A stretch of DNA of 64,000 nucleotides from Pseudomonas oryzihabitans. GTDB lineage: Bacteria > Pseudomonadota > Gammaproteobacteria > Pseudomonadales > Pseudomonadaceae. The stretch is taken from contig NZ_CP017024.1 in the NCBI RefSeq assembly GCF_014522265.1, positions 3,978,501-4,042,500 of the forward strand, in the 5' to 3' direction. A program made the position numbers and the translations under genes. Below, piece after piece: positions 1 through 64,000 of the stretch; positions within the stretch are counted from its first letter, which is position 1; each line of letters opens with the position of its first letter. The notes below the pieces were generated by a model, which was not told the origin of the DNA, ran no database searches, and saw only the letters and a list, made by a program, of their open reading frames with translations.

Positions 1-2
1 GC

Positions 3-239
3 GGGTCCATCGTGCTGGTCCGGCGCATGGGTGAGCTGGATCCCCAGGCCGTGGCCGAACGGGTGCTCAGAGCCTGCCAGCAGGGCAGGGTCGCCACGGT
101 GGAGGGGGGCGAGGTCGAGGTGGCCTTCGAATCCATCTGCCTGCACAGCGATACCCCCGGTGCGCTGGGCCTGGCCCAGGCCATCCGCCAGCGCCTCGAC
201 GCCGCCGGCATCGCCATCCGCGCCCCTGGCGCCGGCTAG
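3..239 (+). CDS. pxpA: 5-oxoprolinase subunit A (LamB/YcsF family), 3' end only
   Basis: The open frame enters from the left edge and ends at 239. The 78 visible residues contain [18 protein letters not shown] followed by LDAAGIAI, the typical C-terminal end of LamB/YcsF proteins. PxpA works with PxpB and PxpC in ATP-dependent cleavage of 5-oxoproline to glutamate in the cytoplasm. The downstream biotin carrier, biotin carboxylase, pxpB and pxpC lie on the same strand and support the call. The N-terminal two thirds, with the metal-binding residues, lies outside the window, so integrity cannot be judged. Confidence 0.85.
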
Positions 240-331
240 TTTTCATGCGGACACCGGCGCCAAGACGCCGGGTCCTCCAGTCCTTCGCTACGCCTGCCTT
301 TCCGACAACATTGCCTAGAAGAGGAATCGTC

Positions 332-583
332 ATGGCCGAACATTCGGTGCTTTCGCCCTTGCCCGGAACGTTCTATCGCAAACCCACGCCCGATGCGGCG
401 CCCTATGTGGAGGTCGGGGAAACCGTCACCGCCGGCACGGTGATCGGCCTGGTCGAGGTGATGAAGCAATTCTCGGAGGTCCACGCCGAAGTGGACGGGA
501 CCCTGACGGCCTTCGCGGTGGAGGACGGTGACCCGGTCGAGCCGGGTCAGTTGCTGGCCACCCTGAGCGGAGCCGCCTCGTGA
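332..583 (+). CDS. biotin carboxyl carrier protein (AccB-like, short)
   Basis: An 83-residue protein made almost entirely of a biotinyl/lipoyl domain. The attachment site is VEVMKQFSEV, with the biotinyl lysine at about residue 45. The usual M after the lysine is replaced by Q, which occurs in carriers of this gene neighbourhood. The ATG at 332 follows GAAGAGGAA, a good ribosome-binding site. The stop overlaps the GTG start of the carboxylase gene (GTGA), indicating translational coupling. It lacks the long proline/alanine-rich N-terminus of the acetyl-CoA carboxylase AccB, so it is probably a dedicated carrier for this operon, not for fatty-acid synthesis. Confidence 0.88.
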   Translation: MAEHSVLSPLPGTFYRKPTPDAAPYVEVGETVTAGTVIGLVEVMKQFSEVHAEVDGTLTAFAVEDGDPVEPGQLLATLSGAAS

Positions 584-1953
584 GTACGTCAGGGAGCGGC
601 ATCCGCCGTCTGCTGGTGGCCAATCGTGGCGAGATCGCCGTTCGTATCCTGCGCGCCGCCAAGGCGCTGGACATCGAGACGGTACTGGCCTGCAGCGAGG
701 CCGACCAGGATTCGCTGGCGGCGCGCCAGGCCGATGCCGTGGTGGTGATCGGCCCGGCGCGGGCGGATCGCAGCTACCTCAATATAGAGGCGCTGCTCAA
801 GGCCTTGCGTGACAGCGGCGCCGATGCGGTGCATCCCGGCTATGGCTTTCTGGCCGAGAACGCTGCCTTTGCCGATGCAGTGGAGGCGGCGGGTGCCGTC
901 TTCGTCGGCCCCTCGGGTGACATCATCCGCCGCATGGGCGACAAGGCCGAGGCACGACGCACCGCGCAGGCGGCTGGCGTCCCGGTGGTCCCGGGCTCTG
1001 CCAGCGAACCGGCTGATATAGAGGCCGCCATAGCGGCAGCCGAGACGGTGGGCTATCCGCTGCTGATCAAGGCAGCGGCCGGGGGAGGAGGTCGGGGCAT
1101 CCGCCTGGCCCGCGACGCCGCCGAGCTGGCGCGGGAATTTCCCGTCGCCCAGCGCGAAGCCCAGACCGCCTTTGGCAACGGCGCCCTCTATCTGGAGCGC
1201 TTCATCGAGCGCGCTCGTCATATAGAGGTGCAGATCCTTGGCGATGGCCAGCGCGCCGTGCATCTGTTCGAGCGCGAATGCTCGTTGCAGCGGCGCCGCC
1301 AGAAGCTCCTGGAAGAAGCGCCATCGCCGGTGCTGAGCGCTGCCCAGCGCGAGACCCTCTGCGCCAGCGCGGTACGCCTGGCCGAACGCCTCGGCTATCG
1401 CGGCGCGGGGACCCTGGAGTACCTGTTCGATGAAGCCAGCGGCGAATTCTTCTTCATCGAGATGAACACCCGCATCCAGGTCGAGCACCCGGTCTCCGAG
1501 ATGGTCACCGGTATCGATCTGGTCCAGGCCATGCTGCGCATCGCCGGGGGTGAACCCCTGGGGCTGCGCCAGGAAGACATCCATCTGCAGGGCGCCGCCA
1601 TCGAGCTGAGACTCAACGCCGAAGATCCGGCGCGCAACTTCTTTCCCAGCCCCGGGACGGTCGAGCAGCTCGCCTGGCCGCAGGGCCCGGGCATCCGCGT
1701 CGACAGTCATCTCTACGCAGGCTATCGGGTGCCCCCTTATTACGACTCGCTGCTGGCCAAGCTCATCGCCCATGGCGCCGATCGCGGCGAGGCCCTGGCC
1801 CGTGCCCGCCAGGCGCTGGACGAATTGCGTCTGAGCGGCATGGCCACCACCGCCAGCCTGCATCGCCGTCTGCTGGACGAACCCTGGGTGATCGAAGCGC
1901 GCTTCGACACCGGTACCCTGGAACACTGGTTGGCCGAGGAGATCTCCGCATGA
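580..1953 (+). CDS. biotin carboxylase subunit (AccC-like)
   Basis: A 457-residue ATP-grasp biotin carboxylase. It opens with RRLLVANRGEIAVRI, has HPGYGFLAEN near residue 85, the glycine-rich ATP loop GGGGRG at 168-173, and EMNTRIQVEHPVSEMVTG near residue 290. It should carboxylate the biotin of the adjacent small carrier using ATP and bicarbonate. The start is GTG at 580, overlapping the carrier stop, and the stop overlaps the ATG of pxpB (ATGA at 1950). Because the next two genes encode the KipI/KipA pair, which is homologous to the carboxyltransferase of urea carboxylase, this is probably not the housekeeping accC. Confidence 0.9.
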   Translation: MSTSGSGIRRLLVANRGEIAVRILRAAKALDIETVLACSEADQDSLAARQADAVVVIGPARADRSYLNIEALLKALRDSGADAVHPGYGFLAENAAFADAVEAAGAVFVGPSGDIIRRMGDKAEARRTAQAAGVPVVPGSASEPADIEAAIAAAETVGYPLLIKAAAGGGGRGIRLARDAAELAREFPVAQREAQTAFGNGALYLERFIERARHIEVQILGDGQRAVHLFERECSLQRRRQKLLEEAPSPVLSAAQRETLCASAVRLAERLGYRGAGTLEYLFDEASGEFFFIEMNTRIQVEHPVSEMVTGIDLVQAMLRIAGGEPLGLRQEDIHLQGAAIELRLNAEDPARNFFPSPGTVEQLAWPQGPGIRVDSHLYAGYRVPPYYDSLLAKLIAHGADRGEALARARQALDELRLSGMATTASLHRRLLDEPWVIEARFDTGTLEHWLAEEISA

Positions 1954-2822
1954 CGACCGCGATCCGCTATAGCTTCGGTGGCGACGAGCACCTGTTCGTC
2001 GAATTGTCCGAAAGCATGTCCCTGGAAGCGTTTTTCCGTGGCCTGGCCATGACCCGTGCGGTGCAGGCGCTGCAATTGCCCGGCATCCACGACATCTGCC
2101 TGGCCAATGCCTCCTTCCAGATCCGTTTCGATCCCGATGTGCTGCCGCCCGACCGGCTCCTGGCAGCGGTCCAGGGCGTGGAAGACCAGGCGGTGGCCGA
2201 GCGCCAGCTGGCCACGCGGATGATCGAAATCCCGGTGCTCTACAACGATCCCTGGACCCACGAGACGCTGATGCGCTTTCGCGATCGCCACCAGGATCCG
2301 TCCGCCACCGATCTGGAATACGCTGCGCGCATCAACGGCCTGGCCGACGTCGAAGCCTTTATCGCCGCCCACAGCGGCGCGCCCTGGTTCGTGTCCATGG
2401 TGGGTTTCGTCGCCGGATTGCCGTTCATGTTCCAGATGGTGGAGTCCGAGCGGCAGTTGCAGGTCCCCAAGTACCTGCGACCCCGCACCGACACACCCAG
2501 GCAGACCCTTGGCCACGGCGGCTGCTTCGGCTGCATCTATTCGGTACGGGGCGCCGGCGGCTACCAGATGTTCGGTGTGACGCCGGCGCCCATCTACGAT
2601 CCGGCGCAGCGCCTCGATTACCTGCAGGAGCACATGGTGTTCTTCCGGCCCGGCGACATCGTCCGTTTCCGCGCCATCGACCGTGCCGAGTACGACCGGA
2701 TGCTGGCCGAGGTAGAGGAGGGTAGCTTCACCCTGAATATCCGGCCGGTTGACTTTTCCCTGGACGCCTTCCTCGACGATCCCCGTGGCTATCCGCGCAC
2801 CCTGATGGAGGAGCCGGCATGA
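1950..2822 (+). CDS. pxpB: 5-oxoprolinase/carboxyltransferase subunit B (KipI family)
   Basis: A 290-residue KipI/PxpB-family protein, longer than the roughly 220 residues of E. coli PxpB. The family core is recognisable: VSMVGFVAGLPFMF, then PKYLRPRTDTPRQ and a glycine-rich GHGGCFGCIYSVRGAGGYQ, followed by the C-terminal PGDIVRFRAID segment. It overlaps both neighbours by four bases (ATGA), so the operon is tightly coupled. In PxpABC it forms a heteromer with PxpC; in urea carboxylases the homologous domain helps build the carboxyltransferase. With a biotin carboxylase and carrier upstream, either role is possible. Confidence 0.85.
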   Translation: MTTAIRYSFGGDEHLFVELSESMSLEAFFRGLAMTRAVQALQLPGIHDICLANASFQIRFDPDVLPPDRLLAAVQGVEDQAVAERQLATRMIEIPVLYNDPWTHETLMRFRDRHQDPSATDLEYAARINGLADVEAFIAAHSGAPWFVSMVGFVAGLPFMFQMVESERQLQVPKYLRPRTDTPRQTLGHGGCFGCIYSVRGAGGYQMFGVTPAPIYDPAQRLDYLQEHMVFFRPGDIVRFRAIDRAEYDRMLAEVEEGSFTLNIRPVDFSLDAFLDDPRGYPRTLMEEPA

Positions 2823-3793
2823 TCAAGGTACTCAAACCCGGCCTGGCCACCTCGATCCAGGACCTCGGCCGTGAAGGCTACTACCACCTGGGCATTCCGC
2901 CGTCGGGTGCCATGGACAGCTATGCCTTGCGCGCGGCCAATCTGCTGGTGGGCAACGCAGCCGGCGCCGCGGCCCTGGAATGCACCTTGCTCGGTCCGGA
3001 GCTGCTCTTCGCCGAAGACGCGCTGGTCGCCCTGAGCGGCGCGCGCATGACGCCACGCCTGGACGGCGCCGAAATGCCGCTGGACGAAGCCTTCGGCGTA
3101 CGCGCCGGCCAGGTGCTCAAGTTCGATTACCTCAAGGCCGGTGCCCGTGGCTATCTGGCCGTGGCGGGCGGCTTCGATGTGCCCGAGGTGCTGGGCAGTC
3201 GCTCGACGTACACCCTGGGCGGCCTGGGTGGCTTCCAGGGTCGAAGGCTCGCCGCGGGTGACGAACTGGCTGTCGGCACCCCGGCGACAGGCGTCAAGCC
3301 TGGCGTCCGGTTGCCAGGCGACCTGGTGCCGGCTTGCGGCGGCGAGGTGATCCTGCGGGTCGTGCCGGGTCTCTATCATCACCGCCTGACCGCGGACGCC
3401 GCCGAGGCGTTCTTCGCCGATACCTGGACGGTAGGCTCCGAAGCCGATCGCATCGGCTATAGATTCAAGGGCGGTCGGCCGCTGCAATTCACGCCGCGCG
3501 AACAACCCTTTGGCGCCGGCTCGGATCCGTCCAATATCGTCGACAGCTGTTATCCCATCGGCTCGATCCAGGTGCCGGCGGGCCTTGAACCCATCGTCCT
3601 GCACCGAGACGCGGTGTCTGGCGGCGGCTACGCCATGATCGGCACCGTCATCAGCAGTGACCTGGATCTGATCGGCCAGCTGCAGCCGAATCAGAAAGCC
3701 CGGTTCGTCGCCGTGACCCTGGAAGACGCGCTGGCCGCACGGCGTGTGTACCGGGAGCGCTTGCAGCGACTGGAGCAGGTCCTGGCGACCTGA
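2819..3793 (+). CDS. pxpC: 5-oxoprolinase/carboxyltransferase subunit C (KipA family)
   Basis: A 324-residue protein with the KipA/AHS2 hallmarks: an early TSIQDLGREGYYHLGIPPSG motif, AMDSYALRAANLLVGN, and a C-terminal GSIQVPAGLEPIVLHRD followed by GGYAMIGTVISSDLDLIGQLQPN. This is the subunit that pairs with PxpB, and its family also forms the carboxyltransferase half of urea amidolyase. The ATG overlaps the pxpB stop. It is the last gene of the operon; an inverted repeat lies about 30 bases downstream. Confidence 0.88.
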   Translation: MIKVLKPGLATSIQDLGREGYYHLGIPPSGAMDSYALRAANLLVGNAAGAAALECTLLGPELLFAEDALVALSGARMTPRLDGAEMPLDEAFGVRAGQVLKFDYLKAGARGYLAVAGGFDVPEVLGSRSTYTLGGLGGFQGRRLAAGDELAVGTPATGVKPGVRLPGDLVPACGGEVILRVVPGLYHHRLTADAAEAFFADTWTVGSEADRIGYRFKGGRPLQFTPREQPFGAGSDPSNIVDSCYPIGSIQVPAGLEPIVLHRDAVSGGGYAMIGTVISSDLDLIGQLQPNQKARFVAVTLEDALAARRVYRERLQRLEQVLAT

Positions 3794-3825
3794 GGATCGC
3801 TGGACGTTGCGGCGATCGGTCTGGA

Positions 3826-3867
3826 GATCCTGAAGGCGTCGTTCGTAACGGACGCGTCTTCAGGATC
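3826..3867. repeat. inverted repeat after the pxp operon
   Basis: GATCCTGAAG at 3826-3835 and CTTCAGGATC at 3858-3867 are perfect reverse complements with partial pairing inside the 22-base spacer. It lies 33 bases after the pxpC stop. No run of T follows on either strand, so it is a weak intrinsic-terminator candidate; it may simply protect the 3' end of the message. Confidence 0.5.
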
Positions 3868-4350
3868 GTCACTCAAGGAGATCCTGCTCGAAGCTGCACG
3901 TCTTGCAAAACATGCTGATCGGCAGCGTCAGGGTAGGGAAGCGAGAGTGGAGTCTGCTGGCTGGATTGGCGAGAACGTTAAACGCCGAGTGGGATGGCAA
4001 AGGGCTGTTGTCAGCCCAGGCCTATATCCAATTTAACATAATATACATTATGCGAAGTCATGGTTATGGAGTGCTGCACCAGGTGTCTGCCTTTTCACGC
4101 TGGCGGCTTCCTCCAATTCGCCACGACCTCGCCACGTTGCCTGGCACTACGACTCCAAGGATTCAGATCGCCGCTTACCGTACACCTGCACCGCAAATTC
4201 CGCAGCGCCCGTTTGTACAAGACGCCGCTGGCGGCTTTAATCGGATGGCGTCCGTTCCCGGAGTTCTTTCCGGTTGTCGCGCCTCTGCCTGTGTCACCGC
4301 GCGCGAATGTCCTGGGTTTCCAACACGTATTCCATCCCAAGGAGTTTTGC
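3868..4350. other. non-coding gap with an AT-rich palindrome
   Basis: No convincing gene lies here; the open frames have no family resemblance and lack good starts. The AT-rich core around 4030-4056 contains CATAAT at 4037-4042 and ATTATG at 4047-4052, a perfect inverted repeat with a 4-base centre, about 300 bases before the aldo/keto reductase gene. It resembles an operator for a dimeric repressor, but no regulator gene is adjacent, so the role is unassigned. A small hairpin GGGCTG/CAGCCC lies just before it, near 4002-4017. Confidence 0.35.
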
Positions 4351-5388
4351 ATGGCTTATCAAGCCGCTTCCGATCGCTATGACCGTATTCCTTACCGCCG
4401 CGTAGGTCGCAGCGGTCTCGTGCTGCCGGCGCTTTCGCTGGGCCTATGGCACAACTTCGGCGACACCACGCCGCTGGATCGTCAACGCGCCTTGCTGCGC
4501 ACCGCCTTCGATCTGGGCATCAATCACTTCGACCTGGCCAACAATTACGGGCCGCCCTATGGCAGCGCCGAGATCAATTTCGGTCGGCTGCTGCGCGAAG
4601 ACTTCGCGGCCTACCGCGACGAACTCATCATTTCCAGCAAGGCCGGCTGGGACATGTGGCCCGGACCCTATGGCCAAGGTGGCGGCTCGCGCAAATACGT
4701 CCTGGCCAGCCTGGATCAGAGCCTCAAGCGTCTTGGCCTGGATTACGTCGACATCTTCTATTCGCACCGTTTCGACGAACACACCCCGCTGGAAGAAACC
4801 GCCAGTGCCCTGGCCACGGCGGTCCAGCAAGGCAAGGCGCTCTATATCGGCATCAGCTCCTATTCGGGGACCAAGACCCGGGAAATGGCCAAGCTGCTGG
4901 CCGACTGGAAGATCCCGCTGCTGATCCATCAGCCGGCCTACAACCTGCTCAATCGCTGGATCGAAAAGGATCTGCTGGAGGCGACCGAGGAAATCGGCAG
5001 TGGCGTGATCGCCTTTACACCCCTGGCCCAGGGATTGCTGACCGACAAGTATCTCAATGGCGTTCCAGCCGAAGCCCGGGTCAATCAGCCCGGTGGCCAG
5101 TCGCTGCAGCAAGGTCATCTGTCCGACGAGAACCTGGCCCGGGTACGCGCCCTGGATGCCATCGCCAAGCGCCGCGGCCAGAGCCTGGCGCAGCTGGCCC
5201 TGGCCTGGACCCTGCGCGATCCGCGCATCACCAGCGCCCTGATCGGCGCCAGTCGACCCGAGCAGATCGTGGAAAACGTGGCAGCCCTGGACAACCTGAC
5301 CTTTACCGCCGAGGAACTGGCCGAGATCGATACCCATGCGGTCGAAGGCGACATCAATCTCTGGGCCAAGCCGTCCAGCGCGGAATAA
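4351..5388 (+). CDS. gpr: aldo/keto reductase, L-glyceraldehyde-3-phosphate reductase type (YghZ/Gpr)
   Basis: A 345-residue AKR with IPYRRVGRSGLVLPALSLGLWHNFG at the N-terminus, catalytic-site region FDLANNYGPPYGSAE (Asp and Tyr of the tetrad), the lysine in IISSKAGWDMWPGPYG, and the YSHRFDEHTPLEET histidine region. These features match the E. coli YghZ/Gpr subfamily, which reduces aldehydes such as methylglyoxal and L-glyceraldehyde 3-phosphate with NADPH. The ATG at 4351 is preceded by AAGGAG at 4339-4344; the open frame extends upstream to 4060 but that part shows no homology. It stands alone and converges with the AraC-family gene. Confidence 0.82.
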   Translation: MAYQAASDRYDRIPYRRVGRSGLVLPALSLGLWHNFGDTTPLDRQRALLRTAFDLGINHFDLANNYGPPYGSAEINFGRLLREDFAAYRDELIISSKAGWDMWPGPYGQGGGSRKYVLASLDQSLKRLGLDYVDIFYSHRFDEHTPLEETASALATAVQQGKALYIGISSYSGTKTREMAKLLADWKIPLLIHQPAYNLLNRWIEKDLLEATEEIGSGVIAFTPLAQGLLTDKYLNGVPAEARVNQPGGQSLQQGHLSDENLARVRALDAIAKRRGQSLAQLALAWTLRDPRITSALIGASRPEQIVENVAALDNLTFTAEELAEIDTHAVEGDINLWAKPSSAE

Positions 5389-5398
5389 GGCCCCGCTT

Positions 5399-5430
5399 GG
5401 CGTAGCGGGCGCTCCAGCGTCAGCTACGCC
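5399..5430. terminator. hairpin between convergent genes
   Basis: GGCGTAGC at 5399-5406 pairs with GCTACGCC at 5423-5430, between the stop of the aldo/keto reductase gene and the stop of the convergent AraC-family gene. There is no clear U-tract, so termination is an inference from position. Confidence 0.35.
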
Positions 5431-5475
5431 TACCTTGATAGGATCCTGGCAGGGCATAACCACCCTCGCCCGCCC

Positions 5476-6390
5476 TCACCTCTGCGGCTGCTGACGCCGC
5501 GTCCCGATCTGTTCCTGGCGATACTGGCTGGGCGTCTGTCCGGTCTCGTTGCGAAAATGTCGGTTGAAATTGGACAGGTTGGAATAGCCCACCTCGAAGC
5601 AGATGGCTGCAATGGACAGCTCCGCCTGCCGCAGCAGACGACAGGCCCGCTGGATGCGCAGCTTGCGCGCCAGTTCGATGAAGCCGTGGCCGGTAACCTT
5701 CTTGAAAAAGCGTGAAAACCCCGCCTCGCTCATGCCGACGCGCCTGGCGATCACCGGCAGCCGGATATCCTCGGTGAGTTCGCTCAGCAGATAGTCGAAG
5801 GCCTGATGCACCCTTGCGGAACTGCGGGCATCCAGCGCCGGCGCATAACAGGCACTGGCCAGGACGATCCTTTCGCGTCCCGGCGCCCGGGACAGCAAGC
5901 CCAGCAAGGCGAACAGCTTGAGCAGGCGCTCGGCACCCCGGGCCTGGCCCATCGCCTCGATCAATGCAGCCGCCTGCAGGGCCGTATCGCCGTTGAACTC
6001 CAGACCGCGTCGCGCCTGTTCCAGCAACGGCAGATAATCGCCCAGCTCCGGTGCCACAGCGCTCAGCGAGCGCAGCAAGTCACCATTGAACTGGATGACC
6101 ACATCGCGACCGGCAAGCACCTCGCCGGGTGGCAGATCGCCGATCCAGTCATGTGGCAGATCCGGCCCGATCATGGCTACGTGACCTGCCGCAAAGGGCC
6201 CGACATAGTCGCCGGCCAGCAGTCGTCCACTGCCCTGGCGGATCAGGTGGATCTCGTATTCGGGGTGATGATTCCAGCGCGCCAAGGCGTAGGGATAGTC
6301 GTGCTCGTACCAGCGAAAACTCTGGTCGGGCGCGGCGAAGATCACTTCCAGCTCTGCTGGCCGCGCCTCGAGGAAGGCGGTCGCCTTCAT
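5476..6390 (-). CDS. AraC-family activator, MtlR-like
   Basis: A 304-residue regulator with an N-terminal cupin-like sensor (RWYEHDYPYALARWNHHPEYEIHLI) and a C-terminal AraC double helix-turn-helix (LPVIARRVGMSEAGFSRFFKK, then AICFEVGYSNLSNFNRHFR). The length and N-terminal wording resemble MtlR, the mannitol/sorbitol/arabitol activator of fluorescent pseudomonads. It is divergent from a polyol-type solute-binding protein gene, the expected MtlR arrangement. I chose the ATG at 6390 because AGAGGT lies just before it; a longer frame begins at 6423. It probably activates the divergent gene through direct repeats in the 249-base gap. Confidence 0.8.
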   Translation of the reverse strand: MKATAFLEARPAELEVIFAAPDQSFRWYEHDYPYALARWNHHPEYEIHLIRQGSGRLLAGDYVGPFAAGHVAMIGPDLPHDWIGDLPPGEVLAGRDVVIQFNGDLLRSLSAVAPELGDYLPLLEQARRGLEFNGDTALQAAALIEAMGQARGAERLLKLFALLGLLSRAPGRERIVLASACYAPALDARSSARVHQAFDYLLSELTEDIRLPVIARRVGMSEAGFSRFFKKVTGHGFIELARKLRIQRACRLLRQAELSIAAICFEVGYSNLSNFNRHFRNETGQTPSQYRQEQIGTRRQQPQR

Positions 6391-6475
6391 GGTGTACCTC
6401 TGCGTGTTCAGGTAAGGCCGCACCCGTCGGCCTGGCTATCGATGCTTTTTTGACCTCAGTGCGCTGTGCGAGCCA

Positions 6476-6502
6476 GGTCAAAAATGTATCGGCAACTGGT
6501 CA
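6476..6502. promoter_or_regulatory. candidate AraC-family direct-repeat operator
   Basis: Two GGTCAA half-sites, starting at 6476 and 6498, are 22 bases apart in the same orientation, with similar flanks (CAGGTCAAAA and CTGGTCAATA). Two-turn spacing of direct repeats is typical of AraC-family activators. The site lies in the gap between the MtlR-like gene and the solute-binding protein gene. Function is inferred only from spacing and position. Confidence 0.4.
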
Positions 6503-6638
6503 ATACCAGGTTAGCCAGCGGCTTGGCCCTGCTGTTGTAATTCTCTCCAGCGGGCCTGTCGAGATCAGATTTATATCGGCGGCCAGCCATTCATAACAAC
6601 AACAAGCTGCCCGCCGCGGCAGTCACGGAGAGAAGAAG

Positions 6639-7946
6639 ATGAGGCGCCCTATCGCGTTGCTGCTGCTGGCCGGTCTCGGACTGACCGGTGTTGCCCAGGC
6701 CGTCGAATCGGTCACCGTTGCCACCGTCAACAACAGCGACATGGTGCGCATGCAGCGCCTGTCCCAGGTCTTCGAAAAACAGCACCCCGATATCAAGCTC
6801 AACTGGGTGGTGCTCGAGGAAAACGTGCTGCGGCAGCGGCTGACCACCGACATCACCACCGGTGGTGGCCAATTCGACGTGCTGACCATCGGCACCTACG
6901 AAACACCGCTCTGGGGTGCCAAGAACTGGCTGGAGCCGCTCGACAACCTGCCTGCCAGCTATGACGTCGAGGACATCTTCCCGGCGGTCCGCCAGGGGCT
7001 GTCGGTCAACAACCGTCTCTATGCCCTGCCGTTCTACGGCGAAAGCACCGTCACCTACTACCGCAAGGATCTGTTCAAGGCCGCCGGCCTGCAGATGCCC
7101 GACAAACCGACCTGGACGCAACTCGTCGCCTTCGCCAGCCAGCTCAACCAGCCGGACAAGGAGCAATACGGTCTCTGCCTGAGAGGCAAGGCCGGCTGGG
7201 GGGAAAACGTCGCGTTGCTCAGCCTGATGGGCAACGCCTTCGGCGCGCGCTGGTTCGACGAACAATGGCGGCCCGAACTGACCAGTCCCGAGTGGACAGC
7301 AGCGGCCAATTTCTACGTCGACACCATGAAGAAGTACGGCCCGCCCGGGGCTTCCAGCAACGGCTTCAACGAGAACCTGGCCCTGTTCAACAGCGGCAAG
7401 TGCGCGCTCTGGGTGGATGCCAGCGTCGCCGGCTCCTTCACCACCGACAAGAGCCAGAGCAAGGTGGCCGATGCGGTCGGCTTCGCCGCCTCGCCCCATG
7501 AGGTCACCGACAAGGGCTCGTCCTGGCTGTATGCCTGGTCGCTGGCGATCCCGGCGAGCGCCAAGCACAAGGAGGCTGCCAAGACCTTCATCACCTGGGC
7601 GACCTCCAAGGAATATATCCAGCTGGTGGCCGACCAGGATGGCATCTCCAACGTCCCGCCGGGCACTCGCCAGTCGACCTACAGCCAGGCCTACCTGAGC
7701 GCTGCGCCCTTCGCCAGGATCACCCTGGAGATGATGCAGCACGCCGACCCGGCCCATCCCTCGGCCAAGCCGGTGCCCTATGTCGGCATCCAGTACGTGA
7801 CCATCCCCGAGTTCCAGGCCATCGGCACCTCGGTCGGCAAGTTGTTCTCCGCTGCCCTCACCGGCCAGATGAGCGTCGAGCAGGCTCTCAACGCTGCCCA
7901 GACCTCGACGACCCGCGAAATGAAACGCGCGGGCTATCTCAAGTAG
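6639..7946 (+). CDS. mtlE: periplasmic sorbitol/mannitol-type solute-binding protein (MtlE/SmoE-like)
   Basis: A 435-residue extracellular solute-binding protein of family 1. A signal peptide is clear (RRPIALLLLAGLGLTGVAQA, cleavage after about residue 21). The mature part contains GGGQFDVLTIGTYETPLWG and YALPFYGESTVTYYRKDLF, characteristic of polyol-binding proteins of ABC importers. The gene has a GGAGAGAAG site before its ATG. In pseudomonads mtlE is normally followed by two permeases, an ATPase, mannitol dehydrogenase, xylulokinase and fructokinase. Here the next gene is a dehydrogenase, so the transport partners are missing locally. The protein itself looks full length. Confidence 0.82.
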   Translation: MRRPIALLLLAGLGLTGVAQAVESVTVATVNNSDMVRMQRLSQVFEKQHPDIKLNWVVLEENVLRQRLTTDITTGGGQFDVLTIGTYETPLWGAKNWLEPLDNLPASYDVEDIFPAVRQGLSVNNRLYALPFYGESTVTYYRKDLFKAAGLQMPDKPTWTQLVAFASQLNQPDKEQYGLCLRGKAGWGENVALLSLMGNAFGARWFDEQWRPELTSPEWTAAANFYVDTMKKYGPPGASSNGFNENLALFNSGKCALWVDASVAGSFTTDKSQSKVADAVGFAASPHEVTDKGSSWLYAWSLAIPASAKHKEAAKTFITWATSKEYIQLVADQDGISNVPPGTRQSTYSQAYLSAAPFARITLEMMQHADPAHPSAKPVPYVGIQYVTIPEFQAIGTSVGKLFSAALTGQMSVEQALNAAQTSTTREMKRAGYLK

Positions 7947-8014
7947 CTTCCCTTTATCCAAGACCTGACTGCGCGCTGCATCGCGCGGTCAGTCTCTCGA
8001 TTGGAGCCAAGACC

Positions 8015-8788
8015 ATGAACAGACTGGAAGGAAAAAGCGCCCTGATCACCGGCGCCGCGCGCGGTATCGGCAAGGCCTTCGCCGAGGCCTACCTGCGGGA
8101 AGGCGCAAGGGTGGCCATCGCCGACATCAATATCGAAAGAGCCCGTGAAACGGCCGAGGAACTGGGCGAGCGCGCCTACGCCCTGGCCATGGACGTTACC
8201 GACCAGGTGTCCATCGACACGGCTATCGCCCAGGTGGTCGCTACCGCCGGCAAGCTCGACATCCTGGTCAACAATGCCGCCCTGTTCGACCTGGCCCCCA
8301 TCGTCGAGATCTCGCGGGAAAGCTATGACCGGCTGTTCGCCATCAACGTGGCCGGGCCCTTGTTCACCCTGCAGGCCGCTGCCCGGCAGATGATCGCCCA
8401 GGGTCATGGCGGCAAGATCATCAATATGGCCAGCCAGGCCGGGCGCCGCGGTGAAGCCCTGGTTGCCGTCTATTGCGCAACCAAGGCTGCGGTCATCAGC
8501 CTGACCCAGTCGGCCGGCCTCGACCTCATCAAGCACCGCATCAACGTCAATGCCATCGCTCCCGGCGTGGTCGACGGCGAGCATTGGGAGGGTGTGGACG
8601 CCCTCTTCGCCCATTACGAGCAACGGCCGCTGGGCGAGAAGAAGCGCCTGGTCGGCGAAGCCGTACCCTACGGTCGCATGGGAACCGCCGAGGACCTGGT
8701 CGGCATGGCGCTGTTCCTGGCGTCCAGTGACAGCGATTTCGTGGTCGCCCAGACCTACAACGTCGACGGCGGCAACTGGATGAGCTGA
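8015..8788 (+). CDS. short-chain dehydrogenase, sorbitol (L-iditol 2-) dehydrogenase type
   Basis: A 257-residue classical SDR. The nucleotide-binding motif TGAARGIG is at residues 12-19, NNAA follows near 87-90, and the catalytic Ser140, Tyr153 and Lys157 are in place (MASQAGRRG and YCATKAA). The C-terminal VAQTYNVDGGNWMS is typical of sorbitol/galactitol dehydrogenases such as SmoS. It lies 68 bases after the polyol-binding protein gene on the same strand, so it probably oxidises the sugar alcohol that this locus senses. Exact substrate (sorbitol, galactitol or other) cannot be read from the sequence. Confidence 0.8.
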   Translation: MNRLEGKSALITGAARGIGKAFAEAYLREGARVAIADINIERARETAEELGERAYALAMDVTDQVSIDTAIAQVVATAGKLDILVNNAALFDLAPIVEISRESYDRLFAINVAGPLFTLQAAARQMIAQGHGGKIINMASQAGRRGEALVAVYCATKAAVISLTQSAGLDLIKHRINVNAIAPGVVDGEHWEGVDALFAHYEQRPLGEKKRLVGEAVPYGRMGTAEDLVGMALFLASSDSDFVVAQTYNVDGGNWMS

Positions 8789-8800
8789 TCCACCCTTCGG

Positions 8801-9394
8801 TCAGCTCAGGTCATGCAGTTCCTTGACGATCGCCGGACCGATCTGCAGGTCGGCGAAGCTGACCTCCAGGCCCTCGCGCTGCGGCGAGCAGCAATAGGGC
8901 CCGACCTGCAAGTCCGCGCCCTCTTCGCTCGCGAACCGGCACAGCCGCAACAGCGGCCAGCTCAGGCCATCCAGGGAATACTGGAGGCGCAGCACCTCGT
9001 CATGCAGTGTCATCCGCAGCCAGAAGCCGCGCAAGGCATCAGGCATGGGCCCGAGGGCCCAGTCGGAATGCCCCAGGGTGAGGACGCTGCCCAGATGGGC
9101 GATGCCATCGCTGATCTCGAGCCCGGTCTTGCACCACTGCTCGCGGCCCTGCCGCACCATCAGGCCGGCCTGGTCATACAGCTCGGTAAAGGTCCCGGTG
9201 ATCCGCACTTGGGCGGTGAAGTCCGCTCCGGCCGCATAACCGCGGAAATGCCCGCTATCACGCTCGAAGCCGTATTGGGTCCTCTGCCAGAAGTCGGTCT
9301 CGCGATCGGTACAGATGTGCAGCAGGCCATCCGTGTCGGACCAGCGCTTCGGCTCGTTCAGCCAGTGGGCGGGCAAGGTCTTCGCAAGGGTCAT
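8801..9394 (-). CDS. DUF1349 family protein (concanavalin-like fold)
   Basis: A 197-residue cytoplasmic-looking protein with no signal peptide. The order WRRTQYGFERDSGHF-like segment, FTAQVRITGTFTELYDQAGLMVR, WCKTGLEISDG and FWLRMTLHDEVLRLQYSLDG matches the DUF1349 family, whose members adopt a lectin/glucanase-like sandwich and are of unknown function. The ATG at 9394 is preferred over upstream in-frame starts because homology begins there. It converges with the dehydrogenase gene with a 12-base gap, and its own promoter side faces the sRNA terminator. Confidence 0.7.
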   Translation of the reverse strand: MTLAKTLPAHWLNEPKRWSDTDGLLHICTDRETDFWQRTQYGFERDSGHFRGYAAGADFTAQVRITGTFTELYDQAGLMVRQGREQWCKTGLEISDGIAHLGSVLTLGHSDWALGPMPDALRGFWLRMTLHDEVLRLQYSLDGLSWPLLRLCRFASEEGADLQVGPYCCSPQREGLEVSFADLQIGPAIVKELHDLS

Positions 9395-9522
9395 GACGGT
9401 TATCCGCGGCGGATGGGCTGCGCACACGATAGATCAAGGACGCGGGATGCGCCAAAGCTGGAAGTTAATCGTGCTGTCAGGGCAGCCATCCCCTGCCCTC
9501 TAGCGACCTTCTTGCAGGCATG

Positions 9523-9546
9523 AAAAAAGGGAGCCCGGAGGCTCCC
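9523..9546 (-). terminator. intrinsic terminator of the Crc-type sRNA
   Basis: On the minus strand GGGAGCC, loop TCCG, GGCTCCC, then TTTTTT: a textbook Rho-independent terminator. It sits right after the last CA motif and defines the sRNA 3' end. Confidence 0.88.
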
Positions 9547-9745
9547 CTGTTCAAGTACGTCTGCTGTCCTCTTGTTTTTGTTGTCGGACATCAACGTCAT
9601 CGATCTTTAGTACGCCCCACCAAGCAGGTGGGAAGTGAACAGATTACTTTGGTTGCTCTGCAGCGTCCCAAAATGATCGGTTCGCGAGCCTTGGCCGTCT
9701 TGTTCTTGTTGTGGGCGGTTAGCGGCGCATCTTGTTGTTCTTGTG
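9523..9745 (-). ncRNA. CrcZ/CrcY/CrcX-family sRNA (Hfq/Crc-sequestering)
   Basis: On the minus strand a sigma-54 promoter (9757-9770) is followed by about 220 bases carrying three A-rich CA motifs: ACAAGAACAACAAGA near 9730-9744, ACAACAAGAACAAGA near 9697-9712, and ACAACAAAAACAAGA near 9570-9584. The transcript ends in a 7-bp GC hairpin and six T (9523-9546). This is the design of the pseudomonad CrcZ, CrcY and CrcX RNAs: CbrB and RpoN drive them, and their CA motifs titrate Hfq/Crc and relieve carbon catabolite repression. At about 220 nt it is shorter than known members (roughly 300-400 nt). The transcript start is estimated from the promoter. Confidence 0.82.
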
Positions 9746-9756
9746 TCAGTAATAAA

Positions 9757-9770
9757 GCACTCGCCGTGCC
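9757..9770 (-). promoter_or_regulatory. sigma-54 (-24/-12) promoter
   Basis: The minus strand reads TTGGCACGGCGAGTGCTTT: GG and GC separated by exactly ten bases, with the full TGGCACG -24 element. It is about 12 bases upstream of the first CA motif of the sRNA. Upstream, on the plus strand, two GTTAC motifs at 9848-9852 and 9879-9883 flank an interrupted inverted repeat (CCTTTTCAC and GGTGAAGG). They sit where enhancer sites for an RpoN-dependent activator such as CbrB would lie; assigning them to CbrB is inference. Confidence 0.85.
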
Positions 9771-9915
9771 AACATTCATAAGTCGTTGAAATAGATAGAT
9801 TTTATTGATTCTAACCTGACATTGGGACAACTGTTGCGGAGGATTTCGTTACCTTTTCACTCGGCGGTGAAGGATCTGGTTACGACATCCACCCGCTCGG
9901 TAACGTCAGCGGCGC

Positions 9916-10860
9916 TCAGCGGCTGTAGGTCGAACGCTTGAGTGTCGCCTCATTGTTGCGCTGGGCGGCAGGTCGTTCGGGATTGTCGGTAGGCAGGTAC
10001 AGCAGCCGTGTGGCCAGCACCTCGCGACGCGGCTTGATGTCGGGTCGCAGCGCCCCGCGCTGGGTACGGTCGAAATCGCGCAGGTCGACGACCTGCATGC
10101 CGTCCTGGGCCGGCACCACGAAGACCGGCAGGTTGGCGTGGATCATGGCGTCATAGCGACTTTCCTCGCCGAACCAGAGCATCGCCCGTGGATGCGGGGC
10201 GATCTTCTTGTGCCGGACCAGGATGTCGTCGTCCGCCATGCGATTGAGTGCCTGATGCTCCTGCCATTCCGGCGTGCGATCCAGGGCGGTCCGCTCCCGA
10301 TCGGCGCGGGCCATGGCGAGGGTCTTGAGCTGCTCGCGTACCTTGGACACCTTGACCCGCTCTCCTCCGGCGGTATGGCCGGCCCAGGTAAAGGTCAGCT
10401 GCCGGACCGGATCGGGAAAGCCATGGACTTTGCGGATCAGTTGCTTGGTATTGAAGGCGCCGCCCAGGGCCTTGCGCATGATGCGCGGCCGCGCCTCGGG
10501 CGCCAGCTCCAGCTCCAGGCGCGTCTGTTCGATGGCAGCACTGAAGGCCGCCTTGCAGGTGTTGATGGCCAGGATCTCCTCCATCAGGGGTTCGGTCAGG
10601 GCGATATAGCCTGGCAGGCGGCTGACGGTACCCGGCGCCTGGCCGGGCTGCAGGTGGAAGGCCAGCAAGGCATCACGGGTAAGCTCCACCGCAGCGCTAC
10701 CCTCGAAGGACTCCGCGGCGATGTGGTCCGGCACCCGCTGTTGCGCCAGCAAAGGCAGCCGCCAGACCCGGGCGGCTATCACCTTGCTGGGCCAGCGCTC
10801 ATTGAAGGTTGCGATGCTCCGCTTCAGCTCTTCGAACGTGTTCTTGATGTCTTCGTGCAT
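9916..10860 (-). CDS. tus: Tus-like DNA replication terminus site-binding protein
   Basis: A 314-residue protein that follows the E. coli Tus (309 residues) throughout. Shared stretches include LPLLAQQ near the start, a central LTFTWAGHT then VSKVREQLKTL (E. coli LRFGWANKH then VLAQLEKSL), and a C-terminal IAPHPRAMLWFGEESR, PVFVV, MQVVDLRDFD and RREVLATRLLYLP (E. coli PIARVWYKGDQ, PLIALI, GVPDVGELLNYD). Tus binds Ter sites and blocks replication forks from one side. The ATG at 10860 has GGAG six bases upstream; a TTG lies two codons earlier. It is a lone gene. DNA binding to a Ter-like site is not demonstrated. Confidence 0.78.
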   Translation of the reverse strand: MHEDIKNTFEELKRSIATFNERWPSKVIAARVWRLPLLAQQRVPDHIAAESFEGSAAVELTRDALLAFHLQPGQAPGTVSRLPGYIALTEPLMEEILAINTCKAAFSAAIEQTRLELELAPEARPRIMRKALGGAFNTKQLIRKVHGFPDPVRQLTFTWAGHTAGGERVKVSKVREQLKTLAMARADRERTALDRTPEWQEHQALNRMADDDILVRHKKIAPHPRAMLWFGEESRYDAMIHANLPVFVVPAQDGMQVVDLRDFDRTQRGALRPDIKPRREVLATRLLYLPTDNPERPAAQRNNEATLKRSTYSR

Positions 10861-10890
10861 AGCCAACTCCAGCCTGATATCTACCAGATT

Positions 10891-10957
10891 GTAGCATTTG
10901 CACGAACTTCACCCTTCTTATTGATTACCTTGCAGAGGGATATCCTAGCAGTAGCAT
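10891..10957. repeat. paired GTAGCAT repeats upstream of the tus-like gene
   Basis: GTAGCAT occurs at 10891-10897 and again at 10951-10957, in the same orientation and exactly 60 bases apart, within 100 bases upstream of the tus-like start. The minus strand reads ATGCTAC, loosely like the ATGTTGTAACTA core of E. coli Ter. E. coli tus is autoregulated by TerB in its promoter, which is why these repeats were noted. The resemblance is weak. Confidence 0.3.
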
Positions 10958-10978
10958 CTATGCAGGGGTGGTATTGAT

Positions 10979-12532
10979 CTAGACCGACTGCAACTTCTGG
11001 CTGAACTGCGGATGGCCGTCCTGATCTCTCAGGGTGACCTGCAGCTCGGCGGTCTTCCCGTCGATCTCGACCTCGCCGAAGAATTGGAAGTTACTCAGCG
11101 GCGAGGTGTTGGCCTGGGGTGGCGCCTTCTGGAACACCACCTCGGGACCAAAGGTGGCATCCAGTGGATTGGGCCCGAAGCTGCCTGCATTGAGCGGGCC
11201 TGCCACGAATTCCCAGAAGGGTTCGAAATCCTGGAACGCCGCCCTGTCCGGGTGATAGTGATGCGCGGCGCAGTAGTGCACATCAGCGGTAAGCCAGACG
11301 GTATTGCGAATCCCCTGCCTCGCGATGAAGCTCAGCAGATCGGCCGTTTCCAGCTCCCGTCCTTTGGGGGCGCCCGGATCGCCATTAGCGATAGCCTCCC
11401 AGCGGGCCTGCCCTTGTGCGTCCTTGCCATCCGGGACCTGCAGCCCGATGGGCATATCGGCCGCGATGACCTTCCAGGTCGCCCTGGACGCCTGCAGCTC
11501 CTTCTTCAGCCAGTCGAGTTGCTCCTGACCGAGGAAGGCACCCTGACCGCCCTCCTCGTCACCCAGGTTGCTGTCATTGCCGGCACGATAGCTGCGCATG
11601 TCCAGCACGAAGACATCCAGCAAGGGGCCGTAGGCGATGCGGCGGTAGATGCGCCCTGCCCCGTCTGCCGAGACGCCACGCATGGGCGCATACTCCAGGA
11701 AAGCCTGGCGCGCCCGACCACTCAGGACAGCGATGTCCTTGACCTGGTAGCGCTCGTCCAACGTCTTGCTCGGCGACCAGTTATTGGTGGTCTCGTGGTC
11801 GTCCCACTGCCATACCTGCGGGACTTCGGCGTTGAAGCGCTTCAGATGGTCGTCCATCAGGTTGTAGAGATAGTTGCCGCGGAATTCGTCCAGGGTTTCC
11901 GCCACCTTGCTCTTGGCCTCGGTGGTGATATTGCGCCAGATGCGCCCTTCTTCCACCGTCATTTGCGCCGGCACCGGCCCGTCCGCATAGATGGTGTCGC
12001 CACTGTGCAGGAAGAAGTCCGGTCGCCGCTCGCGCATGGCGTTGTAGATGCGCATGCCGCCGATATCGGGATTGATGCCAAAGCCCTGCCCCACGGTGTC
12101 GCCGCCCCAGACGAAACGGATACCGCCACGCTGACTCGGTGCCGAGCGCAGGTGACCGGCGACAGCTTCGCTGAGGGCACCACTGTCCACGTCCTCGAAG
12201 CGGACACGGTAGAAGATGTGCTGATCGGCCGGCAATCCGGCGAGGTCGATACGCGCCGTATAGTCCTGCGCGGCCGTGGTGACGGCACCGGCCACCTTGC
12301 GCGGCGAGCGAAAGCTCTCCTGGGTATCCCACTCCACCAGCAACCGGGCGGGCCGGTCCGTGCGACTCCAGATCAATGCGCGGCCGTCAGTGACATCCCC
12401 GGCCTGGATACCGTCGGGTATTGCTGGACGTCCGGCCGGCGCGGCCCAGGTCCTTTGCCCCAGGGCCGGTAACAGAAGCGAAGCACCCAGGCCTTGCAGG
12501 ACACGACGACGATCAGGACGAAGAAGGGACAT
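10979..12532 (-). CDS. phoD: alkaline phosphatase D (PhoD), Tat-exported
   Basis: A 517-residue PhoD-family phosphatase/phosphodiesterase. The N-terminus has a twin-arginine signal (RRRVLQGLGASLLLPALGQRTWA) for folded export by Tat. Metal-site motifs are visible: FVWGGDTVGQGFG, FFLHSGDTIYADGP, QVWQWDDHETTNNW, and a late VWLTADVHYCAAHHYHPD. PhoD hydrolyses phosphate esters with Fe and Ca cofactors in the periplasm or outside the cell. It is probably induced by phosphate starvation; no clear Pho box was identified by eye. Monocistronic and divergent from aroA. Confidence 0.88.
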   Translation of the reverse strand: MSLLRPDRRRVLQGLGASLLLPALGQRTWAAPAGRPAIPDGIQAGDVTDGRALIWSRTDRPARLLVEWDTQESFRSPRKVAGAVTTAAQDYTARIDLAGLPADQHIFYRVRFEDVDSGALSEAVAGHLRSAPSQRGGIRFVWGGDTVGQGFGINPDIGGMRIYNAMRERRPDFFLHSGDTIYADGPVPAQMTVEEGRIWRNITTEAKSKVAETLDEFRGNYLYNLMDDHLKRFNAEVPQVWQWDDHETTNNWSPSKTLDERYQVKDIAVLSGRARQAFLEYAPMRGVSADGAGRIYRRIAYGPLLDVFVLDMRSYRAGNDSNLGDEEGGQGAFLGQEQLDWLKKELQASRATWKVIAADMPIGLQVPDGKDAQGQARWEAIANGDPGAPKGRELETADLLSFIARQGIRNTVWLTADVHYCAAHHYHPDRAAFQDFEPFWEFVAGPLNAGSFGPNPLDATFGPEVVFQKAPPQANTSPLSNFQFFGEVEIDGKTAELQVTLRDQDGHPQFSQKLQSV

Positions 12533-12735
12533 GGCATTGGCCTCTGCTGGAAAACCGCTAGCACTACCCCGCCTTGATTACTTGTTCATGACATCAGAGG
12601 TACCAGATAAACCCTTCCTGCCCTATAGGGGTGGTATTAACCAACAGGCGCTTTGGCCTGGCTCCCCGAAATGGCATCATGGCGCCCCTGTTACGAACCG
12701 CCGTCACGGCCGTCGCGAAGTTGCTTGGAGCCCCC

Positions 12736-14004
12736 ATGTCCGCCAGACCCTTTATCACCGTCACCCCGCCCAACGTCGCGCTGCACGGACGGATCGCCCC
12801 GCCCGGTTCCAAGTCCATCACCAATCGGGCGCTGCTCCTGGCCGCGCTGGCCAAGGGCACCAGTCGCCTGACCGGCGCCCTCAAGAGCGATGACACCCGG
12901 CACATGTCCGAGGCCCTGCGGCAGATGGGTGTCACCGTCGATGAGCCCGATGCCACTACCTTCGTGGTGACCAGCTCCGGTCGCCTGCAGCAGCCGGCCC
13001 AGCCACTGTTCCTCGGCAACGCCGGCACGGCGGTACGCTTTCTCACCGCGGCGGTGGCAACCGTCGCGGGCGCCGTGACCCTGACCGGCGACGCCTATAT
13101 GCAAAAGCGCCCCATCGGTCCCCTGCTGGAAACCCTGAAGGCCAATGGCATCCAGGTGGACGCCCCTAGCGGCTGCCCGCCAGTGACCGTCACCGGCCAG
13201 GGCCGCCTCACCGCTCGCCGCTTCGAGGTGGATGCCGGTCTCTCCAGCCAGTACGTCTCCGCCCTGCTGATGCTGGCCGCGCTGGGCAGCGAACCGGTGG
13301 ACGTCGCCCTGCGCGGCAGCGACATCGGCGCCCGTGGTTATGTCGACCTGACCGTCGAGGCGATGCGCACCTTCGGGGCCCAGGTCGAGCAGCTGGACGC
13401 CGCCACCTGGCGCGTCGCCCCGACCGGCTATGTCGCCCGGGACTACTTCATCGAGCCGGACGCTTCCGCCGCCACCTATCTCTGGGCGGCCCAGGCCCTG
13501 ACCGGCGGCGCCATCGATCTGGGTGTGGCCGACGACGCCTTCACCCAGCCCGATGCCAAGGCCCGCGACCATATCGCCGCCTTCCCGCGGCTGCCGGCGG
13601 TCATCGACGGCTCGCAGATGCAGGATGCCATCCCTACCCTCGCCGTTCTTGCCGCCTTCAACGAGACGCCGGTGCGATTCGTCGGCCTGGCCAACCTGCG
13701 GGTCAAGGAATGCGACCGGGTCGCGGCGCTGCACGACGGCCTCAACGCCATTCGCACCGGCCTTGCCCGCGTCGAGGGTGACGACCTGCTGGTAGCCGCG
13801 GACCCGGCCCTGGCCGGTACCCGGACCGATGCCGTGATCGAGACCCACGCCGACCACCGGATCGCCATGTGCTTCGCCCTGGCGGGCCTGAAAGTGGCGG
13901 GTATCCGCATTCTGGACCCCGAATGCGTCGGCAAGACCTATCCTGAGTACTGGAATGCCCTGCGCAGTTTGAACGTCCAGCTGAGCGAGGGTATCGAAGC
14001 CTAG
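12736..14004 (+). CDS. aroA: stand-alone 3-phosphoshikimate 1-carboxyvinyltransferase (EPSP synthase)
   Basis: A 422-residue EPSP synthase, the sixth step of the shikimate pathway. PGSKSITNRALLLAA binds phosphoshikimate, LFLGNAGTAVRFLTA (91-105) is the PEP/glyphosate loop, and RPIG, SSQYVSALLM, LRVKECDRV and HADHRIAM follow in order. The residue matching E. coli Pro101 is Phe102. The ATG at 12736 follows TTGGAG; the open frame begins earlier at 12631 without homology. In most pseudomonads the housekeeping EPSP synthase is fused to prephenate dehydrogenase elsewhere, so this may be a second copy; the rest of the genome would have to be checked. Confidence 0.88.
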   Translation: MSARPFITVTPPNVALHGRIAPPGSKSITNRALLLAALAKGTSRLTGALKSDDTRHMSEALRQMGVTVDEPDATTFVVTSSGRLQQPAQPLFLGNAGTAVRFLTAAVATVAGAVTLTGDAYMQKRPIGPLLETLKANGIQVDAPSGCPPVTVTGQGRLTARRFEVDAGLSSQYVSALLMLAALGSEPVDVALRGSDIGARGYVDLTVEAMRTFGAQVEQLDAATWRVAPTGYVARDYFIEPDASAATYLWAAQALTGGAIDLGVADDAFTQPDAKARDHIAAFPRLPAVIDGSQMQDAIPTLAVLAAFNETPVRFVGLANLRVKECDRVAALHDGLNAIRTGLARVEGDDLLVAADPALAGTRTDAVIETHADHRIAMCFALAGLKVAGIRILDPECVGKTYPEYWNALRSLNVQLSEGIEA

Positions 14005-14046
14005 GAATCGCTAGCCACACGCCCGCTCGCTGAATGGAATCTACGC

Positions 14047-17000
14047 ATGTCGATCTCGCTGCTCGAACAGCAGGCGCTTCTGCAGTTGACGTCCCACGCC
14101 CTGGTCATCACCGACCACCACGGGTGCATCGAGCGCTGGAATCGGGGCGCCGAACTGCTGTGTGGCTGGCCAGCCAGCGAAGCCCGCGGTCAGCGCTTCG
14201 CTGACCTGCTGGCGCCCGATCGGGATATCTCGTTCCTGACCACGGCCCAGCATCGGGCGCTGGTCGATGAACATGGCCAGGGCGCCGGCTGGATCACGGT
14301 AGAGGGCGGTACGCCGCGCTGGGTGGAGATCGCCACCACGGCCCTGAAGGACGCCGATACCGTACTCGGCTTCGTGCATGTGCTGCAGGACCGCACCGAA
14401 CAGCTGATGGCCGAGGAGCGGGTACGCCTGGCCCAGGACGTCGGTCGCGTCGGCACCTTCGAATTGCTGCCCGGAGAGGCCCGCTTGCTGGTGTCCTCGG
14501 GGTTCTGCGAGCTGTGGGGATTACCGGTCAGCCGCAGCTATTCCCTCGATGAGCTGGTCCGCCAGCTGCATCCCGACGATGTCGCCAGCCTGCGAACCCT
14601 GACTGCCGCGCCGGACGACGACGCCCTCGACTATCTCGAATACCGCATCCGCCGGGCCGACACCGGCGAGGAGCGCTGGCTCGGTCGCCGCGGCCAGCTG
14701 ATGACCAGCCAGGGCAATGGCCGCTACCTGGGCGTGTGCTACGACATCACCGAGCGCAAGCTCAACGAAGCCGCCATCACCGAGCGCGATCTCTGGCTGC
14801 AGGAGCTGTATCACGGCATGCGCGAAGGCTTCTACATGGCCCAGGCGATCCGCGATGCCAGTGGCCGGATGGAGGACTTCCGTTTCCTTGAGGTCAATCC
14901 GGTCTTCGCCACCCTGACCGGCATCCCCCTGGATCAGGTCCTGGGGCGGACGCTGCGCGAATCCCTGCCGCAGCTGGAAGCCGATCTGCTGCCCGCCTAT
15001 ATCGACTTCATGAACGGCGATGCCGAATTCACCCAGTTCGACATCCTGCTGCACCTGCAGCACGAATACTGGTACGAGGTGCGCGCCCACAAGCTGCCGG
15101 GCGATCGCTTCGCGGTACTCTTCATCGACATCAGTGGTCACCGGCGCCAGGCCCAGGAGCTGGCCCGTAACGAGGCGCAGCTGCGCGCCATCATCAACTC
15201 CATCGACCAGATGGTCTGGGCCACCCGCCCCGATGGCCACCACTTCTATTTCAACGATCGCTGGTACGAATTCACCGGGGTGCCGGAAGGCTCCACGGAG
15301 GGCGAAGGCTGGGCCAACGTCTTCCATCCCGACGACCAGGAGCGCACCTGGAAGGTCTGGCACCACAGCCTCAGCACCGGTGAGCCCTACCATATCGAAT
15401 ACCGCCTGCGACATCGTTCGGGCCGTTATCGCTGGGTGCTCGGTCGAGCGCAGCCGGTGCGTGACGCCAAGGGGCGCATCGAGCAGTGGTTCGGCACCTG
15501 CACCGACATCCAGAGCATTGTCGACGCCCGGGAAGTGCTCACCCGCTCGCGCCAGGAACTGGAACAGCAGATCGAGCTGCGCACCCGCGAGCGGGATCGG
15601 ATGTGGCGTATCAGCCATGATCTCATGGTGATCTGCCGCGCCGACGGCGAGGTGAAGACGGTGAACAGCGCCGCCACTCGCCTGCTGGGACGACGCGAAA
15701 CCGACCTGGCGACCGTCCAGCTCACCGAATTGATCCATCCGGACGATCAGCGCCAGGTCTTCGATACGCTACGCTGCCTGGGCCGCCAGCAGGGCTCGGC
15801 GAATCTCAGGGCGCGGGTGCGTGCCCGCGATGGCAGCTATCGCATCCTCGACTGGACCGCCAGCGCCGAGGACGATCTCATCTACGCCGTGGGGCGTGAC
15901 GTCACCGAGCAGCAGGAGCTGCAGGAACAGCTGCGCCAGGCGCAGAAGATGGAAGCTGTGGGTCAGCTGACCGGGGTATCGCCCATGACTTCAACAACCT
16001 GCTGACCGGCATCATGGGCAGCCTCGACATGCTGCAGCGGCAACAGAAGGCCGGCCGGCAGGACAAGTTCGACCAGTATCTGCATTCGGCGCTGACCTCG
16101 GCCCAGCGCGCGGCCGCCCTCACCCAGCGTCTGCTGGCCTTTTCCCGGCGCCAGGCGCTGGATCTGCAGCCCATCCATGTCAACGACAGTGTGCGCTCCA
16201 TGGAGGAGCTGCTGCTGCGCAGTCTGCGCGGCGACATCGCGCTGGTCCTCGACCTCGACAAGGATGTCTGGCAGGCACTGACCGATGCCCACCAGCTGGA
16301 GAGCGCCCTGCTCAACCTGGTCATCAATGCCCGCGATGCCCTGCCCCATGGTGGCACCATCCGCATCGAGACCCGCAATGTCTATCTGACCGACAGCGGC
16401 AACGGCCTGGACGCCGTGAGTGCCGGCGACTATGTGGCGCTGCTGGTAGTGGACGATGGTACCGGGATGCCGCCCGAGGTCATGGCCCGCGCCTTCGACC
16501 CCTTCTTCACCACCAAGCCCATCGGGCAGGGGACCGGCCTGGGGCTGTCGATGATCTACGGCTACGCCAAACAGTCCAAGGGCCATGTCCGACTCGACTC
16601 CCTGCCCGGCAAAGGTACGACCGTCGGCCTCTATCTGCCCCGCTACCTGGGCGCCGATGTCGAGCCGCCGCGGCTGACGTCGCCCACCGTCACGCCCCAG
16701 GGCGCGGGCAAGACCGTGCTGGTGGTGGAGGACGAACCCGTGGTCCGGCAGATGGTGGTGGATCTGCTGCGGGAGCTGGGCTATGCCACCCTGCAGGCCG
16801 AAGACGCCCGTGGCGCCCTGCCATTGCTGGAAAGCGGACGTCCGATCGATCTGCTGCTGTCCGACGTCGGGCTACCCGGCATGAACGGTCGCCAGCTGGC
16901 CGAGATCGCGCGGCAGCGCCGGCCTGGTCTCAAGGTACTGTTCGCCACCGGCTATGCCGAGGGCGCGCATCTGGACGGCTATCTCGACCCCGGCATGACG

Positions 17001-17105
17001 CTGATCACCAAGCCCTTCAACCTCGACGCCCTGGCTGCGCGGGTCGGCGAAACCCTGGCAGCCGTCAGCCCTGCCGTTGCTGGCCCGCCAGACGCCGATA
17101 ACTGA
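14047..17105 (+). pseudogene. PAS-rich hybrid sensor histidine kinase, split by a one-base frameshift
   Basis: As sequenced, one frame runs 14047-16005 and ends in GQLTGVSPMTSTTC; a second runs on from about 15977 to 17105. Inserting one G in the GGGG run at 15973-15976 restores GQLTGGIAHDFNNLLTGIM, the H-box with the phospho-accepting histidine. The repaired protein would be about 1019 residues: several PAS domains (roughly 1-125, 130-240, 255-370, 377-495 and 515-640), HisKA, HATPase (NLVINARDAL, DPFFTTKPIGQGTGLGLS) and a C-terminal receiver with LLLSDVGLPGMNG. Either a real mutation that inactivates the kinase or a homopolymer sequencing error. Its 3' end overlaps pobR by 41 bases. Confidence 0.85.
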
Positions 17106-17949
17106 GCGGGCTCTGGCCGGTGCCGCGGCGAAAGAAGCGCGCGAAGTAGGCCGGATCAGCGAAGCCGAGGGCATCGGCGATCTCGCCCACCGACGCCTGG
17201 GTGTAGCTCAGGGTGCGGCGTGCCTCCAGCAGCAGCCGCTGGTGCACGATGGCTAGCGCCGAGGCACCGGCCAGCTGCCGACACAGACCGTTCAGGTGTA
17301 CCCCTGAAATACCGAGCGCCGTCGCGTAGCGACCCAGACTCCAGTGCTCGCGATAATGCTGCTCGACCAGCGCCAGGAAACGTCCCAGGTGCTGTTCGGC
17401 ACGCCGCGGCAAGGCCGTGCCCTGCTCATGGCGATGTTGCCGCAGCAGCCAGATCGCCAGGCTGTCGAGCAGGGCCTCGAGCACTATCTCGCGACCCGGC
17501 TTGTGCCCTTCGTATTCAGCGACCAGTTGGCCGATCAACTGATCGATCCAGAGGGCATCGGGCGCTGCCAGGTCCAGGCACTCGGCCCCCAGGAACAATC
17601 CCTGACCGGCTCGCTGGCAGCGCTGCTTCAGCCGCTCCACCTGGGGTACCGGCAGGGTAATGACGAAGCCTTCGACCGCCGGATCGAAGTCGAAGGCATG
17701 GACGCACAGCACCGGCAGCACCACCAGCAGCGGTCCGCGCCTTTCCCCCTGCCAGTCTTCCAGCTGCAGGCGCACCCCACCGGTGCGCACATAGAGCAGT
17801 TGCGCGAGATCCGCGTGGCGATGGGTGTCGATATGCCAGGCATGCAGCCGACTGCGACTCTCGATGGTCTCGCAATGCAGCAGATCCGGTGCCGGCCAGG
17901 CCTGAGCCTCGCCATACAGCTTGAAGATGGGTGGAAAGGCGTTGGTCAT
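17065..17949 (-). CDS. pobR: AraC-family activator of 4-hydroxybenzoate degradation (PobR)
   Basis: A 294-residue regulator with a cupin-like N-terminal half (DTHRHADLAQLLYVRTGGVRLQLEDW) and a C-terminal AraC DNA-binding domain (LGRYATALGISGVHLNGLCRQ, VGEIADALGFADPAYFARFFRR). It is divergent from pobA, as in other pseudomonads, where PobR activates pobA in the presence of 4-hydroxybenzoate. The ATG at 17949 is preceded by AGGGACT; the open frame continues upstream only as a shadow of pobA. The last 41 bases run antisense through the end of the histidine-kinase gene. Confidence 0.87.
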   Translation of the reverse strand: MTNAFPPIFKLYGEAQAWPAPDLLHCETIESRSRLHAWHIDTHRHADLAQLLYVRTGGVRLQLEDWQGERRGPLLVVLPVLCVHAFDFDPAVEGFVITLPVPQVERLKQRCQRAGQGLFLGAECLDLAAPDALWIDQLIGQLVAEYEGHKPGREIVLEALLDSLAIWLLRQHRHEQGTALPRRAEQHLGRFLALVEQHYREHWSLGRYATALGISGVHLNGLCRQLAGASALAIVHQRLLLEARRTLSYTQASVGEIADALGFADPAYFARFFRRGTGQSPLSYRRLAGQQRQG

Positions 17950-17985
17950 CGTCAGTCCCTGGGCGATAGCCGCACGAATCATTGA

Positions 17986-19281
<1,296 letters not shown>

Positions 19282-19358
19282 CCAGGGGCGGCGACAGGTG
19301 GTGACGGCTGCGCGTCTGATGCATGATGGCGCCCCCGTTCCATCTGGCGCCCTACCCC

Positions 19359-20135
19359 ATGCTCGAATTCGCCCTGGACCCCATGACCCTGACGCTGCTG
19401 GCGGGGGTCGCCTTTCTGGCCGGCTACATCGACGCCATCGCCGGCGGTGGTGGCCTGCTCACGGTGCCGGCCCTGCTGATGGCCGGCGTGCCGCCCCACC
19501 TGGCGATCGGCACCAACAAGCTCAGCTCCACCTTTGGCAGCGCCACCGCCGCCTACACCTTCTATAGACGCAAGCTGTTCCATCCCCGTCAGTGGCGGCA
19601 TGCCCTGGTGGCTACCGCCATCGGTGCGGGGATCGGCGCCCTGGTCGCCCACCATCTTTCCGCGGACTTCCTCAATCAGCTGCTGCCGGTCGTGGTGTTC
19701 AGCTGTGCCCTCTATCTGCTGTTCGGCGGTACGCCCAAGGCGCCGGTGCTCAGCGATGCGCCCGTGCCGCAGCGGCGCCAATGGCCCCAGGGCCTGACGT
19801 TGGGCGCCTATGACGGCCTCTTCGGACCGGGCACCGGCGCCTTCTGGACCGTCAGCAGCCTGCTGCTCTACCCGCTGGACCTGCTCAAGGCCAGTGGCGT
19901 GGCCCGCACCATGAATTTCGTCAGCAACGGCGTCGCCCTGGTGATGTTCATCGCCCTGGGGCAGGTGCTCTGGGTACTGGGGCTGACCATGGGCCTGTCA
20001 CTGACCCTGGGTGCCTATCTGGGCGCGCGCAGCGCCATCGCCGGCGGCGCCAAGTTCATCCGCCCGGTGTTCATCTGCGTCGTGCTGGCCTTGACCGTCA
20101 AGCTAATCTGGCAGCACTGGTTCAGCGCCGCCTAG
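19359..20135 (+). CDS. TauE/SafE (TSUP) family membrane permease
   Basis: A 258-residue integral membrane protein with about eight hydrophobic segments and the family motif FLAGYIDAIAGGGGLLTVPALL near the N-terminus, repeated as GAYDGLFGPGTGAFWTVSSLLLYPLDLLKASGVART in the second half. TSUP proteins export sulfite, sulfoacetate or other anions. An upstream in-frame ATG at 19323 is possible; I chose 19359 because the conserved part starts there. It converges with nudC, overlapping it by 33 bases. Substrate unknown. Confidence 0.82.
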   Translation: MLEFALDPMTLTLLAGVAFLAGYIDAIAGGGGLLTVPALLMAGVPPHLAIGTNKLSSTFGSATAAYTFYRRKLFHPRQWRHALVATAIGAGIGALVAHHLSADFLNQLLPVVVFSCALYLLFGGTPKAPVLSDAPVPQRRQWPQGLTLGAYDGLFGPGTGAFWTVSSLLLYPLDLLKASGVARTMNFVSNGVALVMFIALGQVLWVLGLTMGLSLTLGAYLGARSAIAGGAKFIRPVFICVVLALTVKLIWQHWFSAA

Positions 20136-20930
20136 CCGCTCGACGCGATAGCGATCGATCAGAAAGCGCGAGATGGAAAAGGCCGGCGGCAGCGTCGGCA
20201 ACTCGCGCAGATGGAACCAGCGGGCGTCTTCGATTTCCTCCGGCTGGCAACAGATGTCGCCACTCAGATAATCGACGTGGTAACCCAGCATCAGGGAATG
20301 CGGATACGGCCAGTTCTGGCTGCCCTGGTAGCGCAGGTTGGTGACCGCAACGCCCACCTCTTCCATGATCTCCCGGTGCACGCAAGCTTCCGCCGACTCG
20401 CCCGGCTCGACGAAGCCCGCCAGGGTGCTGAAGACGCCGGGCGCGAAACGGGGCGATCGCGCCAGCAACACCTCATCGCCACGGGTGACCAGGGCGATCA
20501 TGCTGGGCGACAGCCGTGGGTACTGGGTGAGCTGGCAATTCGGGCACTTGAGGCCGCGCTGGCCATCGAGCGCGAAGGTCCGGGTACCGCACTGGCCGCA
20601 GAAGCGATGCTGCCGCGCCCAGGTTCCGATCTGGTTGGCATAGCCCAGCAACTTGAACAGCGCATGGGGCGATTGCAGCATCAACGGCCGCAAGGGCTGC
20701 CAGAGGCAGCCATCGATATCCTCAGGCGTATCCAGTTCGAGCAGCGTGACCGGCTGCGCCTGCCACTGCCCCATCCCATGGCGCTCCCCTTCGAAGCCCT
20801 GGACGCGCGGATCATCCAGGGCGAAGAGCACCTCGGTGCCCGAGGTCAGAAACGCCTGGCCGCTGTGGACGACCAGCCAGCCACCGGAGGGCTGGGCGGT
20901 CTGGAACCAGCCAGGCTGCCAGACACTCAT
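20103..20930 (-). CDS. nudC: NAD(+)/NADH pyrophosphatase (decapping) NudC
   Basis: A 275-residue Nudix hydrolase. Four zinc-ligand cysteines (111, 114, 129, 132; CGQCG and CPNC) precede the Nudix box GFVEPGESAEACVHREIMEEVGV (172-194). The NudC-specific NWPYPHSLM motif follows. It cleaves NADH and NAD-capped RNA. The ATG overlaps the stop of the upstream fimL gene (ATGA), the same gene pair as in P. aeruginosa. Confidence 0.93.
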   Translation of the reverse strand: MSVWQPGWFQTAQPSGGWLVVHSGQAFLTSGTEVLFALDDPRVQGFEGERHGMGQWQAQPVTLLELDTPEDIDGCLWQPLRPLMLQSPHALFKLLGYANQIGTWARQHRFCGQCGTRTFALDGQRGLKCPNCQLTQYPRLSPSMIALVTRGDEVLLARSPRFAPGVFSTLAGFVEPGESAEACVHREIMEEVGVAVTNLRYQGSQNWPYPHSLMLGYHVDYLSGDICCQPEEIEDARWFHLRELPTLPPAFSISRFLIDRYRVERLGGAEPVLPD

Positions 20931-22627
20931 GCCGCAGCCGAGGTCCAGCCCAGGGCGCGAATGCTCTGCGCCGCGATATCGAGAATCTCCGGGGTGCCGT
21001 CCTGGCTCTCGGTGCCACCGCTTTCGACAAAGAACTCGATGCTGCTGAGGGCATCCGCCAGCACTTCGAGGGTCGCCGACTCGCAGGCCTGACCACCTTC
21101 GATCAGGCAGCGCTGGATGTAACCGGTACAGGCCCGCACCAGCTCGGCCGCGCGGGGATTACCCAGGAAGAACAAGGCACCGCGGACGGTATCCAGCAGC
21201 GCCGGCACGGTGGCCAGGTGCAGGGTATCGCCACGGGAATCGAGAAAGGCGCCAATGGCGCGCTTGGCGTCGGTCAGGCCCTTGTAGGCCTCCCGGTGCA
21301 GCAACGCCTGGGCCTCGCCCAGCTGATAGTTGGCGACGCTGACCTGGACACCCTCGGCTTCCAGCGGCACGTCGATCAGCGAGCCCTGCCCTTCGGGCTG
21401 GCCCAGCAGGCTTTCCACCAGCAACAGAGCATCGGCCAGGGGCGCCAGGTCCTCCAGCACGACCGTCCGGTCGCGGAACTGGGAGATATTGGGCAGGCAC
21501 TGCTGCAGCACCTGACCGGCGTTCTCCTGCCCGACCATCTCCAGGGTCTTGCCCAGCAGGCCGACCTGGACATACAGCCGGGAGAAATTATCGGAGCGAG
21601 GCAGGCGATTCTGCTCGGCGCCGGTGCGCAACTCGGCCTCGATGAGGTCGATCAGGTCCTTGACCGTCTCCACCTCTTCGCGGATCGCCGCGGACAGCGA
21701 ATGCATCACCGCATGACCGGGACCGGCGAGCCGCTTCTTGCCGGCTTCGAGCTGGGCATCGGTAAAGCCGAGTCGCTCGAAGCCGTAGGCGTTCATGACC
21801 TCTTGCGGATGGGCGCCTTCGACACCGGCCAGCGCCAGCAGATAGAGCAGCTCCTTGAGGGTGCTGCGGGCCGGCTCGTGCAGCTCGTTGCCCAGCATCT
21901 GGCGCAGTTCGCGATCGACCCGGGCGAACAATTGTTTGCGTTCACGGGTGGCCGTCAGGCGGCCCTGAGCGAAGCCCTCGACCGTGGCCGCGGCGACCCA
22001 GGGCAGGTAGCCGCCGACATGATCGTGCAGCAGCGCCGCGGAGCGCTCCAGCGCCCTGGCCATGAGCCTGAGGCTGGCCACGCCATTGACGTCGCGCAGG
22101 AAACCCAGCAGGCCGACCTGGTACATCTGACGCATCCGGCGCGCCTGGGCCTGACGCTCACGCACGCCAAGACTGGTGGTCTCGCTGATCAGGGGACGCT
22201 GATCGAGGCGGACACTGAAGAAATAGCTTTCCGGGAGTTCGGGTTCGCCGCCAGCGAGTCGCAGGGCGTTGATCGCCGGCAGCAGCAGTTCAGGCATCTC
22301 GTCCTGACCGCTACGCAGTTGTTCGAGATAGCGGCGCAGCACATGCAGTCCACGGCAGATCGCCATGAGGTGCTCGTCATGTTCGGCACCGGCGCCGGCA
22401 GGAATGTCGTTGGCGATCTGCAGCGTCTGATGGGCGAGCAACTGGGCACCAGTCAGCTCTATCAGCGTGAGGGCGCCACGAATCTGGCCGATGCTCTCGA
22501 CCGCGCGCTGCAACAGGCTGCTGCAGTGCCGCTCGACGATGAATCGCTCGAGATGGGATTCAGCTTCCTCGATGGTCGCGAACAGCTGTTCGCGGACCAA
22601 GCTCAAAGCTCTTGCTCCGGTCACCAT
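20927..22627 (-). CDS. fimL: FimL-like twitching-motility/cAMP regulator
   Basis: A 566-residue soluble, helical, leucine/glutamate-rich protein resembling the N-terminal phosphotransfer-like part of ChpA. FimL of P. aeruginosa has similar length (about 557) and also precedes nudC. FimL links the Chp chemosensory system to adenylate cyclase and type IV pilus function; its Hpt-like domains lack a phosphorylatable histidine. An AGGAGG site lies 12 bases before the ATG at 22627; an overlapping GTG at 22624 is an alternative. The call rests on synteny and overall composition more than on sharp motifs. Confidence 0.82.
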   Translation of the reverse strand: MVTGARALSLVREQLFATIEEAESHLERFIVERHCSSLLQRAVESIGQIRGALTLIELTGAQLLAHQTLQIANDIPAGAGAEHDEHLMAICRGLHVLRRYLEQLRSGQDEMPELLLPAINALRLAGGEPELPESYFFSVRLDQRPLISETTSLGVRERQAQARRMRQMYQVGLLGFLRDVNGVASLRLMARALERSAALLHDHVGGYLPWVAAATVEGFAQGRLTATRERKQLFARVDRELRQMLGNELHEPARSTLKELLYLLALAGVEGAHPQEVMNAYGFERLGFTDAQLEAGKKRLAGPGHAVMHSLSAAIREEVETVKDLIDLIEAELRTGAEQNRLPRSDNFSRLYVQVGLLGKTLEMVGQENAGQVLQQCLPNISQFRDRTVVLEDLAPLADALLLVESLLGQPEGQGSLIDVPLEAEGVQVSVANYQLGEAQALLHREAYKGLTDAKRAIGAFLDSRGDTLHLATVPALLDTVRGALFFLGNPRAAELVRACTGYIQRCLIEGGQACESATLEVLADALSSIEFFVESGGTESQDGTPEILDIAAQSIRALGWTSAAA

Positions 22628-22979
22628 GGTGCCTTACGCCTCCTGCGCCATTACAACCTCGCCAACGCCATTTTAAAACGGGAAAAAAGGCTTGCTATTC
22701 CAACTGGAGCCTAGGTACCTGCGTCTTCCTGACCGGGTCACACTAATCATTCCAGGCGGACGGGTATGGGACTACTCGCCACGCCAAAGAACCTTGCTCT
22801 GGAACGCTAGACCTGTAAATCCACAACAGCGAAGCGATAATTCCGAATCGTCATATGATTTTGAGGAACAAATAAAGTTCCGCGCAATTCGAAATTCGAG
22901 GCTTCATGCGGGCTCAAATGACCAGCCTGCAGCATCTTAGTTGAACAATAGCTGAAAATTGTGAGGTCTTTCAGCTTAT
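22628..22979. other. non-coding gap between fimL and dnaQ
   Basis: No supported gene. It is more AT-rich than its neighbours. An inverted repeat AGCTGAAA (22950-22957) / TTTCAGCT (22969-22976) lies just past the annotated dnaQ stop and may be its transcript end, though no T-run follows. The fimL promoter must lie in the part nearest 22628. Confidence 0.4.
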
Positions 22980-23774
22980 TCAGACGAACGCGAACGCCCG
23001 TTCCCGGACCGAGCGGGCGTCTGGCGAGCGTTGAAAGGCGCTATTCGGCGTCGGCGCCGGCCAGCCAAAGGGGGGCCGGCCGCAGCTCTTTTCGATGGCC
23101 GCCATGCGCGCCGCATGGGCATCGAGATCGGTGCTGGTCGCGCTGATCACCCGGGTCCGCGGGCGATCGGCCGGCAACCGCCTGATCGGCATGACGTAAT
23201 TGCCGTCACCATTGCCTTCCTGGCCGTGGGCGGCCAGCGACAGGCTGGTCTGGCCACCGGTCATGGCCAGGTAGACGTCCGCGAGGATCTCGGCGTCCAG
23301 CAGGGCGCCATGCAGCTCGCGGTTGGAGTTGTCTACGCCATAGCGCTTGCAGAGGGCATCCAGGCTGTTGCGCTGGCCGGGATGCCGGCCGCGGGCCATG
23401 ACCAGGGTGTCGAGCACCGAGCAGTGCTGGGAGATGTCGGCGCGCTCGGGATGGACACCCAGCCGGGCGAACTCCATGTTGATGAAGCCCACGTCGAAGG
23501 GCGCGTTGTGGATGACCAGCTCGGCACCTTCGATGAACTCGAAGAAGCTGTCGGCGATCTCGGCGAAGCGCGGCTTGTCGGCGACGTAATCATCGGTGAT
23601 GCCGTGGACCGCGATGGCGCCCTCGTCGATCTGCCGATCCGGGTTGAGGTAGACATGGAAATGCCGCCCGGTCAGGCGCCGGCCGACGACCTCGACCCCG
23701 CCGATCTCGATGACCCTATGGCCATCGGTCACCGGCATGCCGGTGGTTTCGGTATCCAGAACTACGTATCTCAT
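22980..23774 (-). CDS. dnaQ: DNA polymerase III epsilon subunit, with a probable 3' frameshift
   Basis: The proofreading 3'-5' exonuclease of the replicase. ExoI motif VLDTETTGM (5-13), ExoII HNAPFDVGFI, and ExoIII HGALLDAEILADVY are intact. As read, the protein has 264 residues with an odd arginine/proline-rich tail after SCGRPP. Adding one C to the six-C run (plus-strand G run near 23070) gives an ending of PLWLAGADAE and a stop at 23041, total 244 residues, the normal family length. The catalytic core is unaffected either way. It lies just downstream of rnhA, as in P. aeruginosa. Confidence 0.9.
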   Translation of the reverse strand: MRYVVLDTETTGMPVTDGHRVIEIGGVEVVGRRLTGRHFHVYLNPDRQIDEGAIAVHGITDDYVADKPRFAEIADSFFEFIEGAELVIHNAPFDVGFINMEFARLGVHPERADISQHCSVLDTLVMARGRHPGQRNSLDALCKRYGVDNSNRELHGALLDAEILADVYLAMTGGQTSLSLAAHGQEGNGDGNYVMPIRRLPADRPRTRVISATSTDLDAHAARMAAIEKSCGRPPFGWPAPTPNSAFQRSPDARSVRERAFAFV

Positions 23775-23792
23775 CGCTAACCTCTTGCCTGG

Positions 23793-24257
23793 TTACGCCT
23801 TGGCGGCCTGCTTGGCCTGCCGGACGTCGTCGACACCGCGGTTGGCCAACTGGTCGGCTCGCTCGTTCTCGGGGTGGCCGGTGTGGCCGCGCACCCAGCG
23901 CCACTCGACCTGGTGGCGCTGAACCTGTTCGTCCAGGGCCTGCCACAACTCGGCGTTCTTCACCGGCTGGCGCGCGGCGGTCTGCCAGCCCCGCTTCTTC
24001 CAGTTCACCAGCCACTGGGTGATGCCCTTCATCACGTACTCGGAGTCGGTGGTCAGGCGGATCTGGCAGGGGCGCTTGAGCGCCGCCAGGGCCTGGATGG
24101 CCGCCATCAACTCCATGCGATTGTTGGTGGTGTTGGCTTCGCCGCCCCAGAGCTCTCGCTCCGCACCCTTGAACTTCAGCAAGGCGCCCCAGCCACCGGG
24201 GCCGGGATTGCCCTTGCAGGCGCCGTCGGTAAAGACCTCGACGATGTCGTCACTCAT
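23793..24257 (-). CDS. rnhA: ribonuclease HI
   Basis: A 154-residue RNase HI that cuts the RNA strand of RNA-DNA hybrids. Conserved blocks are [17 protein letters not shown] (first catalytic Asp), [12 protein letters not shown] (catalytic Glu), [13 protein letters not shown] and the late [17 protein letters not shown]. The ATG at 24257 is chosen over an upstream GTG at 24266. Its start overlaps the end of the methyltransferase gene by 8 bases, so rnhA and probably dnaQ are co-transcribed with it. Confidence 0.94.
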
Positions 24258-25026
24258 TGGATTCACTCGATTCGCGGCGGCTGATCTTGGCCACCGGCAT
24301 GGGCACCAGCTTGCCGCGCGGTTCCTTGCGCGCCTGGGGCACGGGGCGCAGGCCGAACATCAGCTTGCGCGCCGACAGCAGATAGAAGCCCGCGCCCGCT
24401 GCCTGCTCGCAGTTGGGTTCGGCTTCACCCTGCTCCATCCAGGCCAGCCGCTGCTGCCACTTGGGGGATGAAAGCGGCGGACGATAACACCCGAAGCGCC
24501 GTTTCTCCAGCGCGAAGCCCAGCACCGACAGCCAGTCGCCGACCCGGCTGGGGCCGAAACAACGGGCCTTGCGCAGGGCATCCCGAGCCAGGTAATGGCG
24601 CACGCCCCAGAGACTCCAGGGATTGATGCCCACCACCACCAGGTGCCCGCCCGGGCGCACGCTCAGTGCCGCTTCACGCAACAGCCGATGCGGCGCCAGG
24701 GAGAAATCCAGACCGTGCTGCAACAGGACCACGTCGGCCGCGTGCTCGCCCAGGGGCCAGGCACCCTCTTCGCAGACAATGTCCACATCACCCAGCGGCG
24801 GCCCTATGCGCACCGCATGGCGGAGCTGACCGCAATTGGCCGGCGCCTCGGGGTGCGGACCGTAATGGATCAGGTAACTGCCGAAGTGACGCTTGAGCTC
24901 TTCGTCGATCAGCACGCGCTCCTGCTCCAGCAGCAGCTGGCCCAGTGGACCGGCCAGCCAGTCCCGTGCCGAGCTCATCAGCCTCAGCCAGCGCGGATCG
25001 ACCTGGGCGGAGAATTCATCGTGCAT
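24250..25026 (-). CDS. SAM-dependent methyltransferase (PA1814-like)
   Basis: A 258-residue class I methyltransferase-fold protein with [24 protein letters not shown] and [20 protein letters not shown], the motif IV and V region of methyltransferase type 11. The canonical glycine-rich motif I is degenerate. A gene of this type sits between rnhA and gloB in pseudomonads. The ATG at 25026 follows GAGAGGA. Substrate unknown. Confidence 0.8.
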
Positions 25027-25109
25027 CGTCTGGTCCTCTCATATTGAAGCCTTAGCCCTACCACCCACTGCTACCCTAGGGGCCTGCAGTCCGACCAGAG
25101 AGCTCGTCC

Positions 25110-25889
25110 ATGTTCGACATTCTTCCGCTGCCCGCTTTCAACGATAACTACATCTGGCTGATCAAGGACGCCGCGACAAGACAGGCGGTCGTGGTCGATC
25201 CGGGCGATGCCGCCCCCGTCCTGGCCTGGCTCGATGCCAATCCGGACTGGCGCCTGACCGATATCCTGATCACCCACCACCATAACGACCACACCGGTGG
25301 CATCACTGCGCTCAAGCAGCGCAGCGGCGCCCGGGTCAGTGCGCCGGCTGACGAACGCATCGCCGCGGTCGACCTCCCCCTGGCGGACGGCCAGCGCCTG
25401 GAGGTGCTGGGCGTTCCCTTCGAGGTCCTGCGGGTGCCCGGCCATACCGCCGGCCACATCGCCTTCCATGTCGCGGGTGAGCGACCCCTGCTGTTCAGCG
25501 GCGATACCCTCTTCTCGGCCGGCTGCGGCCGGCTCTTCGAAGGTACGCCCAGCCAGATGCTGACCTCCCTGCAACGCCTGGCCAGCCTGCCGGACGCCAC
25601 CGAAATCTACTGCGGCCACGAATACACCCTCAGCAACCTGCGCTTCGCCCAGGCGGTAGAACCGGAAAACCCCGCGGTGCAGCAGGCCCTGGCCGAGACG
25701 CAGCAGCTGCGGGAGACCCAGCGTCCCACCCTGCCCTCCACCCTGGGCCGCGAACGCCGCATCAATCCCTTCCTGCGTACCGCCGAAAGCAGCGTACGTC
25801 TGCGTCTGCAAGAGGAGCGCGGGGTGGCGGCAGATGCGCCGGAGGATACCTATTTCGCGGCCTTGAGAGGCTGGAAGGACACGTTCTGA
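25110..25889 (+). CDS. gloB: hydroxyacylglutathione hydrolase (glyoxalase II)
   Basis: A 259-residue metallo-beta-lactamase-fold enzyme. The metal motif THHHNDH has ligands His56, His58, Asp60 and His61, followed by [28 protein letters not shown] and [14 protein letters not shown], all typical of glyoxalase II. It hydrolyses S-lactoylglutathione to lactate and glutathione in methylglyoxal detoxification. Divergent from the methyltransferase gene. Confidence 0.94.
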
Positions 25890-26034
25890 CACCTATTGCC
25901 CAGACCCCGTCAGCACGCTGTAAGCCAGGGTTTGCGGTCGTCGTACAGGTCACAGGCCAAGGGGTTGTTCCTTGACCCCCCGGGATGCGGTTCCTAGAAT
26001 CGCCCATCCTCCAGCTCCCGGAAAGCCCAGACCG

Positions 26035-27669
26035 ATGCCGCCAGCGACGCCGAAAACCCGCGAACCAGACGTGCTGGCCACCTCCTTCAAAGTCTCGGCG
26101 CTCTGCCTCGCCGTCTTCCTCGCCGGCTGCCAGAGCAACCAGCAGCCAGACAATCGTGCCTATCAGGCCGATCTGCACATGACGCAAAGCAAGATGCAGC
26201 GTCCGCCGGAATGGCTGCGCAAGGCACCGACCGCGGCGGCCACCAGCGGCGACATCTGGGACCGGGTGCGGGACGGCTATCAGCTCCAGGGGGCCGGTGA
26301 CAACGGCACCAACCCGCGCATCGATCGTCAGCGCCTCTGGTACGCCAGCCACGAAGCTGCCCTCGCGCAGTCCTGCAGCCGCGGCGCGCCCTATCTGCAT
26401 TACATCGTCGAGCGCCTGGAAGAACGCAACATGCCGCTGGAACTGGCCCTGCTGCCGGTGGTGGAAAGCTCTTTCAATCCCAACGCCCTCTCGCGCAGCG
26501 CCGCCTCCGGTCTGTGGCAGTTCATCCCCACCACCGGCAAGTATTTCAATCTGCGCCAGACCCGCTTCTATGACGGTCGCCGCGACATCACCGCCTCGAC
26601 CAACGCCGCCCTGGACTACCTGAGCAAGCTGCACGACATGTTCGGTGGCGACTGGCTGCTGGCCCTGGCTGCCTACAATGCCGGCGAAGGCACGGTCAGC
26701 CGCGCCATTGAGCGCAACCAGTCGCTCGGCCTGCCCACCGATTACTGGAACCTGTCGTCGCTGCCGCCGGAAACCCAGGACTACGTCCCCAAGCTGCTCG
26801 CCGTCTCCCAGATCGTACGCAATCCGGACGCCTACGGCCTGGCCCTGGAATCCATCCCGGACGAACCCTATTTCGAAGTCGTGGACATCAAGCAGCACCT
26901 GGATCTGGCCCGGGTGGCGGAACTTGCGGATCTGGATGCCAACGAACTCTATCGCCTAAATCCCGCCTATACCCAGCGTGTGACCATGGACGGCCCCAAG
27001 CATCTGCTGGTGCCGGCGGAAAAGGCCAAGCGCCTGGTCGCGACCCTGCCCAACATCGCCTCTGATGCCGTGGTGCAGTGGCAGGAATACCAGGTGCGCC
27101 GCGGCGATACCATGCGCAGCGTGGCCAAGCGTAATCGTGTGAGCGTCGAGCAACTTGCCGCGCTCAACAAGCTCAGCAGCAGCAGCCGCCTGTCCGCTGG
27201 CCGGGAATTGATGATCCCGCGGCGCGAGACCGGCAAGACCACGACGCCCCTGGAAACCATCGCCGTGGCCGAAGAACCCGTGGTGCGCACCTACCGGGTG
27301 CGCACCGGCGACAGCCTCTGGTCCATCGCCCGGGCCAACGAGGTGGAACTGGGTGACCTCAAGCGCTGGAACGATCTCGGCAAGCGTGGCCTCAAGGTCG
27401 GCGAGACGCTGAAGCTGCATGGCACGGGCAGCAGCACCGCCACGGCCGTGGCGATGCCGGCCTCCTATACCGTCAAGACCACCAAGCCGGCGGTAAAGAC
27501 GGCCAAAACGACCAAGGCCGCCCCCACCTACTATCGGGTCAAGGCCGGTGATTCCCTCTATCAGATCGCCAAGCGTTACAACATCGGCGTGCAGGCGCTG
27601 CAGGACTGGAATCCGCGCAGCGCTTCCGCCCTGACCCCTGGTCAGACCCTGACGCTGTTCCTCAACTGA
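26035..27669 (+). CDS. mltD: membrane-bound lytic murein transglycosylase D
   Basis: A 544-residue lipoprotein. The lipobox is LAGC with Cys32. The transglycosylase domain has the catalytic glutamate in VVESSFNPNALSRSAASGLWQFIP and the later LALAAYNAGEGTVSRAIE. Three LysM peptidoglycan-binding repeats follow (about 345-390, 418-460 and 496-540; YRVRTGDSLWSIARAN and YRVKAGDSLYQIAKRYN). It cleaves glycan strands to 1,6-anhydro-muropeptides. I chose the ATG at 26035, which gives a short n-region; the frame is open from 25972. Confidence 0.92.
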   Translation: MPPATPKTREPDVLATSFKVSALCLAVFLAGCQSNQQPDNRAYQADLHMTQSKMQRPPEWLRKAPTAAATSGDIWDRVRDGYQLQGAGDNGTNPRIDRQRLWYASHEAALAQSCSRGAPYLHYIVERLEERNMPLELALLPVVESSFNPNALSRSAASGLWQFIPTTGKYFNLRQTRFYDGRRDITASTNAALDYLSKLHDMFGGDWLLALAAYNAGEGTVSRAIERNQSLGLPTDYWNLSSLPPETQDYVPKLLAVSQIVRNPDAYGLALESIPDEPYFEVVDIKQHLDLARVAELADLDANELYRLNPAYTQRVTMDGPKHLLVPAEKAKRLVATLPNIASDAVVQWQEYQVRRGDTMRSVAKRNRVSVEQLAALNKLSSSSRLSAGRELMIPRRETGKTTTPLETIAVAEEPVVRTYRVRTGDSLWSIARANEVELGDLKRWNDLGKRGLKVGETLKLHGTGSSTATAVAMPASYTVKTTKPAVKTAKTTKAAPTYYRVKAGDSLYQIAKRYNIGVQALQDWNPRSASALTPGQTLTLFLN

Positions 27670-27863
27670 GGCGCGACCGCGCACCGCAGCGGTCAACCAG
27701 CGCTTTTGTCCCGGGTATCGACCTGCTACCTTACCGCCCCACCCGTGCCTGACCCCTAGCGGAGCCAGGCCAAGATCTCGCTCTGACCTGCGCAGAGCCC
27801 TGCCCAACCCGGACCTCAGCCCCTGGCTGCTGCCTGGGATTCAACACAGAAGAGGAAAAAACC

Positions 27864-28664
27864 ATGGGATTTCTCGCCGGTAAGCGCGTTCTCATCGTCG
27901 GCGTCGCCAGCAAGCTGTCCATCGCCTCCGGCATCGCCGCGGCCATGCACCGCGAAGGCGCCGAGCTGGCCTTCACCTACCAGAACGAGAAGCTCAAGGG
28001 TCGCGTCGAAGAATTCGCCGCCGGCTGGGGTTCCAATCCCGAGCTGTGCTTCCCCTGCGACGTTGCCGACGACGCCCAGATCGAAGCCGTGTTCGCCGCG
28101 CTGGCGAAGAAGTGGGATGGCCTGGATTGCATCGTCCACTCGGTCGGCTTCGCCCCCGGCGACCAGCTGGACGGCGACTTCACCGCCGTGACCACCCGTG
28201 ACGGCTTCAAGATCGCCCACGACATCAGCGCCTACAGCTTCGTCGCCCTGGCCAAGGCCGGTCGCGAGATGATGCGCGGCCGCAACGGCAGCCTGCTGAC
28301 CCTGTCCTACCTGGGCGCCGAGCGCACCATGCCGAACTACAACGTCATGGGCATGGCCAAGGCCAGCCTCGAAGCCGGCGTCCGTTACCTGGCCGGCAGC
28401 CTCGGCCCGGAAGGCACCCGCGTCAACGCCGTGTCCGCCGGTCCCATCCGCACCCTGGCCGCATCGGGCATCAAGAGCTTCCGCAAGATGCTGGCCGCCA
28501 ACGAGCGTCAGACGCCCCTGCGTCGCAACGTGACCATCGACGAAGTCGGCAACGCCGGTGCCTTCCTCTGCTCCGACCTGGCATCGGGCATCAGCGGCGA
28601 GATCCTCTATGTCGACGGCGGCTTCAACACTACCGCCATGGGTCAGCTCAACGACGACGAGTGA
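27864..28664 (+). CDS. fabI: enoyl-[acyl-carrier-protein] reductase (NADH), FabI
   Basis: A 266-residue SDR-fold reductase, the last step of the fatty-acid elongation cycle and the triclosan target. It opens with [20 protein letters not shown], has SYLGAER with Tyr149, and the catalytic Tyr159-x6-Lys166 in [21 protein letters not shown] and YVDGGFNT complete the family pattern. AGAGGA precedes the ATG, and a strong hairpin follows the stop. Confidence 0.96.
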
Positions 28665-28689
28665 TCGAAGCAGCTACCTGATCACCGCG

Positions 28690-28713
28690 AAGGGCCGGCA
28701 ATTTGCCGGCCCT
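28690..28713. terminator. hairpin between fabI and the convergent transporter gene
   Basis: AGGGCCGGCAA and TTGCCGGCCCT form an 11-bp perfect stem around a very short loop, between the fabI stop and the convergent permease stop. Only short T-rich stretches follow, so it may act with help, possibly in both directions. Confidence 0.7.
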
Positions 28714-28720
28714 TCCGCTT

Positions 28721-29584
28721 TCAGGTGTCGCTGCGCACCTGGGCATGGCTGATCAGCGCGAAGATCAGACTGCCCCCGACGATGTTGCCGGCCAGGGTCG
28801 GCCCGGCGAAGGTCAGCCAGAAATCGCCCCAGCTCGCCTCTCCGGCGAACACCAGGTAAGCCACCTCCAGACTGCCGACCACGATGTGAGTGAAGTCCCC
28901 CAGGGCCATCAGGTAGGTGATGAGCACGATGATCCAGATCCTGGCGTGCTCTGCAGCGGGCAGCATCCAGACCATGGTGGCGATCATCCAGCCGGATACG
29001 ATGCCCTTGGCGAACATCGCCGAGGCATCGTTCTCCATCACCTTGGTACCGATTTTCAGAAAAGCGGCGTCGGCCTTGGCATCGAACAGCGGCAGATTGA
29101 GGATCACGTAGGCGACCAGGATGGTCCCGATGAGATTGCCCACCAGTACCACACCCCACAGCCGCCCCAGGCGACCGAAATTGTGCAGCGTGGGTTCGCT
29201 CATCACCGGCAGTACCGCCGTCAGGGTGTTTTCGGTAAACAGCTGCTGACGCGCCAGGATCACCGCCAGAAAGCCAGCCGAATAACCGAAGCTGGCGATG
29301 GCCTTGCTGTAGCCACCCTCGGGCAGATTGGCATTGAGTAGCCCCATCGCCATCAACGACAGACCCATGGTCAGGCCGGCGGCCAGCGCCGACCAGAACA
29401 GCGCCGCGATCGTTCGTTCGAGTTCGTGATCACCCTGGGTACGGATGATCTCGTGCAGCACCACGGCGCGTGGCAGCTGGTTCTCGTCGACGTCCTCCTC
29501 TTCCTCGCGACTCAGTTCAGGGTCGTCCGGACCGGATTCATGCCGCTGTCGGGGTTCTTCGCCCTGTTCCTGGTCTCTCTTCAT
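28721..29584 (-). CDS. formate/nitrite transporter family membrane protein (YfdC-like)
   Basis: A 287-residue FNT-family protein. The first 45 residues are strongly charged (EEPRQRHESGPDDPELSREEEEDV), then about six membrane segments follow with family stretches such as FGYSAGFLAVILARQQLFTENTL and VVLVGNLIGTILVAYVI. The long acidic head and length are like E. coli YfdC rather than FocA. FNT channels pass small anions such as formate, nitrite or hydrosulfide; the substrate is not known for YfdC. Its ATG overlaps the stop of the small upstream gene (TGATG). Confidence 0.85.
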   Translation of the reverse strand: MKRDQEQGEEPRQRHESGPDDPELSREEEEDVDENQLPRAVVLHEIIRTQGDHELERTIAALFWSALAAGLTMGLSLMAMGLLNANLPEGGYSKAIASFGYSAGFLAVILARQQLFTENTLTAVLPVMSEPTLHNFGRLGRLWGVVLVGNLIGTILVAYVILNLPLFDAKADAAFLKIGTKVMENDASAMFAKGIVSGWMIATMVWMLPAAEHARIWIIVLITYLMALGDFTHIVVGSLEVAYLVFAGEASWGDFWLTFAGPTLAGNIVGGSLIFALISHAQVRSDT

Positions 29585-29829
29585 CAGACGGCCCGCTCGT
29601 CCCAGAGGAGTTCATCGTCGTCGCCGATCTCGGTCACGCGATTGAGCGCGGCATCGGCGGCCTCCTCCGCCTCGGAGGCCAGATCGAAATGACGCTCGGT
29701 GGCGACCTTGTGAAAGGTCGGATGGGCATCCTCGCGCCGCGCCTTGACGGCGATGACCGCTTCGAAACCCTGTTCAGCCGGAACGGCGGAGGAAATCGCT
29801 TCGTGATGATTGAAATGCTTGATAGCCAT
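29584..29829 (-). CDS. small conserved hypothetical protein
   Basis: An 81-residue acidic soluble protein (AIKHFNHHEAISSAVPAEQ at the start, ASEAEEAADAALNRV in the middle). I do not recognise a family. The ATG at 29829 has GGAG about 12 bases upstream. It overlaps the start of the YfdC-like gene by one base, so the two are probably co-translated; a partner role for that channel is only an inference. Confidence 0.6.
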   Translation of the reverse strand: MAIKHFNHHEAISSAVPAEQGFEAVIAVKARREDAHPTFHKVATERHFDLASEAEEAADAALNRVTEIGDDDELLWDERAV

Positions 29830-29923
29830 GGGCGCCGGTATCTCCAACCTGAGGCGACCGGAGTGGTCGCACCTGACAGATAGACTGTGCCGGCGGAAAA
29901 ACGATCTGTGGCGAGGGAGCGGA

Positions 29924-30307
29924 TCAGGCGCCGAGCAGCTTCTGCACCTGCAGGTGGAGACGCTCGAGGGAGAATGGCTTGGTCAGCAAGGGGACCTTGC
30001 CCAGCAACGGCGAGCCGGTATCGATGATTTCGGCTGGATAGCCACTGATGAAGAGCACCTTGAGATCGGGGCGCAACTTGAGCGCGGGCTCGGCAATCAT
30101 CACGCCAGAGACGTCGTCGGGAAGGCGGAAGTCGGTGATCAGCAGATCCAGGCGTGGCCGACCGGCCAGGATGCGAAAGGCTTCGAGTGACGAGGGCGCC
30201 TGCAGGACGGTGTAACCCAGTTCGGAAAGATAATCCGCCAGAATCATCAAAATCTGCGGCTCATCCTCGACGACCAGGACAACCTTGCTCTGTTCCGCAC
30301 TCACCAT
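29924..30307 (-). CDS. single-domain response regulator (receiver only)
   Basis: A 127-residue CheY-like receiver. The acidic pocket is VVEDEP, the phospho-acceptor aspartate is in LLITDFRLPDD, and the Thr/Ser and Lys positions appear in LFISGYP and LLTKPF. There is no output domain. The closest look-alikes are receivers fused to hybrid kinases. It has its own GGTACAGGGGT ribosome site and no adjacent kinase; it could accept phosphate from an orphan hybrid kinase elsewhere. Confidence 0.82.
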   Translation of the reverse strand: MVSAEQSKVVLVVEDEPQILMILADYLSELGYTVLQAPSSLEAFRILAGRPRLDLLITDFRLPDDVSGVMIAEPALKLRPDLKVLFISGYPAEIIDTGSPLLGKVPLLTKPFSLERLHLQVQKLLGA

Positions 30308-30416
30308 CTGACCCCTGTACCCACACGCTCGGCCCCCTTGGACACAAGAGGCCTGCAAAGTTCCATTCTAGACGCAGATTTAGGGGGCGCCAGACGTGCC
30401 GGCGACCCCCTGGACA

Positions 30417-30629
30417 TTACTGCTGTTGCTTCTGGCCTTGCTCGTTGAGCGTGGTCTTGCCGGCGCCGGTCGCGGCGCCTGCACCTTCACCGGTCTTCTG
30501 ACCAGCCGGGGTGCCCATACCAGCGCTGTTGGCCTTTGGCGGATTGCCTGCACTTTCGGTGGCGAAAGCAGCGCCACTGGCAGCGATCAGACCAGCAAAC
30601 ATCAAGGCAGAGATTTTCTTCGCGTTCAT
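30417..30629 (-). CDS. small secreted glycine/alanine-rich protein
   Basis: A 70-residue protein with a clean signal peptide (MNAKKISALMFAGLIAASGAAFA), leaving a roughly 45-residue mature part rich in Gly, Ala, Lys and Gln that ends in glutamines. A GGAG site precedes the ATG at 30629. No family is recognised; such short periplasmic proteins are common in Pseudomonas and often stress induced. Confidence 0.62.
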   Translation of the reverse strand: MNAKKISALMFAGLIAASGAAFATESAGNPPKANSAGMGTPAGQKTGEGAGAATGAGKTTLNEQGQKQQQ

Positions 30630-30894
30630 GGTAGGACTCCGGGTTGATTGGACACTGTTTAGGCAGGCCAAGCGCCGATTCGTTCTCTACCCGATGCCAG
30701 AGGCGATGTAACGGAATACTAAAGACTGTCGGGCGGGCATTCCAGCGGCGAGCAGGCGTGCCCGCCCAGCGCAGTCGCACGGGCGAATGCCCCAGAGCCC
30801 TTGTTAGTCTTTCTATTGCCGCGACGAACCTGGAGCCAGTCGCAAAGGACGCCTTCCCGCCGCCGCGTGGCGAGAAGGCCTCAAGGCCCTCCTC

Positions 30895-32520
30895 CTAGAC
30901 GGCGAATTCGCGAACCACGCGATTCAATCCGCTGGCCAGCCTGGAGACCTCGGCGCTGGCGCTGGCGGTCTGGGTGGCGCCGGTCGCGCTCTGGGTGGCC
31001 AGGTCACGGATACTGGTGATGTTGCGATCGATCTCCCGCGCCACCTGCGCCTGCTCTTCAGCGGCGGTGGCGATGACCGCATTGCGATCGTTGATCTGGG
31101 AGATGGATTCGGCGATCTGCTCCAGGGACACATTGGCCAGCTGGGCGACCGAGGTGGATTCACCGGCCAGCTGCTGACTCTCGGCCATGGCCCTGACGGC
31201 CTGGGATGAATCATTCTGGATGGCGCCGATCATCTGCTCGATCTCGCGAGTCGACTGCTGGGTACGATGGGCCAGTGCCCGTACCTCGTCGGCGACCACG
31301 GCGAAGCCCCGGCCCTGCTCACCCGCCCGGGCCGCCTCGATGGCAGCGTTCAGCGCCAGCAGGTTGGTCTGTTCGGCGATGGCGCGAATGACCTCGACCA
31401 CGGCGTTGATGTCCTGGGCGCGGGACGACAGGGCCTGGATCTGCTCGCTGGTGCTGGCCACGTTCTGCGCCAGCGCCTCGATCGACTGCACTGTGCGGGT
31501 GACCTTGTCCAGGCCGTCGCTGGTCAGGTTCTGGGTATGCAGCGAGGTGCTGGCCGCATCGGCGGCGTTGCGCGCGACCTCCTCCACCGCCGAACTCATC
31601 TCGGTGACGGCACTGGCAGCCTGGTTGACCTCGTCGTTCTGCCGCACATAGCCGCGGCTGGCTTCGTCGATCACCGCGGTCATCTCTTCCGCGGCGGAGG
31701 CCAGCTGGGTCGAGCTGTCGCCGAGATGGGAAACGGTGTCGCGCAGATTGCCCTGCATCTGGGCCAGGGCCTGCAGCATGCCGGCCGCTTCGTCGCGACC
31801 GACCACGGTGATCCGTTCGGTAAGGTCCTTGCGGGCGATCCGCTGGGCAATGCGCAAGGCCTCACCCACCGGCAGGGTGATGCTGCGGATCAGCAGAGCC
31901 GCAAGCACGACGGTGGCCGCTATGGTCAGGCCGATCAGCCCATAGACCCAGAACAGGCCGTTGGCATAGGTGGCGCCCGCCGCCTGCCCCGCAGCCTGGG
32001 CACCGCGCTCGTTGAAGGCGCTCAGTTCGGCAATGGTCTTTTCCAGCGCGTTGGTGAGCGGACGGATCGAGGTGTTGATCAGGACGATGGCGCCTTCGTT
32101 GTCACCCGCGCGCAGCTTGGGCTCGAAGGCATCCAGCAGGGTCCGGTAGCTCTCGGCGCCCTTGACCACGGCGCCGTACAACTGGCGGTCTTCAGCGTTG
32201 GCCAGGGTCTTTTCGTAGTCCTTGACCGCCGTGAAGAAGGCATCGCGATAACCGGGAAAGGCCGCGACCGTCTGGGCGCGCAGCTGCGGATCCGGTGTGG
32301 TGGTGGCCCTGAGACTTTCCAGGCGCAGCCGCAGCAATCCGCCACTCATCTTCGCCGCCAGCTGGTTGCCCGGCAGCCAGTTGGTCTCCACTTCCTGCTC
32401 CGCCTCGAAGAGCTTGCCCATCTGCACCACGGCGACGCCACCGAGGGCGAAGACGATCAGGACGATGACGGAAAAGAACAGCACGGCGCGGGGCGCGACG
32501 TTGAGGCTGCGAAGACTCAT
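30895..32520 (-). CDS. methyl-accepting chemotaxis protein
   Basis: A 541-residue transducer: membrane segment 1 near residues 12-34, a periplasmic four-helix-bundle sensor (to about 190), membrane segment 2 ([20 protein letters not shown]), a HAMP domain ([19 protein letters not shown]), and a signalling domain with the hairpin tip [23 protein letters not shown] (read as [14 protein letters not shown]). It signals to CheA/CheW. There is no C-terminal CheR-binding pentapeptide. Ligand unknown; the adjacent OprD porin gene is on the same strand but 127 bases upstream. Confidence 0.92.
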
Positions 32521-32647
32521 GAGGGTTATCCCTAATAAAATGACTATTAGGGCTATCGGCGCAGCGGGGCCCGCTTAAGCCAGCGACGACGGACGGCCGC
32601 GAACCGCTTGCCAGCGGTCGCGGCGTCCATTGGGGATTACGCGAGCG

Positions 32648-34000
32648 TCAGAGCAATTGCAGCGGATAGTCGAGGATGACCCGCAGCTGATTGACCGAAC
32701 CGCCGGTGGACGGCGAGCCGTGGTGCCAGGCCTGGCGGACCCGGATCGACAGTCCTTTGGCCGCTCCCGCTTGCAGGACGTAGCGACCCTCCAGGTCGAC
32801 TTCCCGCTCGTGATCGTCTGCGCCGTAGAGCCCACGATAGGCGCTGTTGACCGGCAGCTCGCGACCATCGATACCGGAGCCATCGAGGTAGCGGGTCATC
32901 AGGCTGAGGCCGGGCACGCCGAGCGTCTTGAAGCTGAGATCGTAGCGCGCTTGCCAGGAGCGTTCGCCAGGGGCATTGAAGTCGGAGAGCATCACGGCGT
33001 TGCCCAGGAGGATACCGCCGCCGAGGCGATCGTTGTCGCCCAAGGCCACGTAGTCGAACGGCGTATCACCATCGATCTGCTGCCAGCCCAGCGTGAAGGT
33101 GTGAGGTCCCTGGCTGAAGGCAGCGGCGAGGCTATAGGACGTATTGTCGATCGGGCCAGCCTTGGCCGCTCCGGTATCCCGTGTGTGATAGAGATTGGCA
33201 TCGAAGGTGAGTGCCTGGGTGCTGGACAGCGCCCTTACCAGATTCAGGTTGCCGTAGTACTGGTTCCAGATGTCATCCAGCTGCGCCGCATAGAGCGACA
33301 GGCTGACCCCCTTGACCGGGCTGTACTTGCCACCGGCGAAATCGATGTGATCGGCGCGCTGCCGCGCGTATCCGGCCCAGAGATCGCCATCGCGGTTAGT
33401 GCTGACCTGATCGGTGGAAGAGGTGAAATGCCCTGCTTCCAGCAACAGATCCGCCATGTCGCTACTGAGCACGCTCCACCCCGTGGCGGTCTGCGGCAGC
33501 AGGCGACTGGTGCTGATGGCGAAGACCGGCGCCGTGGGCGCCTGTTGACCATAGCGCACCACGGTATTGCCCAGCCGCAGCTTCAGCGCAGCACCGGCAC
33601 GGGAATATTCATCAGCCGGCTCATTCCCGGCATGAACGGGCAAGTTACCGGTGCCACGGCGTCCGGGGCCGCCATCGAGCTTGAGGCCCAGATAGCCGAA
33701 GGCATCGACCCCAATACCCACGGGACCCGGTGTGAACCCTGACTGATAGTCCAGCAGGAAACCCTGGGTCCAGTCTTCCTGATTCGCCCGTCCGTTGGCG
33801 CGGTCACTGTTGAAGTAGAAGTTGCGTACCGTCAGCACCAGTTTGCTGTCGTCCACCAAGCCCTCCGCGAAGGCTGCATTGCAGCCAAGCAGCAGCGTAC
33901 AGCCGCCCACCACCCCAAACGTCCAGCGGCCGAGGAGTCGGCTGAAACTGGTCAAATGGGTATTGGATATCGCTCCTTTCTGATTACGCGTGCTTTGCAT
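32648..34000 (-). CDS. OprD-family outer-membrane porin
   Basis: A 450-residue porin with a long n-region signal peptide (hydrophobic part near residues 25-45, ending NAAFA) and the OprD opening GLVDDSKLVLTVRNFYFN. Repeated aromatic beta-strand segments run through to a final LRVILDYPLQLL. OprD porins take up basic amino acids, peptides or aromatic acids in pseudomonads; the subtype is not clear here. The gene faces a large upstream intergenic region with several inverted repeats. Confidence 0.88.
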   Translation of the reverse strand: MQSTRNQKGAISNTHLTSFSRLLGRWTFGVVGGCTLLLGCNAAFAEGLVDDSKLVLTVRNFYFNSDRANGRANQEDWTQGFLLDYQSGFTPGPVGIGVDAFGYLGLKLDGGPGRRGTGNLPVHAGNEPADEYSRAGAALKLRLGNTVVRYGQQAPTAPVFAISTSRLLPQTATGWSVLSSDMADLLLEAGHFTSSTDQVSTNRDGDLWAGYARQRADHIDFAGGKYSPVKGVSLSLYAAQLDDIWNQYYGNLNLVRALSSTQALTFDANLYHTRDTGAAKAGPIDNTSYSLAAAFSQGPHTFTLGWQQIDGDTPFDYVALGDNDRLGGGILLGNAVMLSDFNAPGERSWQARYDLSFKTLGVPGLSLMTRYLDGSGIDGRELPVNSAYRGLYGADDHEREVDLEGRYVLQAGAAKGLSIRVRQAWHHGSPSTGGSVNQLRVILDYPLQLL

Positions 34001-34976
34001 AACTTCCCCTATTCATTGTCGGCGACTACTAGTGGTTGAAGACGCGCAGCCAGACGCGCACCGGACAGCAGAGCCGCACCGGCGTGGCTTGAAATGCGCG
34101 TTGAAGAGAGCCCGCACTCCCCAGTACGGGCTCTGAAATCAGGTCATAGTGCTGGCGAATCGACTACCAGAAAGAAAACAAAGCGGACATAGGAGTTACT
34201 CGATCTCTTAATTTTCGAAAACAACGGACTTGCAAGCCTGCCTGTTCAATCTTTCGATATAACTCACTGCCACGCCGAAACTAGCCGGATAAAACCGCTG
34301 GAACTCTCACACACAGACAAAGAGGTAGAAATCAGTCGTCACATGAACTTCGCGGGCAGCCTCTACTTACGTGCAGACACTGCCGCGCAATCGACTAGTG
34401 CAGTCGATTGGCAGCAAGGGCACGTCGACACGGGATGCGTAATGCTGCTTTTTCCTATCGCCAGGCGTCAAGGTTTACGGCGTCTTTTCACCTAAAATTC
34501 AAATTTGGATATTTAAGTTATTAAGGTTTTTTACCGCAGCTCACCTCCTATATCTCCAATAGAAATCGAGCGCCTACTATAAAAAGACGGACATATTATA
34601 AGAATGTTCTAGCGCGATTCACGAAGCCCACGCCTTGTCCCTCATCTAACAGATACAGACGGAAAAACATCGATCCCATCGCTCAGTGCGCCAAGCTTAG
34701 GAAGTTTCGACTCAGGAGCTGTGCAAGTTTGCTTGGCCAACCCAGGATCTCTTTCTAACCAGTCCAAAAATCACTACCAAGAATTCTTGGTAAAGTAATA
34801 CCAAGTTGAAACCTGCCGCTTTCGGAGCAGGGCCTGGATACCCGACGCTTTTTTCAGCGCGCAGCGAACCTCACTGGACGTTTGTTGCGCCCAGCACGTG
34901 ACCGCTGCCATCGCATGTCAGACGAGTCGCTTAGCTGGAAGGGTGCTGCCGGTACTGAGGGATACCGGCGAAAATC
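34001..34976. other. 976-base non-coding region with three inverted repeats
   Basis: No open frame with family resemblance; much of 34200-34850 is AT-richer than the surroundings. Three inverted repeats stand out: AGAGCCCG (34107-34114)/CGGGCTCT (34127-34134); CAATCGACT (34388-34396)/AGTCGATTG (34402-34410) with a 5-base loop; and an 18-bp perfect palindrome TACCAAGAATTCTTGGTA (34775-34792) followed by another TACCAA half-site at about 34800-34805. It lies upstream of the oprD-type gene and downstream of the ABC operon. It could hold porin regulation, an unrecognised sRNA or decayed DNA. Confidence 0.5.
34775..34792. promoter_or_regulatory. 18-bp perfect palindrome, candidate operator
   Basis: TACCAAGAATTCTTGGTA is fully self-complementary, and an extra TACCAA half-site follows 8 bases later. 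Symmetry of this length suits a dimeric repressor. No regulator gene is adjacent, so the target and protein are unknown. Confidence 0.4.
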
Positions 34977-36452
34977 CTAGTCGTGGGCGGCGAAAACCAC
35001 CTCCGGCGCCTCAGGCCGGGAGTTCAACTCCGCCTGACTGCGCATCGGCGCCGCCGGATCTGTCAGGTGGATGCGCCGATCGGCGACGGCGCCCACCAGG
35101 TCCTCGTCGTGGCTGACCAGGAGGATGGCGGTTCCGGATTCCTCGGCGGTCTCGACCAGCAGCTCGATCATCTCCTTCTGGGTAATGAGGTCCAGCCGCG
35201 AGCTGGGCTCGTCAGCGAAGATCAGCGCCGGGTCGAGCAGCAGCACGCGCAGCAGGGAAAAGCGCTGCAACTCACCTCCGGAGATGTTGCCGGGCAGTCG
35301 ATCCAGCAGGCGCTCGTCGAGGCGCAGGCGCTGCATCAGCCGCCCAATCCGCGCTGTATCCAGCCGATGCAGCCGCACCAGATCCGCCAGCAGTTGGCGA
35401 ATGGTCACCGAGGGCGCGAAGGCAGCCACCGGATCCTGGTGCAGCTTCTGGAAGGCGAAGCGACCGAGACCCGGCTGGCGGCGGATCGCACCCGCGCTGT
35501 GCGCGGCCAGGCCAAGCAGGATGTCGCCGAGGGTCGACTTGCCGCAGCCAGACGGTCCCGTCACGCCGAGAATCTCCCCAGGCCGGACGCCAAAGGACAA
35601 TCCCTCGAACAGCTGCTTGCCACCGCGCTGGGCGGCAAGGTCCTCCACCGTCACCACGGCTTCGTCGGTAATGGCTCGCGAGGTACGCTTCGGCCACTGG
35701 GCGGGATCGGCGGCCAGCAGTTCACGGGTATAGGCATGCTGCGGCTGGCGCAGCACCTGCTCGGCCGTACCGGATTCGATGACCCGTCCCTTGAGCATGA
35801 TCATCACCTCGCCGCCCAGGCGGCGCGCGACTTCCAGGTCGTGGGTGATGATGAGCAGGCTGCCTCCCTCGGCCAGCATGGCCTTGAGCAGGTCGATGAC
35901 CTCGTCGATGCGGTCGCGATCCAGCCCTTTGGTGGGCTCGTCGGCGATCAGCACTGGCGAGCCACCGGCATGGGTGGCGGCAAAGGCCAGGCGCTGGGCC
36001 ATGCCCCCGGACAGCTGGAAGGGATACTTGCGCTCGGCGCCGGCCAGGCCCAGCCGCGCCAGATCCGCGCTGGCCCGGTCGCGGGCTTCGGCACGGGCGA
36101 GGCCGACGACCTGGGTGTAGGTCTCGGCGACCTGGGAGCGTGCCTGCATGGTCGGGTCCAGGCTCAGCCAGGGTTCCTGGGGCAGCACCGCCAGCCCCCT
36201 GCCCCAGTGCTTACGGCGACCGGCCTCGCGGCCTTCTTCGCTGAAGCCGTCCGCCAGGCCTATCTGCCCGTGGGCCTGCAGCCCCGCCGGCAGGTTGCCG
36301 ACGACGCCCTGGGCGAACAGGCTCTTGCCCGAGCCGGTCTCGCCGATGATCGACAACACCTGCCCCGGCGCCAGGCGGATTGACAGCGGTTCCACCAATC
36401 GGGCCTCGGCGGTGCGGATCTCCAGCGCCGTGGTCGTGAGCAAGGCGGTCAT
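34977..36452 (-). CDS. ABC transporter, two fused ATP-binding domains (Opp/Dpp/Nik type)
   Basis: A 491-residue protein with two complete nucleotide-binding domains, equivalent to DppD fused to DppF. Domain 1 (about 1-250): Walker A GETGSGKS, signature LSGGMAQR, Walker B VLIADEPTKGLD. Domain 2 (about 270-480): GPSGCGKST, ISGGELQR, LIFADEPSSRLD. It powers the two permeases encoded just upstream; its start overlaps the upstream permease stop (ATGA). Peptide, nickel or metallophore importers use this architecture. Confidence 0.88.
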   Translation of the reverse strand: MTALLTTTALEIRTAEARLVEPLSIRLAPGQVLSIIGETGSGKSLFAQGVVGNLPAGLQAHGQIGLADGFSEEGREAGRRKHWGRGLAVLPQEPWLSLDPTMQARSQVAETYTQVVGLARAEARDRASADLARLGLAGAERKYPFQLSGGMAQRLAFAATHAGGSPVLIADEPTKGLDRDRIDEVIDLLKAMLAEGGSLLIITHDLEVARRLGGEVMIMLKGRVIESGTAEQVLRQPQHAYTRELLAADPAQWPKRTSRAITDEAVVTVEDLAAQRGGKQLFEGLSFGVRPGEILGVTGPSGCGKSTLGDILLGLAAHSAGAIRRQPGLGRFAFQKLHQDPVAAFAPSVTIRQLLADLVRLHRLDTARIGRLMQRLRLDERLLDRLPGNISGGELQRFSLLRVLLLDPALIFADEPSSRLDLITQKEMIELLVETAEESGTAILLVSHDEDLVGAVADRRIHLTDPAAPMRSQAELNSRPEAPEVVFAAHD

Positions 36453-37270
36453 GGCTTGCGCCCTCCGGTGATGAGCAGCAGCGACAGCACGGTTAGAAAG
36501 ATCGCCAGGATAGGCAGGCCCATGACCAGGGGTGCCTCGGCGTAATAGGGCAGCAACTCGGTGATCATCAGGCCCAGCTCGGCCGTGGGCGGGCGCACGC
36601 CGATGCTGACGAAACCCAGGGCGGCGATGGCCATGATGGTCGAGGCGGCGCCAAAGGCGGCGATGGTCAGGAGCAGCGGCGCCATCTGCGGCCAGAGATG
36701 GCGGCGGATGATGTAGACGGGGCCGAAGCCCAGCAGCCCGCTGGCGGCCACCGCCGGCGAGGCCAGCACGGTGCGCGCCAGCGCCCGGGTCATGCGGAAA
36801 TACTCCACCCAGAGCACCAGGGCCACGGCGCTGTAGAGGGCGACGAAGGAGCCGGGAAACACCGCGACGATCAGCAGCACCAGCAGCAACCCCGGCAAGG
36901 CCAGGAACAGCTCGGCCAGGCCGCCCAGCAGCTTGTCGACCAGTCCGCCTTTCCAGGCGGCCAGGATGCCCAGCAGCACGCCGGGAATGGCGGCGGTGCA
37001 GACGCTGATGAAGGCCAGCCCCAGCGAGAAGCGGATGGCCACCGACAGCCGCGCCAGCATGTCGCGGCCCAGGTGATCGGTACCCAGCGGATAGGCGCTG
37101 CTGGGCCCCGCGAGAATCGCCTCATAGTCCTGATGGGCGATATCGCCCGGCCAGAGCAGCGGGGTGAGTACGGCGAAGGCGATCAGTGTCGCCAGCAGGC
37201 CCAGGCCGAGCCCGCGCGCGGAAGATTTGCCCGGAGGCGCCGCCGCAGCGAGGGTAGCGTCGAGATTCAT
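36449..37270 (-). CDS. ABC permease, DppC/NikC type
   Basis: A 273-residue inner-membrane permease. After the first membrane segment (LGLLATLIAFAVLTPLLW) comes the family stretch YPLGTDHLGRDMLARLSVAIRFSLGLAF, and the ATPase-contact loop is in VAASGLLGFGPVYIIRRHLWPQ. The ATG at 37270 overlaps the upstream permease gene; the open frame continues upstream only as an antisense-like shadow. Second permease of the operon. Confidence 0.88.
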   Translation of the reverse strand: MNLDATLAAAAPPGKSSARGLGLGLLATLIAFAVLTPLLWPGDIAHQDYEAILAGPSSAYPLGTDHLGRDMLARLSVAIRFSLGLAFISVCTAAIPGVLLGILAAWKGGLVDKLLGGLAELFLALPGLLLVLLIVAVFPGSFVALYSAVALVLWVEYFRMTRALARTVLASPAVAASGLLGFGPVYIIRRHLWPQMAPLLLTIAAFGAASTIMAIAALGFVSIGVRPPTAELGLMITELLPYYAEAPLVMGLPILAIFLTVLSLLLITGGRKP

Positions 37271-38202
37271 GCGTTTCTCCCGCGCGGATCGATCAGGTGG
37301 TTGGCGAGATCGACCAGGGTATTGAGGATGACGAACAGCAGCCCCATCGCTAGGGCGGTGCCCTGCACCATGGGCACGTCGCGCTGGACGATGGCGTGGA
37401 CCAGACCGTGACCGATGCCCGGCCAGGCGAACAGCGTCTCCACCACCACCACGCCCTCGATGAGATACACCAGCTGCACGCCCAGGTAGGTCACCACCGG
37501 CACGCCGATGTTGCGCAGGCCATGGCGCAGGAAGACGCTGGCGCCTTTCAGGCCCTTGAGGCGGCCGAAGCGGTAGTAGGCGGACGCGGCGACCTCCACC
37601 GTGGCGTCCCGGGCGACCCGCGACGACACCGCGGCGAGCCCCAGGGCCAGGGTCAGCGTGGGCAAGACGCTGTGCCAGAAGGTACCGTGACCGGCCGCCG
37701 GGAACAGCTGCCAGGAGATGGCGAACAGCAGCACGAAGATCACGCCCAGGACGAATTGCGGCAGCGCGCGGATCGCGGTGGTCAGCACCAGCAGGCCGCG
37801 GTCCAGCAGACTCCCCGGACGCAGACCGGCCACCACGCCCAGCGGCGGGCCCAGGAGCAGCGACAGGCAGACGGCACCGATGGCCAGGCGGATGGAGCTG
37901 CCCAATTCGTGGGCGACGACGTCCATCACCGGCTTGCCGGAGACCAGCGAATGGCCGAGATCCAGGGTCAGCAGATCGCCGATCCAGGCGAGGAAGCGCC
38001 ACAGCAGGGGCTGATCCAGATTCAGCTCGGCCCGCACCGCCGCAGCTGCGGCGGTATCCACCAGATCATAGCCGTAACGCCCGGCCGCGATGCGGTAGGC
38101 GGCGTCTCCCGGCAGCAGATTCATGAACAGGAAGGTGAGACCGCCGACCAGCAGGGCGACCAGCCCCGCCTGCAGCAGGCGAAAGGCAAGCAAGCGGGTC
38201 AT
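37267..38202 (-). CDS. ABC permease, DppB/NikB type
   Basis: A 311-residue permease starting RLLAFRLLQAGLVALLVGGLTFLFMNLLPGDAA, the standard DppB opening. A large periplasmic loop (AELNLDQPLLWRFLAWIGDL) is followed by VAASAYYRFGRLKGLKGASVFLRHGLRN, the ATPase-docking loop. The ATG at 38202 overlaps the binding-protein stop (ATGA) and its own stop overlaps the next permease. Pairs with the DppC-type permease. Confidence 0.88.
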   Translation of the reverse strand: MTRLLAFRLLQAGLVALLVGGLTFLFMNLLPGDAAYRIAAGRYGYDLVDTAAAAAVRAELNLDQPLLWRFLAWIGDLLTLDLGHSLVSGKPVMDVVAHELGSSIRLAIGAVCLSLLLGPPLGVVAGLRPGSLLDRGLLVLTTAIRALPQFVLGVIFVLLFAISWQLFPAAGHGTFWHSVLPTLTLALGLAAVSSRVARDATVEVAASAYYRFGRLKGLKGASVFLRHGLRNIGVPVVTYLGVQLVYLIEGVVVVETLFAWPGIGHGLVHAIVQRDVPMVQGTALAMGLLFVILNTLVDLANHLIDPRGRNA

Positions 38203-39740
38203 GGGGTCCACCGCAGCTTGCTCAGGCCGAAGGTGCGCTCGAAGGGATCGATGGCGGCGCCTTCGACGGCATTGGACACGGCCATCGTCTGGCGATACCA
38301 GGCCACCGGAATCACCGGCAGGTCCTTTTGCACCTGGGCCATGGCGGCATGGCGCTGGCGCTGTTGCTCGGCCGGATCGTCGCTGGCCAGCAGCGCGGCC
38401 AGCGCATGGTCGAAGACCGGGTTCTTCCAGCCCAACGGACCCCATTCCGCACCGCCGTGGCCGAAATCATTGAGCAGAGTAACCAGGGGATCCGGGACCA
38501 GGGCGAAGTTGCGGCCATAGAGCGCCAGTTGCAGCGAGCCATCGTTGTGCGCGGCCGGGATGGCGCTGGAGTTCTGCACCGCGACCTCCACGTCCACGCC
38601 CACTTCGCGCAACTGCGCCTGCAGCGCGGTGGCGATCAGCGGCAGCTCGGGTCTGTCGGAATAGGTCAGCAGCTTGAGCCTGAGCGGCGTGCCGTCCTTT
38701 TGCAGGATGCCATCGGATCCCGGTGTCCAGCCCTGCCCGGCCAGCAGCTTGCGCGATGCCGCCGGATCGTAGGCGAGCGGCGCCAGCTCGGGGTCGTGCC
38801 AGGCGGGCACATTCCTGGCAAACAGCTGAGTCGCCCCGGTACCCGGCGCGCGTAACACGGCGGCGGCGACGCCTTCGCGCTGGATGGCCAGGCTGAGTGC
38901 CTGCCGTACTTCCACCGGCGCGGTGGCGCCGGCACCGGAGTTGGGGGTCAGCAGCACCACTCGCGGGACTGGCTCGATCAGCACCTTGAGACTGCTGGAG
39001 CGCTTGAGGCGGGCAATGCTGGGCGGGTCGAGCTGGAACACCAGCTCAGCATCGCCGCTCTCGGCCATCAGGGTGCGGGTCTCACCGCGGCCCGCGGCCA
39101 AGTAGGAGGTCCTGGCGATCTCCGGCTGGGCGCCCCAGTAGCCCGCGAAGCGCTTGGCAGCCAGGCGTTGCGGGGGTTCTAGCAGGGTCAGCTGGTACGG
39201 CCCCGTGCCGATGATCTGCTGTACCTTGCCTTCGCCGTCGTAGGCGGCCGGCGCCAGGATATTGGTGGAGGAATGCGCCAGCAGCGCCAGCAAGGGCTTG
39301 AAGGGTTTCGTCAGGCGGATCACCACCTCGTTGCCCTCGGCAGTGACCGATTCCAGGCCCGCCTGCTTGAGCACCCCGGGCTTGCCCCGTGCCGCATTGA
39401 GGGCAGCGGCCGCGGCTTCTGCCGTGAGGACGCTGCCGTCATGGAATTTCACCCCCTGGCGAATGGTGAGCCGCCAGGTAAGGCCATCCGCCGATTCGGT
39501 CCAGCGCACTGCCAGGCCAGGGACTGGCTGGCCCTGGGCATCGGCTTCGAGCAGCGTCTCGGTGATCTGCATGCGCTGGAAGACGAAGCCGGAAATCGAC
39601 GGATCCAGCCCACCGATCTCGAAGGGGCCGACCACGTCGAAGACGCGTTCCTCGGCGCTGGAAAGCGGCGGCACGAAGGCGACCAGGGTCGCCAACGCCG
39701 AAGCGGTCAGCGCTGAACGAAGGGTGCGGGATACCGGCAT
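38199..39740 (-). CDS. periplasmic solute-binding protein, family 5 (peptide/nickel/metallophore)
   Basis: A 513-residue SBP_bac_5 protein: signal peptide with TLRSALTASALATLVAFVPPLSSA, then GLDPSISGFVFQRMQITETLLEAD, WTESADGLTWRLTIRQGVKFHDG and IGTGPYQLTLLEP in the family order. The ATG at 39740 follows AAGGACT; the frame is open from 39869. First gene of a four-gene operon. The ligand is uncertain: the family includes dipeptides, nickel and metallophores. A Zur-box-like palindrome 75-91 bases upstream points towards zinc-related uptake. Confidence 0.85.
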   Translation of the reverse strand: MPVSRTLRSALTASALATLVAFVPPLSSAEERVFDVVGPFEIGGLDPSISGFVFQRMQITETLLEADAQGQPVPGLAVRWTESADGLTWRLTIRQGVKFHDGSVLTAEAAAAALNAARGKPGVLKQAGLESVTAEGNEVVIRLTKPFKPLLALLAHSSTNILAPAAYDGEGKVQQIIGTGPYQLTLLEPPQRLAAKRFAGYWGAQPEIARTSYLAAGRGETRTLMAESGDAELVFQLDPPSIARLKRSSSLKVLIEPVPRVVLLTPNSGAGATAPVEVRQALSLAIQREGVAAAVLRAPGTGATQLFARNVPAWHDPELAPLAYDPAASRKLLAGQGWTPGSDGILQKDGTPLRLKLLTYSDRPELPLIATALQAQLREVGVDVEVAVQNSSAIPAAHNDGSLQLALYGRNFALVPDPLVTLLNDFGHGGAEWGPLGWKNPVFDHALAALLASDDPAEQQRQRHAAMAQVQKDLPVIPVAWYRQTMAVSNAVEGAAIDPFERTFGLSKLRWTP

Positions 39741-39814
39741 GACAGTCCTTAGCAAAGCGAAAACGCCGATACCCGCTACCGAAAGCAACGCATCGACCAA
39801 GCCAATGAAGGCGC

Positions 39815-39831
39815 ACGTTATATCATAACGT
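39815..39831. promoter_or_regulatory. Zur-box-like palindrome upstream of the ABC operon
   Basis: ACGTTATATCATAACGT is a 17-base palindrome with a single mismatched pair beside the centre. Its core GTTATATCATAAC differs by one base from GTTATATTATAAC, a form of the gamma-proteobacterial Zur consensus. It lies 75 bases before the start of the solute-binding protein gene, in the right place for repression. A second TGATAA element follows closely (39836-39841). Identification as Zur is from memory of the consensus, without a search. Confidence 0.55.
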
Positions 39832-40048
39832 TTTCGTGATAAGCCAAGACCTATCTGTGATGGCAACATCCTGAAACAGCTGAAGAATTTGTCGCGGAGC
39901 GGCGGCAGGCGATCGGGTCCAGACCGATTGGTCGTAGGCCGAGGTACTCGCCCCCACGGAAAGTGCTGGCGAGAAGGGAATCGAATGCCAGGTGATAGCG
40001 CAGACTGGACGGCCGTTGGCCGCCCTGCCCTGCGTCGCCGATCTCTAC

Positions 40049-40636
40049 TCAGGCGGCCACGTTCAAGGTGCTGCCCGTGGCAATGCTGCTGCCGTTGCTG
40101 CCAATACTCTGGTACTGGCGCAATACCGCCTGGACCAGTTGCGTATAGGGGCTCGACGACGCCTGAGCGCTGGAATCGGCCTCGCTGTCACTTTGCCCGC
40201 TCGCCCCCTGCGGCGGTGGCGGCATGCGCGGACGCGCTGAACCGCCCGGTCCGGCGACGCTGGAATCGCCGGATTCCTCTGCGCCCCTTTGTCCCTGGGG
40301 TCCACCGGGCGGCGGTGCGAAGGCCGAAGCGAATTCGCTTTCGCCGACGCTGCCATCGCCATCCTGGTCGAGCATGCCGAGCAGCTTGTCGACGTCAATC
40401 GCCCCGCTCTCGTCGGTATTCGTCTGGGTATCGCTCGCCGCGCTGGCGGCGGTGGTGAGTTCGCTCTTGCTGATGGCGCCGTCGCCATCGCTGTCGAGCT
40501 TGCCGAACAGCTTCTTCAACGGATTACCGTCTTCACCTCCGCTGACGCTATTGCCGGACGCTGTCGTAGCTGTGCCTTTGATCGCGCTGGCACTGCTGTA
40601 GTAGCTGGAGTAGCCACTGCCTATTCCGCTGATCAT
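40049..40636 (-). CDS. EF-hand calcium-binding protein (XopAW-like)
   Basis: A 195-residue protein with two canonical EF-hand loops, DSDGDGAISKSE (48-59) and DQDGDGSVGESE (90-101). The N-terminus is rich in Ser/Gly/Tyr (SGIGSGYSSYYSSAS) with no classical signal peptide; the middle is proline/glycine rich and the end reads YTQLVQAVLRQYQSIGS. This plan matches the XopAW/EF-hand family in Xanthomonas and Pseudomonas, some of which are type III candidates. Calcium binding is likely; secretion is not shown. Monocistronic. Confidence 0.8.
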   Translation of the reverse strand: MISGIGSGYSSYYSSASAIKGTATTASGNSVSGGEDGNPLKKLFGKLDSDGDGAISKSELTTAASAASDTQTNTDESGAIDVDKLLGMLDQDGDGSVGESEFASAFAPPPGGPQGQRGAEESGDSSVAGPGGSARPRMPPPPQGASGQSDSEADSSAQASSSPYTQLVQAVLRQYQSIGSNGSSIATGSTLNVAA

Positions 40637-40737
40637 GGATGTCTCTCCCGGGAAATGCGGACATCAGTGTTCCGCACCGCCCAGTATCCGCCGGGTAGAT
40701 GTCAGCCATTTGGTCACTTTGTATGCCCGGCGATACA

Positions 40738-41796
40738 TCAGGGGCGCGGCAGCACCACCTGGCAGGTCAGGCCGCCGCCGGGCGTTTCCCCGAGGGTCAA
40801 CTCGCCGCCCATGTGCGCCGCCGCTTCCCGGGCGATGGCCAGCCCCAGTCCGGTCCCACCAGAGGATCGATTGCGCGAGCCCTCCAGGCGATAGAAGGGT
40901 TCGAACACGGCTTCCCGATACTGGGCCGGTATCCCCGGCCCGCGGTCGAGGATGGAGATCATCAGCCGCTCCGGCTGCTCGCTCAGGCGGATCTCGGCCT
41001 GGCCGGCGTAGCGCAGGGCATTCTGCAGCAGATTGCCCAGGCAGGAGCGCAACGCCATGGGCGCCACCTTCAACGGCTGGCAGCTGCCCTCGACAGCGAC
41101 CTGGGCGCCCTCCTCCGCCGCGTCTTCGGCCATGGCCTCGACCAGCGCCTGCACGTCGCAGAGGATGGGACGCTCCTGGCGGTGCTGTTCGCGGAGATAC
41201 CTCAGGGTGCCGTCGAGCAACTCGATCATGTCATCCACGTCCTGGCTGACCCGGGCATGCAGGCGCGGATCGTCGATGTCCTCGATGCGCAGCTTCACCC
41301 GCGCCAGGGGCGTGCGCAGGTCATGGGAGATGGCCGTGAGCATGCGCCCGCGCTGCTGGAGCTGTTCGAGCAGATGCTGGTGCATGCGGTTGAGCGCCCG
41401 CGCGGCTTCCCGGGTCTCCCAGGGGCCGGTGACCGGAATGGGCGAACCGTCGAGGTTATGGCTGAGGTGTTCGGCGGTCTCGGTCAGCTGGCGTAGCGGC
41501 CGCGTCAGCAATCGCGCACCGAGCCAGGCGGCGATCACCAGCGAGCCCAGCTGGAAGATCAGCGGGCCGCCCAGAAACCACTCGATGCGCCGCCAGACGC
41601 CGGGCTCCCGGTGCGGGAAAGGCCCGGGCGGCGGTGGCCGATCGAAGGCGGCTTCACCCTCCATGGGTGGCGGCGGTGGCGCCGGTCGCTCGCCGAGTCC
41701 ATGCCGAAACCAGAAAAAGGCCAGCAGATGGCCCAGCAGGATGGCCAGTAGAAAGACCGCGAACAGGCGGGCGAACAGCGTATCCAGGCGGCGCAC
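40738..41796 (-). CDS. sensor histidine kinase (EnvZ/CpxA-like)
   Basis: A 352-residue two-membrane-segment kinase. Segment 1 (LFAVFLLAILLGHLLAFFWF) is followed by a short, very proline-rich periplasmic loop (RPAPPPPP, RPPPPGPFP), segment 2 near residues 75-95, a HAMP domain, the H-box AISHDLRTPLARVK and the ATPase motifs NLLQNALRYA, DRGPGIP and GGTGLGLAIA. The likely start is a GTG at 41796, two bases after the regulator stop, which implies coupling. Stimulus unknown. Confidence 0.87.
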   Translation of the reverse strand: MRRLDTLFARLFAVFLLAILLGHLLAFFWFRHGLGERPAPPPPPMEGEAAFDRPPPPGPFPHREPGVWRRIEWFLGGPLIFQLGSLVIAAWLGARLLTRPLRQLTETAEHLSHNLDGSPIPVTGPWETREAARALNRMHQHLLEQLQQRGRMLTAISHDLRTPLARVKLRIEDIDDPRLHARVSQDVDDMIELLDGTLRYLREQHRQERPILCDVQALVEAMAEDAAEEGAQVAVEGSCQPLKVAPMALRSCLGNLLQNALRYAGQAEIRLSEQPERLMISILDRGPGIPAQYREAVFEPFYRLEGSRNRSSGGTGLGLAIAREAAAHMGGELTLGETPGGGLTCQVVLPRP

Positions 41797-41798
41797 GG

Positions 41799-42539
41799 CT
41801 AGTGCCCTATCTGCCTGGCATCGAACAGATAGCCCTCGCCGCGCACCGTCTTGATCAACTGCGGCGCGCGGGGATCGTCGCCCAGCTTGCTGCGCAAGCG
41901 CGACACCTGCAGATCGATGCTGCGATCGAAGGCCTCGATCGCCCGGCCGCGGGTGGCGTCGAGCAACTGCTCGCGGCTCAGGACCTGGCGCGGCTGCTCG
42001 ATGAAGACCCACAGCAGCCGCACCTCGGCATTGGACAGGGGTACCATCACCCCGGCCGGCGAGTGCAGCTGATGCAGGACGCCATCGAGCTTCCAGCCAT
42101 CGAAGCTGATACTGGTCCGCGGCGCCTTGCGCTGGGGCACGCGGCCATCCTGGGTCCGGCGCAGCACCGACTGGATCCGCGCGACCAGTTCCCGAGGCTC
42201 GAAGGGCTTGGCCATATAGTCGTCGGCGCCCAGCTCCAGGCCAATGATGCGATCCGCCGGCTCGCACTGGGCGGTCAGCATCAGGATGGGAATGCCACTG
42301 TCGCGCCGCAGCGAACGACAGAGGGAAAGCCCGTCCTCCCCTGGCAGCATCAGATCCAGCACCACCAGATCGAAGGCCTCCTCCGCCAGCGCCCGGCGCA
42401 TCTCCAGGCCGTCACCCACCCCCCGGGCATTGATGCTGAAACGCGCCAGATAGCCGCAGATCAACTCGCGGATCGACGGATCGTCATCCACCAGCAGGAT
42501 GCGCGAGGTCCAGCGCGGGGATTCGGATGACAGCGACAT
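41799..42539 (-). CDS. OmpR-family response regulator
   Basis: A 246-residue regulator: receiver with LLVDDDPSIRELI, phospho-acceptor Asp in LVVLDLMLPGEDG, and KPFEPRELVARI; then a winged-helix output domain with LSNAEVRLLWVFIEQPRQVLSREQLLDATRGR and VDRSIDLQVSRLRSKLGDD-like spacing ending KTVRGEGYLFDA. It is the cognate partner of the kinase gene immediately downstream. OmpR/PhoB-type regulators of this size usually control envelope or nutrient genes. Confidence 0.9.
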   Translation of the reverse strand: MSLSSESPRWTSRILLVDDDPSIRELICGYLARFSINARGVGDGLEMRRALAEEAFDLVVLDLMLPGEDGLSLCRSLRRDSGIPILMLTAQCEPADRIIGLELGADDYMAKPFEPRELVARIQSVLRRTQDGRVPQRKAPRTSISFDGWKLDGVLHQLHSPAGVMVPLSNAEVRLLWVFIEQPRQVLSREQLLDATRGRAIEAFDRSIDLQVSRLRSKLGDDPRAPQLIKTVRGEGYLFDARQIGH

Positions 42540-42891
42540 CGGGGCTACCTGAACAGTCGGACGATCTGGAAGTGCATGCTAGCCGCTCCGCCCGTGAGGC
42601 AGCTACGGGCTGGCATGTAGCCTTGTGTAAAGGTGGTCAAGGGGTGGATACGGAAGACGAGGCCGGCCAGGCCCTTGAACCCCGCGCCAGTCGAGAGGGC
42701 GTTCGCCTACCAGAGTAATCGCGATTGCGAAGCCGCCCGTTCGATGGTAAATCGGACAGATCGCCCTCGCTGCCGTGGTTGTCCCAGGCAATGGCGCCGT
42801 CAAGTACAGCACTTCCGGGCCTATTGCGGCTCAGCACTGGTTGGGCTAACGCCCGGCCACCTTTGTTGCGCCTCCTTTCGGAACGCCTTCC
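42540..42891. other. 352-base non-coding gap between divergent regulator and sigma-factor genes
   Basis: No supported gene; the short open frames on both strands show no family resemblance. It must carry promoters for the divergent response regulator and ECF sigma genes. I saw no clear sigma-70 or ECF-type box by eye and no strong hairpin. Confidence 0.4.
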
Positions 42892-43467
42892 TTGACGAGC
42901 AGATCAGCTGTATTGGCCAGCCCTGAAACCAATCCCGAGCCCGTCGCGCTCAATGTCCTGCTGCAAGCCTGCGGCCAGGGCAATCGTCTGGCCTTCGAAA
43001 CGCTCTACCGCGTGACCTCGAGCAGGCTGTTCGGCGTCTGCCTGCACTACGTGGGAGACCGTGCGGAGACGGAAGAGGTCTTGCAGGAGGCCTATACCGC
43101 CATCTGGCTCAAGGCCGGTACCTTTGACGCCACACGTTCCAGCGCCCTGACCTGGATGGCGACCCTGGCGCGACACAAGGCCATCGATCGACGTCGCGCC
43201 CAGCATCGTCACGAGCCGCTCGACAGCCTGGCCGAGTGGCCGGCAACCCAGTCCGTCGCCGAAGATTTCGAAGCCCATCGCCAGCGTCGCGAGATCGAGC
43301 TCTGCCTGAAAACCCTGGGCAAGGACCAGCAGACCTATATCCGGGTCGCCTTTTTCGAGGGCTATTCCTATGCCGAACTGGCCGCCCGCCACAGTATCGC
43401 GCTCGGCACGATGAAAAGCTGGATTCGGCGTGGCCTCCTGCAACTGCGAGCGTGCCTGGGCCTATGA
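42892..43467 (+). CDS. ECF-family RNA polymerase sigma factor
   Basis: A 191-residue sigma-70 protein. Region 2 (NRLAFETLYRVTSSRLFGVCLHYVGDRAETEEVLQE, then AIWLKAGTFDATRSSALTWMATLARHKAIDRRR) and region 4 (KTLGKDQQTYIRVAFFEGYSYAELAARHSIALGTMKSWIRRGL) are complete. The start is uncertain: TTG at 42892 is the first in-frame codon, with no strong ribosome site; another TTG follows at about 42913. The stop overlaps the anti-sigma ATG (ATGA), so they are translationally coupled. Confidence 0.85.
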   Translation: MTSRSAVLASPETNPEPVALNVLLQACGQGNRLAFETLYRVTSSRLFGVCLHYVGDRAETEEVLQEAYTAIWLKAGTFDATRSSALTWMATLARHKAIDRRRAQHRHEPLDSLAEWPATQSVAEDFEAHRQRREIELCLKTLGKDQQTYIRVAFFEGYSYAELAARHSIALGTMKSWIRRGLLQLRACLGL

Positions 43468-44171
43468 ACGACAAGGAGATCCCACCTTCCGAGCGACAGG
43501 CGCTGCTCGTCGCGGAATACGCCCTGGGCGTACTGTCCGCCGAAGAACGCCTGGAGGTGGAAGAACTCGTGCGGCGGGAGCCTGCTTACCAGGCGCAACT
43601 GGCGGCCTGGCAGCGGCATTTCGCCGAGTGGCTCGATGAGTTTCCGGTCGTCGAACCGCCGGCTCACGTCTGGCACGGTATCCAGCAACGGCTGTTCCCG
43701 ACGGAGGAACCGGCACCCGAGCCGATTCGCCGCTGGAACAACCCGCGCCTGTGGCGCTGGGCGACCGGGCTGGCGTTGGCCGCTGCCCTCCTGCTGGCGC
43801 TGCTCGTGTTGCTGCGCCCGGTCCAGGTCGCGACACCCGCCCTGCTCGCCCGCCTGGAACAGAGCAACGGCAGCCTGGCGTTCAGCGTCACCCTGCAGGG
43901 CGACGGCAGACAACTGCTGTTCGTGCCCACCGGCAAGCCGGATTGGCCAGACAGGAGCGCCGAGGCCTGGATCATCACGACGGATGGCAAGCCCCACTCG
44001 CTGGGCCTGCTCGACGACGCCAAGGGCGTGACCCTGCCCGTGCCCGCCGGACTCGCATCGGCACTGACGCCAGGGACGGTACTGGCGGTCTCCCTTGAGC
44101 CGCCAGCCGGTTCGCCGACAGGCTTGCCGACGGGACCGGTCATCGCCCAGGGAAAAATAATCGCGCTTTGA
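43464..44171 (+). CDS. anti-sigma factor (RskA/DUF2337-like)
   Basis: A 235-residue protein with a zinc-free anti-sigma-like head (RQALLVAEYALGVLSAEERLEVEELV), one membrane segment (WRWATGLALAAALLLALLVLL, about residues 98-118) and a periplasmic RskA-like tail with SLAFSVTLQGDGRQLLFVP and a C-terminal LEPPAGSPTGLPTGPV. It should hold the ECF sigma factor inactive at the membrane until a periplasmic signal. It starts inside the sigma gene stop. Confidence 0.84.
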   Translation: MNDKEIPPSERQALLVAEYALGVLSAEERLEVEELVRREPAYQAQLAAWQRHFAEWLDEFPVVEPPAHVWHGIQQRLFPTEEPAPEPIRRWNNPRLWRWATGLALAAALLLALLVLLRPVQVATPALLARLEQSNGSLAFSVTLQGDGRQLLFVPTGKPDWPDRSAEAWIITTDGKPHSLGLLDDAKGVTLPVPAGLASALTPGTVLAVSLEPPAGSPTGLPTGPVIAQGKIIAL

Positions 44172-44245
44172 TGCATCCGTTTGCCGGGCTGCTCCGTACA
44201 TTCATCACCCTCATCCGGAGGGCCGAAGAACTCAGGAGACGCAAC

Positions 44246-44809
44246 ATGCACACCTTGCTCAAGCGTATCGCCGTGGTAGCCAGTCTCGCGATCCTAGGTG
44301 CCACCGCCCCGCTCAGCTTCGCTGCCGATACCGTCATGGTCGGTGGCGCGCCCATGTACCCCTCCAAGACCATCGTCGAGAACGCGGTCAACTCCAAGGA
44401 CCACACCACGCTGGTGGCGGCCGTCAAGGCGGCGGGCCTGGTCGACACCCTCAACGGCAGCGGTCCCTTCACCGTCTTCGCCCCGACCAACGAAGCCTTT
44501 GCCAAGCTGCCCGCCGGCACCGTCGATACCCTGGTAAAGCCCGAGCACAAGGCCGACCTGACCAAGATCCTGACCTACCACGTGGTGCCCGGCACCCACA
44601 CCGCCAAACAATTGATGGCCGAGGCCAAGATGCATGGCGGCATGACCAAGCTGAAAACCGTCCAGGGCGAAGACCTGACCGTGAAGCTGCATGACGGCAA
44701 GCTCTGGCTGGTCGACGCCAAGGGCGGCAAGGCCGCCGTCACCATCGCCGACGTGATGCAGTCCAACGGCGTGATCCACGTGGTCGATACCGTGCTGATG
44801 CCGAAGTAA
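44246..44809 (+). CDS. secreted fasciclin-domain (FAS1) protein
   Basis: A 187-residue protein with a signal peptide (LLKRIAVVASLAILGATAPLSFA) and one FAS1 domain: HTTLVAAVKAAGLVDTLNGSGPFTVFAPTNEAFAKLP, then ILTYHVVPGTHTAKQL and a final GVIHVVDTVLMPK. FAS1 domains mediate adhesion or surface binding. The ATG at 44246 has CAGGAG at 44233-44238; the longer frame from 44168 overlaps the anti-sigma gene. It is 74 bases behind the sigma/anti-sigma pair and is probably its target. Confidence 0.9.
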   Translation: MHTLLKRIAVVASLAILGATAPLSFAADTVMVGGAPMYPSKTIVENAVNSKDHTTLVAAVKAAGLVDTLNGSGPFTVFAPTNEAFAKLPAGTVDTLVKPEHKADLTKILTYHVVPGTHTAKQLMAEAKMHGGMTKLKTVQGEDLTVKLHDGKLWLVDAKGGKAAVTIADVMQSNGVIHVVDTVLMPK

Positions 44810-44823
44810 GCGGCAGGCGGCGG

Positions 44824-44852
44824 GCGGACACCGGTCAGGGGTGTCCGCTTTT
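44824..44852 (+). terminator. intrinsic terminator after the fasciclin gene
   Basis: GCGGACACC and GGTGTCCGC make a 9-bp stem with a 7-base loop, followed by TTTT. It ends the sigma/anti-sigma/fasciclin unit and marks the left border of the accessory region. Confidence 0.82.
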
Positions 44853-45045
44853 ACTTGGTAGCGATCCGTGGGGCGGTTACCTCTTCCGTGGCGAGCCATA
44901 CCAGACCGCATTCTGACTGGTCAGCTGCGCGAGACGCGCCCGGATCCTGCGCCCTTGGAGTCTCGGCGAATTTCCCATCTGCGAAGCTAAAAGGCAGCTT
45001 TGATGCGATCATGCCGCCAGCTAACGTAGATAGATGGAGATTTGG

Positions 45046-45546
45046 ATGAAGCGGAGCACTTGGACCCTTTGGGCCATCGCAGGGGCGGGACTGGCTTTTG
45101 TAGCGATAGACCAACTGATTAAGCTCGCTGCGTTGGCTCAGCTTGCCGCAATTTCCTATCGGCTTGGCACCTCCAGCCTATGGATGGATGTGGTCCTGAG
45201 TCGGAATCCTGGCGCCTTCCTCAGCATCGGTCAGGATCTGCCATCGACAGTGAAATCAGTGATTTTCCTTTGCGCGCTGGCAGCTGTCGCAGGCGTCAGC
45301 TACTGGGCGCTCTCGCGTTGGCAGCAGTCCCCAGGTCGCTCGGCGGCTCTGTACCTGATCGCTCTTGGAGGCGGTTCGAATCTCATCGATCGATTCTTTC
45401 GCGATGGCCACGTTGTCGACTACCTGGTCCTGAACCTGGGCTCACTCCACACAGGCGTCTTCAACCTCGCGGACGTAGCGATCATGGCAGGTGTGGCCTA
45501 CCTGGCCCTGTCAGGATTTTCGAAAGAACAGAAGGCGCTAGCCTGA
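45046..45546 (+). CDS. signal peptidase II-like protein (LspA paralogue)
   Basis: A 166-residue membrane protein with four hydrophobic segments and the LspA signature: SRNPGAFLSIG, the catalytic-Asp motif LIDRFFRDGHVVDYL and FNLADVAIMAGV. LspA removes lipoprotein signal peptides. I chose the ATG at 45046 because GGAG lies six bases upstream; an in-frame ATG sits 12 bases earlier. Extra lspA-like genes often ride on metal-resistance islands (pbrC type), and the arsenic operon 400 bases on agrees. The core lspA is expected elsewhere. Confidence 0.82.
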   Translation: MKRSTWTLWAIAGAGLAFVAIDQLIKLAALAQLAAISYRLGTSSLWMDVVLSRNPGAFLSIGQDLPSTVKSVIFLCALAAVAGVSYWALSRWQQSPGRSAALYLIALGGGSNLIDRFFRDGHVVDYLVLNLGSLHTGVFNLADVAIMAGVAYLALSGFSKEQKALA

Positions 45547-45865
45547 TCTACGAAGACGACGACCAGCACGGTAACTGCAGGGCTGCTCGCGAGAGCTACG
45601 ACGCCTTGCGGGCCTTCTTCCACGACATCTACAGCGCTAAAAAGCAGGAGGCCATTGCCGGCGGTGGCGACAACGTGAAGGACCTGGGCCACACCTACGC
45701 CTACCAACTCGCCCTGGGCCGCCCTGAGCTCATGCCCGAACTCACCTACACCCTGCAAGGGCGTGAAGGCCGAGAATCTAGTACGGAGGAAGCGTGCAGC
45801 ACCGCTTCACCGCGGACGGCGGCTACCCAATTCCGCCTCGAGCTGGAAGCCAAGCTGCCGGAAGC
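45547..45865 (+). pseudogene. remnant of a P2-like phage late-control gene D (copy A)
   Basis: Broken translation of this stretch contains RAFFHDIYSAKKQEAIAGGGDNVKDLGHTYA, the body of gpD-like late-control proteins, then LALGRPELMPELTYTLQG and RLELEAKLPEA. The part from about 45700 to 45865 matches copy B (48985-49160) base by base at roughly four in five positions, with small indels that destroy the frame. Between the two gpD segments part of the gene is missing. It is cut off directly before the ars promoter. No start or function remains. Confidence 0.7.
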
Positions 45866-45879
45866 TAGACCGCCAGTTG

Positions 45880-45904
45880 ATACATATGTATTTTCGCATA
45901 TGCG
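45880..45904 (+). promoter_or_regulatory. ars operon operator/promoter region
   Basis: Two palindromes sit side by side, ATACATATGTAT (45880-45891) and CGCATATGCG (45895-45904), followed by CATATATTC. The CATATGCG element is like the known E. coli ArsR operator. They lie 28-52 bases before the arsR start, where an arsenite-responsive repressor would bind. No convincing -35/-10 pair with ideal spacing was identified. Confidence 0.65.
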
Positions 45905-45931
45905 GATTTTCATATATTCAAGGCTCTGGCT

Positions 45932-46306
45932 ATGTCCCCCACCAGCTTCTTCAAATGTCTCGCTGACGATACGCGCGGGCGCATCATGCTCATGCTCTGC
46001 GCCGAAGCGGAATTGTGCGTGTGCGAACTCATCCACGCGCTCGACGACAGCCAGCCGAAAGTCTCACGCCACCTTGCGCAGCTACGCGCCTGCGGATTGC
46101 TTGAGGATCGGCGCGAAGGACAGTGGATCTACTACCGGCTGCACCCCCAATTGCCTGCCTGGGCCCGGGAGGTTCTGGAGCTGACGCTCGGGGCAAACCT
46201 GCCGTGGGTACAGCCTCAGATGGATCGCCTCGCCGCAATGGACAGCCGGCCTACCAGGCAGGCTGCTTGCTGCCCGCCAGGCGCGGTGGAGACCGCGTCA
46301 TGCTGA
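45932..46306 (+). CDS. arsR: arsenite-responsive transcriptional repressor ArsR
   Basis: A 124-residue ArsR/SmtB protein. The arsenite-binding motif ELCVCEL has cysteines 29 and 31, followed by the DNA-reading helix [32 protein letters not shown]. The tail carries a CC pair and a terminal Cys. It represses the operon until As(III) binds. Its stop overlaps the arsB start by 7 bases. Confidence 0.94.
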
Positions 46307-47589
46307 TTGCTGCATCGATCTTCCTTCTGACCCTGGTACTGGTGATCTGGCAACCAAGAGGGCTTGGCGTGGGCTGGAGCGCAGCGGGCGGTGCGGTACT
46401 GGCGCTACTGACGGGCACCGTCAGCCTGGCCGACGTCCCTGTTGTCTGGAACATCGTCTGGAATGCGACGGCTACCTTCATCGCCGTGATCATCATCAGC
46501 CTGGTACTGGATGAAGCGGGCTTTTTCGAGTGGACAGCGCTCCATGTCGCCCGCTGGGGACGCGGCAAATCAGGCAGGCTGTTCGCCTACATGATCCTGC
46601 TGGGCGCCGTCGTGTCCGCCCTGTTCGCCAACGACGGCGCAGCCCTCATCCTGACACCCATCGTGATCGCCATGCTGGTAGCGCTGCGCTTCAGTCCGGC
46701 CTCGACGCTTGCCTTCGTCATGGCTGCGGGCTTCATCGCCGATACGGCCAGCCTCCCACTGGTGGTGTCCAACCTGGTCAACATCGTTTCCGCTGACTTC
46801 TTTCAGATCGACTTCGGCGAATACGCCTCGATCATGTGGCCGGTCAATATCGTCAGCGTCGCCGCGACGCTATTGATGCTGTGGCTGTTCTACCGCAAGG
46901 ACATCCCGGCGTCTTACGACCCGCACGCGCTCGAACAGCCGCAGAACGCCATTCGCGATCGCGCTACCTTCCAGGCGGGATGGTGGATCCTGGGTTTCCT
47001 CCTGGTCGGGCTATTCGCCCTGGAGCCGCTCGGGATTCCGATCAGTGCAGTGGCAGCGGTCTGTGCAGCTGTGCTGCTCATCATCGCCGGCAAGGGATCG
47101 GTCATCTCCACACGCCAGGTACTCGCCAAGGCCCCCTGGCAGGTCGTGCTCTTCTCGCTGGGCATGTACCTGGTGATCTACGGCCTGCGCAATGCGGGGC
47201 TCACCGAGGCCCTTTCCTCCCTGCTCAACACCTTCGCCAGTCATGGCCTGTGGTCGGCAACCCTGGGCACCGGCCTCACCGCTGCGCTGCTCTCCTCGAT
47301 CATGAACAACATGCCCAGCGTCTTGATCGGCGCCCTGTCCATCCAGGGCGGTGAGGCCAGCGGGGTCGTCCAGCAGGCCATGATCTACGCCAACGTCATC
47401 GGGTGCGATCTGGGTCCGAAGATCACGCCGATCGGCAGCCTGGCCACCCTGCTCTGGCTCCACGTCCTGGCCCAGAAAGGCATCCGCATCACCTGGGGCT
47501 ACTACTTCCGAGTGGGCTGCGTGCTCACCTTTCCCATCCTGATCGCCACCCTCGCCGCCCTGGCCGTGCGCCTCAGCATTCATCCGTAG
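46300..47589 (+). CDS. arsB: arsenite efflux permease ArsB
   Basis: A 429-residue ArsB/NhaD-superfamily transporter with about 12 membrane segments. Family blocks include [81 protein letters not shown] and [23 protein letters not shown]. It extrudes arsenite and antimonite by proton antiport. The ATG at 46300 overlaps the arsR stop; the frame is open upstream without homology. No arsA gene is present, so it works alone. Confidence 0.94.
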
Positions 47590-47597
47590 GAGAAGCC

Positions 47598-48071
47598 ATG
47601 AAAGTCCTCTTTATGTGCACGGCCAATAGCTGCCGCAGCGTTCTGTCTGAAGGTCTCTTCAACCACCTTGCACCTGCTGGCTGCTCTGCCGTGAGCTCAG
47701 GCAGCTTTCCCAGCGGACGGTTGAACCCTATCGCGGTCCAGACGCTGGAGGGCCTGGGCATCGATACTTCCGGCCTCTACAGCAAAGGGTCCGAGACCTT
47801 TGAAGGCAACCCGCCAGACATCATCATCACGGTCTGTGACAAGGCGGGAGGCGAGCCCTGTCCGGTCTTCTTTGGTCCCTCGATAAAAAGCCACTGGGGC
47901 TTGGCGGATCCTTCTGACGTTGTCGGCAATAATGACCAGGTCCAGGCCGCGTTCGATGCAACGGTGGCTCAGATCCGCAGAAGACTGGACGCCTTTTTCC
48001 GTCTAGACCCGAACGCATTGAGCCCAGCGCAACTGAAGCAGGCGCTCGATGAGATCGGAGAGATCCAATGA
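47598..48071 (+). CDS. arsC: arsenate reductase, thioredoxin-coupled (low-MW phosphatase type)
   Basis: A 157-residue enzyme with the P-loop CTANSCR (Cys7, Cys12, Arg13) and redox cysteines Cys80 and Cys88 ([11 protein letters not shown]), the spacing of S. aureus-type ArsC. It reduces As(V) to As(III) for ArsB. TAGGAGA precedes the ATG. The stop overlaps the arsH ATG (ATGA). Confidence 0.93.
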
Positions 48072-48790
48072 GCGCCACTCTCGAAACCAGCCCCAACCTG
48101 GACGAATCGCTATTCGACGTCCCTACCGTCGATAAGCTCTCCGAGCCGGAACAGCTTCAGCACAAGCCGCGCATCCTGCTGCTGTACGGATCGAATCGGG
48201 AGCGCTCCTTCAGCCGGCTGCTGGTTGAGGAAGCAGCCCGAATCCTGCAGCTCATGGGCGCCGAGACGGCAGTCTTCAATCCAACCGGCCTGCCGCTGCC
48301 TGACGACGCGCCGGTAGAGCATCCCAAGGTTCAGGAGCTTCGCGATCTGGTGCTCTGGTCCGAAGGGCAGGTGTGGTGCTCCCCCGAGCGCCATGGCTCG
48401 ATGTCAGCGGTATTCAAGGCGCAGATCGACTGGATTCCGCTCACGCTGGGCGCGGTACGTCCTACCCAAGGCAAGACGCTCGCTGTCATGCAGGTCAGTG
48501 GCGGATCCCAGTCGTTCAACACGGTGAACCAGCTGCGGATCCTCGGCCGCTGGATGCGCATGGTGACCATCCCCAACCAGTCATCGGTCCCCAAGGCGTT
48601 CCTGGAATTCGACGAAGCGGGTCGCATGAAACCCTCGGCCTACTACGACCGGGTGGTGGACGTCATGGAGGAGCTGATGAAATTCACGCTTCTCACCAGA
48701 GGCCGGGACGCCTACCTGGTTGATCGCTACTCCGAGCGCAAGGAGAGCGCAGAAGCACTTTCAGCGCGGGTCAATCAGCGCTCGATCTGA
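48068..48790 (+). CDS. arsH: ArsH, NADPH-dependent FMN reductase
   Basis: A 240-residue flavodoxin-fold protein: [23 protein letters not shown] (FMN phosphate loop), [23 protein letters not shown], and [21 protein letters not shown]. ArsH oxidises organic trivalent arsenicals and acts as an NADPH:FMN reductase. Last gene of the ars operon. Confidence 0.93.
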
Positions 48791-48799
48791 TCGACGGCC

Positions 48800-48900
48800 T
48801 TCCAACCTGTCCGCGGCAACTCCCCGACCGCGTCGTATACCCCCCGACAGCAGCTCCCGCCGCATCTACCACCGGATCGGCGGGCACAAGGCCGTAGCGT
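48800..48900 (-). pseudogene. scrap of a umuC 3' end
   Basis: The plus strand from about 48805 to 48895 matches 50168-50260 (the 3' end of the umuC remnant) closely, including the shared CAGCTCCCGCCGCATCT and CGGATCGGCGGGCAC blocks, with several single-base gaps. It reads on the minus strand as VPADP followed by broken frames. Only about 100 bases remain. It shows that the umuC end exists twice in this region. Confidence 0.7.
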
Positions 48901-48949
48901 TTCCAGTCCTCAACTTGCTGCGTCTCGCCAGAGTCCCCTTTCAGCCTAC

Positions 48950-49375
48950 GCCACACGACATTTTCCGCGCACTACCGCCACCCTTGCCTACCCGCTCGCC
49001 CTGGCCCGACCGAAGCTCATGCCCGAACCCGCCTACACCCTGCAGGGTGTGAAGGCCGAGATCGACGCCATCATCTGGTACGGCGGGAACGTGCAGCACA
49101 GTCTCACGGCGGACGGCGGCTACACCACGCGCCTCGAGCTGGAAGCCAAGCTGCCGGAAGACCTGGTCGCCGACCTGGTCGACGAGATCCAGGGCGACTA
49201 CACCGGCATCATCGCCTACTACCGAGATCCCGAGACCGGCAAGGAGCACACCCTCACCGAGGGCGACCAGAGCAAGCCGCGGCGGCTCAGGCACCTGTAC
49301 GCCACCAAGGCGACGGCGAAGCGGGCCGTGGAAAGGGAGTGGAAAAAGCTGAAAGAAACTGACCTGGCTACCTAA
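48950..49375 (+). pseudogene. 3' part of a P2-like late-control gene D (copy B)
   Basis: An open frame of 118 codons starts at 49019 (ATG in MPEPAYTLQG) and ends at 49375. Its homology begins earlier, near 48990. It contains VKAEIDAIIWYGGNVQHSLT, GYTTRLELEAKLPE and the tail RRLRHLYATKATAKRAVEREW, typical of the C-terminal part of gpD, which completes phage tail assembly. The first two thirds are missing, so it cannot be functional as gpD. It converges with the membrane-protein gene, overlapping its stop. Confidence 0.72.
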
Positions 49376-50097
49376 CGCGGTAGAGCAGGCTGACAGTCCG
49401 AGGCACTAGCCAATGGAGAAACAACCCACTCACTACCTGGATCAATAATGGAAAACCTTTGGCGAGGTTCGCAAGGCAGTACCAAATACTTACCATTCAC
49501 AGAGCCCACCAATATTGATTTATCAGCTCCAGAGAGCCTAGACACCATATAAGTAGAACCCAGCCCTTTAGCAACTTCCTTATATTTCGAATCTGTAGCT
49601 ATATAAATTAATACAAAAAGTAGAACAGGAACCCCCATGAAGTAAATTGAAAGATTCTTCGCCTCACGCTTCTCATATATGGAAAAAAATAAATCATAAA
49701 ATATTGGCCCCATATAAACGTAAGGGAACACCTCCATTACGGGGTCAAAAAACACTGACGATTTGGAGAATAATTTCGAAAGCCCGCCAGCGATCAAGAG
49801 GGAGACCAACCCTATCAACCCTAGGATAACCTGAGCATTCTGAAGCGAATTCTCTCGCCATTTTGTAAAGCTAAATATTACTGCCGAGACAAACGCCGCT
49901 GCCACCCCAACAGCGCCATTCGCTATAAAGTCTTGTGGCCCATGAAACCTAAGAACCCACGTGCAATCCAGAACCGCATATAGGACTGCTAGCTTTAGAT
50001 AGCCCAGAGCATACGTGACAAGTGTAAGAGTCGTTATAATTGCCCCAAATTCGATGATTCGGCGGGGTGGTTTTTCAATGTCAGCAGAACCTTCCAT
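49372..50097 (-). CDS. low-GC membrane protein of unknown function
   Basis: A 241-residue protein with about five hydrophobic segments (near 16-38, 62-80, 90-108, 116-138 and 148-166) and a soluble tail of about 70 residues (from TDSKYKEVAKGLGS) holding one cysteine in LVLPCEPRQR. AGGAAAG lies well placed before the ATG at 50097, so it looks intact and translated. Its codon use is clearly more AT-rich than the neighbours, a sign of transfer. I recognise no family. Between a phage gpD remnant and a umuC remnant it sits where phage cargo is found. Confidence 0.7.
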   Translation of the reverse strand: MEGSADIEKPPRRIIEFGAIITTLTLVTYALGYLKLAVLYAVLDCTWVLRFHGPQDFIANGAVGVAAAFVSAVIFSFTKWRENSLQNAQVILGLIGLVSLLIAGGLSKLFSKSSVFFDPVMEVFPYVYMGPIFYDLFFSIYEKREAKNLSIYFMGVPVLLFVLIYIATDSKYKEVAKGLGSTYMVSRLSGADKSILVGSVNGKYLVLPCEPRQRFSIIDPGSEWVVSPLASASDCQPALPR

Positions 50098-50145
50098 GCT
50101 CGCACTTTCCTAACAGGCAAATTGTTATTAACCAATCATAGCGGA

Positions 50146-50874
50146 TTAGATTGCATAATCTAGCCAGCCTGCGGTAACTCCCCCCCACCTTGTCATATAC
50201 CCCCGCGACAACAGCTCCCGCCGCATCTGCCACCCCGGATCGGCGGGCACCCGCCCCACGTGTAGCGCCGCCCGCCCGTATCGCGCATTGATCCGGTCCA
50301 CCACCCGCATCCGCTCGCTGGGCCGCCCCTGCCAGGCCGGGGCGAAGAGATCCGGCGTGAACTCGTCCGTCTGCACGATGCTGCCCAGCACCCCGGCGCA
50401 CTTCGAGTAGGCGTAGCCCTCGCGATAAATGGGGTCCAAGCCGGCCAGAACGACCTGCACCAGGAGGCGGGTGTAATCGATAGGGTGCGCGAGCGGGATA
50501 CACAGGCTGCGGTAGTAGCGGCGCTCCTCCAGCTCATGCTGCCCGGTCTGGATGCTCACCAGCGCCAGCGTTCGGGTGCTGGATATCCCGACGCCGATGG
50601 GCATATGCACTCGCGTCAGGCTCTTACGGTCCAGCCCCAGGACGCCAAGCAGGCCGATGAGGTCCGCCCAGCACTTGTTGATCGAATACGCCTCCACGTC
50701 CAGCACCATCCCCTGGATGGTCCGCACCACCCGGTTCGAGACGTCGGCGTAGAGCTTGTAGTTGGAATTGAGGAAGCCCACGTTGTGCTCTGGACACGCG
50801 CCATATCTCACTTTCTCATCGATACTTAAAGGGTCCGCTTCCAATCGGATGCCTGGCTTTCCTGATAGACTCAA
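50146..50874 (-). pseudogene. umuC: degraded umuC (DNA polymerase V catalytic subunit)
   Basis: An open frame of 242 codons keeps UmuC pieces: LNSNYKLYADVSNRVVRTI and EAYSINKCWADL (active-site Ser-Ile-Asp-Glu-Cys is changed to SINKC), MPIGVGISSTRTLAL, then the C-terminal FAYSK-like YAYSKCAGVLG, TPDLFAP, RVVDRINARYGR and ADPGWQMRRELLSRGYMTRW. The N-terminal catalytic part and a middle block are missing; a normal UmuC has about 420 residues. The loss of the catalytic acids makes it inactive. Confidence 0.8.
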
Positions 50875-51054
50875 CCCTGAACTCCAGCATGCTGCAGACC
50901 CGGATTTCTACGCTTGTTCTGCCGTTTTTTGGCAGTGAGACGTTAGCGTTCCCCTTCCGATTCAACTCATGCTCCTTACGCTTGCGACCTTGCAGCTACA
51001 GCTCTACTGAAGCGGCTGAAAGGTAGCAAACCAGCTCCACACAGACGTACCGAG
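50875..51054. other. gap between umuC remnant and dusA
   Basis: No gene. A small hairpin CTGCC/GGCAG around a T-run lies at about 50919-50936. The region directly precedes the dusA 5' end, which is the attachment site used by the dusA-specific integrase family, so it marks the right border of the accessory segment. No integrase gene remains. Confidence 0.4.
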
Positions 51055-52065
<1,011 letters not shown>

Positions 52066-52112
52066 GTCACGTCTCCACGATGTCCATTCGTTAACCGAAG
52101 GAAAGACCTGCC

Positions 52113-53039
52113 ATGAGCAAGCTGGAACAACTCAAGCAATACACCACGGTCGTCGCCGATACCGGCGATCTGGACGCCATCGCCCGCCTCAAGCCCTACG
52201 ACGCCACCACCAACCCCTCGCTGCTGCTCAAGGCCGCTGCCCTGCCCCGCTACGAAGAACACCTGCAGGCTGCCTTCAGCGGCGCCAAGGGTGACATCGG
52301 TCTGGCCTGCGATCGCTTCGCCGTGGCCGTCGGTGGCGAGATTCTCAAGCTGATCCCCGGTCGCATCTCCACCGAGGTGGACGCGCGCCTGTCGTTCAAC
52401 ACCGCCGCCACCCTGGATCGCGCCCATCGCCTGATCGAGCTGTACGAGAAGGCCGGCATCGGCAAGGACCGCGTGCTGATCAAGATCGCTTCCACCTGGG
52501 AAGGCATCCGCGCCGCCGAGCAACTGGAGAAGGAAGGCATCCAGACCAACCTGACCCTGCTGTTCTCCTTCGCCCAGGCCGCCGCCTGCGCCGAAGCGGG
52601 CGTATTCCTGATCTCGCCCTTCGTCGGTCGCATCTACGACTGGTACAAGAAGGCCGAAGGCCGTGACTACGAAGGCGCGGAAGATCCGGGCGTGAAGTCC
52701 GTGACCCGCATCTACCAGTACTACAAGGCCAATGGCTACGACACCGTGGTGATGGGTGCCAGCTTCCGCAACCTGAACCAGATCGAGCAGCTGGCCGGCT
52801 GTGATCGCCTGACCATCAGCCCCGAATTGCTGCAGCAGCTGTCGGAAGCCCAGGGCGACCTGCCGCGCGTGCTGAACGCCGACAGCACCGGTGGCGAGCC
52901 CAAGCAGCAGCTGAACGAGGCCGCCTTCCGCTGGGCGCACAACGAAGACGCCATGGCCACCGAAAAGCTGGCTGAAGGCATTCGCCAGTTCGCGCGGGAT
53001 CAGGAAAAGCTGGAAGTGCTGCTGCCCGGCAAGCGCTAA
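52113..53039 (+). CDS. tal: transaldolase
   Basis: A 308-residue class I transaldolase of the non-oxidative pentose phosphate pathway. It has [29 protein letters not shown], the Schiff-base lysine in [20 protein letters not shown], and [22 protein letters not shown] precedes the ATG. Gene order dusA-tal-STAS-regulator is shared with P. aeruginosa. Confidence 0.96.
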
Positions 53040-53051
53040 GGGATCATTCGG

Positions 53052-53534
53052 TCAGTGCCTTTCGAGGGCACTGACCAGATCGCGAAAGGCATTGCGGTTG
53101 GATTCATTGAGGCCCATCAACACCCGATGGGCTTCAAGCACGCGACTGCGCACCTCGGCTTCGGACTGGTCCTGCGGTGGAAGGTCGGTCAGGCAATCCG
53201 GGCAAGGCAGTACGGTCTCGACGATGTTGAACACCTGATCGAAACCCATGGAATCCAGCAGGCGCAGGATGTCCGGGTTGTTGGTGGTCAGCATGGGCAG
53301 CAGCCCGATGCGCTGCCGCGACAGGATCGACAGCTTGGCCAGGAGGCCCAGGGTGGTGCTGTCGATACTCTGCGTCTCGGTCAGGTCGATGACGATGGAC
53401 GAGAAATTCAACGACGAGAAGATGTGTTCGATGGTCGCGTCCAGCGCCGAGCACAGGGTGAGACGCACCTCGCCGGTAAACTTCAGGACGAAGGTGCCAT
53501 CCTGCTCGGCAAATTGGATTTTTCCGGTGCTCAT
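53052..53534 (-). CDS. rssC: STAS-domain anti-sigma factor antagonist (RssC/HsbA-like)
   Basis: A 160-residue protein with an N-terminal STAS domain: FTGEVRLTLCSALDATIE and IDLTETQSIDSTTLGLLAKL, with the phosphorylatable serine in SIDSTTLG. A 60-residue C-terminal helical extension follows (CPDCLTDL, SRVLEAHRVLMGLNESNRNAF). Its start overlaps the stop of the upstream PP2C regulator gene, which probably dephosphorylates it. The pair forms a partner switch; P. aeruginosa has the same gene pair after tal. Confidence 0.84.
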   Translation of the reverse strand: MSTGKIQFAEQDGTFVLKFTGEVRLTLCSALDATIEHIFSSLNFSSIVIDLTETQSIDSTTLGLLAKLSILSRQRIGLLPMLTTNNPDILRLLDSMGFDQVFNIVETVLPCPDCLTDLPPQDQSEAEVRSRVLEAHRVLMGLNESNRNAFRDLVSALERH

Positions 53535-54715
53535 GCCAGGTTCCTGCTCAACACCAGCAAAGCGATATCGTCGGGCATCTCGGTGACGGATGCCAGATCC
53601 AGGGCTTCGCTCAGGCCTGCCAGTGTACCGCCGGCGCGGCGGACGTAGTCGGGCAAGCTGTGTTCTTTCTCTTTCAAATTGTCTCCCGGCAGCAGGTCGA
53701 AGATGCCATCCGAAAAGAGGGTCAGGCTGAAACGCTCGGGCAGATCCATCTGGTGGTCATTGTAGGTCGCCTCCTGGAACAGGCCGACCGGCAGCCCCTT
53801 GCCGACCAGGAATCGCGTTTCTTCCGGGGTATGCAGGACCGGCAGCGGCAGATGGCCACCGATGCTGTACGCCAGGGTACCCGTGGTTTCGTCGATGACG
53901 CCACCCAGCATGGTCACGTGCTTGCCCAATTTGCAATCCAGTAGACCCCTGTTGATGTGGCCGAGCACATCCGAGGGCTTGAATTCGGGCAGGGTGCCGT
54001 TGCGCTTGGACTCGTAGAGCAGGCGCGTGGTCATGAACTTGAGCAGCACGGTCACGAAGGCCGAGGACGCGCCATGGCCGGAGACGTCGGCCAGGTAGAA
54101 GGCAACACGGTGTTCGTCGATGCGAAAGTAGTCGACAAAGTCGCCGGACAGATACAGCGACGGAATGATCTCGTGGGCGAAGTTCAGCCCTTCGGTTTCC
54201 CAGGGCGTCACTGGCAGCATGTTCATCTGCACGTGGCGTCCGGCGTTCTGATCTTCCTGCAGCAGGCTCAGGCTGGCCTGCAGCTCGCGATTGGTGTTTT
54301 CCAGCTTGACCCGGTAGCGATCGTTTTCCAGACGCAGACGAGCGCGATCCAAGGCACGGTTGACCGAGTGCTCGAGCACCATCAGGTCTTCCAGCGGCTT
54401 GATCAGGTAATCGGCGGCGCCCAGGCGCAGGGCTTCCACGACGTCGCTCATGACGCCGGCGCCGGACAGCACCAGCACGGGCGTATCGATGGACAACTCG
54501 CTGATGCGGCGCAGCAGCGTCAGCCCGTCGACCTGCGGCATGCGCAGGTCGCAGATGATGAGGTCGGGCTGTTCGCGCTCGAATATTTCCAGGCCCTGCT
54601 GACCATTGCTGGCCTGCAGGACGTTGAAGCCACTGTCTTCGAGATAGTCGGCGAGACTGAGGCGAACCACCTCGTCATCGTCAATGATCAAGAGCGTGGC
54701 AGGCGAATTAGACAT
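53531..54715 (-). CDS. rssB: response regulator with PP2C phosphatase output (RssB-like)
   Basis: A 394-residue protein: receiver (LLIIDDDEVVRLSLADYL, phospho-acceptor Asp in LIICDLRMPQVDG, KPLEDL), a coiled-coil linker (ENDRYRVKLENTNRELQASLSLLQEDQ) and a PP2C/SpoIIE domain (SLYLSGDFVDYFRIDEHRVAFYLADVSGHGASSAFVT, SLTLFSDGIFDLL). The ATG at 54715 starts the receiver; the frame is open upstream to 54808. It should control the phosphorylation of the adjacent STAS protein, in the RssB/HsbR manner. Confidence 0.87.
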   Translation of the reverse strand: MSNSPATLLIIDDDEVVRLSLADYLEDSGFNVLQASNGQQGLEIFEREQPDLIICDLRMPQVDGLTLLRRISELSIDTPVLVLSGAGVMSDVVEALRLGAADYLIKPLEDLMVLEHSVNRALDRARLRLENDRYRVKLENTNRELQASLSLLQEDQNAGRHVQMNMLPVTPWETEGLNFAHEIIPSLYLSGDFVDYFRIDEHRVAFYLADVSGHGASSAFVTVLLKFMTTRLLYESKRNGTLPEFKPSDVLGHINRGLLDCKLGKHVTMLGGVIDETTGTLAYSIGGHLPLPVLHTPEETRFLVGKGLPVGLFQEATYNDHQMDLPERFSLTLFSDGIFDLLPGDNLKEKEHSLPDYVRRAGGTLAGLSEALDLASVTEMPDDIALLVLSRNLA

Positions 54716-54919
54716 AGAGGATCCAGGCATGCACCCGAACGGCAAACCGGCGGACACTATCCGACACGGGCCACGGTGATTACGACACGGCGGAGACACT
54801 ACTCCCATCCACCGGGGCGTTCAAGCTTGCCAACCGGATGGAATTTCTTTACAGGGTGCCGTTATGGAGTTTATACCTCCAGCAACCCGTCATCCATCCT
54901 CCCAAGCAGTAGGATTGCC

Positions 54920-55219
54920 ATGAGTACCATCGACCGTTCTTACAGTGAAAAGCGCGACTTCATTCGCATGCATGTCGACTCCAAGGCCTTATTGAAGGTC
55001 GGCGACGCCTCCTTCGAGGCGCGTTGCGTCGATCTGTCCAGCACCGGCTTCCAGATCGAGGCCGCCACCAGCCTGCAGATCGGCGACAAGGTGACCGTGC
55101 TTATCCCCTCCAGCCATGCCGAACTCCCCGGCCTGGAAGCCGATACCGAGGTCCTGCGCGTCCAGGCGACGGACTCTGGCAAGCAGCTGCTCGGCCTGTC
55201 CGTACTGGAAATGCGCTAG
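54920..55219 (+). CDS. PilZ-domain protein (c-di-GMP receptor candidate)
   Basis: A 99-residue protein with the PilZ motifs: EKRDFIRMHVD (the RxxxR-like element, with KRDFIR) and DLSSTGFQIE (D/NxSxxG). It could bind cyclic-di-GMP. Divergent from the RssB-like gene. The ATG at 54920 is preceded by AGGATTGCC. A strong bidirectional terminator follows. Confidence 0.88.
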   Translation: MSTIDRSYSEKRDFIRMHVDSKALLKVGDASFEARCVDLSSTGFQIEAATSLQIGDKVTVLIPSSHAELPGLEADTEVLRVQATDSGKQLLGLSVLEMR

Positions 55220-55231
55220 AGGCTCCGATCC

Positions 55232-55271
55232 CCAATAAAAAAGGCAGCCCGTAGGCTGCCTTTTTTATTGG
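55232..55271. terminator. bidirectional intrinsic terminator
   Basis: An 18-bp perfect inverted repeat with a CGTA loop: AAAAAAGGCAGCC on the left and GGCTGCCTTTTTT on the right, extended by CCAAT/ATTGG. It has A and T tracts on both sides, so it ends both the PilZ gene and the convergent mlaA gene. Confidence 0.92.
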
Positions 55272-55278
55272 ACGGCGA

Positions 55279-55980
55279 CTAGAAGTCGTCGACCACCTGG
55301 CCATCCTTGACCTTGAATTCGCGGGTCTGCAGGTAGGCATTGCGGATGAAAACATACTTGTCGCCGGTGATCAGGCGCTCGGCCTGCAGCAGACCGGCCC
55401 GGGTGTCGACGGTGCTGAGGGCGAAGGCGCTGTTGCGCACGGCGACATCGTCGACATAGGGATAGGCGCTGGTGTAGCTGTCCGGAATGCGGCCAAGGCC
55501 GTCACGCACGCTGCTGGGACCGAAGAATGGCAACACCAGGTAGGGACCGCTGTTGGCGCCCCACTTGCCCAGGGTCTGGCCGAAATCCTCGTCGTTGCGC
55601 TGCAGACCGGCCTTGGTCGCCACGTCGACCAGGCCGAGGCCACCCAGGGTGGTGTTCATCAGCAGGCGCGCGGTATCGACCCCGGCGTGCTCGACCTTGC
55701 CCTGCAGCAGATCGTTGGCCAGGTTGCGCACGTCACCCAGGTTGTTGAAGAAGTTGCTCACGCCGGTCTGCACGAAGCCGGGCGTGAAGCGCTGATAGCC
55801 CTGGGCGACCGGCTTGAGGGCATAGGTATCCAGGGTATCGTTGAACACGAAGATCTTGCGGTTGAAGCCTTCCCAGGGATCGGGATTCTCGGCTTCGGCC
55901 GCCATCGCCTGACCGGCAAACGTCAGGGCCGTTGCAAGGAGCGCTCCCCAAACCCTGGAACCACGTCGCTCGACCGTCAT
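55279..55980 (-). CDS. mlaA: MlaA (VacJ) outer-membrane lipid asymmetry protein
   Basis: A 233-residue VacJ-family protein: ENPDPWEGFNRKIFVFNDTLD, SNFFNNLGDVRNLANDLLQGK, DFGQTLGKWGANSGPYLVLPFFGPSSVRDGLG and YVDDVAVRN. It removes misplaced phospholipids from the outer leaflet together with the MlaFEDBC system. The signal peptide ends AGQAMAAEAE with no lipobox cysteine, unlike E. coli MlaA. Confidence 0.93.
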   Translation of the reverse strand: MTVERRGSRVWGALLATALTFAGQAMAAEAENPDPWEGFNRKIFVFNDTLDTYALKPVAQGYQRFTPGFVQTGVSNFFNNLGDVRNLANDLLQGKVEHAGVDTARLLMNTTLGGLGLVDVATKAGLQRNDEDFGQTLGKWGANSGPYLVLPFFGPSSVRDGLGRIPDSYTSAYPYVDDVAVRNSAFALSTVDTRAGLLQAERLITGDKYVFIRNAYLQTREFKVKDGQVVDDF

Positions 55981-56124
55981 CGCTTCTCTCCTCGTTGCAC
56001 TCAGACGCCTGAAAGGCGCCGATTATAGTCATAGCTTTGCCAGTTTGGCTTAGGGCCCGGCGCTGTGACTCGATCTTTGACCCAAGGTTGCGGTCAAAGA
56101 ATCCGAACACAGGAGAAACGCCTT

Positions 56125-56394
56125 ATGACCACCTCTCATCTGCAGGAACAACTCGACCACCTCCGCCACCAGCTGGACCAGGATCCGCCCGCCTCGCCCG
56201 AGGACCGGGAAGAACTGGAACTGCTGATCCGGGACATCGAATTCCAGCTGGCCAACGAAGACGCCACCCATACCCGGGATGGCAGCCTGGTGGAAGGCGT
56301 CAATCTGGCGGTGGAGCGGTTCGAGGTCAGTCACCCGACCATGGCCGGCACGCTCCGCTCGATCATGAACAGCCTGAGCAGCATGGGCATCTGA
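56125..56394 (+). CDS. DUF4404 family protein
   Basis: An 89-residue soluble, mainly helical, acidic protein (TSHLQEQLDHLRHQLDQDPP start; TMAGTLRSIMNSLSSMGI end) of the DUF4404 family, common in pseudomonads and of unknown function. AGGAGAAA precedes the ATG at 56125. It ends one base before the convergent queF stop. Confidence 0.8.
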   Translation: MTTSHLQEQLDHLRHQLDQDPPASPEDREELELLIRDIEFQLANEDATHTRDGSLVEGVNLAVERFEVSHPTMAGTLRSIMNSLSSMGI

Positions 56395-57222
56395 TCACTG
56401 CCGGACGTAACGTTCCACGGCGGGCTGGATGGCGTCACTGCTCCGGTAGGGATTGATGTCCAGTCCGCCACGCCGCACATAGCGGGCGAACACGGTCAGC
56501 TTCGCCGGCTTGAGCAGCCGCCACAGATCCAGATAGATGCGCTCGACGCACTGCTCGTGGAAATCCGCATGCTGGCGGAAGGCGACCAGGTAGCGCAGCA
56601 GACTGGCCGGGTCCAGCGCCAACCCCTCTTCATAGTCGATCACCACCGTGCCCCAGTCCGGCTGGCCGGTGACCGGGCAGTTCGACTTGAGCAGGTGGCT
56701 GTAAAACCTCTGACTATCCCGCGCCTCACTCACGCTCAACAGTTCAACCTGCGGGTGGGCGTAGCGATCCAGGCTGATATCCAGATCGTCGACGCACTGG
56801 CCAGCGGGGCGTCGCACACCCCGTGCCGTCCAGTCATCCAGGGATACCAGACTGACACCGACGGTACCGCCGGCTGCGGCGCTCAGATCTTTGACCAGTA
56901 CGGCTTCGAGCTCGGCCAGGCTGGCGAACATCGACTGGTTCAGGGAGTTGAGGTACAGCTTGAAGGACTTGGACTCGATGATGTTCGGCGAATCGGCCGG
57001 GATGGCGAATTCGCCAATGGCCACCACCGGCTTGCCGGACGGCAGCAGCCAGGACAGCTCGTAACAGGTCCAGACGTCCACCCCGTGAAACGGCAGGTCC
57101 TGCCCGTCCAGGCCCAGCTCCGCCCACTTGGGCGCGCGCGGGATCGGATACAGCAGCGTCGGCGCGTACTGGCTGACGTACTCGGTGCTTTTGCCCAAGG
57201 GCGATTGTTCTACGCTATGCAT
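56395..57222 (-). CDS. queF: NADPH-dependent 7-cyano-7-deazaguanine reductase
   Basis: A 275-residue long-form QueF. The catalytic cysteine is in [21 protein letters not shown], and the NADPH/substrate block is [14 protein letters not shown]. The C-terminal [17 protein letters not shown] is typical. It makes preQ1 for queuosine in tRNA. The stop touches the DUF4404 gene. Confidence 0.95.
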
Positions 57223-57235
57223 GAAGCTCTGACAC

Positions 57236-58015
57236 TCAATGACGCATGCCGCGCCCGCTCACGAGCAGGCGGATGCTGACCAGATAAAGCACGACCACGG
57301 CGAACAGCATGAAGGCGATCGCCACCCCGATGCGGATGTCGGACACCCCGAGGATGCCATAGCGGAAGGCGTTGACCATGTGCAGGATCGGATTGATCAA
57401 AGACACCTTCTGCCAGAAGGCCGGCAGCAGGTCGATGGAGTAGAAGACCCCGCCCAGGTAGGTCAGCGGCGTCAGCACGAAGGTCGGCACGATGGAGATG
57501 TCGTCGAAGTTGCGCGCGTAGACGGCGTTGATGAAGCCGCCCAGGGCGAAGATCGCTGCAGTGAGGATGATCACCAGCAGCATGATGCCCAGGTGGTGCA
57601 CCTGCATGTGGGTGAAGAACAGCGACAGCACGCTGACGATGGCGGCCACGGCCAGGCCGCGCAGGATGCCGCCCATGGCATAGCCGATGAGGATGACGTG
57701 CGGCGACACAGGCGAGACCAGCAGTTCTTCCACCGAGCGCTGGAACTTGCTGCTGAAGAAGCTGGAGACCACGTTGCTGTAGGCGTTGGTGATCACCGAC
57801 ATCATGATCAGGCCCGGCACAATGTACTGCATGTAGGTGAAGCCCCCCATGCCACCGATGCGATTGCCGATCAGATTACCGAAGATCACGAAGTACAGGA
57901 CCATGGTGATCGCCGGGGGCAGCAGCGTCTGCGCCCAGATGCGGGTGAAGCGGCGCACTTCGCGATGGACGATGGTCCGCAGCGCCACCATGTTGGCTTG
58001 GAATTCGGTACTCAT
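57236..58015 (-). CDS. ABC-2 type exporter permease
   Basis: A 259-residue ABC-2 permease with six membrane segments ([62 protein letters not shown] and [20 protein letters not shown]). It resembles YadH of E. coli. The ATG at 58015 overlaps the ATPase stop, giving a two-gene exporter operon. Substrate unknown. Confidence 0.9.
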
Positions 58016-58944
58016 CGGGCGACCTTGGCTAGATTCTTTTCCACCAGGGAGACGAACAGCTCCTCCAGGCGATTGGCTTTGTTTCTCAGGCTCTGCACCT
58101 GGATGCCGGCGGCGTCCAGCTGGCGGAACAGGGCGTTGACCCCACTGGCCTTGTCGATCTGCACCTCGAAGGAGTGATCGCCCAACAGCTTGGCCGGATA
58201 GCCGTCCAGCTGCGGCGCTGCCGTCAACGGCTGGACCACGTCGACGATGAAGGTCTCGACGTTGAGCTTCTGCAGCAGCTTGCGCATGCTGGTGTGCTCG
58301 ACCAGCTCGCCATGGTCGATGATGGCGATGTTGCGGCAGAGGTGCTCGGCCTCTTCCAGGTAGTGGGTGGTGAGGATGATGCTGGTCCCCTGCTTGTTCA
58401 GCTCGGTGAGGAAGCTCCACATGGAGCGGCGCAACTCGATGTCGACCCCGGCGGTGGGTTCGTCGAGGATCAGCAGGCGCGGCTTGTGGATCAGGGCGCG
58501 GGCGATCATCAGACGGCGCTTCATGCCGCCGGAGAGCATGCGCGACGGCGTATCGCGCTTGTCCCACAGCCCGAGCTGCGTCAGGTACTCCTCGGCGCGT
58601 TCACCGGCGATGCGTGCCGGGATGCCGTAGTAGCCCGCCTGGGTCACCACGATGTCGAAGGCTTTCTCGAACTGGTTGAAATTGAATTCCTGGGGCACCA
58701 CGCCGAGGCAGCGCTTGAGGCCCGCCGGATCCTTGTCCAGGTCGTTGCCGAACACCGACACCTCACCGCCCGACTTGTTGACCAGGGTCGAGAGGATGCC
58801 GATGGTGGTCGACTTGCCCGCTCCGTTCGGACCGAGCAGTGCGAAGAAATCACCTTCGACCACATCGAGGTCGATGCCCTTGAGGGCGGTGAAGCCGTTG
58901 TTGTAGGTCTTGGTCAGACCGCGAATGGAGAGAGCTAGACTCAT
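58012..58944 (-). CDS. ABC exporter ATP-binding protein (YadG-like)
   Basis: A 310-residue ATPase: Walker A LLGPNGAGKSTTIG, signature MLSGGMKRRLMIARALI, Walker B RLLILDEPTAGVD, H-loop LTTHYLEEAEHL. The C-terminal 80 residues match the YadG-type extension. GCCGGGAGG precedes the ATG at 58944. Partner of the following permease. Confidence 0.92.
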   Translation of the reverse strand: MSLALSIRGLTKTYNNGFTALKGIDLDVVEGDFFALLGPNGAGKSTTIGILSTLVNKSGGEVSVFGNDLDKDPAGLKRCLGVVPQEFNFNQFEKAFDIVVTQAGYYGIPARIAGERAEEYLTQLGLWDKRDTPSRMLSGGMKRRLMIARALIHKPRLLILDEPTAGVDIELRRSMWSFLTELNKQGTSIILTTHYLEEAEHLCRNIAIIDHGELVEHTSMRKLLQKLNVETFIVDVVQPLTAAPQLDGYPAKLLGDHSFEVQIDKASGVNALFRQLDAAGIQVQSLRNKANRLEELFVSLVEKNLAKVAR

Positions 58945-59086
58945 GTGCCTCCCGGCAAGAACTGATTCGCAAAGAAAAGTGCTACTTCCTATAACCCCGG
59001 CAGAGGGCAAAGGTTCGATCCTAGTCGAACCAGACAACGTCGGACAGTGCCCCTATACTGCGCAGCCGCTTTTTCAGGAGACACCC

Positions 59087-59497
59087 ATGGCCACTTCCTA
59101 TCTCGACCACCACGTTGCCCTCCTCGCCCAGTTGCGTGCGCTCCTGGCCGACGTCGGCACGGCCGAGCAGGTGCCGTCGGAAAATCACGCGCTGTTCCTC
59201 GACCGCTTCGACGAACTGGTCGCCGGCCTGCCGCAGGCGCCCGAAGAATACGCCTATCTCGGCCAGGACCTGCTCAGCCAGGTCTTCAGCCGCTATCCGC
59301 AGATCGCCCACCGGGTACCACGCGACCTGCTGTGGTTCTTTGGCGGCGATTGCCTGCACTTCATGCCGGACGAAGAGCTGGCGCTCTATCAGCGACTGGA
59401 CGAGCGTCGTCACGAGGCGGAATCCCGCGGCGAGGTCTTCGACTGGGCGCAGGAACAGCGCCTGATGGCCCTGCCGGCTGACGCCGCGCGCCACTGA
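59087..59497 (+). CDS. conserved hypothetical protein (PA2817/Pseudomonas type)
   Basis: A 136-residue soluble protein rich in Leu and acidic residues (DHHVALLAQLRALLADVG, then DLLWFFGGDCLHFMPDEELALYQRLDE). I recall homologues in other pseudomonads next to nfuA or the ABC exporter but know no function. CAGGAG precedes the ATG at 59087. A strong hairpin follows the stop. Confidence 0.65.
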   Translation: MATSYLDHHVALLAQLRALLADVGTAEQVPSENHALFLDRFDELVAGLPQAPEEYAYLGQDLLSQVFSRYPQIAHRVPRDLLWFFGGDCLHFMPDEELALYQRLDERRHEAESRGEVFDWAQEQRLMALPADAARH

Positions 59498-59502
59498 AAC
59501 GC

Positions 59503-59535
59503 CGAAGGGCTATCGAACCGGTCGATAGCCCTTCG
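59503..59535. terminator. hairpin between the hypothetical gene and nfuA
   Basis: CGAAGGGCTATCGA and TCGATAGCCCTTCG form a 14-bp perfect stem with a 5-base loop between two convergent genes. There is no long T-run, so it is likely a bidirectional transcript end. Confidence 0.7.
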
Positions 59536-59556
59536 TACCCGCAAAACGCGCTATCT

Positions 59557-60141
59557 CTAGTAGTAGGCGTTTTCGCGGTTGGTATGGTCGGTCACGTCGC
59601 GCACGGCGGTGAGCTCGGGGATCCGTTCCAGCAGGGTGCGCTCGACGCCATCCTTGAGGGTCAGATCGACCTGGCCACAGCCCTGGCAACCACCGCCGAA
59701 ACGCAGCACGGCCACGTTGTCATCGACGATGTCCACCAGGCTGACCATGCCACCGTGGCTGGCGAGCCCCGGATTGATCTCGGTCTGCAGGTAGTAGTCG
59801 ACACGCTCGTTGAGCGGGCTGTCCTCGTTGACCATGGGCACCTTGGCATTGGGCGCCTTGATGGTCAGCTGGCCACCCATACGGTCGGTGGCGTAGTCCA
59901 CCAGGGCATCTTCGAGGAAGGGCTGGCTGATGGCATCGAGGTAGGCGGTAAAGCTCTTCAACCCTACGGGCTGATCATCGGGCTTCTCTTCGCCAGGCTT
60001 GCAATAGGCGATGCAGGTCTCGGCGTACTGGGTGCCGGGCTGGGTAATGAAGATGCGGATACCGATCCCGGGGGTGTTCTGCTTTTCCAACAGGTCGGCC
60101 AGGTAATCCTGAGCCGCGTCGGTAATCGTGATGGCGCTCAT
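59557..60141 (-). CDS. nfuA: Fe-S biogenesis protein NfuA
   Basis: A 194-residue protein with a degenerate A-type N-terminal domain and a C-terminal NifU-like domain bearing the CxxC cluster site [18 protein letters not shown]. It carries [4Fe-4S] clusters to client proteins. The ATG at 60141 follows GAGGA; a GTG two codons earlier is the alternative. Confidence 0.95.
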
Positions 60142-60222
60142 GGTCACTCCTCAACAGGTGTCCCAAGTTTACGCCACCCCACCCCGCGACGAAAGCCCTA
60201 GTGAAACAGTCGGATAATCGAC

Positions 60223-61188
60223 TCAATCGAGCCGCTGCACGAAACTGGTCACCCGGTTGCGCCCGGCGTGCTTGGACTCGTAGAGCGCCTTGTCCGCCTG
60301 CTGGATCATCTGCTCGTGATTGCCCAGGGGCACCGACAGATCGGTAAGGCCGATACTGATGGTGAAGGCGATGGGTGTTCCCAGCATATCGAGACGCATG
60401 GCCTCCACTGCCTCGCGCAGGCGCTCGGCGAGCAGCCGCGCGCCTTCCACGCCGGTGTCGAGCAGCACCACGCCGAATTCCTCGCCACCGTAGCGCCCGG
60501 CGATGTCGGCATTGCGCACATGGGTCTTGATCACCCCGGCCAGCGCCTTGATCGCCTGGTCACCCACGGCGTGGCCGTGGGTATCGTTGATGCGCTTGAA
60601 GTGGTCGATGTCGAGCATCATCAGCGCCAGGCGGCCGCCATAGCGCTGGTGGCGGGCGAATTCCTCGGTGAGCCGCTCTTCCCAGTAACCGCGATTGGCC
60701 AGCCCGGTGAGGCGATCGGTGCGCGACAGCTCCTGCAGCTTGTCGTTGGAAAGCTCCAGTTGCCGCTTGTTGATGGCGACATCGGTGACGTCGTAGATCA
60801 CCACGCAGATATGGGCGATGGCCCCGGTGGAATCCCGTAGCGGCAGCAGGGTCACGTTCTGGTACATGAAGGCTTCCACGCCGGTGATCGGCTGGTAGCT
60901 CTTGAAGTGGACCAGGTAGGGTCGCTGTTCCCAGATGGAAAAGGCCCGGGTGCCCAGCAGCACCACGCTCTCGGCCTTGGCGCGAAACCAGGCTTCGTCG
61001 ATCTCGGCGAAGACGGCGAACAGCGACTGCTGGCTGACCTCGCTGAGGATCCGCCCGGAATGGTTTTCCATGAAGCTGTTCCAGACCTCGATACGGTAGT
61101 CGAGATCCAGCACCACCACGCCGACATCGATGTTCTGCACGATGTCCAGCAACCAGTGGAGTTCGTTGATATCGATCTGTGCGGCCAT
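60223..61188 (-). CDS. PAS-GGDEF diguanylate cyclase
   Basis: A 321-residue protein: N-terminal PAS (LLDIVQNIDVGVVVLDLDYRIEVWN) and C-terminal GGDEF domain with the active motif GGEEF in GRYGGEEFGVVLLD. An RxxD inhibitory site (RNAD) lies just upstream at the right distance. It should make cyclic-di-GMP. The ATG at 61188 follows the CheC-regulator stop by two bases; a TTG at 61194 is an alternative. Confidence 0.92.
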   Translation of the reverse strand: MAAQIDINELHWLLDIVQNIDVGVVVLDLDYRIEVWNSFMENHSGRILSEVSQQSLFAVFAEIDEAWFRAKAESVVLLGTRAFSIWEQRPYLVHFKSYQPITGVEAFMYQNVTLLPLRDSTGAIAHICVVIYDVTDVAINKRQLELSNDKLQELSRTDRLTGLANRGYWEERLTEEFARHQRYGGRLALMMLDIDHFKRINDTHGHAVGDQAIKALAGVIKTHVRNADIAGRYGGEEFGVVLLDTGVEGARLLAERLREAVEAMRLDMLGTPIAFTISIGLTDLSVPLGNHEQMIQQADKALYESKHAGRNRVTSFVQRLD

Positions 61189-61190
61189 GC

Positions 61191-62186
61191 TCAACTCATC
61201 AGGTAGCCGATCTTGCGGGTGATGCGCTTCACCGAATCCTCGGTGAACAGCAGCAGCAGATCGAAGTGGACGTTATGGCCTTCCAGGCTGTAGCTGAGTT
61301 CGACCGCCAGGGTCTTCTTCCAGCGCGTCTTGTTGACGACGATGAGTTCGTCGATGGACGCATGGTGACCGAGGATGGTCGGGTGGCCCTGGGAAAAGCG
61401 GATGTCGAACTGTTCGGCGATGCCGGCCAGGCAGGCGCCGATGATGATGCTCGACAGGTCCAGCAGCATCTCGATGTCGCCGGACTCCCCCGCCTCGCGC
61501 CAGCGCACCAGCTGGGCCATGTCGTCGAGTTCGGAATCATGGAAGATCAGCAGCGCCTCGCCGGCGATGCCCTCGCCGATGTAGCCCTGGCAGACCGCAC
61601 TGAGGCGATCCTCACGCTGGGCGTCCACCAGCGTCATGTGCAGCTCGCTGACTTCCAGGATATTGACGTTGGGAATCGGCAGCTGGACGAAGACGTTCAG
61701 CGCCTTGGCCAGCAGCGCCCCCGCACGGCCCATGGAAACGTTGACCACCTCGCGGAAGGCATCGCGGAAACTGACCTCCAGCTCGGGGCGCGGGACGGGC
61801 TCCGCCGGCACCGCCGGATTGGGGCTGTAGAGGCCGTGGCGTGCGAGCACCGCGGCCAGTTCGGCGGGATCGGCGGGCTTGCGCAGGAAGTCCAGGGCGC
61901 CCAGTTCACGTACCCGGGCCACCGCCTGCTCCTGGACGTCGCCGGAGACGACGATCACCTTGACCGCCAGGCCTTCGTTGCGGATGGCCGCCAGGGTGCC
62001 ATAGCCATCCAGGATCGGCATGGTCAGGTCAAGCAGCATCACCTGGCCCAGACCCTGGCGCAGCGCCGTGAGGGCTTCCTCGCCATGGGTGGCCTGGGTG
62101 ATGGATACCGCCCAGCCTTCGGGCAGGGAGCGAACCAGCTGCTTGCGCGCCATGTTCGAGTCGTCGCATATCACCAGAGGAATCAC
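61191..62186 (-). CDS. response regulator with CheC/CheX-like phosphatase domain
   Basis: A 331-residue protein: receiver (ICDDSNMARKQLVRSLP, acceptor Asp in VMLLDLTMPILDGYG, KPADPAELAAVL) and a C-terminal CheC-like part (FREVVNVSMGRAGALLAKALNVFVQLPIPNV, LLDLSSIIIGACLAGIAEQF). CheC-type domains dephosphorylate CheY or modulate signalling. The start is a GTG, at 62186 by RBS spacing (GGAAGG) or 62192. It is translationally coupled to the diguanylate cyclase. Confidence 0.85.
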   Translation of the reverse strand: MIPLVICDDSNMARKQLVRSLPEGWAVSITQATHGEEALTALRQGLGQVMLLDLTMPILDGYGTLAAIRNEGLAVKVIVVSGDVQEQAVARVRELGALDFLRKPADPAELAAVLARHGLYSPNPAVPAEPVPRPELEVSFRDAFREVVNVSMGRAGALLAKALNVFVQLPIPNVNILEVSELHMTLVDAQREDRLSAVCQGYIGEGIAGEALLIFHDSELDDMAQLVRWREAGESGDIEMLLDLSSIIIGACLAGIAEQFDIRFSQGHPTILGHHASIDELIVVNKTRWKKTLAVELSYSLEGHNVHFDLLLLFTEDSVKRITRKIGYLMS

Positions 62187-62425
62187 GGCCACCTTCCATG
62201 ACGCAGTTTTGACGCACAGTAAACGTCGGTCATCTGTCAGTAAAGCAGCACTTCGAGGGCTTGCCCACCGGCCGCTCTAGATCGCCAAATATCCCTGGCA
62301 TGAAAGACTCGCCGACCCTTCATGAGCGCTGCTCATCATGGACCACTGCCGATACCGAGGCGGGCGCCGGCTTTTGCTATGCTGCCACCCTTTGTCCAGC
62401 GTCTCTTCATCTCTGTGGAATGCCC

Positions 62426-64000
62426 ATGACCGATCGCAGCTCTCGCCTCGCCGCCCTCCGCCACGCCCTTGCGCAGCGCATCCTCATCCTCGACGGCGGC
62501 ATGGGCACCATGATCCAGAGCTATCGGCTGGAAGAAGCGGACTACCGCGGCGAGCGCTTTGCCGACTGGCCAAGTGACGTCAAGGGCAACAACGACCTCT
62601 TGCTGCTGACCCAGCCGCGGATCATCGCCGAGATCGAAAAGGCCTATTTGGACGCCGGCGCCGATATCCTCGAGACCAACACCTTCAACGCCACCCGCGT
62701 CTCCCAGGCCGACTACGGCATGGAGGAGATCACCTACGAACTGAACCTGGCCGGCGCCCGGGTCGCCCGCGAGGTGGCCGATGCCAAGACCCTGGAGACC
62801 CCGGATCGGCCACGCTTCGTCGCCGGGGTCCTCGGCCCGACCAGTCGGACCTGCTCCATCTCCCCAGACGTCAACAACCCCGGCTACCGCAACGTCACCT
62901 TCGATGTGCTGGTGGAGAACTACACCGAGGCCACCCGTGGCCTGATCGAAGGTGGCGCCGACCTCATCCTGATCGAGACCATCTTCGACACCCTCAACGC
63001 CAAGGCCGCGATCTTCGCCGTCCAGGGCGTGTTCGAGGAGGTCGGCATCGAGCTGCCGATCATGATCTCCGGCACCATCACCGACGCCTCCGGCCGCACC
63101 CTCTCCGGCCAGACCACCGAAGCCTTCTGGAACTCGGTGCGGCATGCCCAGCCGATTTCCGTGGGCCTCAACTGCGCGCTGGGGGCAAAGGAACTGCGGC
63201 CCTACGTCGAGGAGCTGGCAACCAAGGCCGACACCTTCGTCTCCGCCCACCCCAATGCCGGCCTGCCCAATGCCTTCGGCGAATACGACGAAAGCCCCGA
63301 GCAGATGGCGGCGGTGGTCGAGGAATTCGCCGCCAGCGGCCTGCTCAACATCGTCGGTGGCTGCTGCGGCACGACGCCGGCGCATATCCAGGCCATCGCC
63401 GAAGCCGTCGCCCGCCATGCGCCGCGGCGGCTGCCGAATATCTCCAAGGCCTGCCGCCTCTCCGGCCTGGAGCCCTTCACCATCAGCCGCGAGTCGCTGT
63501 TCGTCAACGTCGGCGAGCGCACCAACATCACCGGCTCGGCCAAGTTCGCCCGCCTGATCCGCGAAGAGAACTACGCCGAGGCCCTGGAAGTGGCGCAGCA
63601 GCAGGTGGAAGCCGGGGCCCAGGTCATCGACATCAATATGGACGAGGGCATGCTGGATTCGAAGGCGGCCATGGTCACCTTCCTCAATCTGATCGCCTCC
63701 GAGCCGGACATCTCCCGGGTGCCGATCATGATCGACTCCTCCAAGTGGGAGGTGATCGAGGCCGGTCTCAAGTGCATCCAGGGCAAGGGCATCGTCAATT
63801 CCATCTCCATGAAGGAAGGCGTCGAGTGCTTCATCCATCACGCCCGGCTGTGCAAGAGATACGGCGCGGCGGTGGTGGTCATGGCCTTCGACGAAGATGG
63901 CCAGGCCGACACCGAGGCGCGCAAGAACGAGATCTGCGCGCGCTCCTACGACATCCTCGTCAACCAGGTCGGCTTCCCGCCGGAAGACATCATCTTCGAT
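62426..64000 (+). CDS. metH: cobalamin-dependent methionine synthase, 5' part
   Basis: The first 525 residues of MetH, running off the right edge. Homocysteine-binding domain: [19 protein letters not shown], zinc cysteines in [14 protein letters not shown] and [12 protein letters not shown]. The methyltetrahydrofolate domain starts near residue 350 ([28 protein letters not shown]). MetH transfers the methyl group of methyltetrahydrofolate to homocysteine. The cobalamin and reactivation domains are outside the window. Confidence 0.96.

Follow-up and report, generated by a model that had tools for sequence, protein, structure and literature searches.

A probable relic of a P2-like prophage beside dusA in Pseudomonas oryzihabitans, with two stacked gpD-cargo-umuC units

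A 64,000-nt window of Pseudomonas oryzihabitans contig NZ_CP017024.1 (the whole stretch of DNA analysed, to whose positions all coordinates refer) was examined around two gpD/umuC junctions. The segment from 45555 to ~50830 is probably the relic of a P2-like, Citexvirus-related prophage of a type inserting into the dusA 5' end; its two-unit slot would have been stacked by illegitimate recombination and then have decayed.

Two gpD/umuC sets in the window

The first-pass annotation had described a gpD/umuC junction present twice, with gpD forward and umuC reverse both times and different cargo enclosed by each pair, and this description was confirmed. By self-comparison, 45699-45864 matched 48986-49160 (gpD pieces, 81% over 177, E 7e-42) and 48813-48887 matched 50171-50250 (umuC pieces, 85% over 80, E 6e-17), a similarity between units beyond chance short blocks. 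Together with matches to a P2-like prophage resident in the same chromosome (Table 1), this identifies the two gpD 3' pieces and two umuC 3' pieces as true homologues. Chance similarity was rejected by the E-values of the matches, and simple insertion of one cargo into one junction was rejected since two separate gpD and umuC sets are present.

Table 1. Features of the locus and its flanks, with positions in the window
Feature	Position	Strand	Evidence or remark
Fasciclin-domain gene	44246..44809	+	Pfam Fasciclin 2e-38; chromosomal left flank
lspA-like signal peptidase II gene	45034..45546	+	Pfam Peptidase_A8 8e-23; between left flank and gpD piece 1
gpD piece 1, pseudogene	45555..45864	+	83% and 81% to resident gpD (E 1e-35, 1e-43); also matches L099rc
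arsR	45932..46306	+	Pfam HTH_5 1e-13; 85% nt to L028 1663-1950
arsB	46300..47589	+	Pfam ArsB 4e-156
arsC-like gene, LMWP type	47598..48071	+	Pfam LMWPc 2e-18; named arsC from operon position
arsH-like gene	48068..48790	+	Pfam FMN_red 4e-33; named arsH from operon position
umuC 3' scrap, right border of unit 1	48803..48887	-	83-92% to other prophages' umuC 3' ends; 89% to resident prophage (E 6e-21)
79-nt filler at junction of units 1 and 2	48888..48966	.	No convincing match
gpD piece 2, gpD nt ~867-1257	48967..49357	+	91% over 376 nt to resident gpD (E 6e-148); 93% over 376 nt to L016 gpD; PHROG tail protein 8e-21
Membrane protein gene, cargo of unit 2	49372..50097	-	Hydrophobic stretches
umuC remnant, right border of unit 2	50138..50789	-	86% over 426 nt to resident prophage (E 1e-138), plus one further block; ~0.4 kb lost internally
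dusA-side flank	50832..51054	.	Like right prophage end of G006; 74% to L095 17886-18156
dusA	51055..52065	+	Pfam Dus 5e-83; integration target of related G006 prophage

Piece coordinates were refined from the match to L099rc, and the extents given earlier were revised in two respects, the two gpD/umuC sets themselves being retained. gpD piece 1 consists of 45555-45713 (gpD nt ~670-828) and 45692-45864 (~879-1060), with the stretch between absent, and because it stops at ~nt 1060 of 1266, the final ~200 nt being lost, the ars operon does not lie behind a complete gpD end. The ORF at 50146-50874 (Pfam DUF4113 and IMS), previously read as umuC throughout, is a fusion pseudogene in which the initial 85 nt (50790-50874) lie outside the umuC homology and 50832-50874 match the dusA-side flank. 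The membrane protein gene gave no Pfam or PHROG match at 0.001, and matched at 42-43% an L006/G005 gene that lies at the corresponding slot position and points the same way.

On the left, 38001-44950 is collinear with L099rc at 90%, and collinearity stops at 44950. On the right, the dusA-side flank from 50852 on also occurs in the congener G011, where gpD has no match. The related G006 prophage has dusA 5' repeats at both ends: 38 kb to the left of the whole dusA lies a second, 90-nt copy of its 5' end, with gpD between them. In G005/L099 a relic occurs in a matching dusA context and carries a homologue of the membrane gene. A search for a dusA 5' copy in 44000-50849 of the window (E up to 10) returned only matches of 10-19 nt, and the dusA side alone remains.

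The slot in related prophages

The resident prophage has the complete order gpD, cargo, umuC, umuD, and a prophage search for gpD forward, cargo and umuC reverse, the arrangement seen twice in the window, found it in this prophage and in relatives. The proposal that the gpD/umuC junction is a cargo slot was thus upheld, the slot being complete with other cargo in the same genome and in related prophages. Near-full umuC was found in 26 rows of related prophages, four of which appear to repeat loci already in the count (L035, L075rc, L076, L159rc) and one of which (L077rc) has umuC beyond the repressor, not at the slot border. umuDC often forms the right border but need not do so; the repressor lies beyond it or replaces it.

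After removal of duplicates or near copies (L035, L075rc, L074, L051, L052, L076, L008), 89 related slots closed by umuC or the repressor side were grouped into 78 clusters, where "closed" includes slots closed by umuC alone, by a cut umuC at the contig end (L011, L020, L029) or by a umuC scrap (L024), and one slot running past the repressor (L077rc). Median GC was 0.50 for cargo vs 0.68 for gpD, with cargo lower in 78/78 slots, and 200 mechanical ORFs from the 78 slots fell into 137 protein families, 107 of them singletons. Flanked by conserved phage genes, the interval from gpD to umuDC or the repressor is a slot with variable cargo.

Slot cargo includes AbiL, GmrSD/HEPN, NACHT, methyltransferase and signalling genes. 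PADLOC returned AbiLi/AbiLii, NsnA/PD-T4-2, PDC-S31 and MTase_II (4/10 single scans without a match), and Pfam returned NACHT, GmrSD and HEPN; judged from these domains, the slot contains putative anti-phage systems, and some of its genes look like defences against other viruses. Cassettes are common to different slots (e.g., L030/L033, 91% over 1.8 kb), and among the 25 of 42 cargo families listed no integrase was found.

Scars, proposed crossover route and rival readings

Partial gpD and/or umuC scars were found inside the slot in 10/78 clusters, with four of the ten defined by 22-70 bp matches alone (L039-L043, L059, L174, L183rc). Scars were counted from blastn matches, the tblastx self-comparison being too noisy and left unused. 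When slots were compared with upstream sequence by blastn, 16/18 matches were forward to gpD nt 843-1284, and the other two (L196, reverse; L188rc, upstream of gpD) were not scored as scars. For 40 family-level loci this upstream control covered only ~0.5 kb before gpD; in loci with 3.8-9 kb of upstream sequence, 8/8 slot matches were forward to the gpD 3' part. Scar start points varied from gpD nt 843 to 1246, and inspection by eye showed no shared border sequence at scars of the kind that marks integron-like cassette arrays. Median slot length was 5.6 kb for scarred vs 2.9 kb for unscarred slots, with the repressor side taken as the right limit or, in slots for which it was not found, the contig end. 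A repeat control over 8.9 kb before gpD gave 47 repeat pairs in 39 loci, 43 of them at spacings <400 bp; the remaining four (L044, L060) were 25-55 bp long, and short, widely spaced repeats are therefore not confined to the slot.

Scarred slots lie in prophages in which gpD, repressor, cII and ogr are all retained (L016, L095), and also in L033, whose locus retains gpD and runs at least into the beginning of the repressor region before it breaks off. Since partial gpD and umuC pieces occur in the slots of such prophages, unit stacking is supported. The L024/L033 junction lies on a 12-bp gpD/umuC identity of stand-in parents (random breakpoint pairs gave runs of at least 10 in 15/300,000 draws); microhomology was found at this one junction, where the scar is one base off the 12-mer. 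The window junction consists of the 79-nt filler, with no visible microhomology there; the best outside match of the filler was E 0.02 over 18 residues in L211, and a comparison with phages gave none.

The array could have arisen as follows. In intact relatives an accessory slot lies between the last tail gene, gpD, and convergent umuDC or repressor, and this slot would be what survives in the window as truncated gpD, ars operon and convergent truncated umuC, then truncated gpD, membrane gene and convergent truncated umuC. An illegitimate, short-homology crossover, whether between the genomes of two phages or inside a tandem double lysogen, would fuse one slot's umuC side to the gpD side of a second slot, giving a product with each essential gene once, a second cargo, and truncated umuC and gpD left as scars. 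Structural, regulatory and replication genes would have been deleted afterwards, and selection for the cargo may have kept the piece in the window. More speculatively, and in our judgement with low probability, the gpD and umuC 3' ends would act as a docking pair whose short identities let related phages splice slot behind slot, so that one prophage accumulates several cassettes for defence or fitness, with each addition recorded in the truncated genes.

Two P2-like prophages may instead have integrated successively at dusA and each decayed to its slot, with no two-unit array ever present in one phage; this is the less probable course, if a realistic one. dusA is reusable (in G006 the far prophage end carries a 5' dusA copy and the other end the whole dusA, and G005 has a relic), and in the window everything between the two units is lost, in keeping with successive prophages. 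However, no dusA 5' copy was found in 44000-50849, and scarred slots occur inside otherwise kept prophages (L016, L095, L033), so an array needs no double decay. Simple tandem duplication of the locus, followed by replacement of one cargo, appears improbable as the source of the second set: the cargos of the two units are unrelated, and the gpD pieces are 81% alike yet 85-93% to other phages' gpD, although faster decay of piece 1 could also explain this. The tree joining the two pieces is slightly better, and their grouping as sisters was not rejected (AU p 0.58). The six AU tests gave p 0.58, 0.33, 0.49, 0.32, 0.51 and 0.34 (all p > 0.3; 0.49 for L033 scar 1 with its own gpD), 23/33 inner branches of the gpD-piece trees were open, the pieces being short, and inter-phage and within-genome origins were not separated. 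Of the tandem joining proposed in the first-pass annotation, the stacking is supported, and the tree does not decide between a within-locus tandem and two phages. Among scars of 45 bp or more, the locus's own gpD ranked 27-30 as best match for those of L024/L033/L095, first for L060, L169, L174 and L190, second for both L180rc scars, third for L183rc and fourth for L043.

It is also improbable that the ars operon was never phage cargo and that an unrelated event inserted it once the prophage was dead. gpD piece 1 is cut short beside ars, lspA lies directly upstream of that piece, and lspA is often found near metal genes; moreover, neither gpD nor umuC was found in the stretches covered of 21/21 other viral contigs that carry a related arsB. 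Against such an insertion, umuC 3' sequence follows arsH in the window, and ars remnants are present in three other slots, in L028 and G006/L095 immediately following an intact gpD and in L030 within the slot, with the 3' end of the arsH-like gene common to all three. By homology, these remnants support ars as probable slot cargo, in agreement with the first reading of the locus.

Relation to known systems

In E. coli P2-like phages, a cos-proximal hotspot of ~1-5 kb between gpA and gpQ has high turnover and carries defence genes (Rousset et al. 2022, PMC9122126). As described there, it resembles the present slot as a small variable locus with defence genes between conserved phage genes, and a DUF4238 protein, named for that hotspot, also occurs once among the slot cargo here. 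The present slot lies between gpD and umuDC or the repressor, not at the cos-proximal A-Q position, and appears to be a different slot that works alike. In the relative Dobby, the one record used for this map check and one in which cos itself is unannotated, gpD ends at 24.5 kb, the slot spans 24.5-26 kb, the integrase 35.9-37.0 kb and portal/terminase 2.8-5.6 kb. Pseudomonas P2-like phages would have a cargo slot whose map position differs from that in the E. coli phages and which contains many uncharacterised proteins alongside known defence families. Stacking scars were found here, and the part of PMC9122126 that describes the hotspot makes no mention of them; scars would expose a usually invisible step of moron gain, illegitimate joining, and offer a way to find arrays and count gains.

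P2-like (Peduoviridae) prophages of the P. syringae complex carry phage-defence genes (PMC13182921), and in this the pseudomonad prophages here are alike; the gpD-umuC slot is not named in the sections concerned, and "umuC" and "dusA" are absent from the text. dusA-associated integrases and islands integrate in the dusA 5' end with direct repeats (Farrugia et al. 2015, PMC4482086), as in G006; unlike those islands as outlined there, the window is without an intact integrase, and "arsenic" is absent from that text. rulB, a umuC homologue, is an insertion hotspot in Pseudomonas into which elements insert site-specifically (PMC4542609), so a umuC-type gene lies beside mobile cargo in both cases, but the cargo here lies behind the 3' end of intact umuC, unlike the rulB insertions as summarised there. 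Arsenic genes also occur on lysogenic phages (PMC10284793); in that text arsM is frequent and arsB and arsR are absent, whereas the window has arsRBCH.

Two gpD/umuC junctions and a resident prophage

The first-pass annotation described a junction between gpD (the last tail gene of P2-like phages) and umuC, present twice in the same orientation and interrupted each time by different cargo, and both points were borne out. Two gpD pieces lie forward and two umuC pieces reverse, the first pair enclosing arsR, arsB, arsC and arsH, and the second pair a single minus-strand gene for a 241-aa membrane protein, which had no match in Pfam or PHROG. All four pieces are broken, and the source contig is a single one of 5.05 Mb. 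The filler between the units had no convincing match among phages or retrieved loci; its reading frame is open on the umuC strand.

Pieces of gpD and umuC in the window, with adjoining features
Feature	Coordinates	Strand	Remark
lspA-like gene	45034-45546		directly upstream of gpD piece 1; absent from the related relic L099
gpD piece 1	45555-45864	+	without an internal stretch and the last ~200 nt
umuC scrap	48803-48887	-	broken piece
filler	48888-48966		79 nt, between the units
gpD piece 2	48967-49357	+	5' two thirds missing
umuC remnant	50138-50789	-	~0.4 kb missing internally

At 2.51 Mb of the same chromosome, a resident prophage region (L003) carries a full gpD (422 aa), followed by cargo and then, on the opposite strand, umuC (427 aa) and umuD (142 aa); PHROG profiles matched a tail protein, a DNA polymerase, a UmuD-like protein and a CII-like activator. 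Its cargo consists of a frame of 266 aa plus a second, short protein read in two overlapping frames (L003:6660-7063), so a frameshift may have broken this second gene.

Cargo between gpD and the repressor in relatives

Searches based on gpD returned five loci in named genomes and 51 viral loci, with gpD matches in 7 of 13 congeneric genomes (counting the source genome) and any gpD match, many weak and distant, in 171 of 398 family genomes. The sample of slots (intervals from gpD to umuDC or the repressor) included 40 of the family-genome matches, two ending early at contig ends, and four P. aeruginosa phage records, three labelled Citexvirus. The usual order was gpD, cargo with or without umuDC, the reverse-oriented repressor, then cII and ogr. 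With re-fetches dropped, the sample came to 89 slots with a closed right side, 28 of which had a umuC match; the 89 form 78 clusters. The proposal that the junction is a cargo slot held up, given the variable cargo behind gpD in relatives and the full arrangement in the resident prophage. Median GC was 0.50 for cargo versus 0.68 for gpD, cargo being lower in 78 of 78 clusters; 200 slot ORFs (at least 90 aa), some of which are not genes because ORF calling was mechanical, gave 137 families, 107 of them singletons.

An intact ars operon within the slot was found in the window only. Among retrieved loci (L-numbers), L028 carries an arsR 5' part fused to an arsH 3' part directly behind gpD, L095 (from the relative G006) an arsH 3' part directly behind gpD, and L030 an arsH 3' part deeper inside the slot. 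For viral contigs with related arsB, both gpD and umuC were absent from the retrieved stretch in 21 of 21.

For the cargo scan, 58 of 86 ORFs listed for close relatives were picked by eye, producing PADLOC matches to 171 families and Pfam matches to 42, the first 25 of each being listed, with response-regulator domains in 8 of the 58 among the Pfam matches listed. Single PADLOC scans (1e-10) matched AbiLi and AbiLii in L032, AbiLi in L036, NsnA/PD-T4-2 in L016 and PDC-S31 in L029, and L033 gave a match to a type II methyltransferase; four of the ten scans were without a match (L049, L031, L038, and a 571-aa protein of L033). Pfam scans of 10 cargo proteins detected a NACHT domain in L031 and a GGDEF domain in L018, the other eight having no match. 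These family matches mark the slot as an accessory locus, with predicted defence one theme among several and not the sole one. In Citexvirus D14A, the slot (L129:6439-9406) has genes for a DNA-cytosine methyltransferase and a ParB-domain protein; methyltransferases related to the former are also present in L170rc and L172rc (reverse complements).

Scars within slots and their possible origin

Comparison of slots with the preceding genes by blastn gave 18 matches, 16 of them forward to the gpD 3' part (nt 843-1284; upstream sequence 3.8-9 kb for eight of these, about 0.5 kb for the other eight), one reverse (L196) and one upstream of gpD (L188rc). Comparison with the following module gave umuC 3' pieces in L016 and L033, other matches being repeats elsewhere (L187) and one 24-bp reverse match (L030); at L095, the umuC piece is the sole umuC match at the locus. 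Such scars occurred in 10 of 78 clusters, four of the ten by matches of 22-70 bp only, and a further one lies in L169, whose open slot is outside the 78 clusters. Median slot length was 5.6 kb for scarred slots versus 2.9 kb for others, the contig end being used as limit where the repressor was not found. The slot at L030:6189-10204 chains modules, each in common with another phage's slot (L016, L028, L033). Among the matches listed from open-licence literature on P2-like hotspots, dusA/arsenic prophages, morons, rulB and Peduoviridae, no paper concerned a gpD-umuC slot or umuC'/gpD' scars.

A crossover could join the umuC side of one slot to the gpD side of another, which would yield every essential gene once plus added cargo; deletion within a tandem double lysogen would give the same product. 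Homologous recombination would remove long duplicated gpD stretches again, so that only short 3' pieces would be left, as observed. In L024/L033, umuC' joins gpD' on CTGGGCCGCCCC, one of two 12-mers common to the stand-in parents, L016 gpD and umuC of L006 (Pseudomonas oryzihabitans NBRC 102199), the scar differing from it by one base; random breakpoint pairs fell in identity runs of at least 10 in 15 of 300,000 draws. This join was seen at one junction, the window junction having the filler instead. By best match, own gpD ranked 27-30 for the scars of L024, L033 and L095, gpD of other phages being closer; it ranked first for L060, L169, L174 and L190, second for L180rc, third for L183rc and fourth for L043. 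The suggested phylogeny of gpD pieces was run, and left both tandem joining, as first envisaged, and inter-phage origin standing: six AU tests rejected nothing, and inter-phage origin is therefore not claimed as proven.

The dusA flank and the membrane gene

The dusA 5' end is repeated in G006 as a 90-nt copy 38 kb to the left of the gene, and gpD is located between the two; no left dusA copy turned up in the window. Window positions 50832-51054 are similar to the right prophage end of G006, and the stretch from 50852 on also occurs in G011, a congener with no gpD match, on which ground this dusA-side likeness may be an older trace. A sigma/anti-sigma/fasciclin block (42892-44825) adjoins the dusA site; it is present in some congeners and was unmatched in the retrieved dusA stretches of several (e.g. 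G011, G002, G010).

In relic L099 of G005, which appears to be the same genome as L006, the chromosome passes straight into gpD at its start, and a homologue (42-43%) of the membrane gene of the window is found in the slot in the same orientation. Membrane gene matches among the 398 family genomes numbered four, namely the window, G005 and two remote ones. A remote homologue in L222 adjoins a putative tyrosine integrase, read by eye (1468-2184 and 2737-3522).
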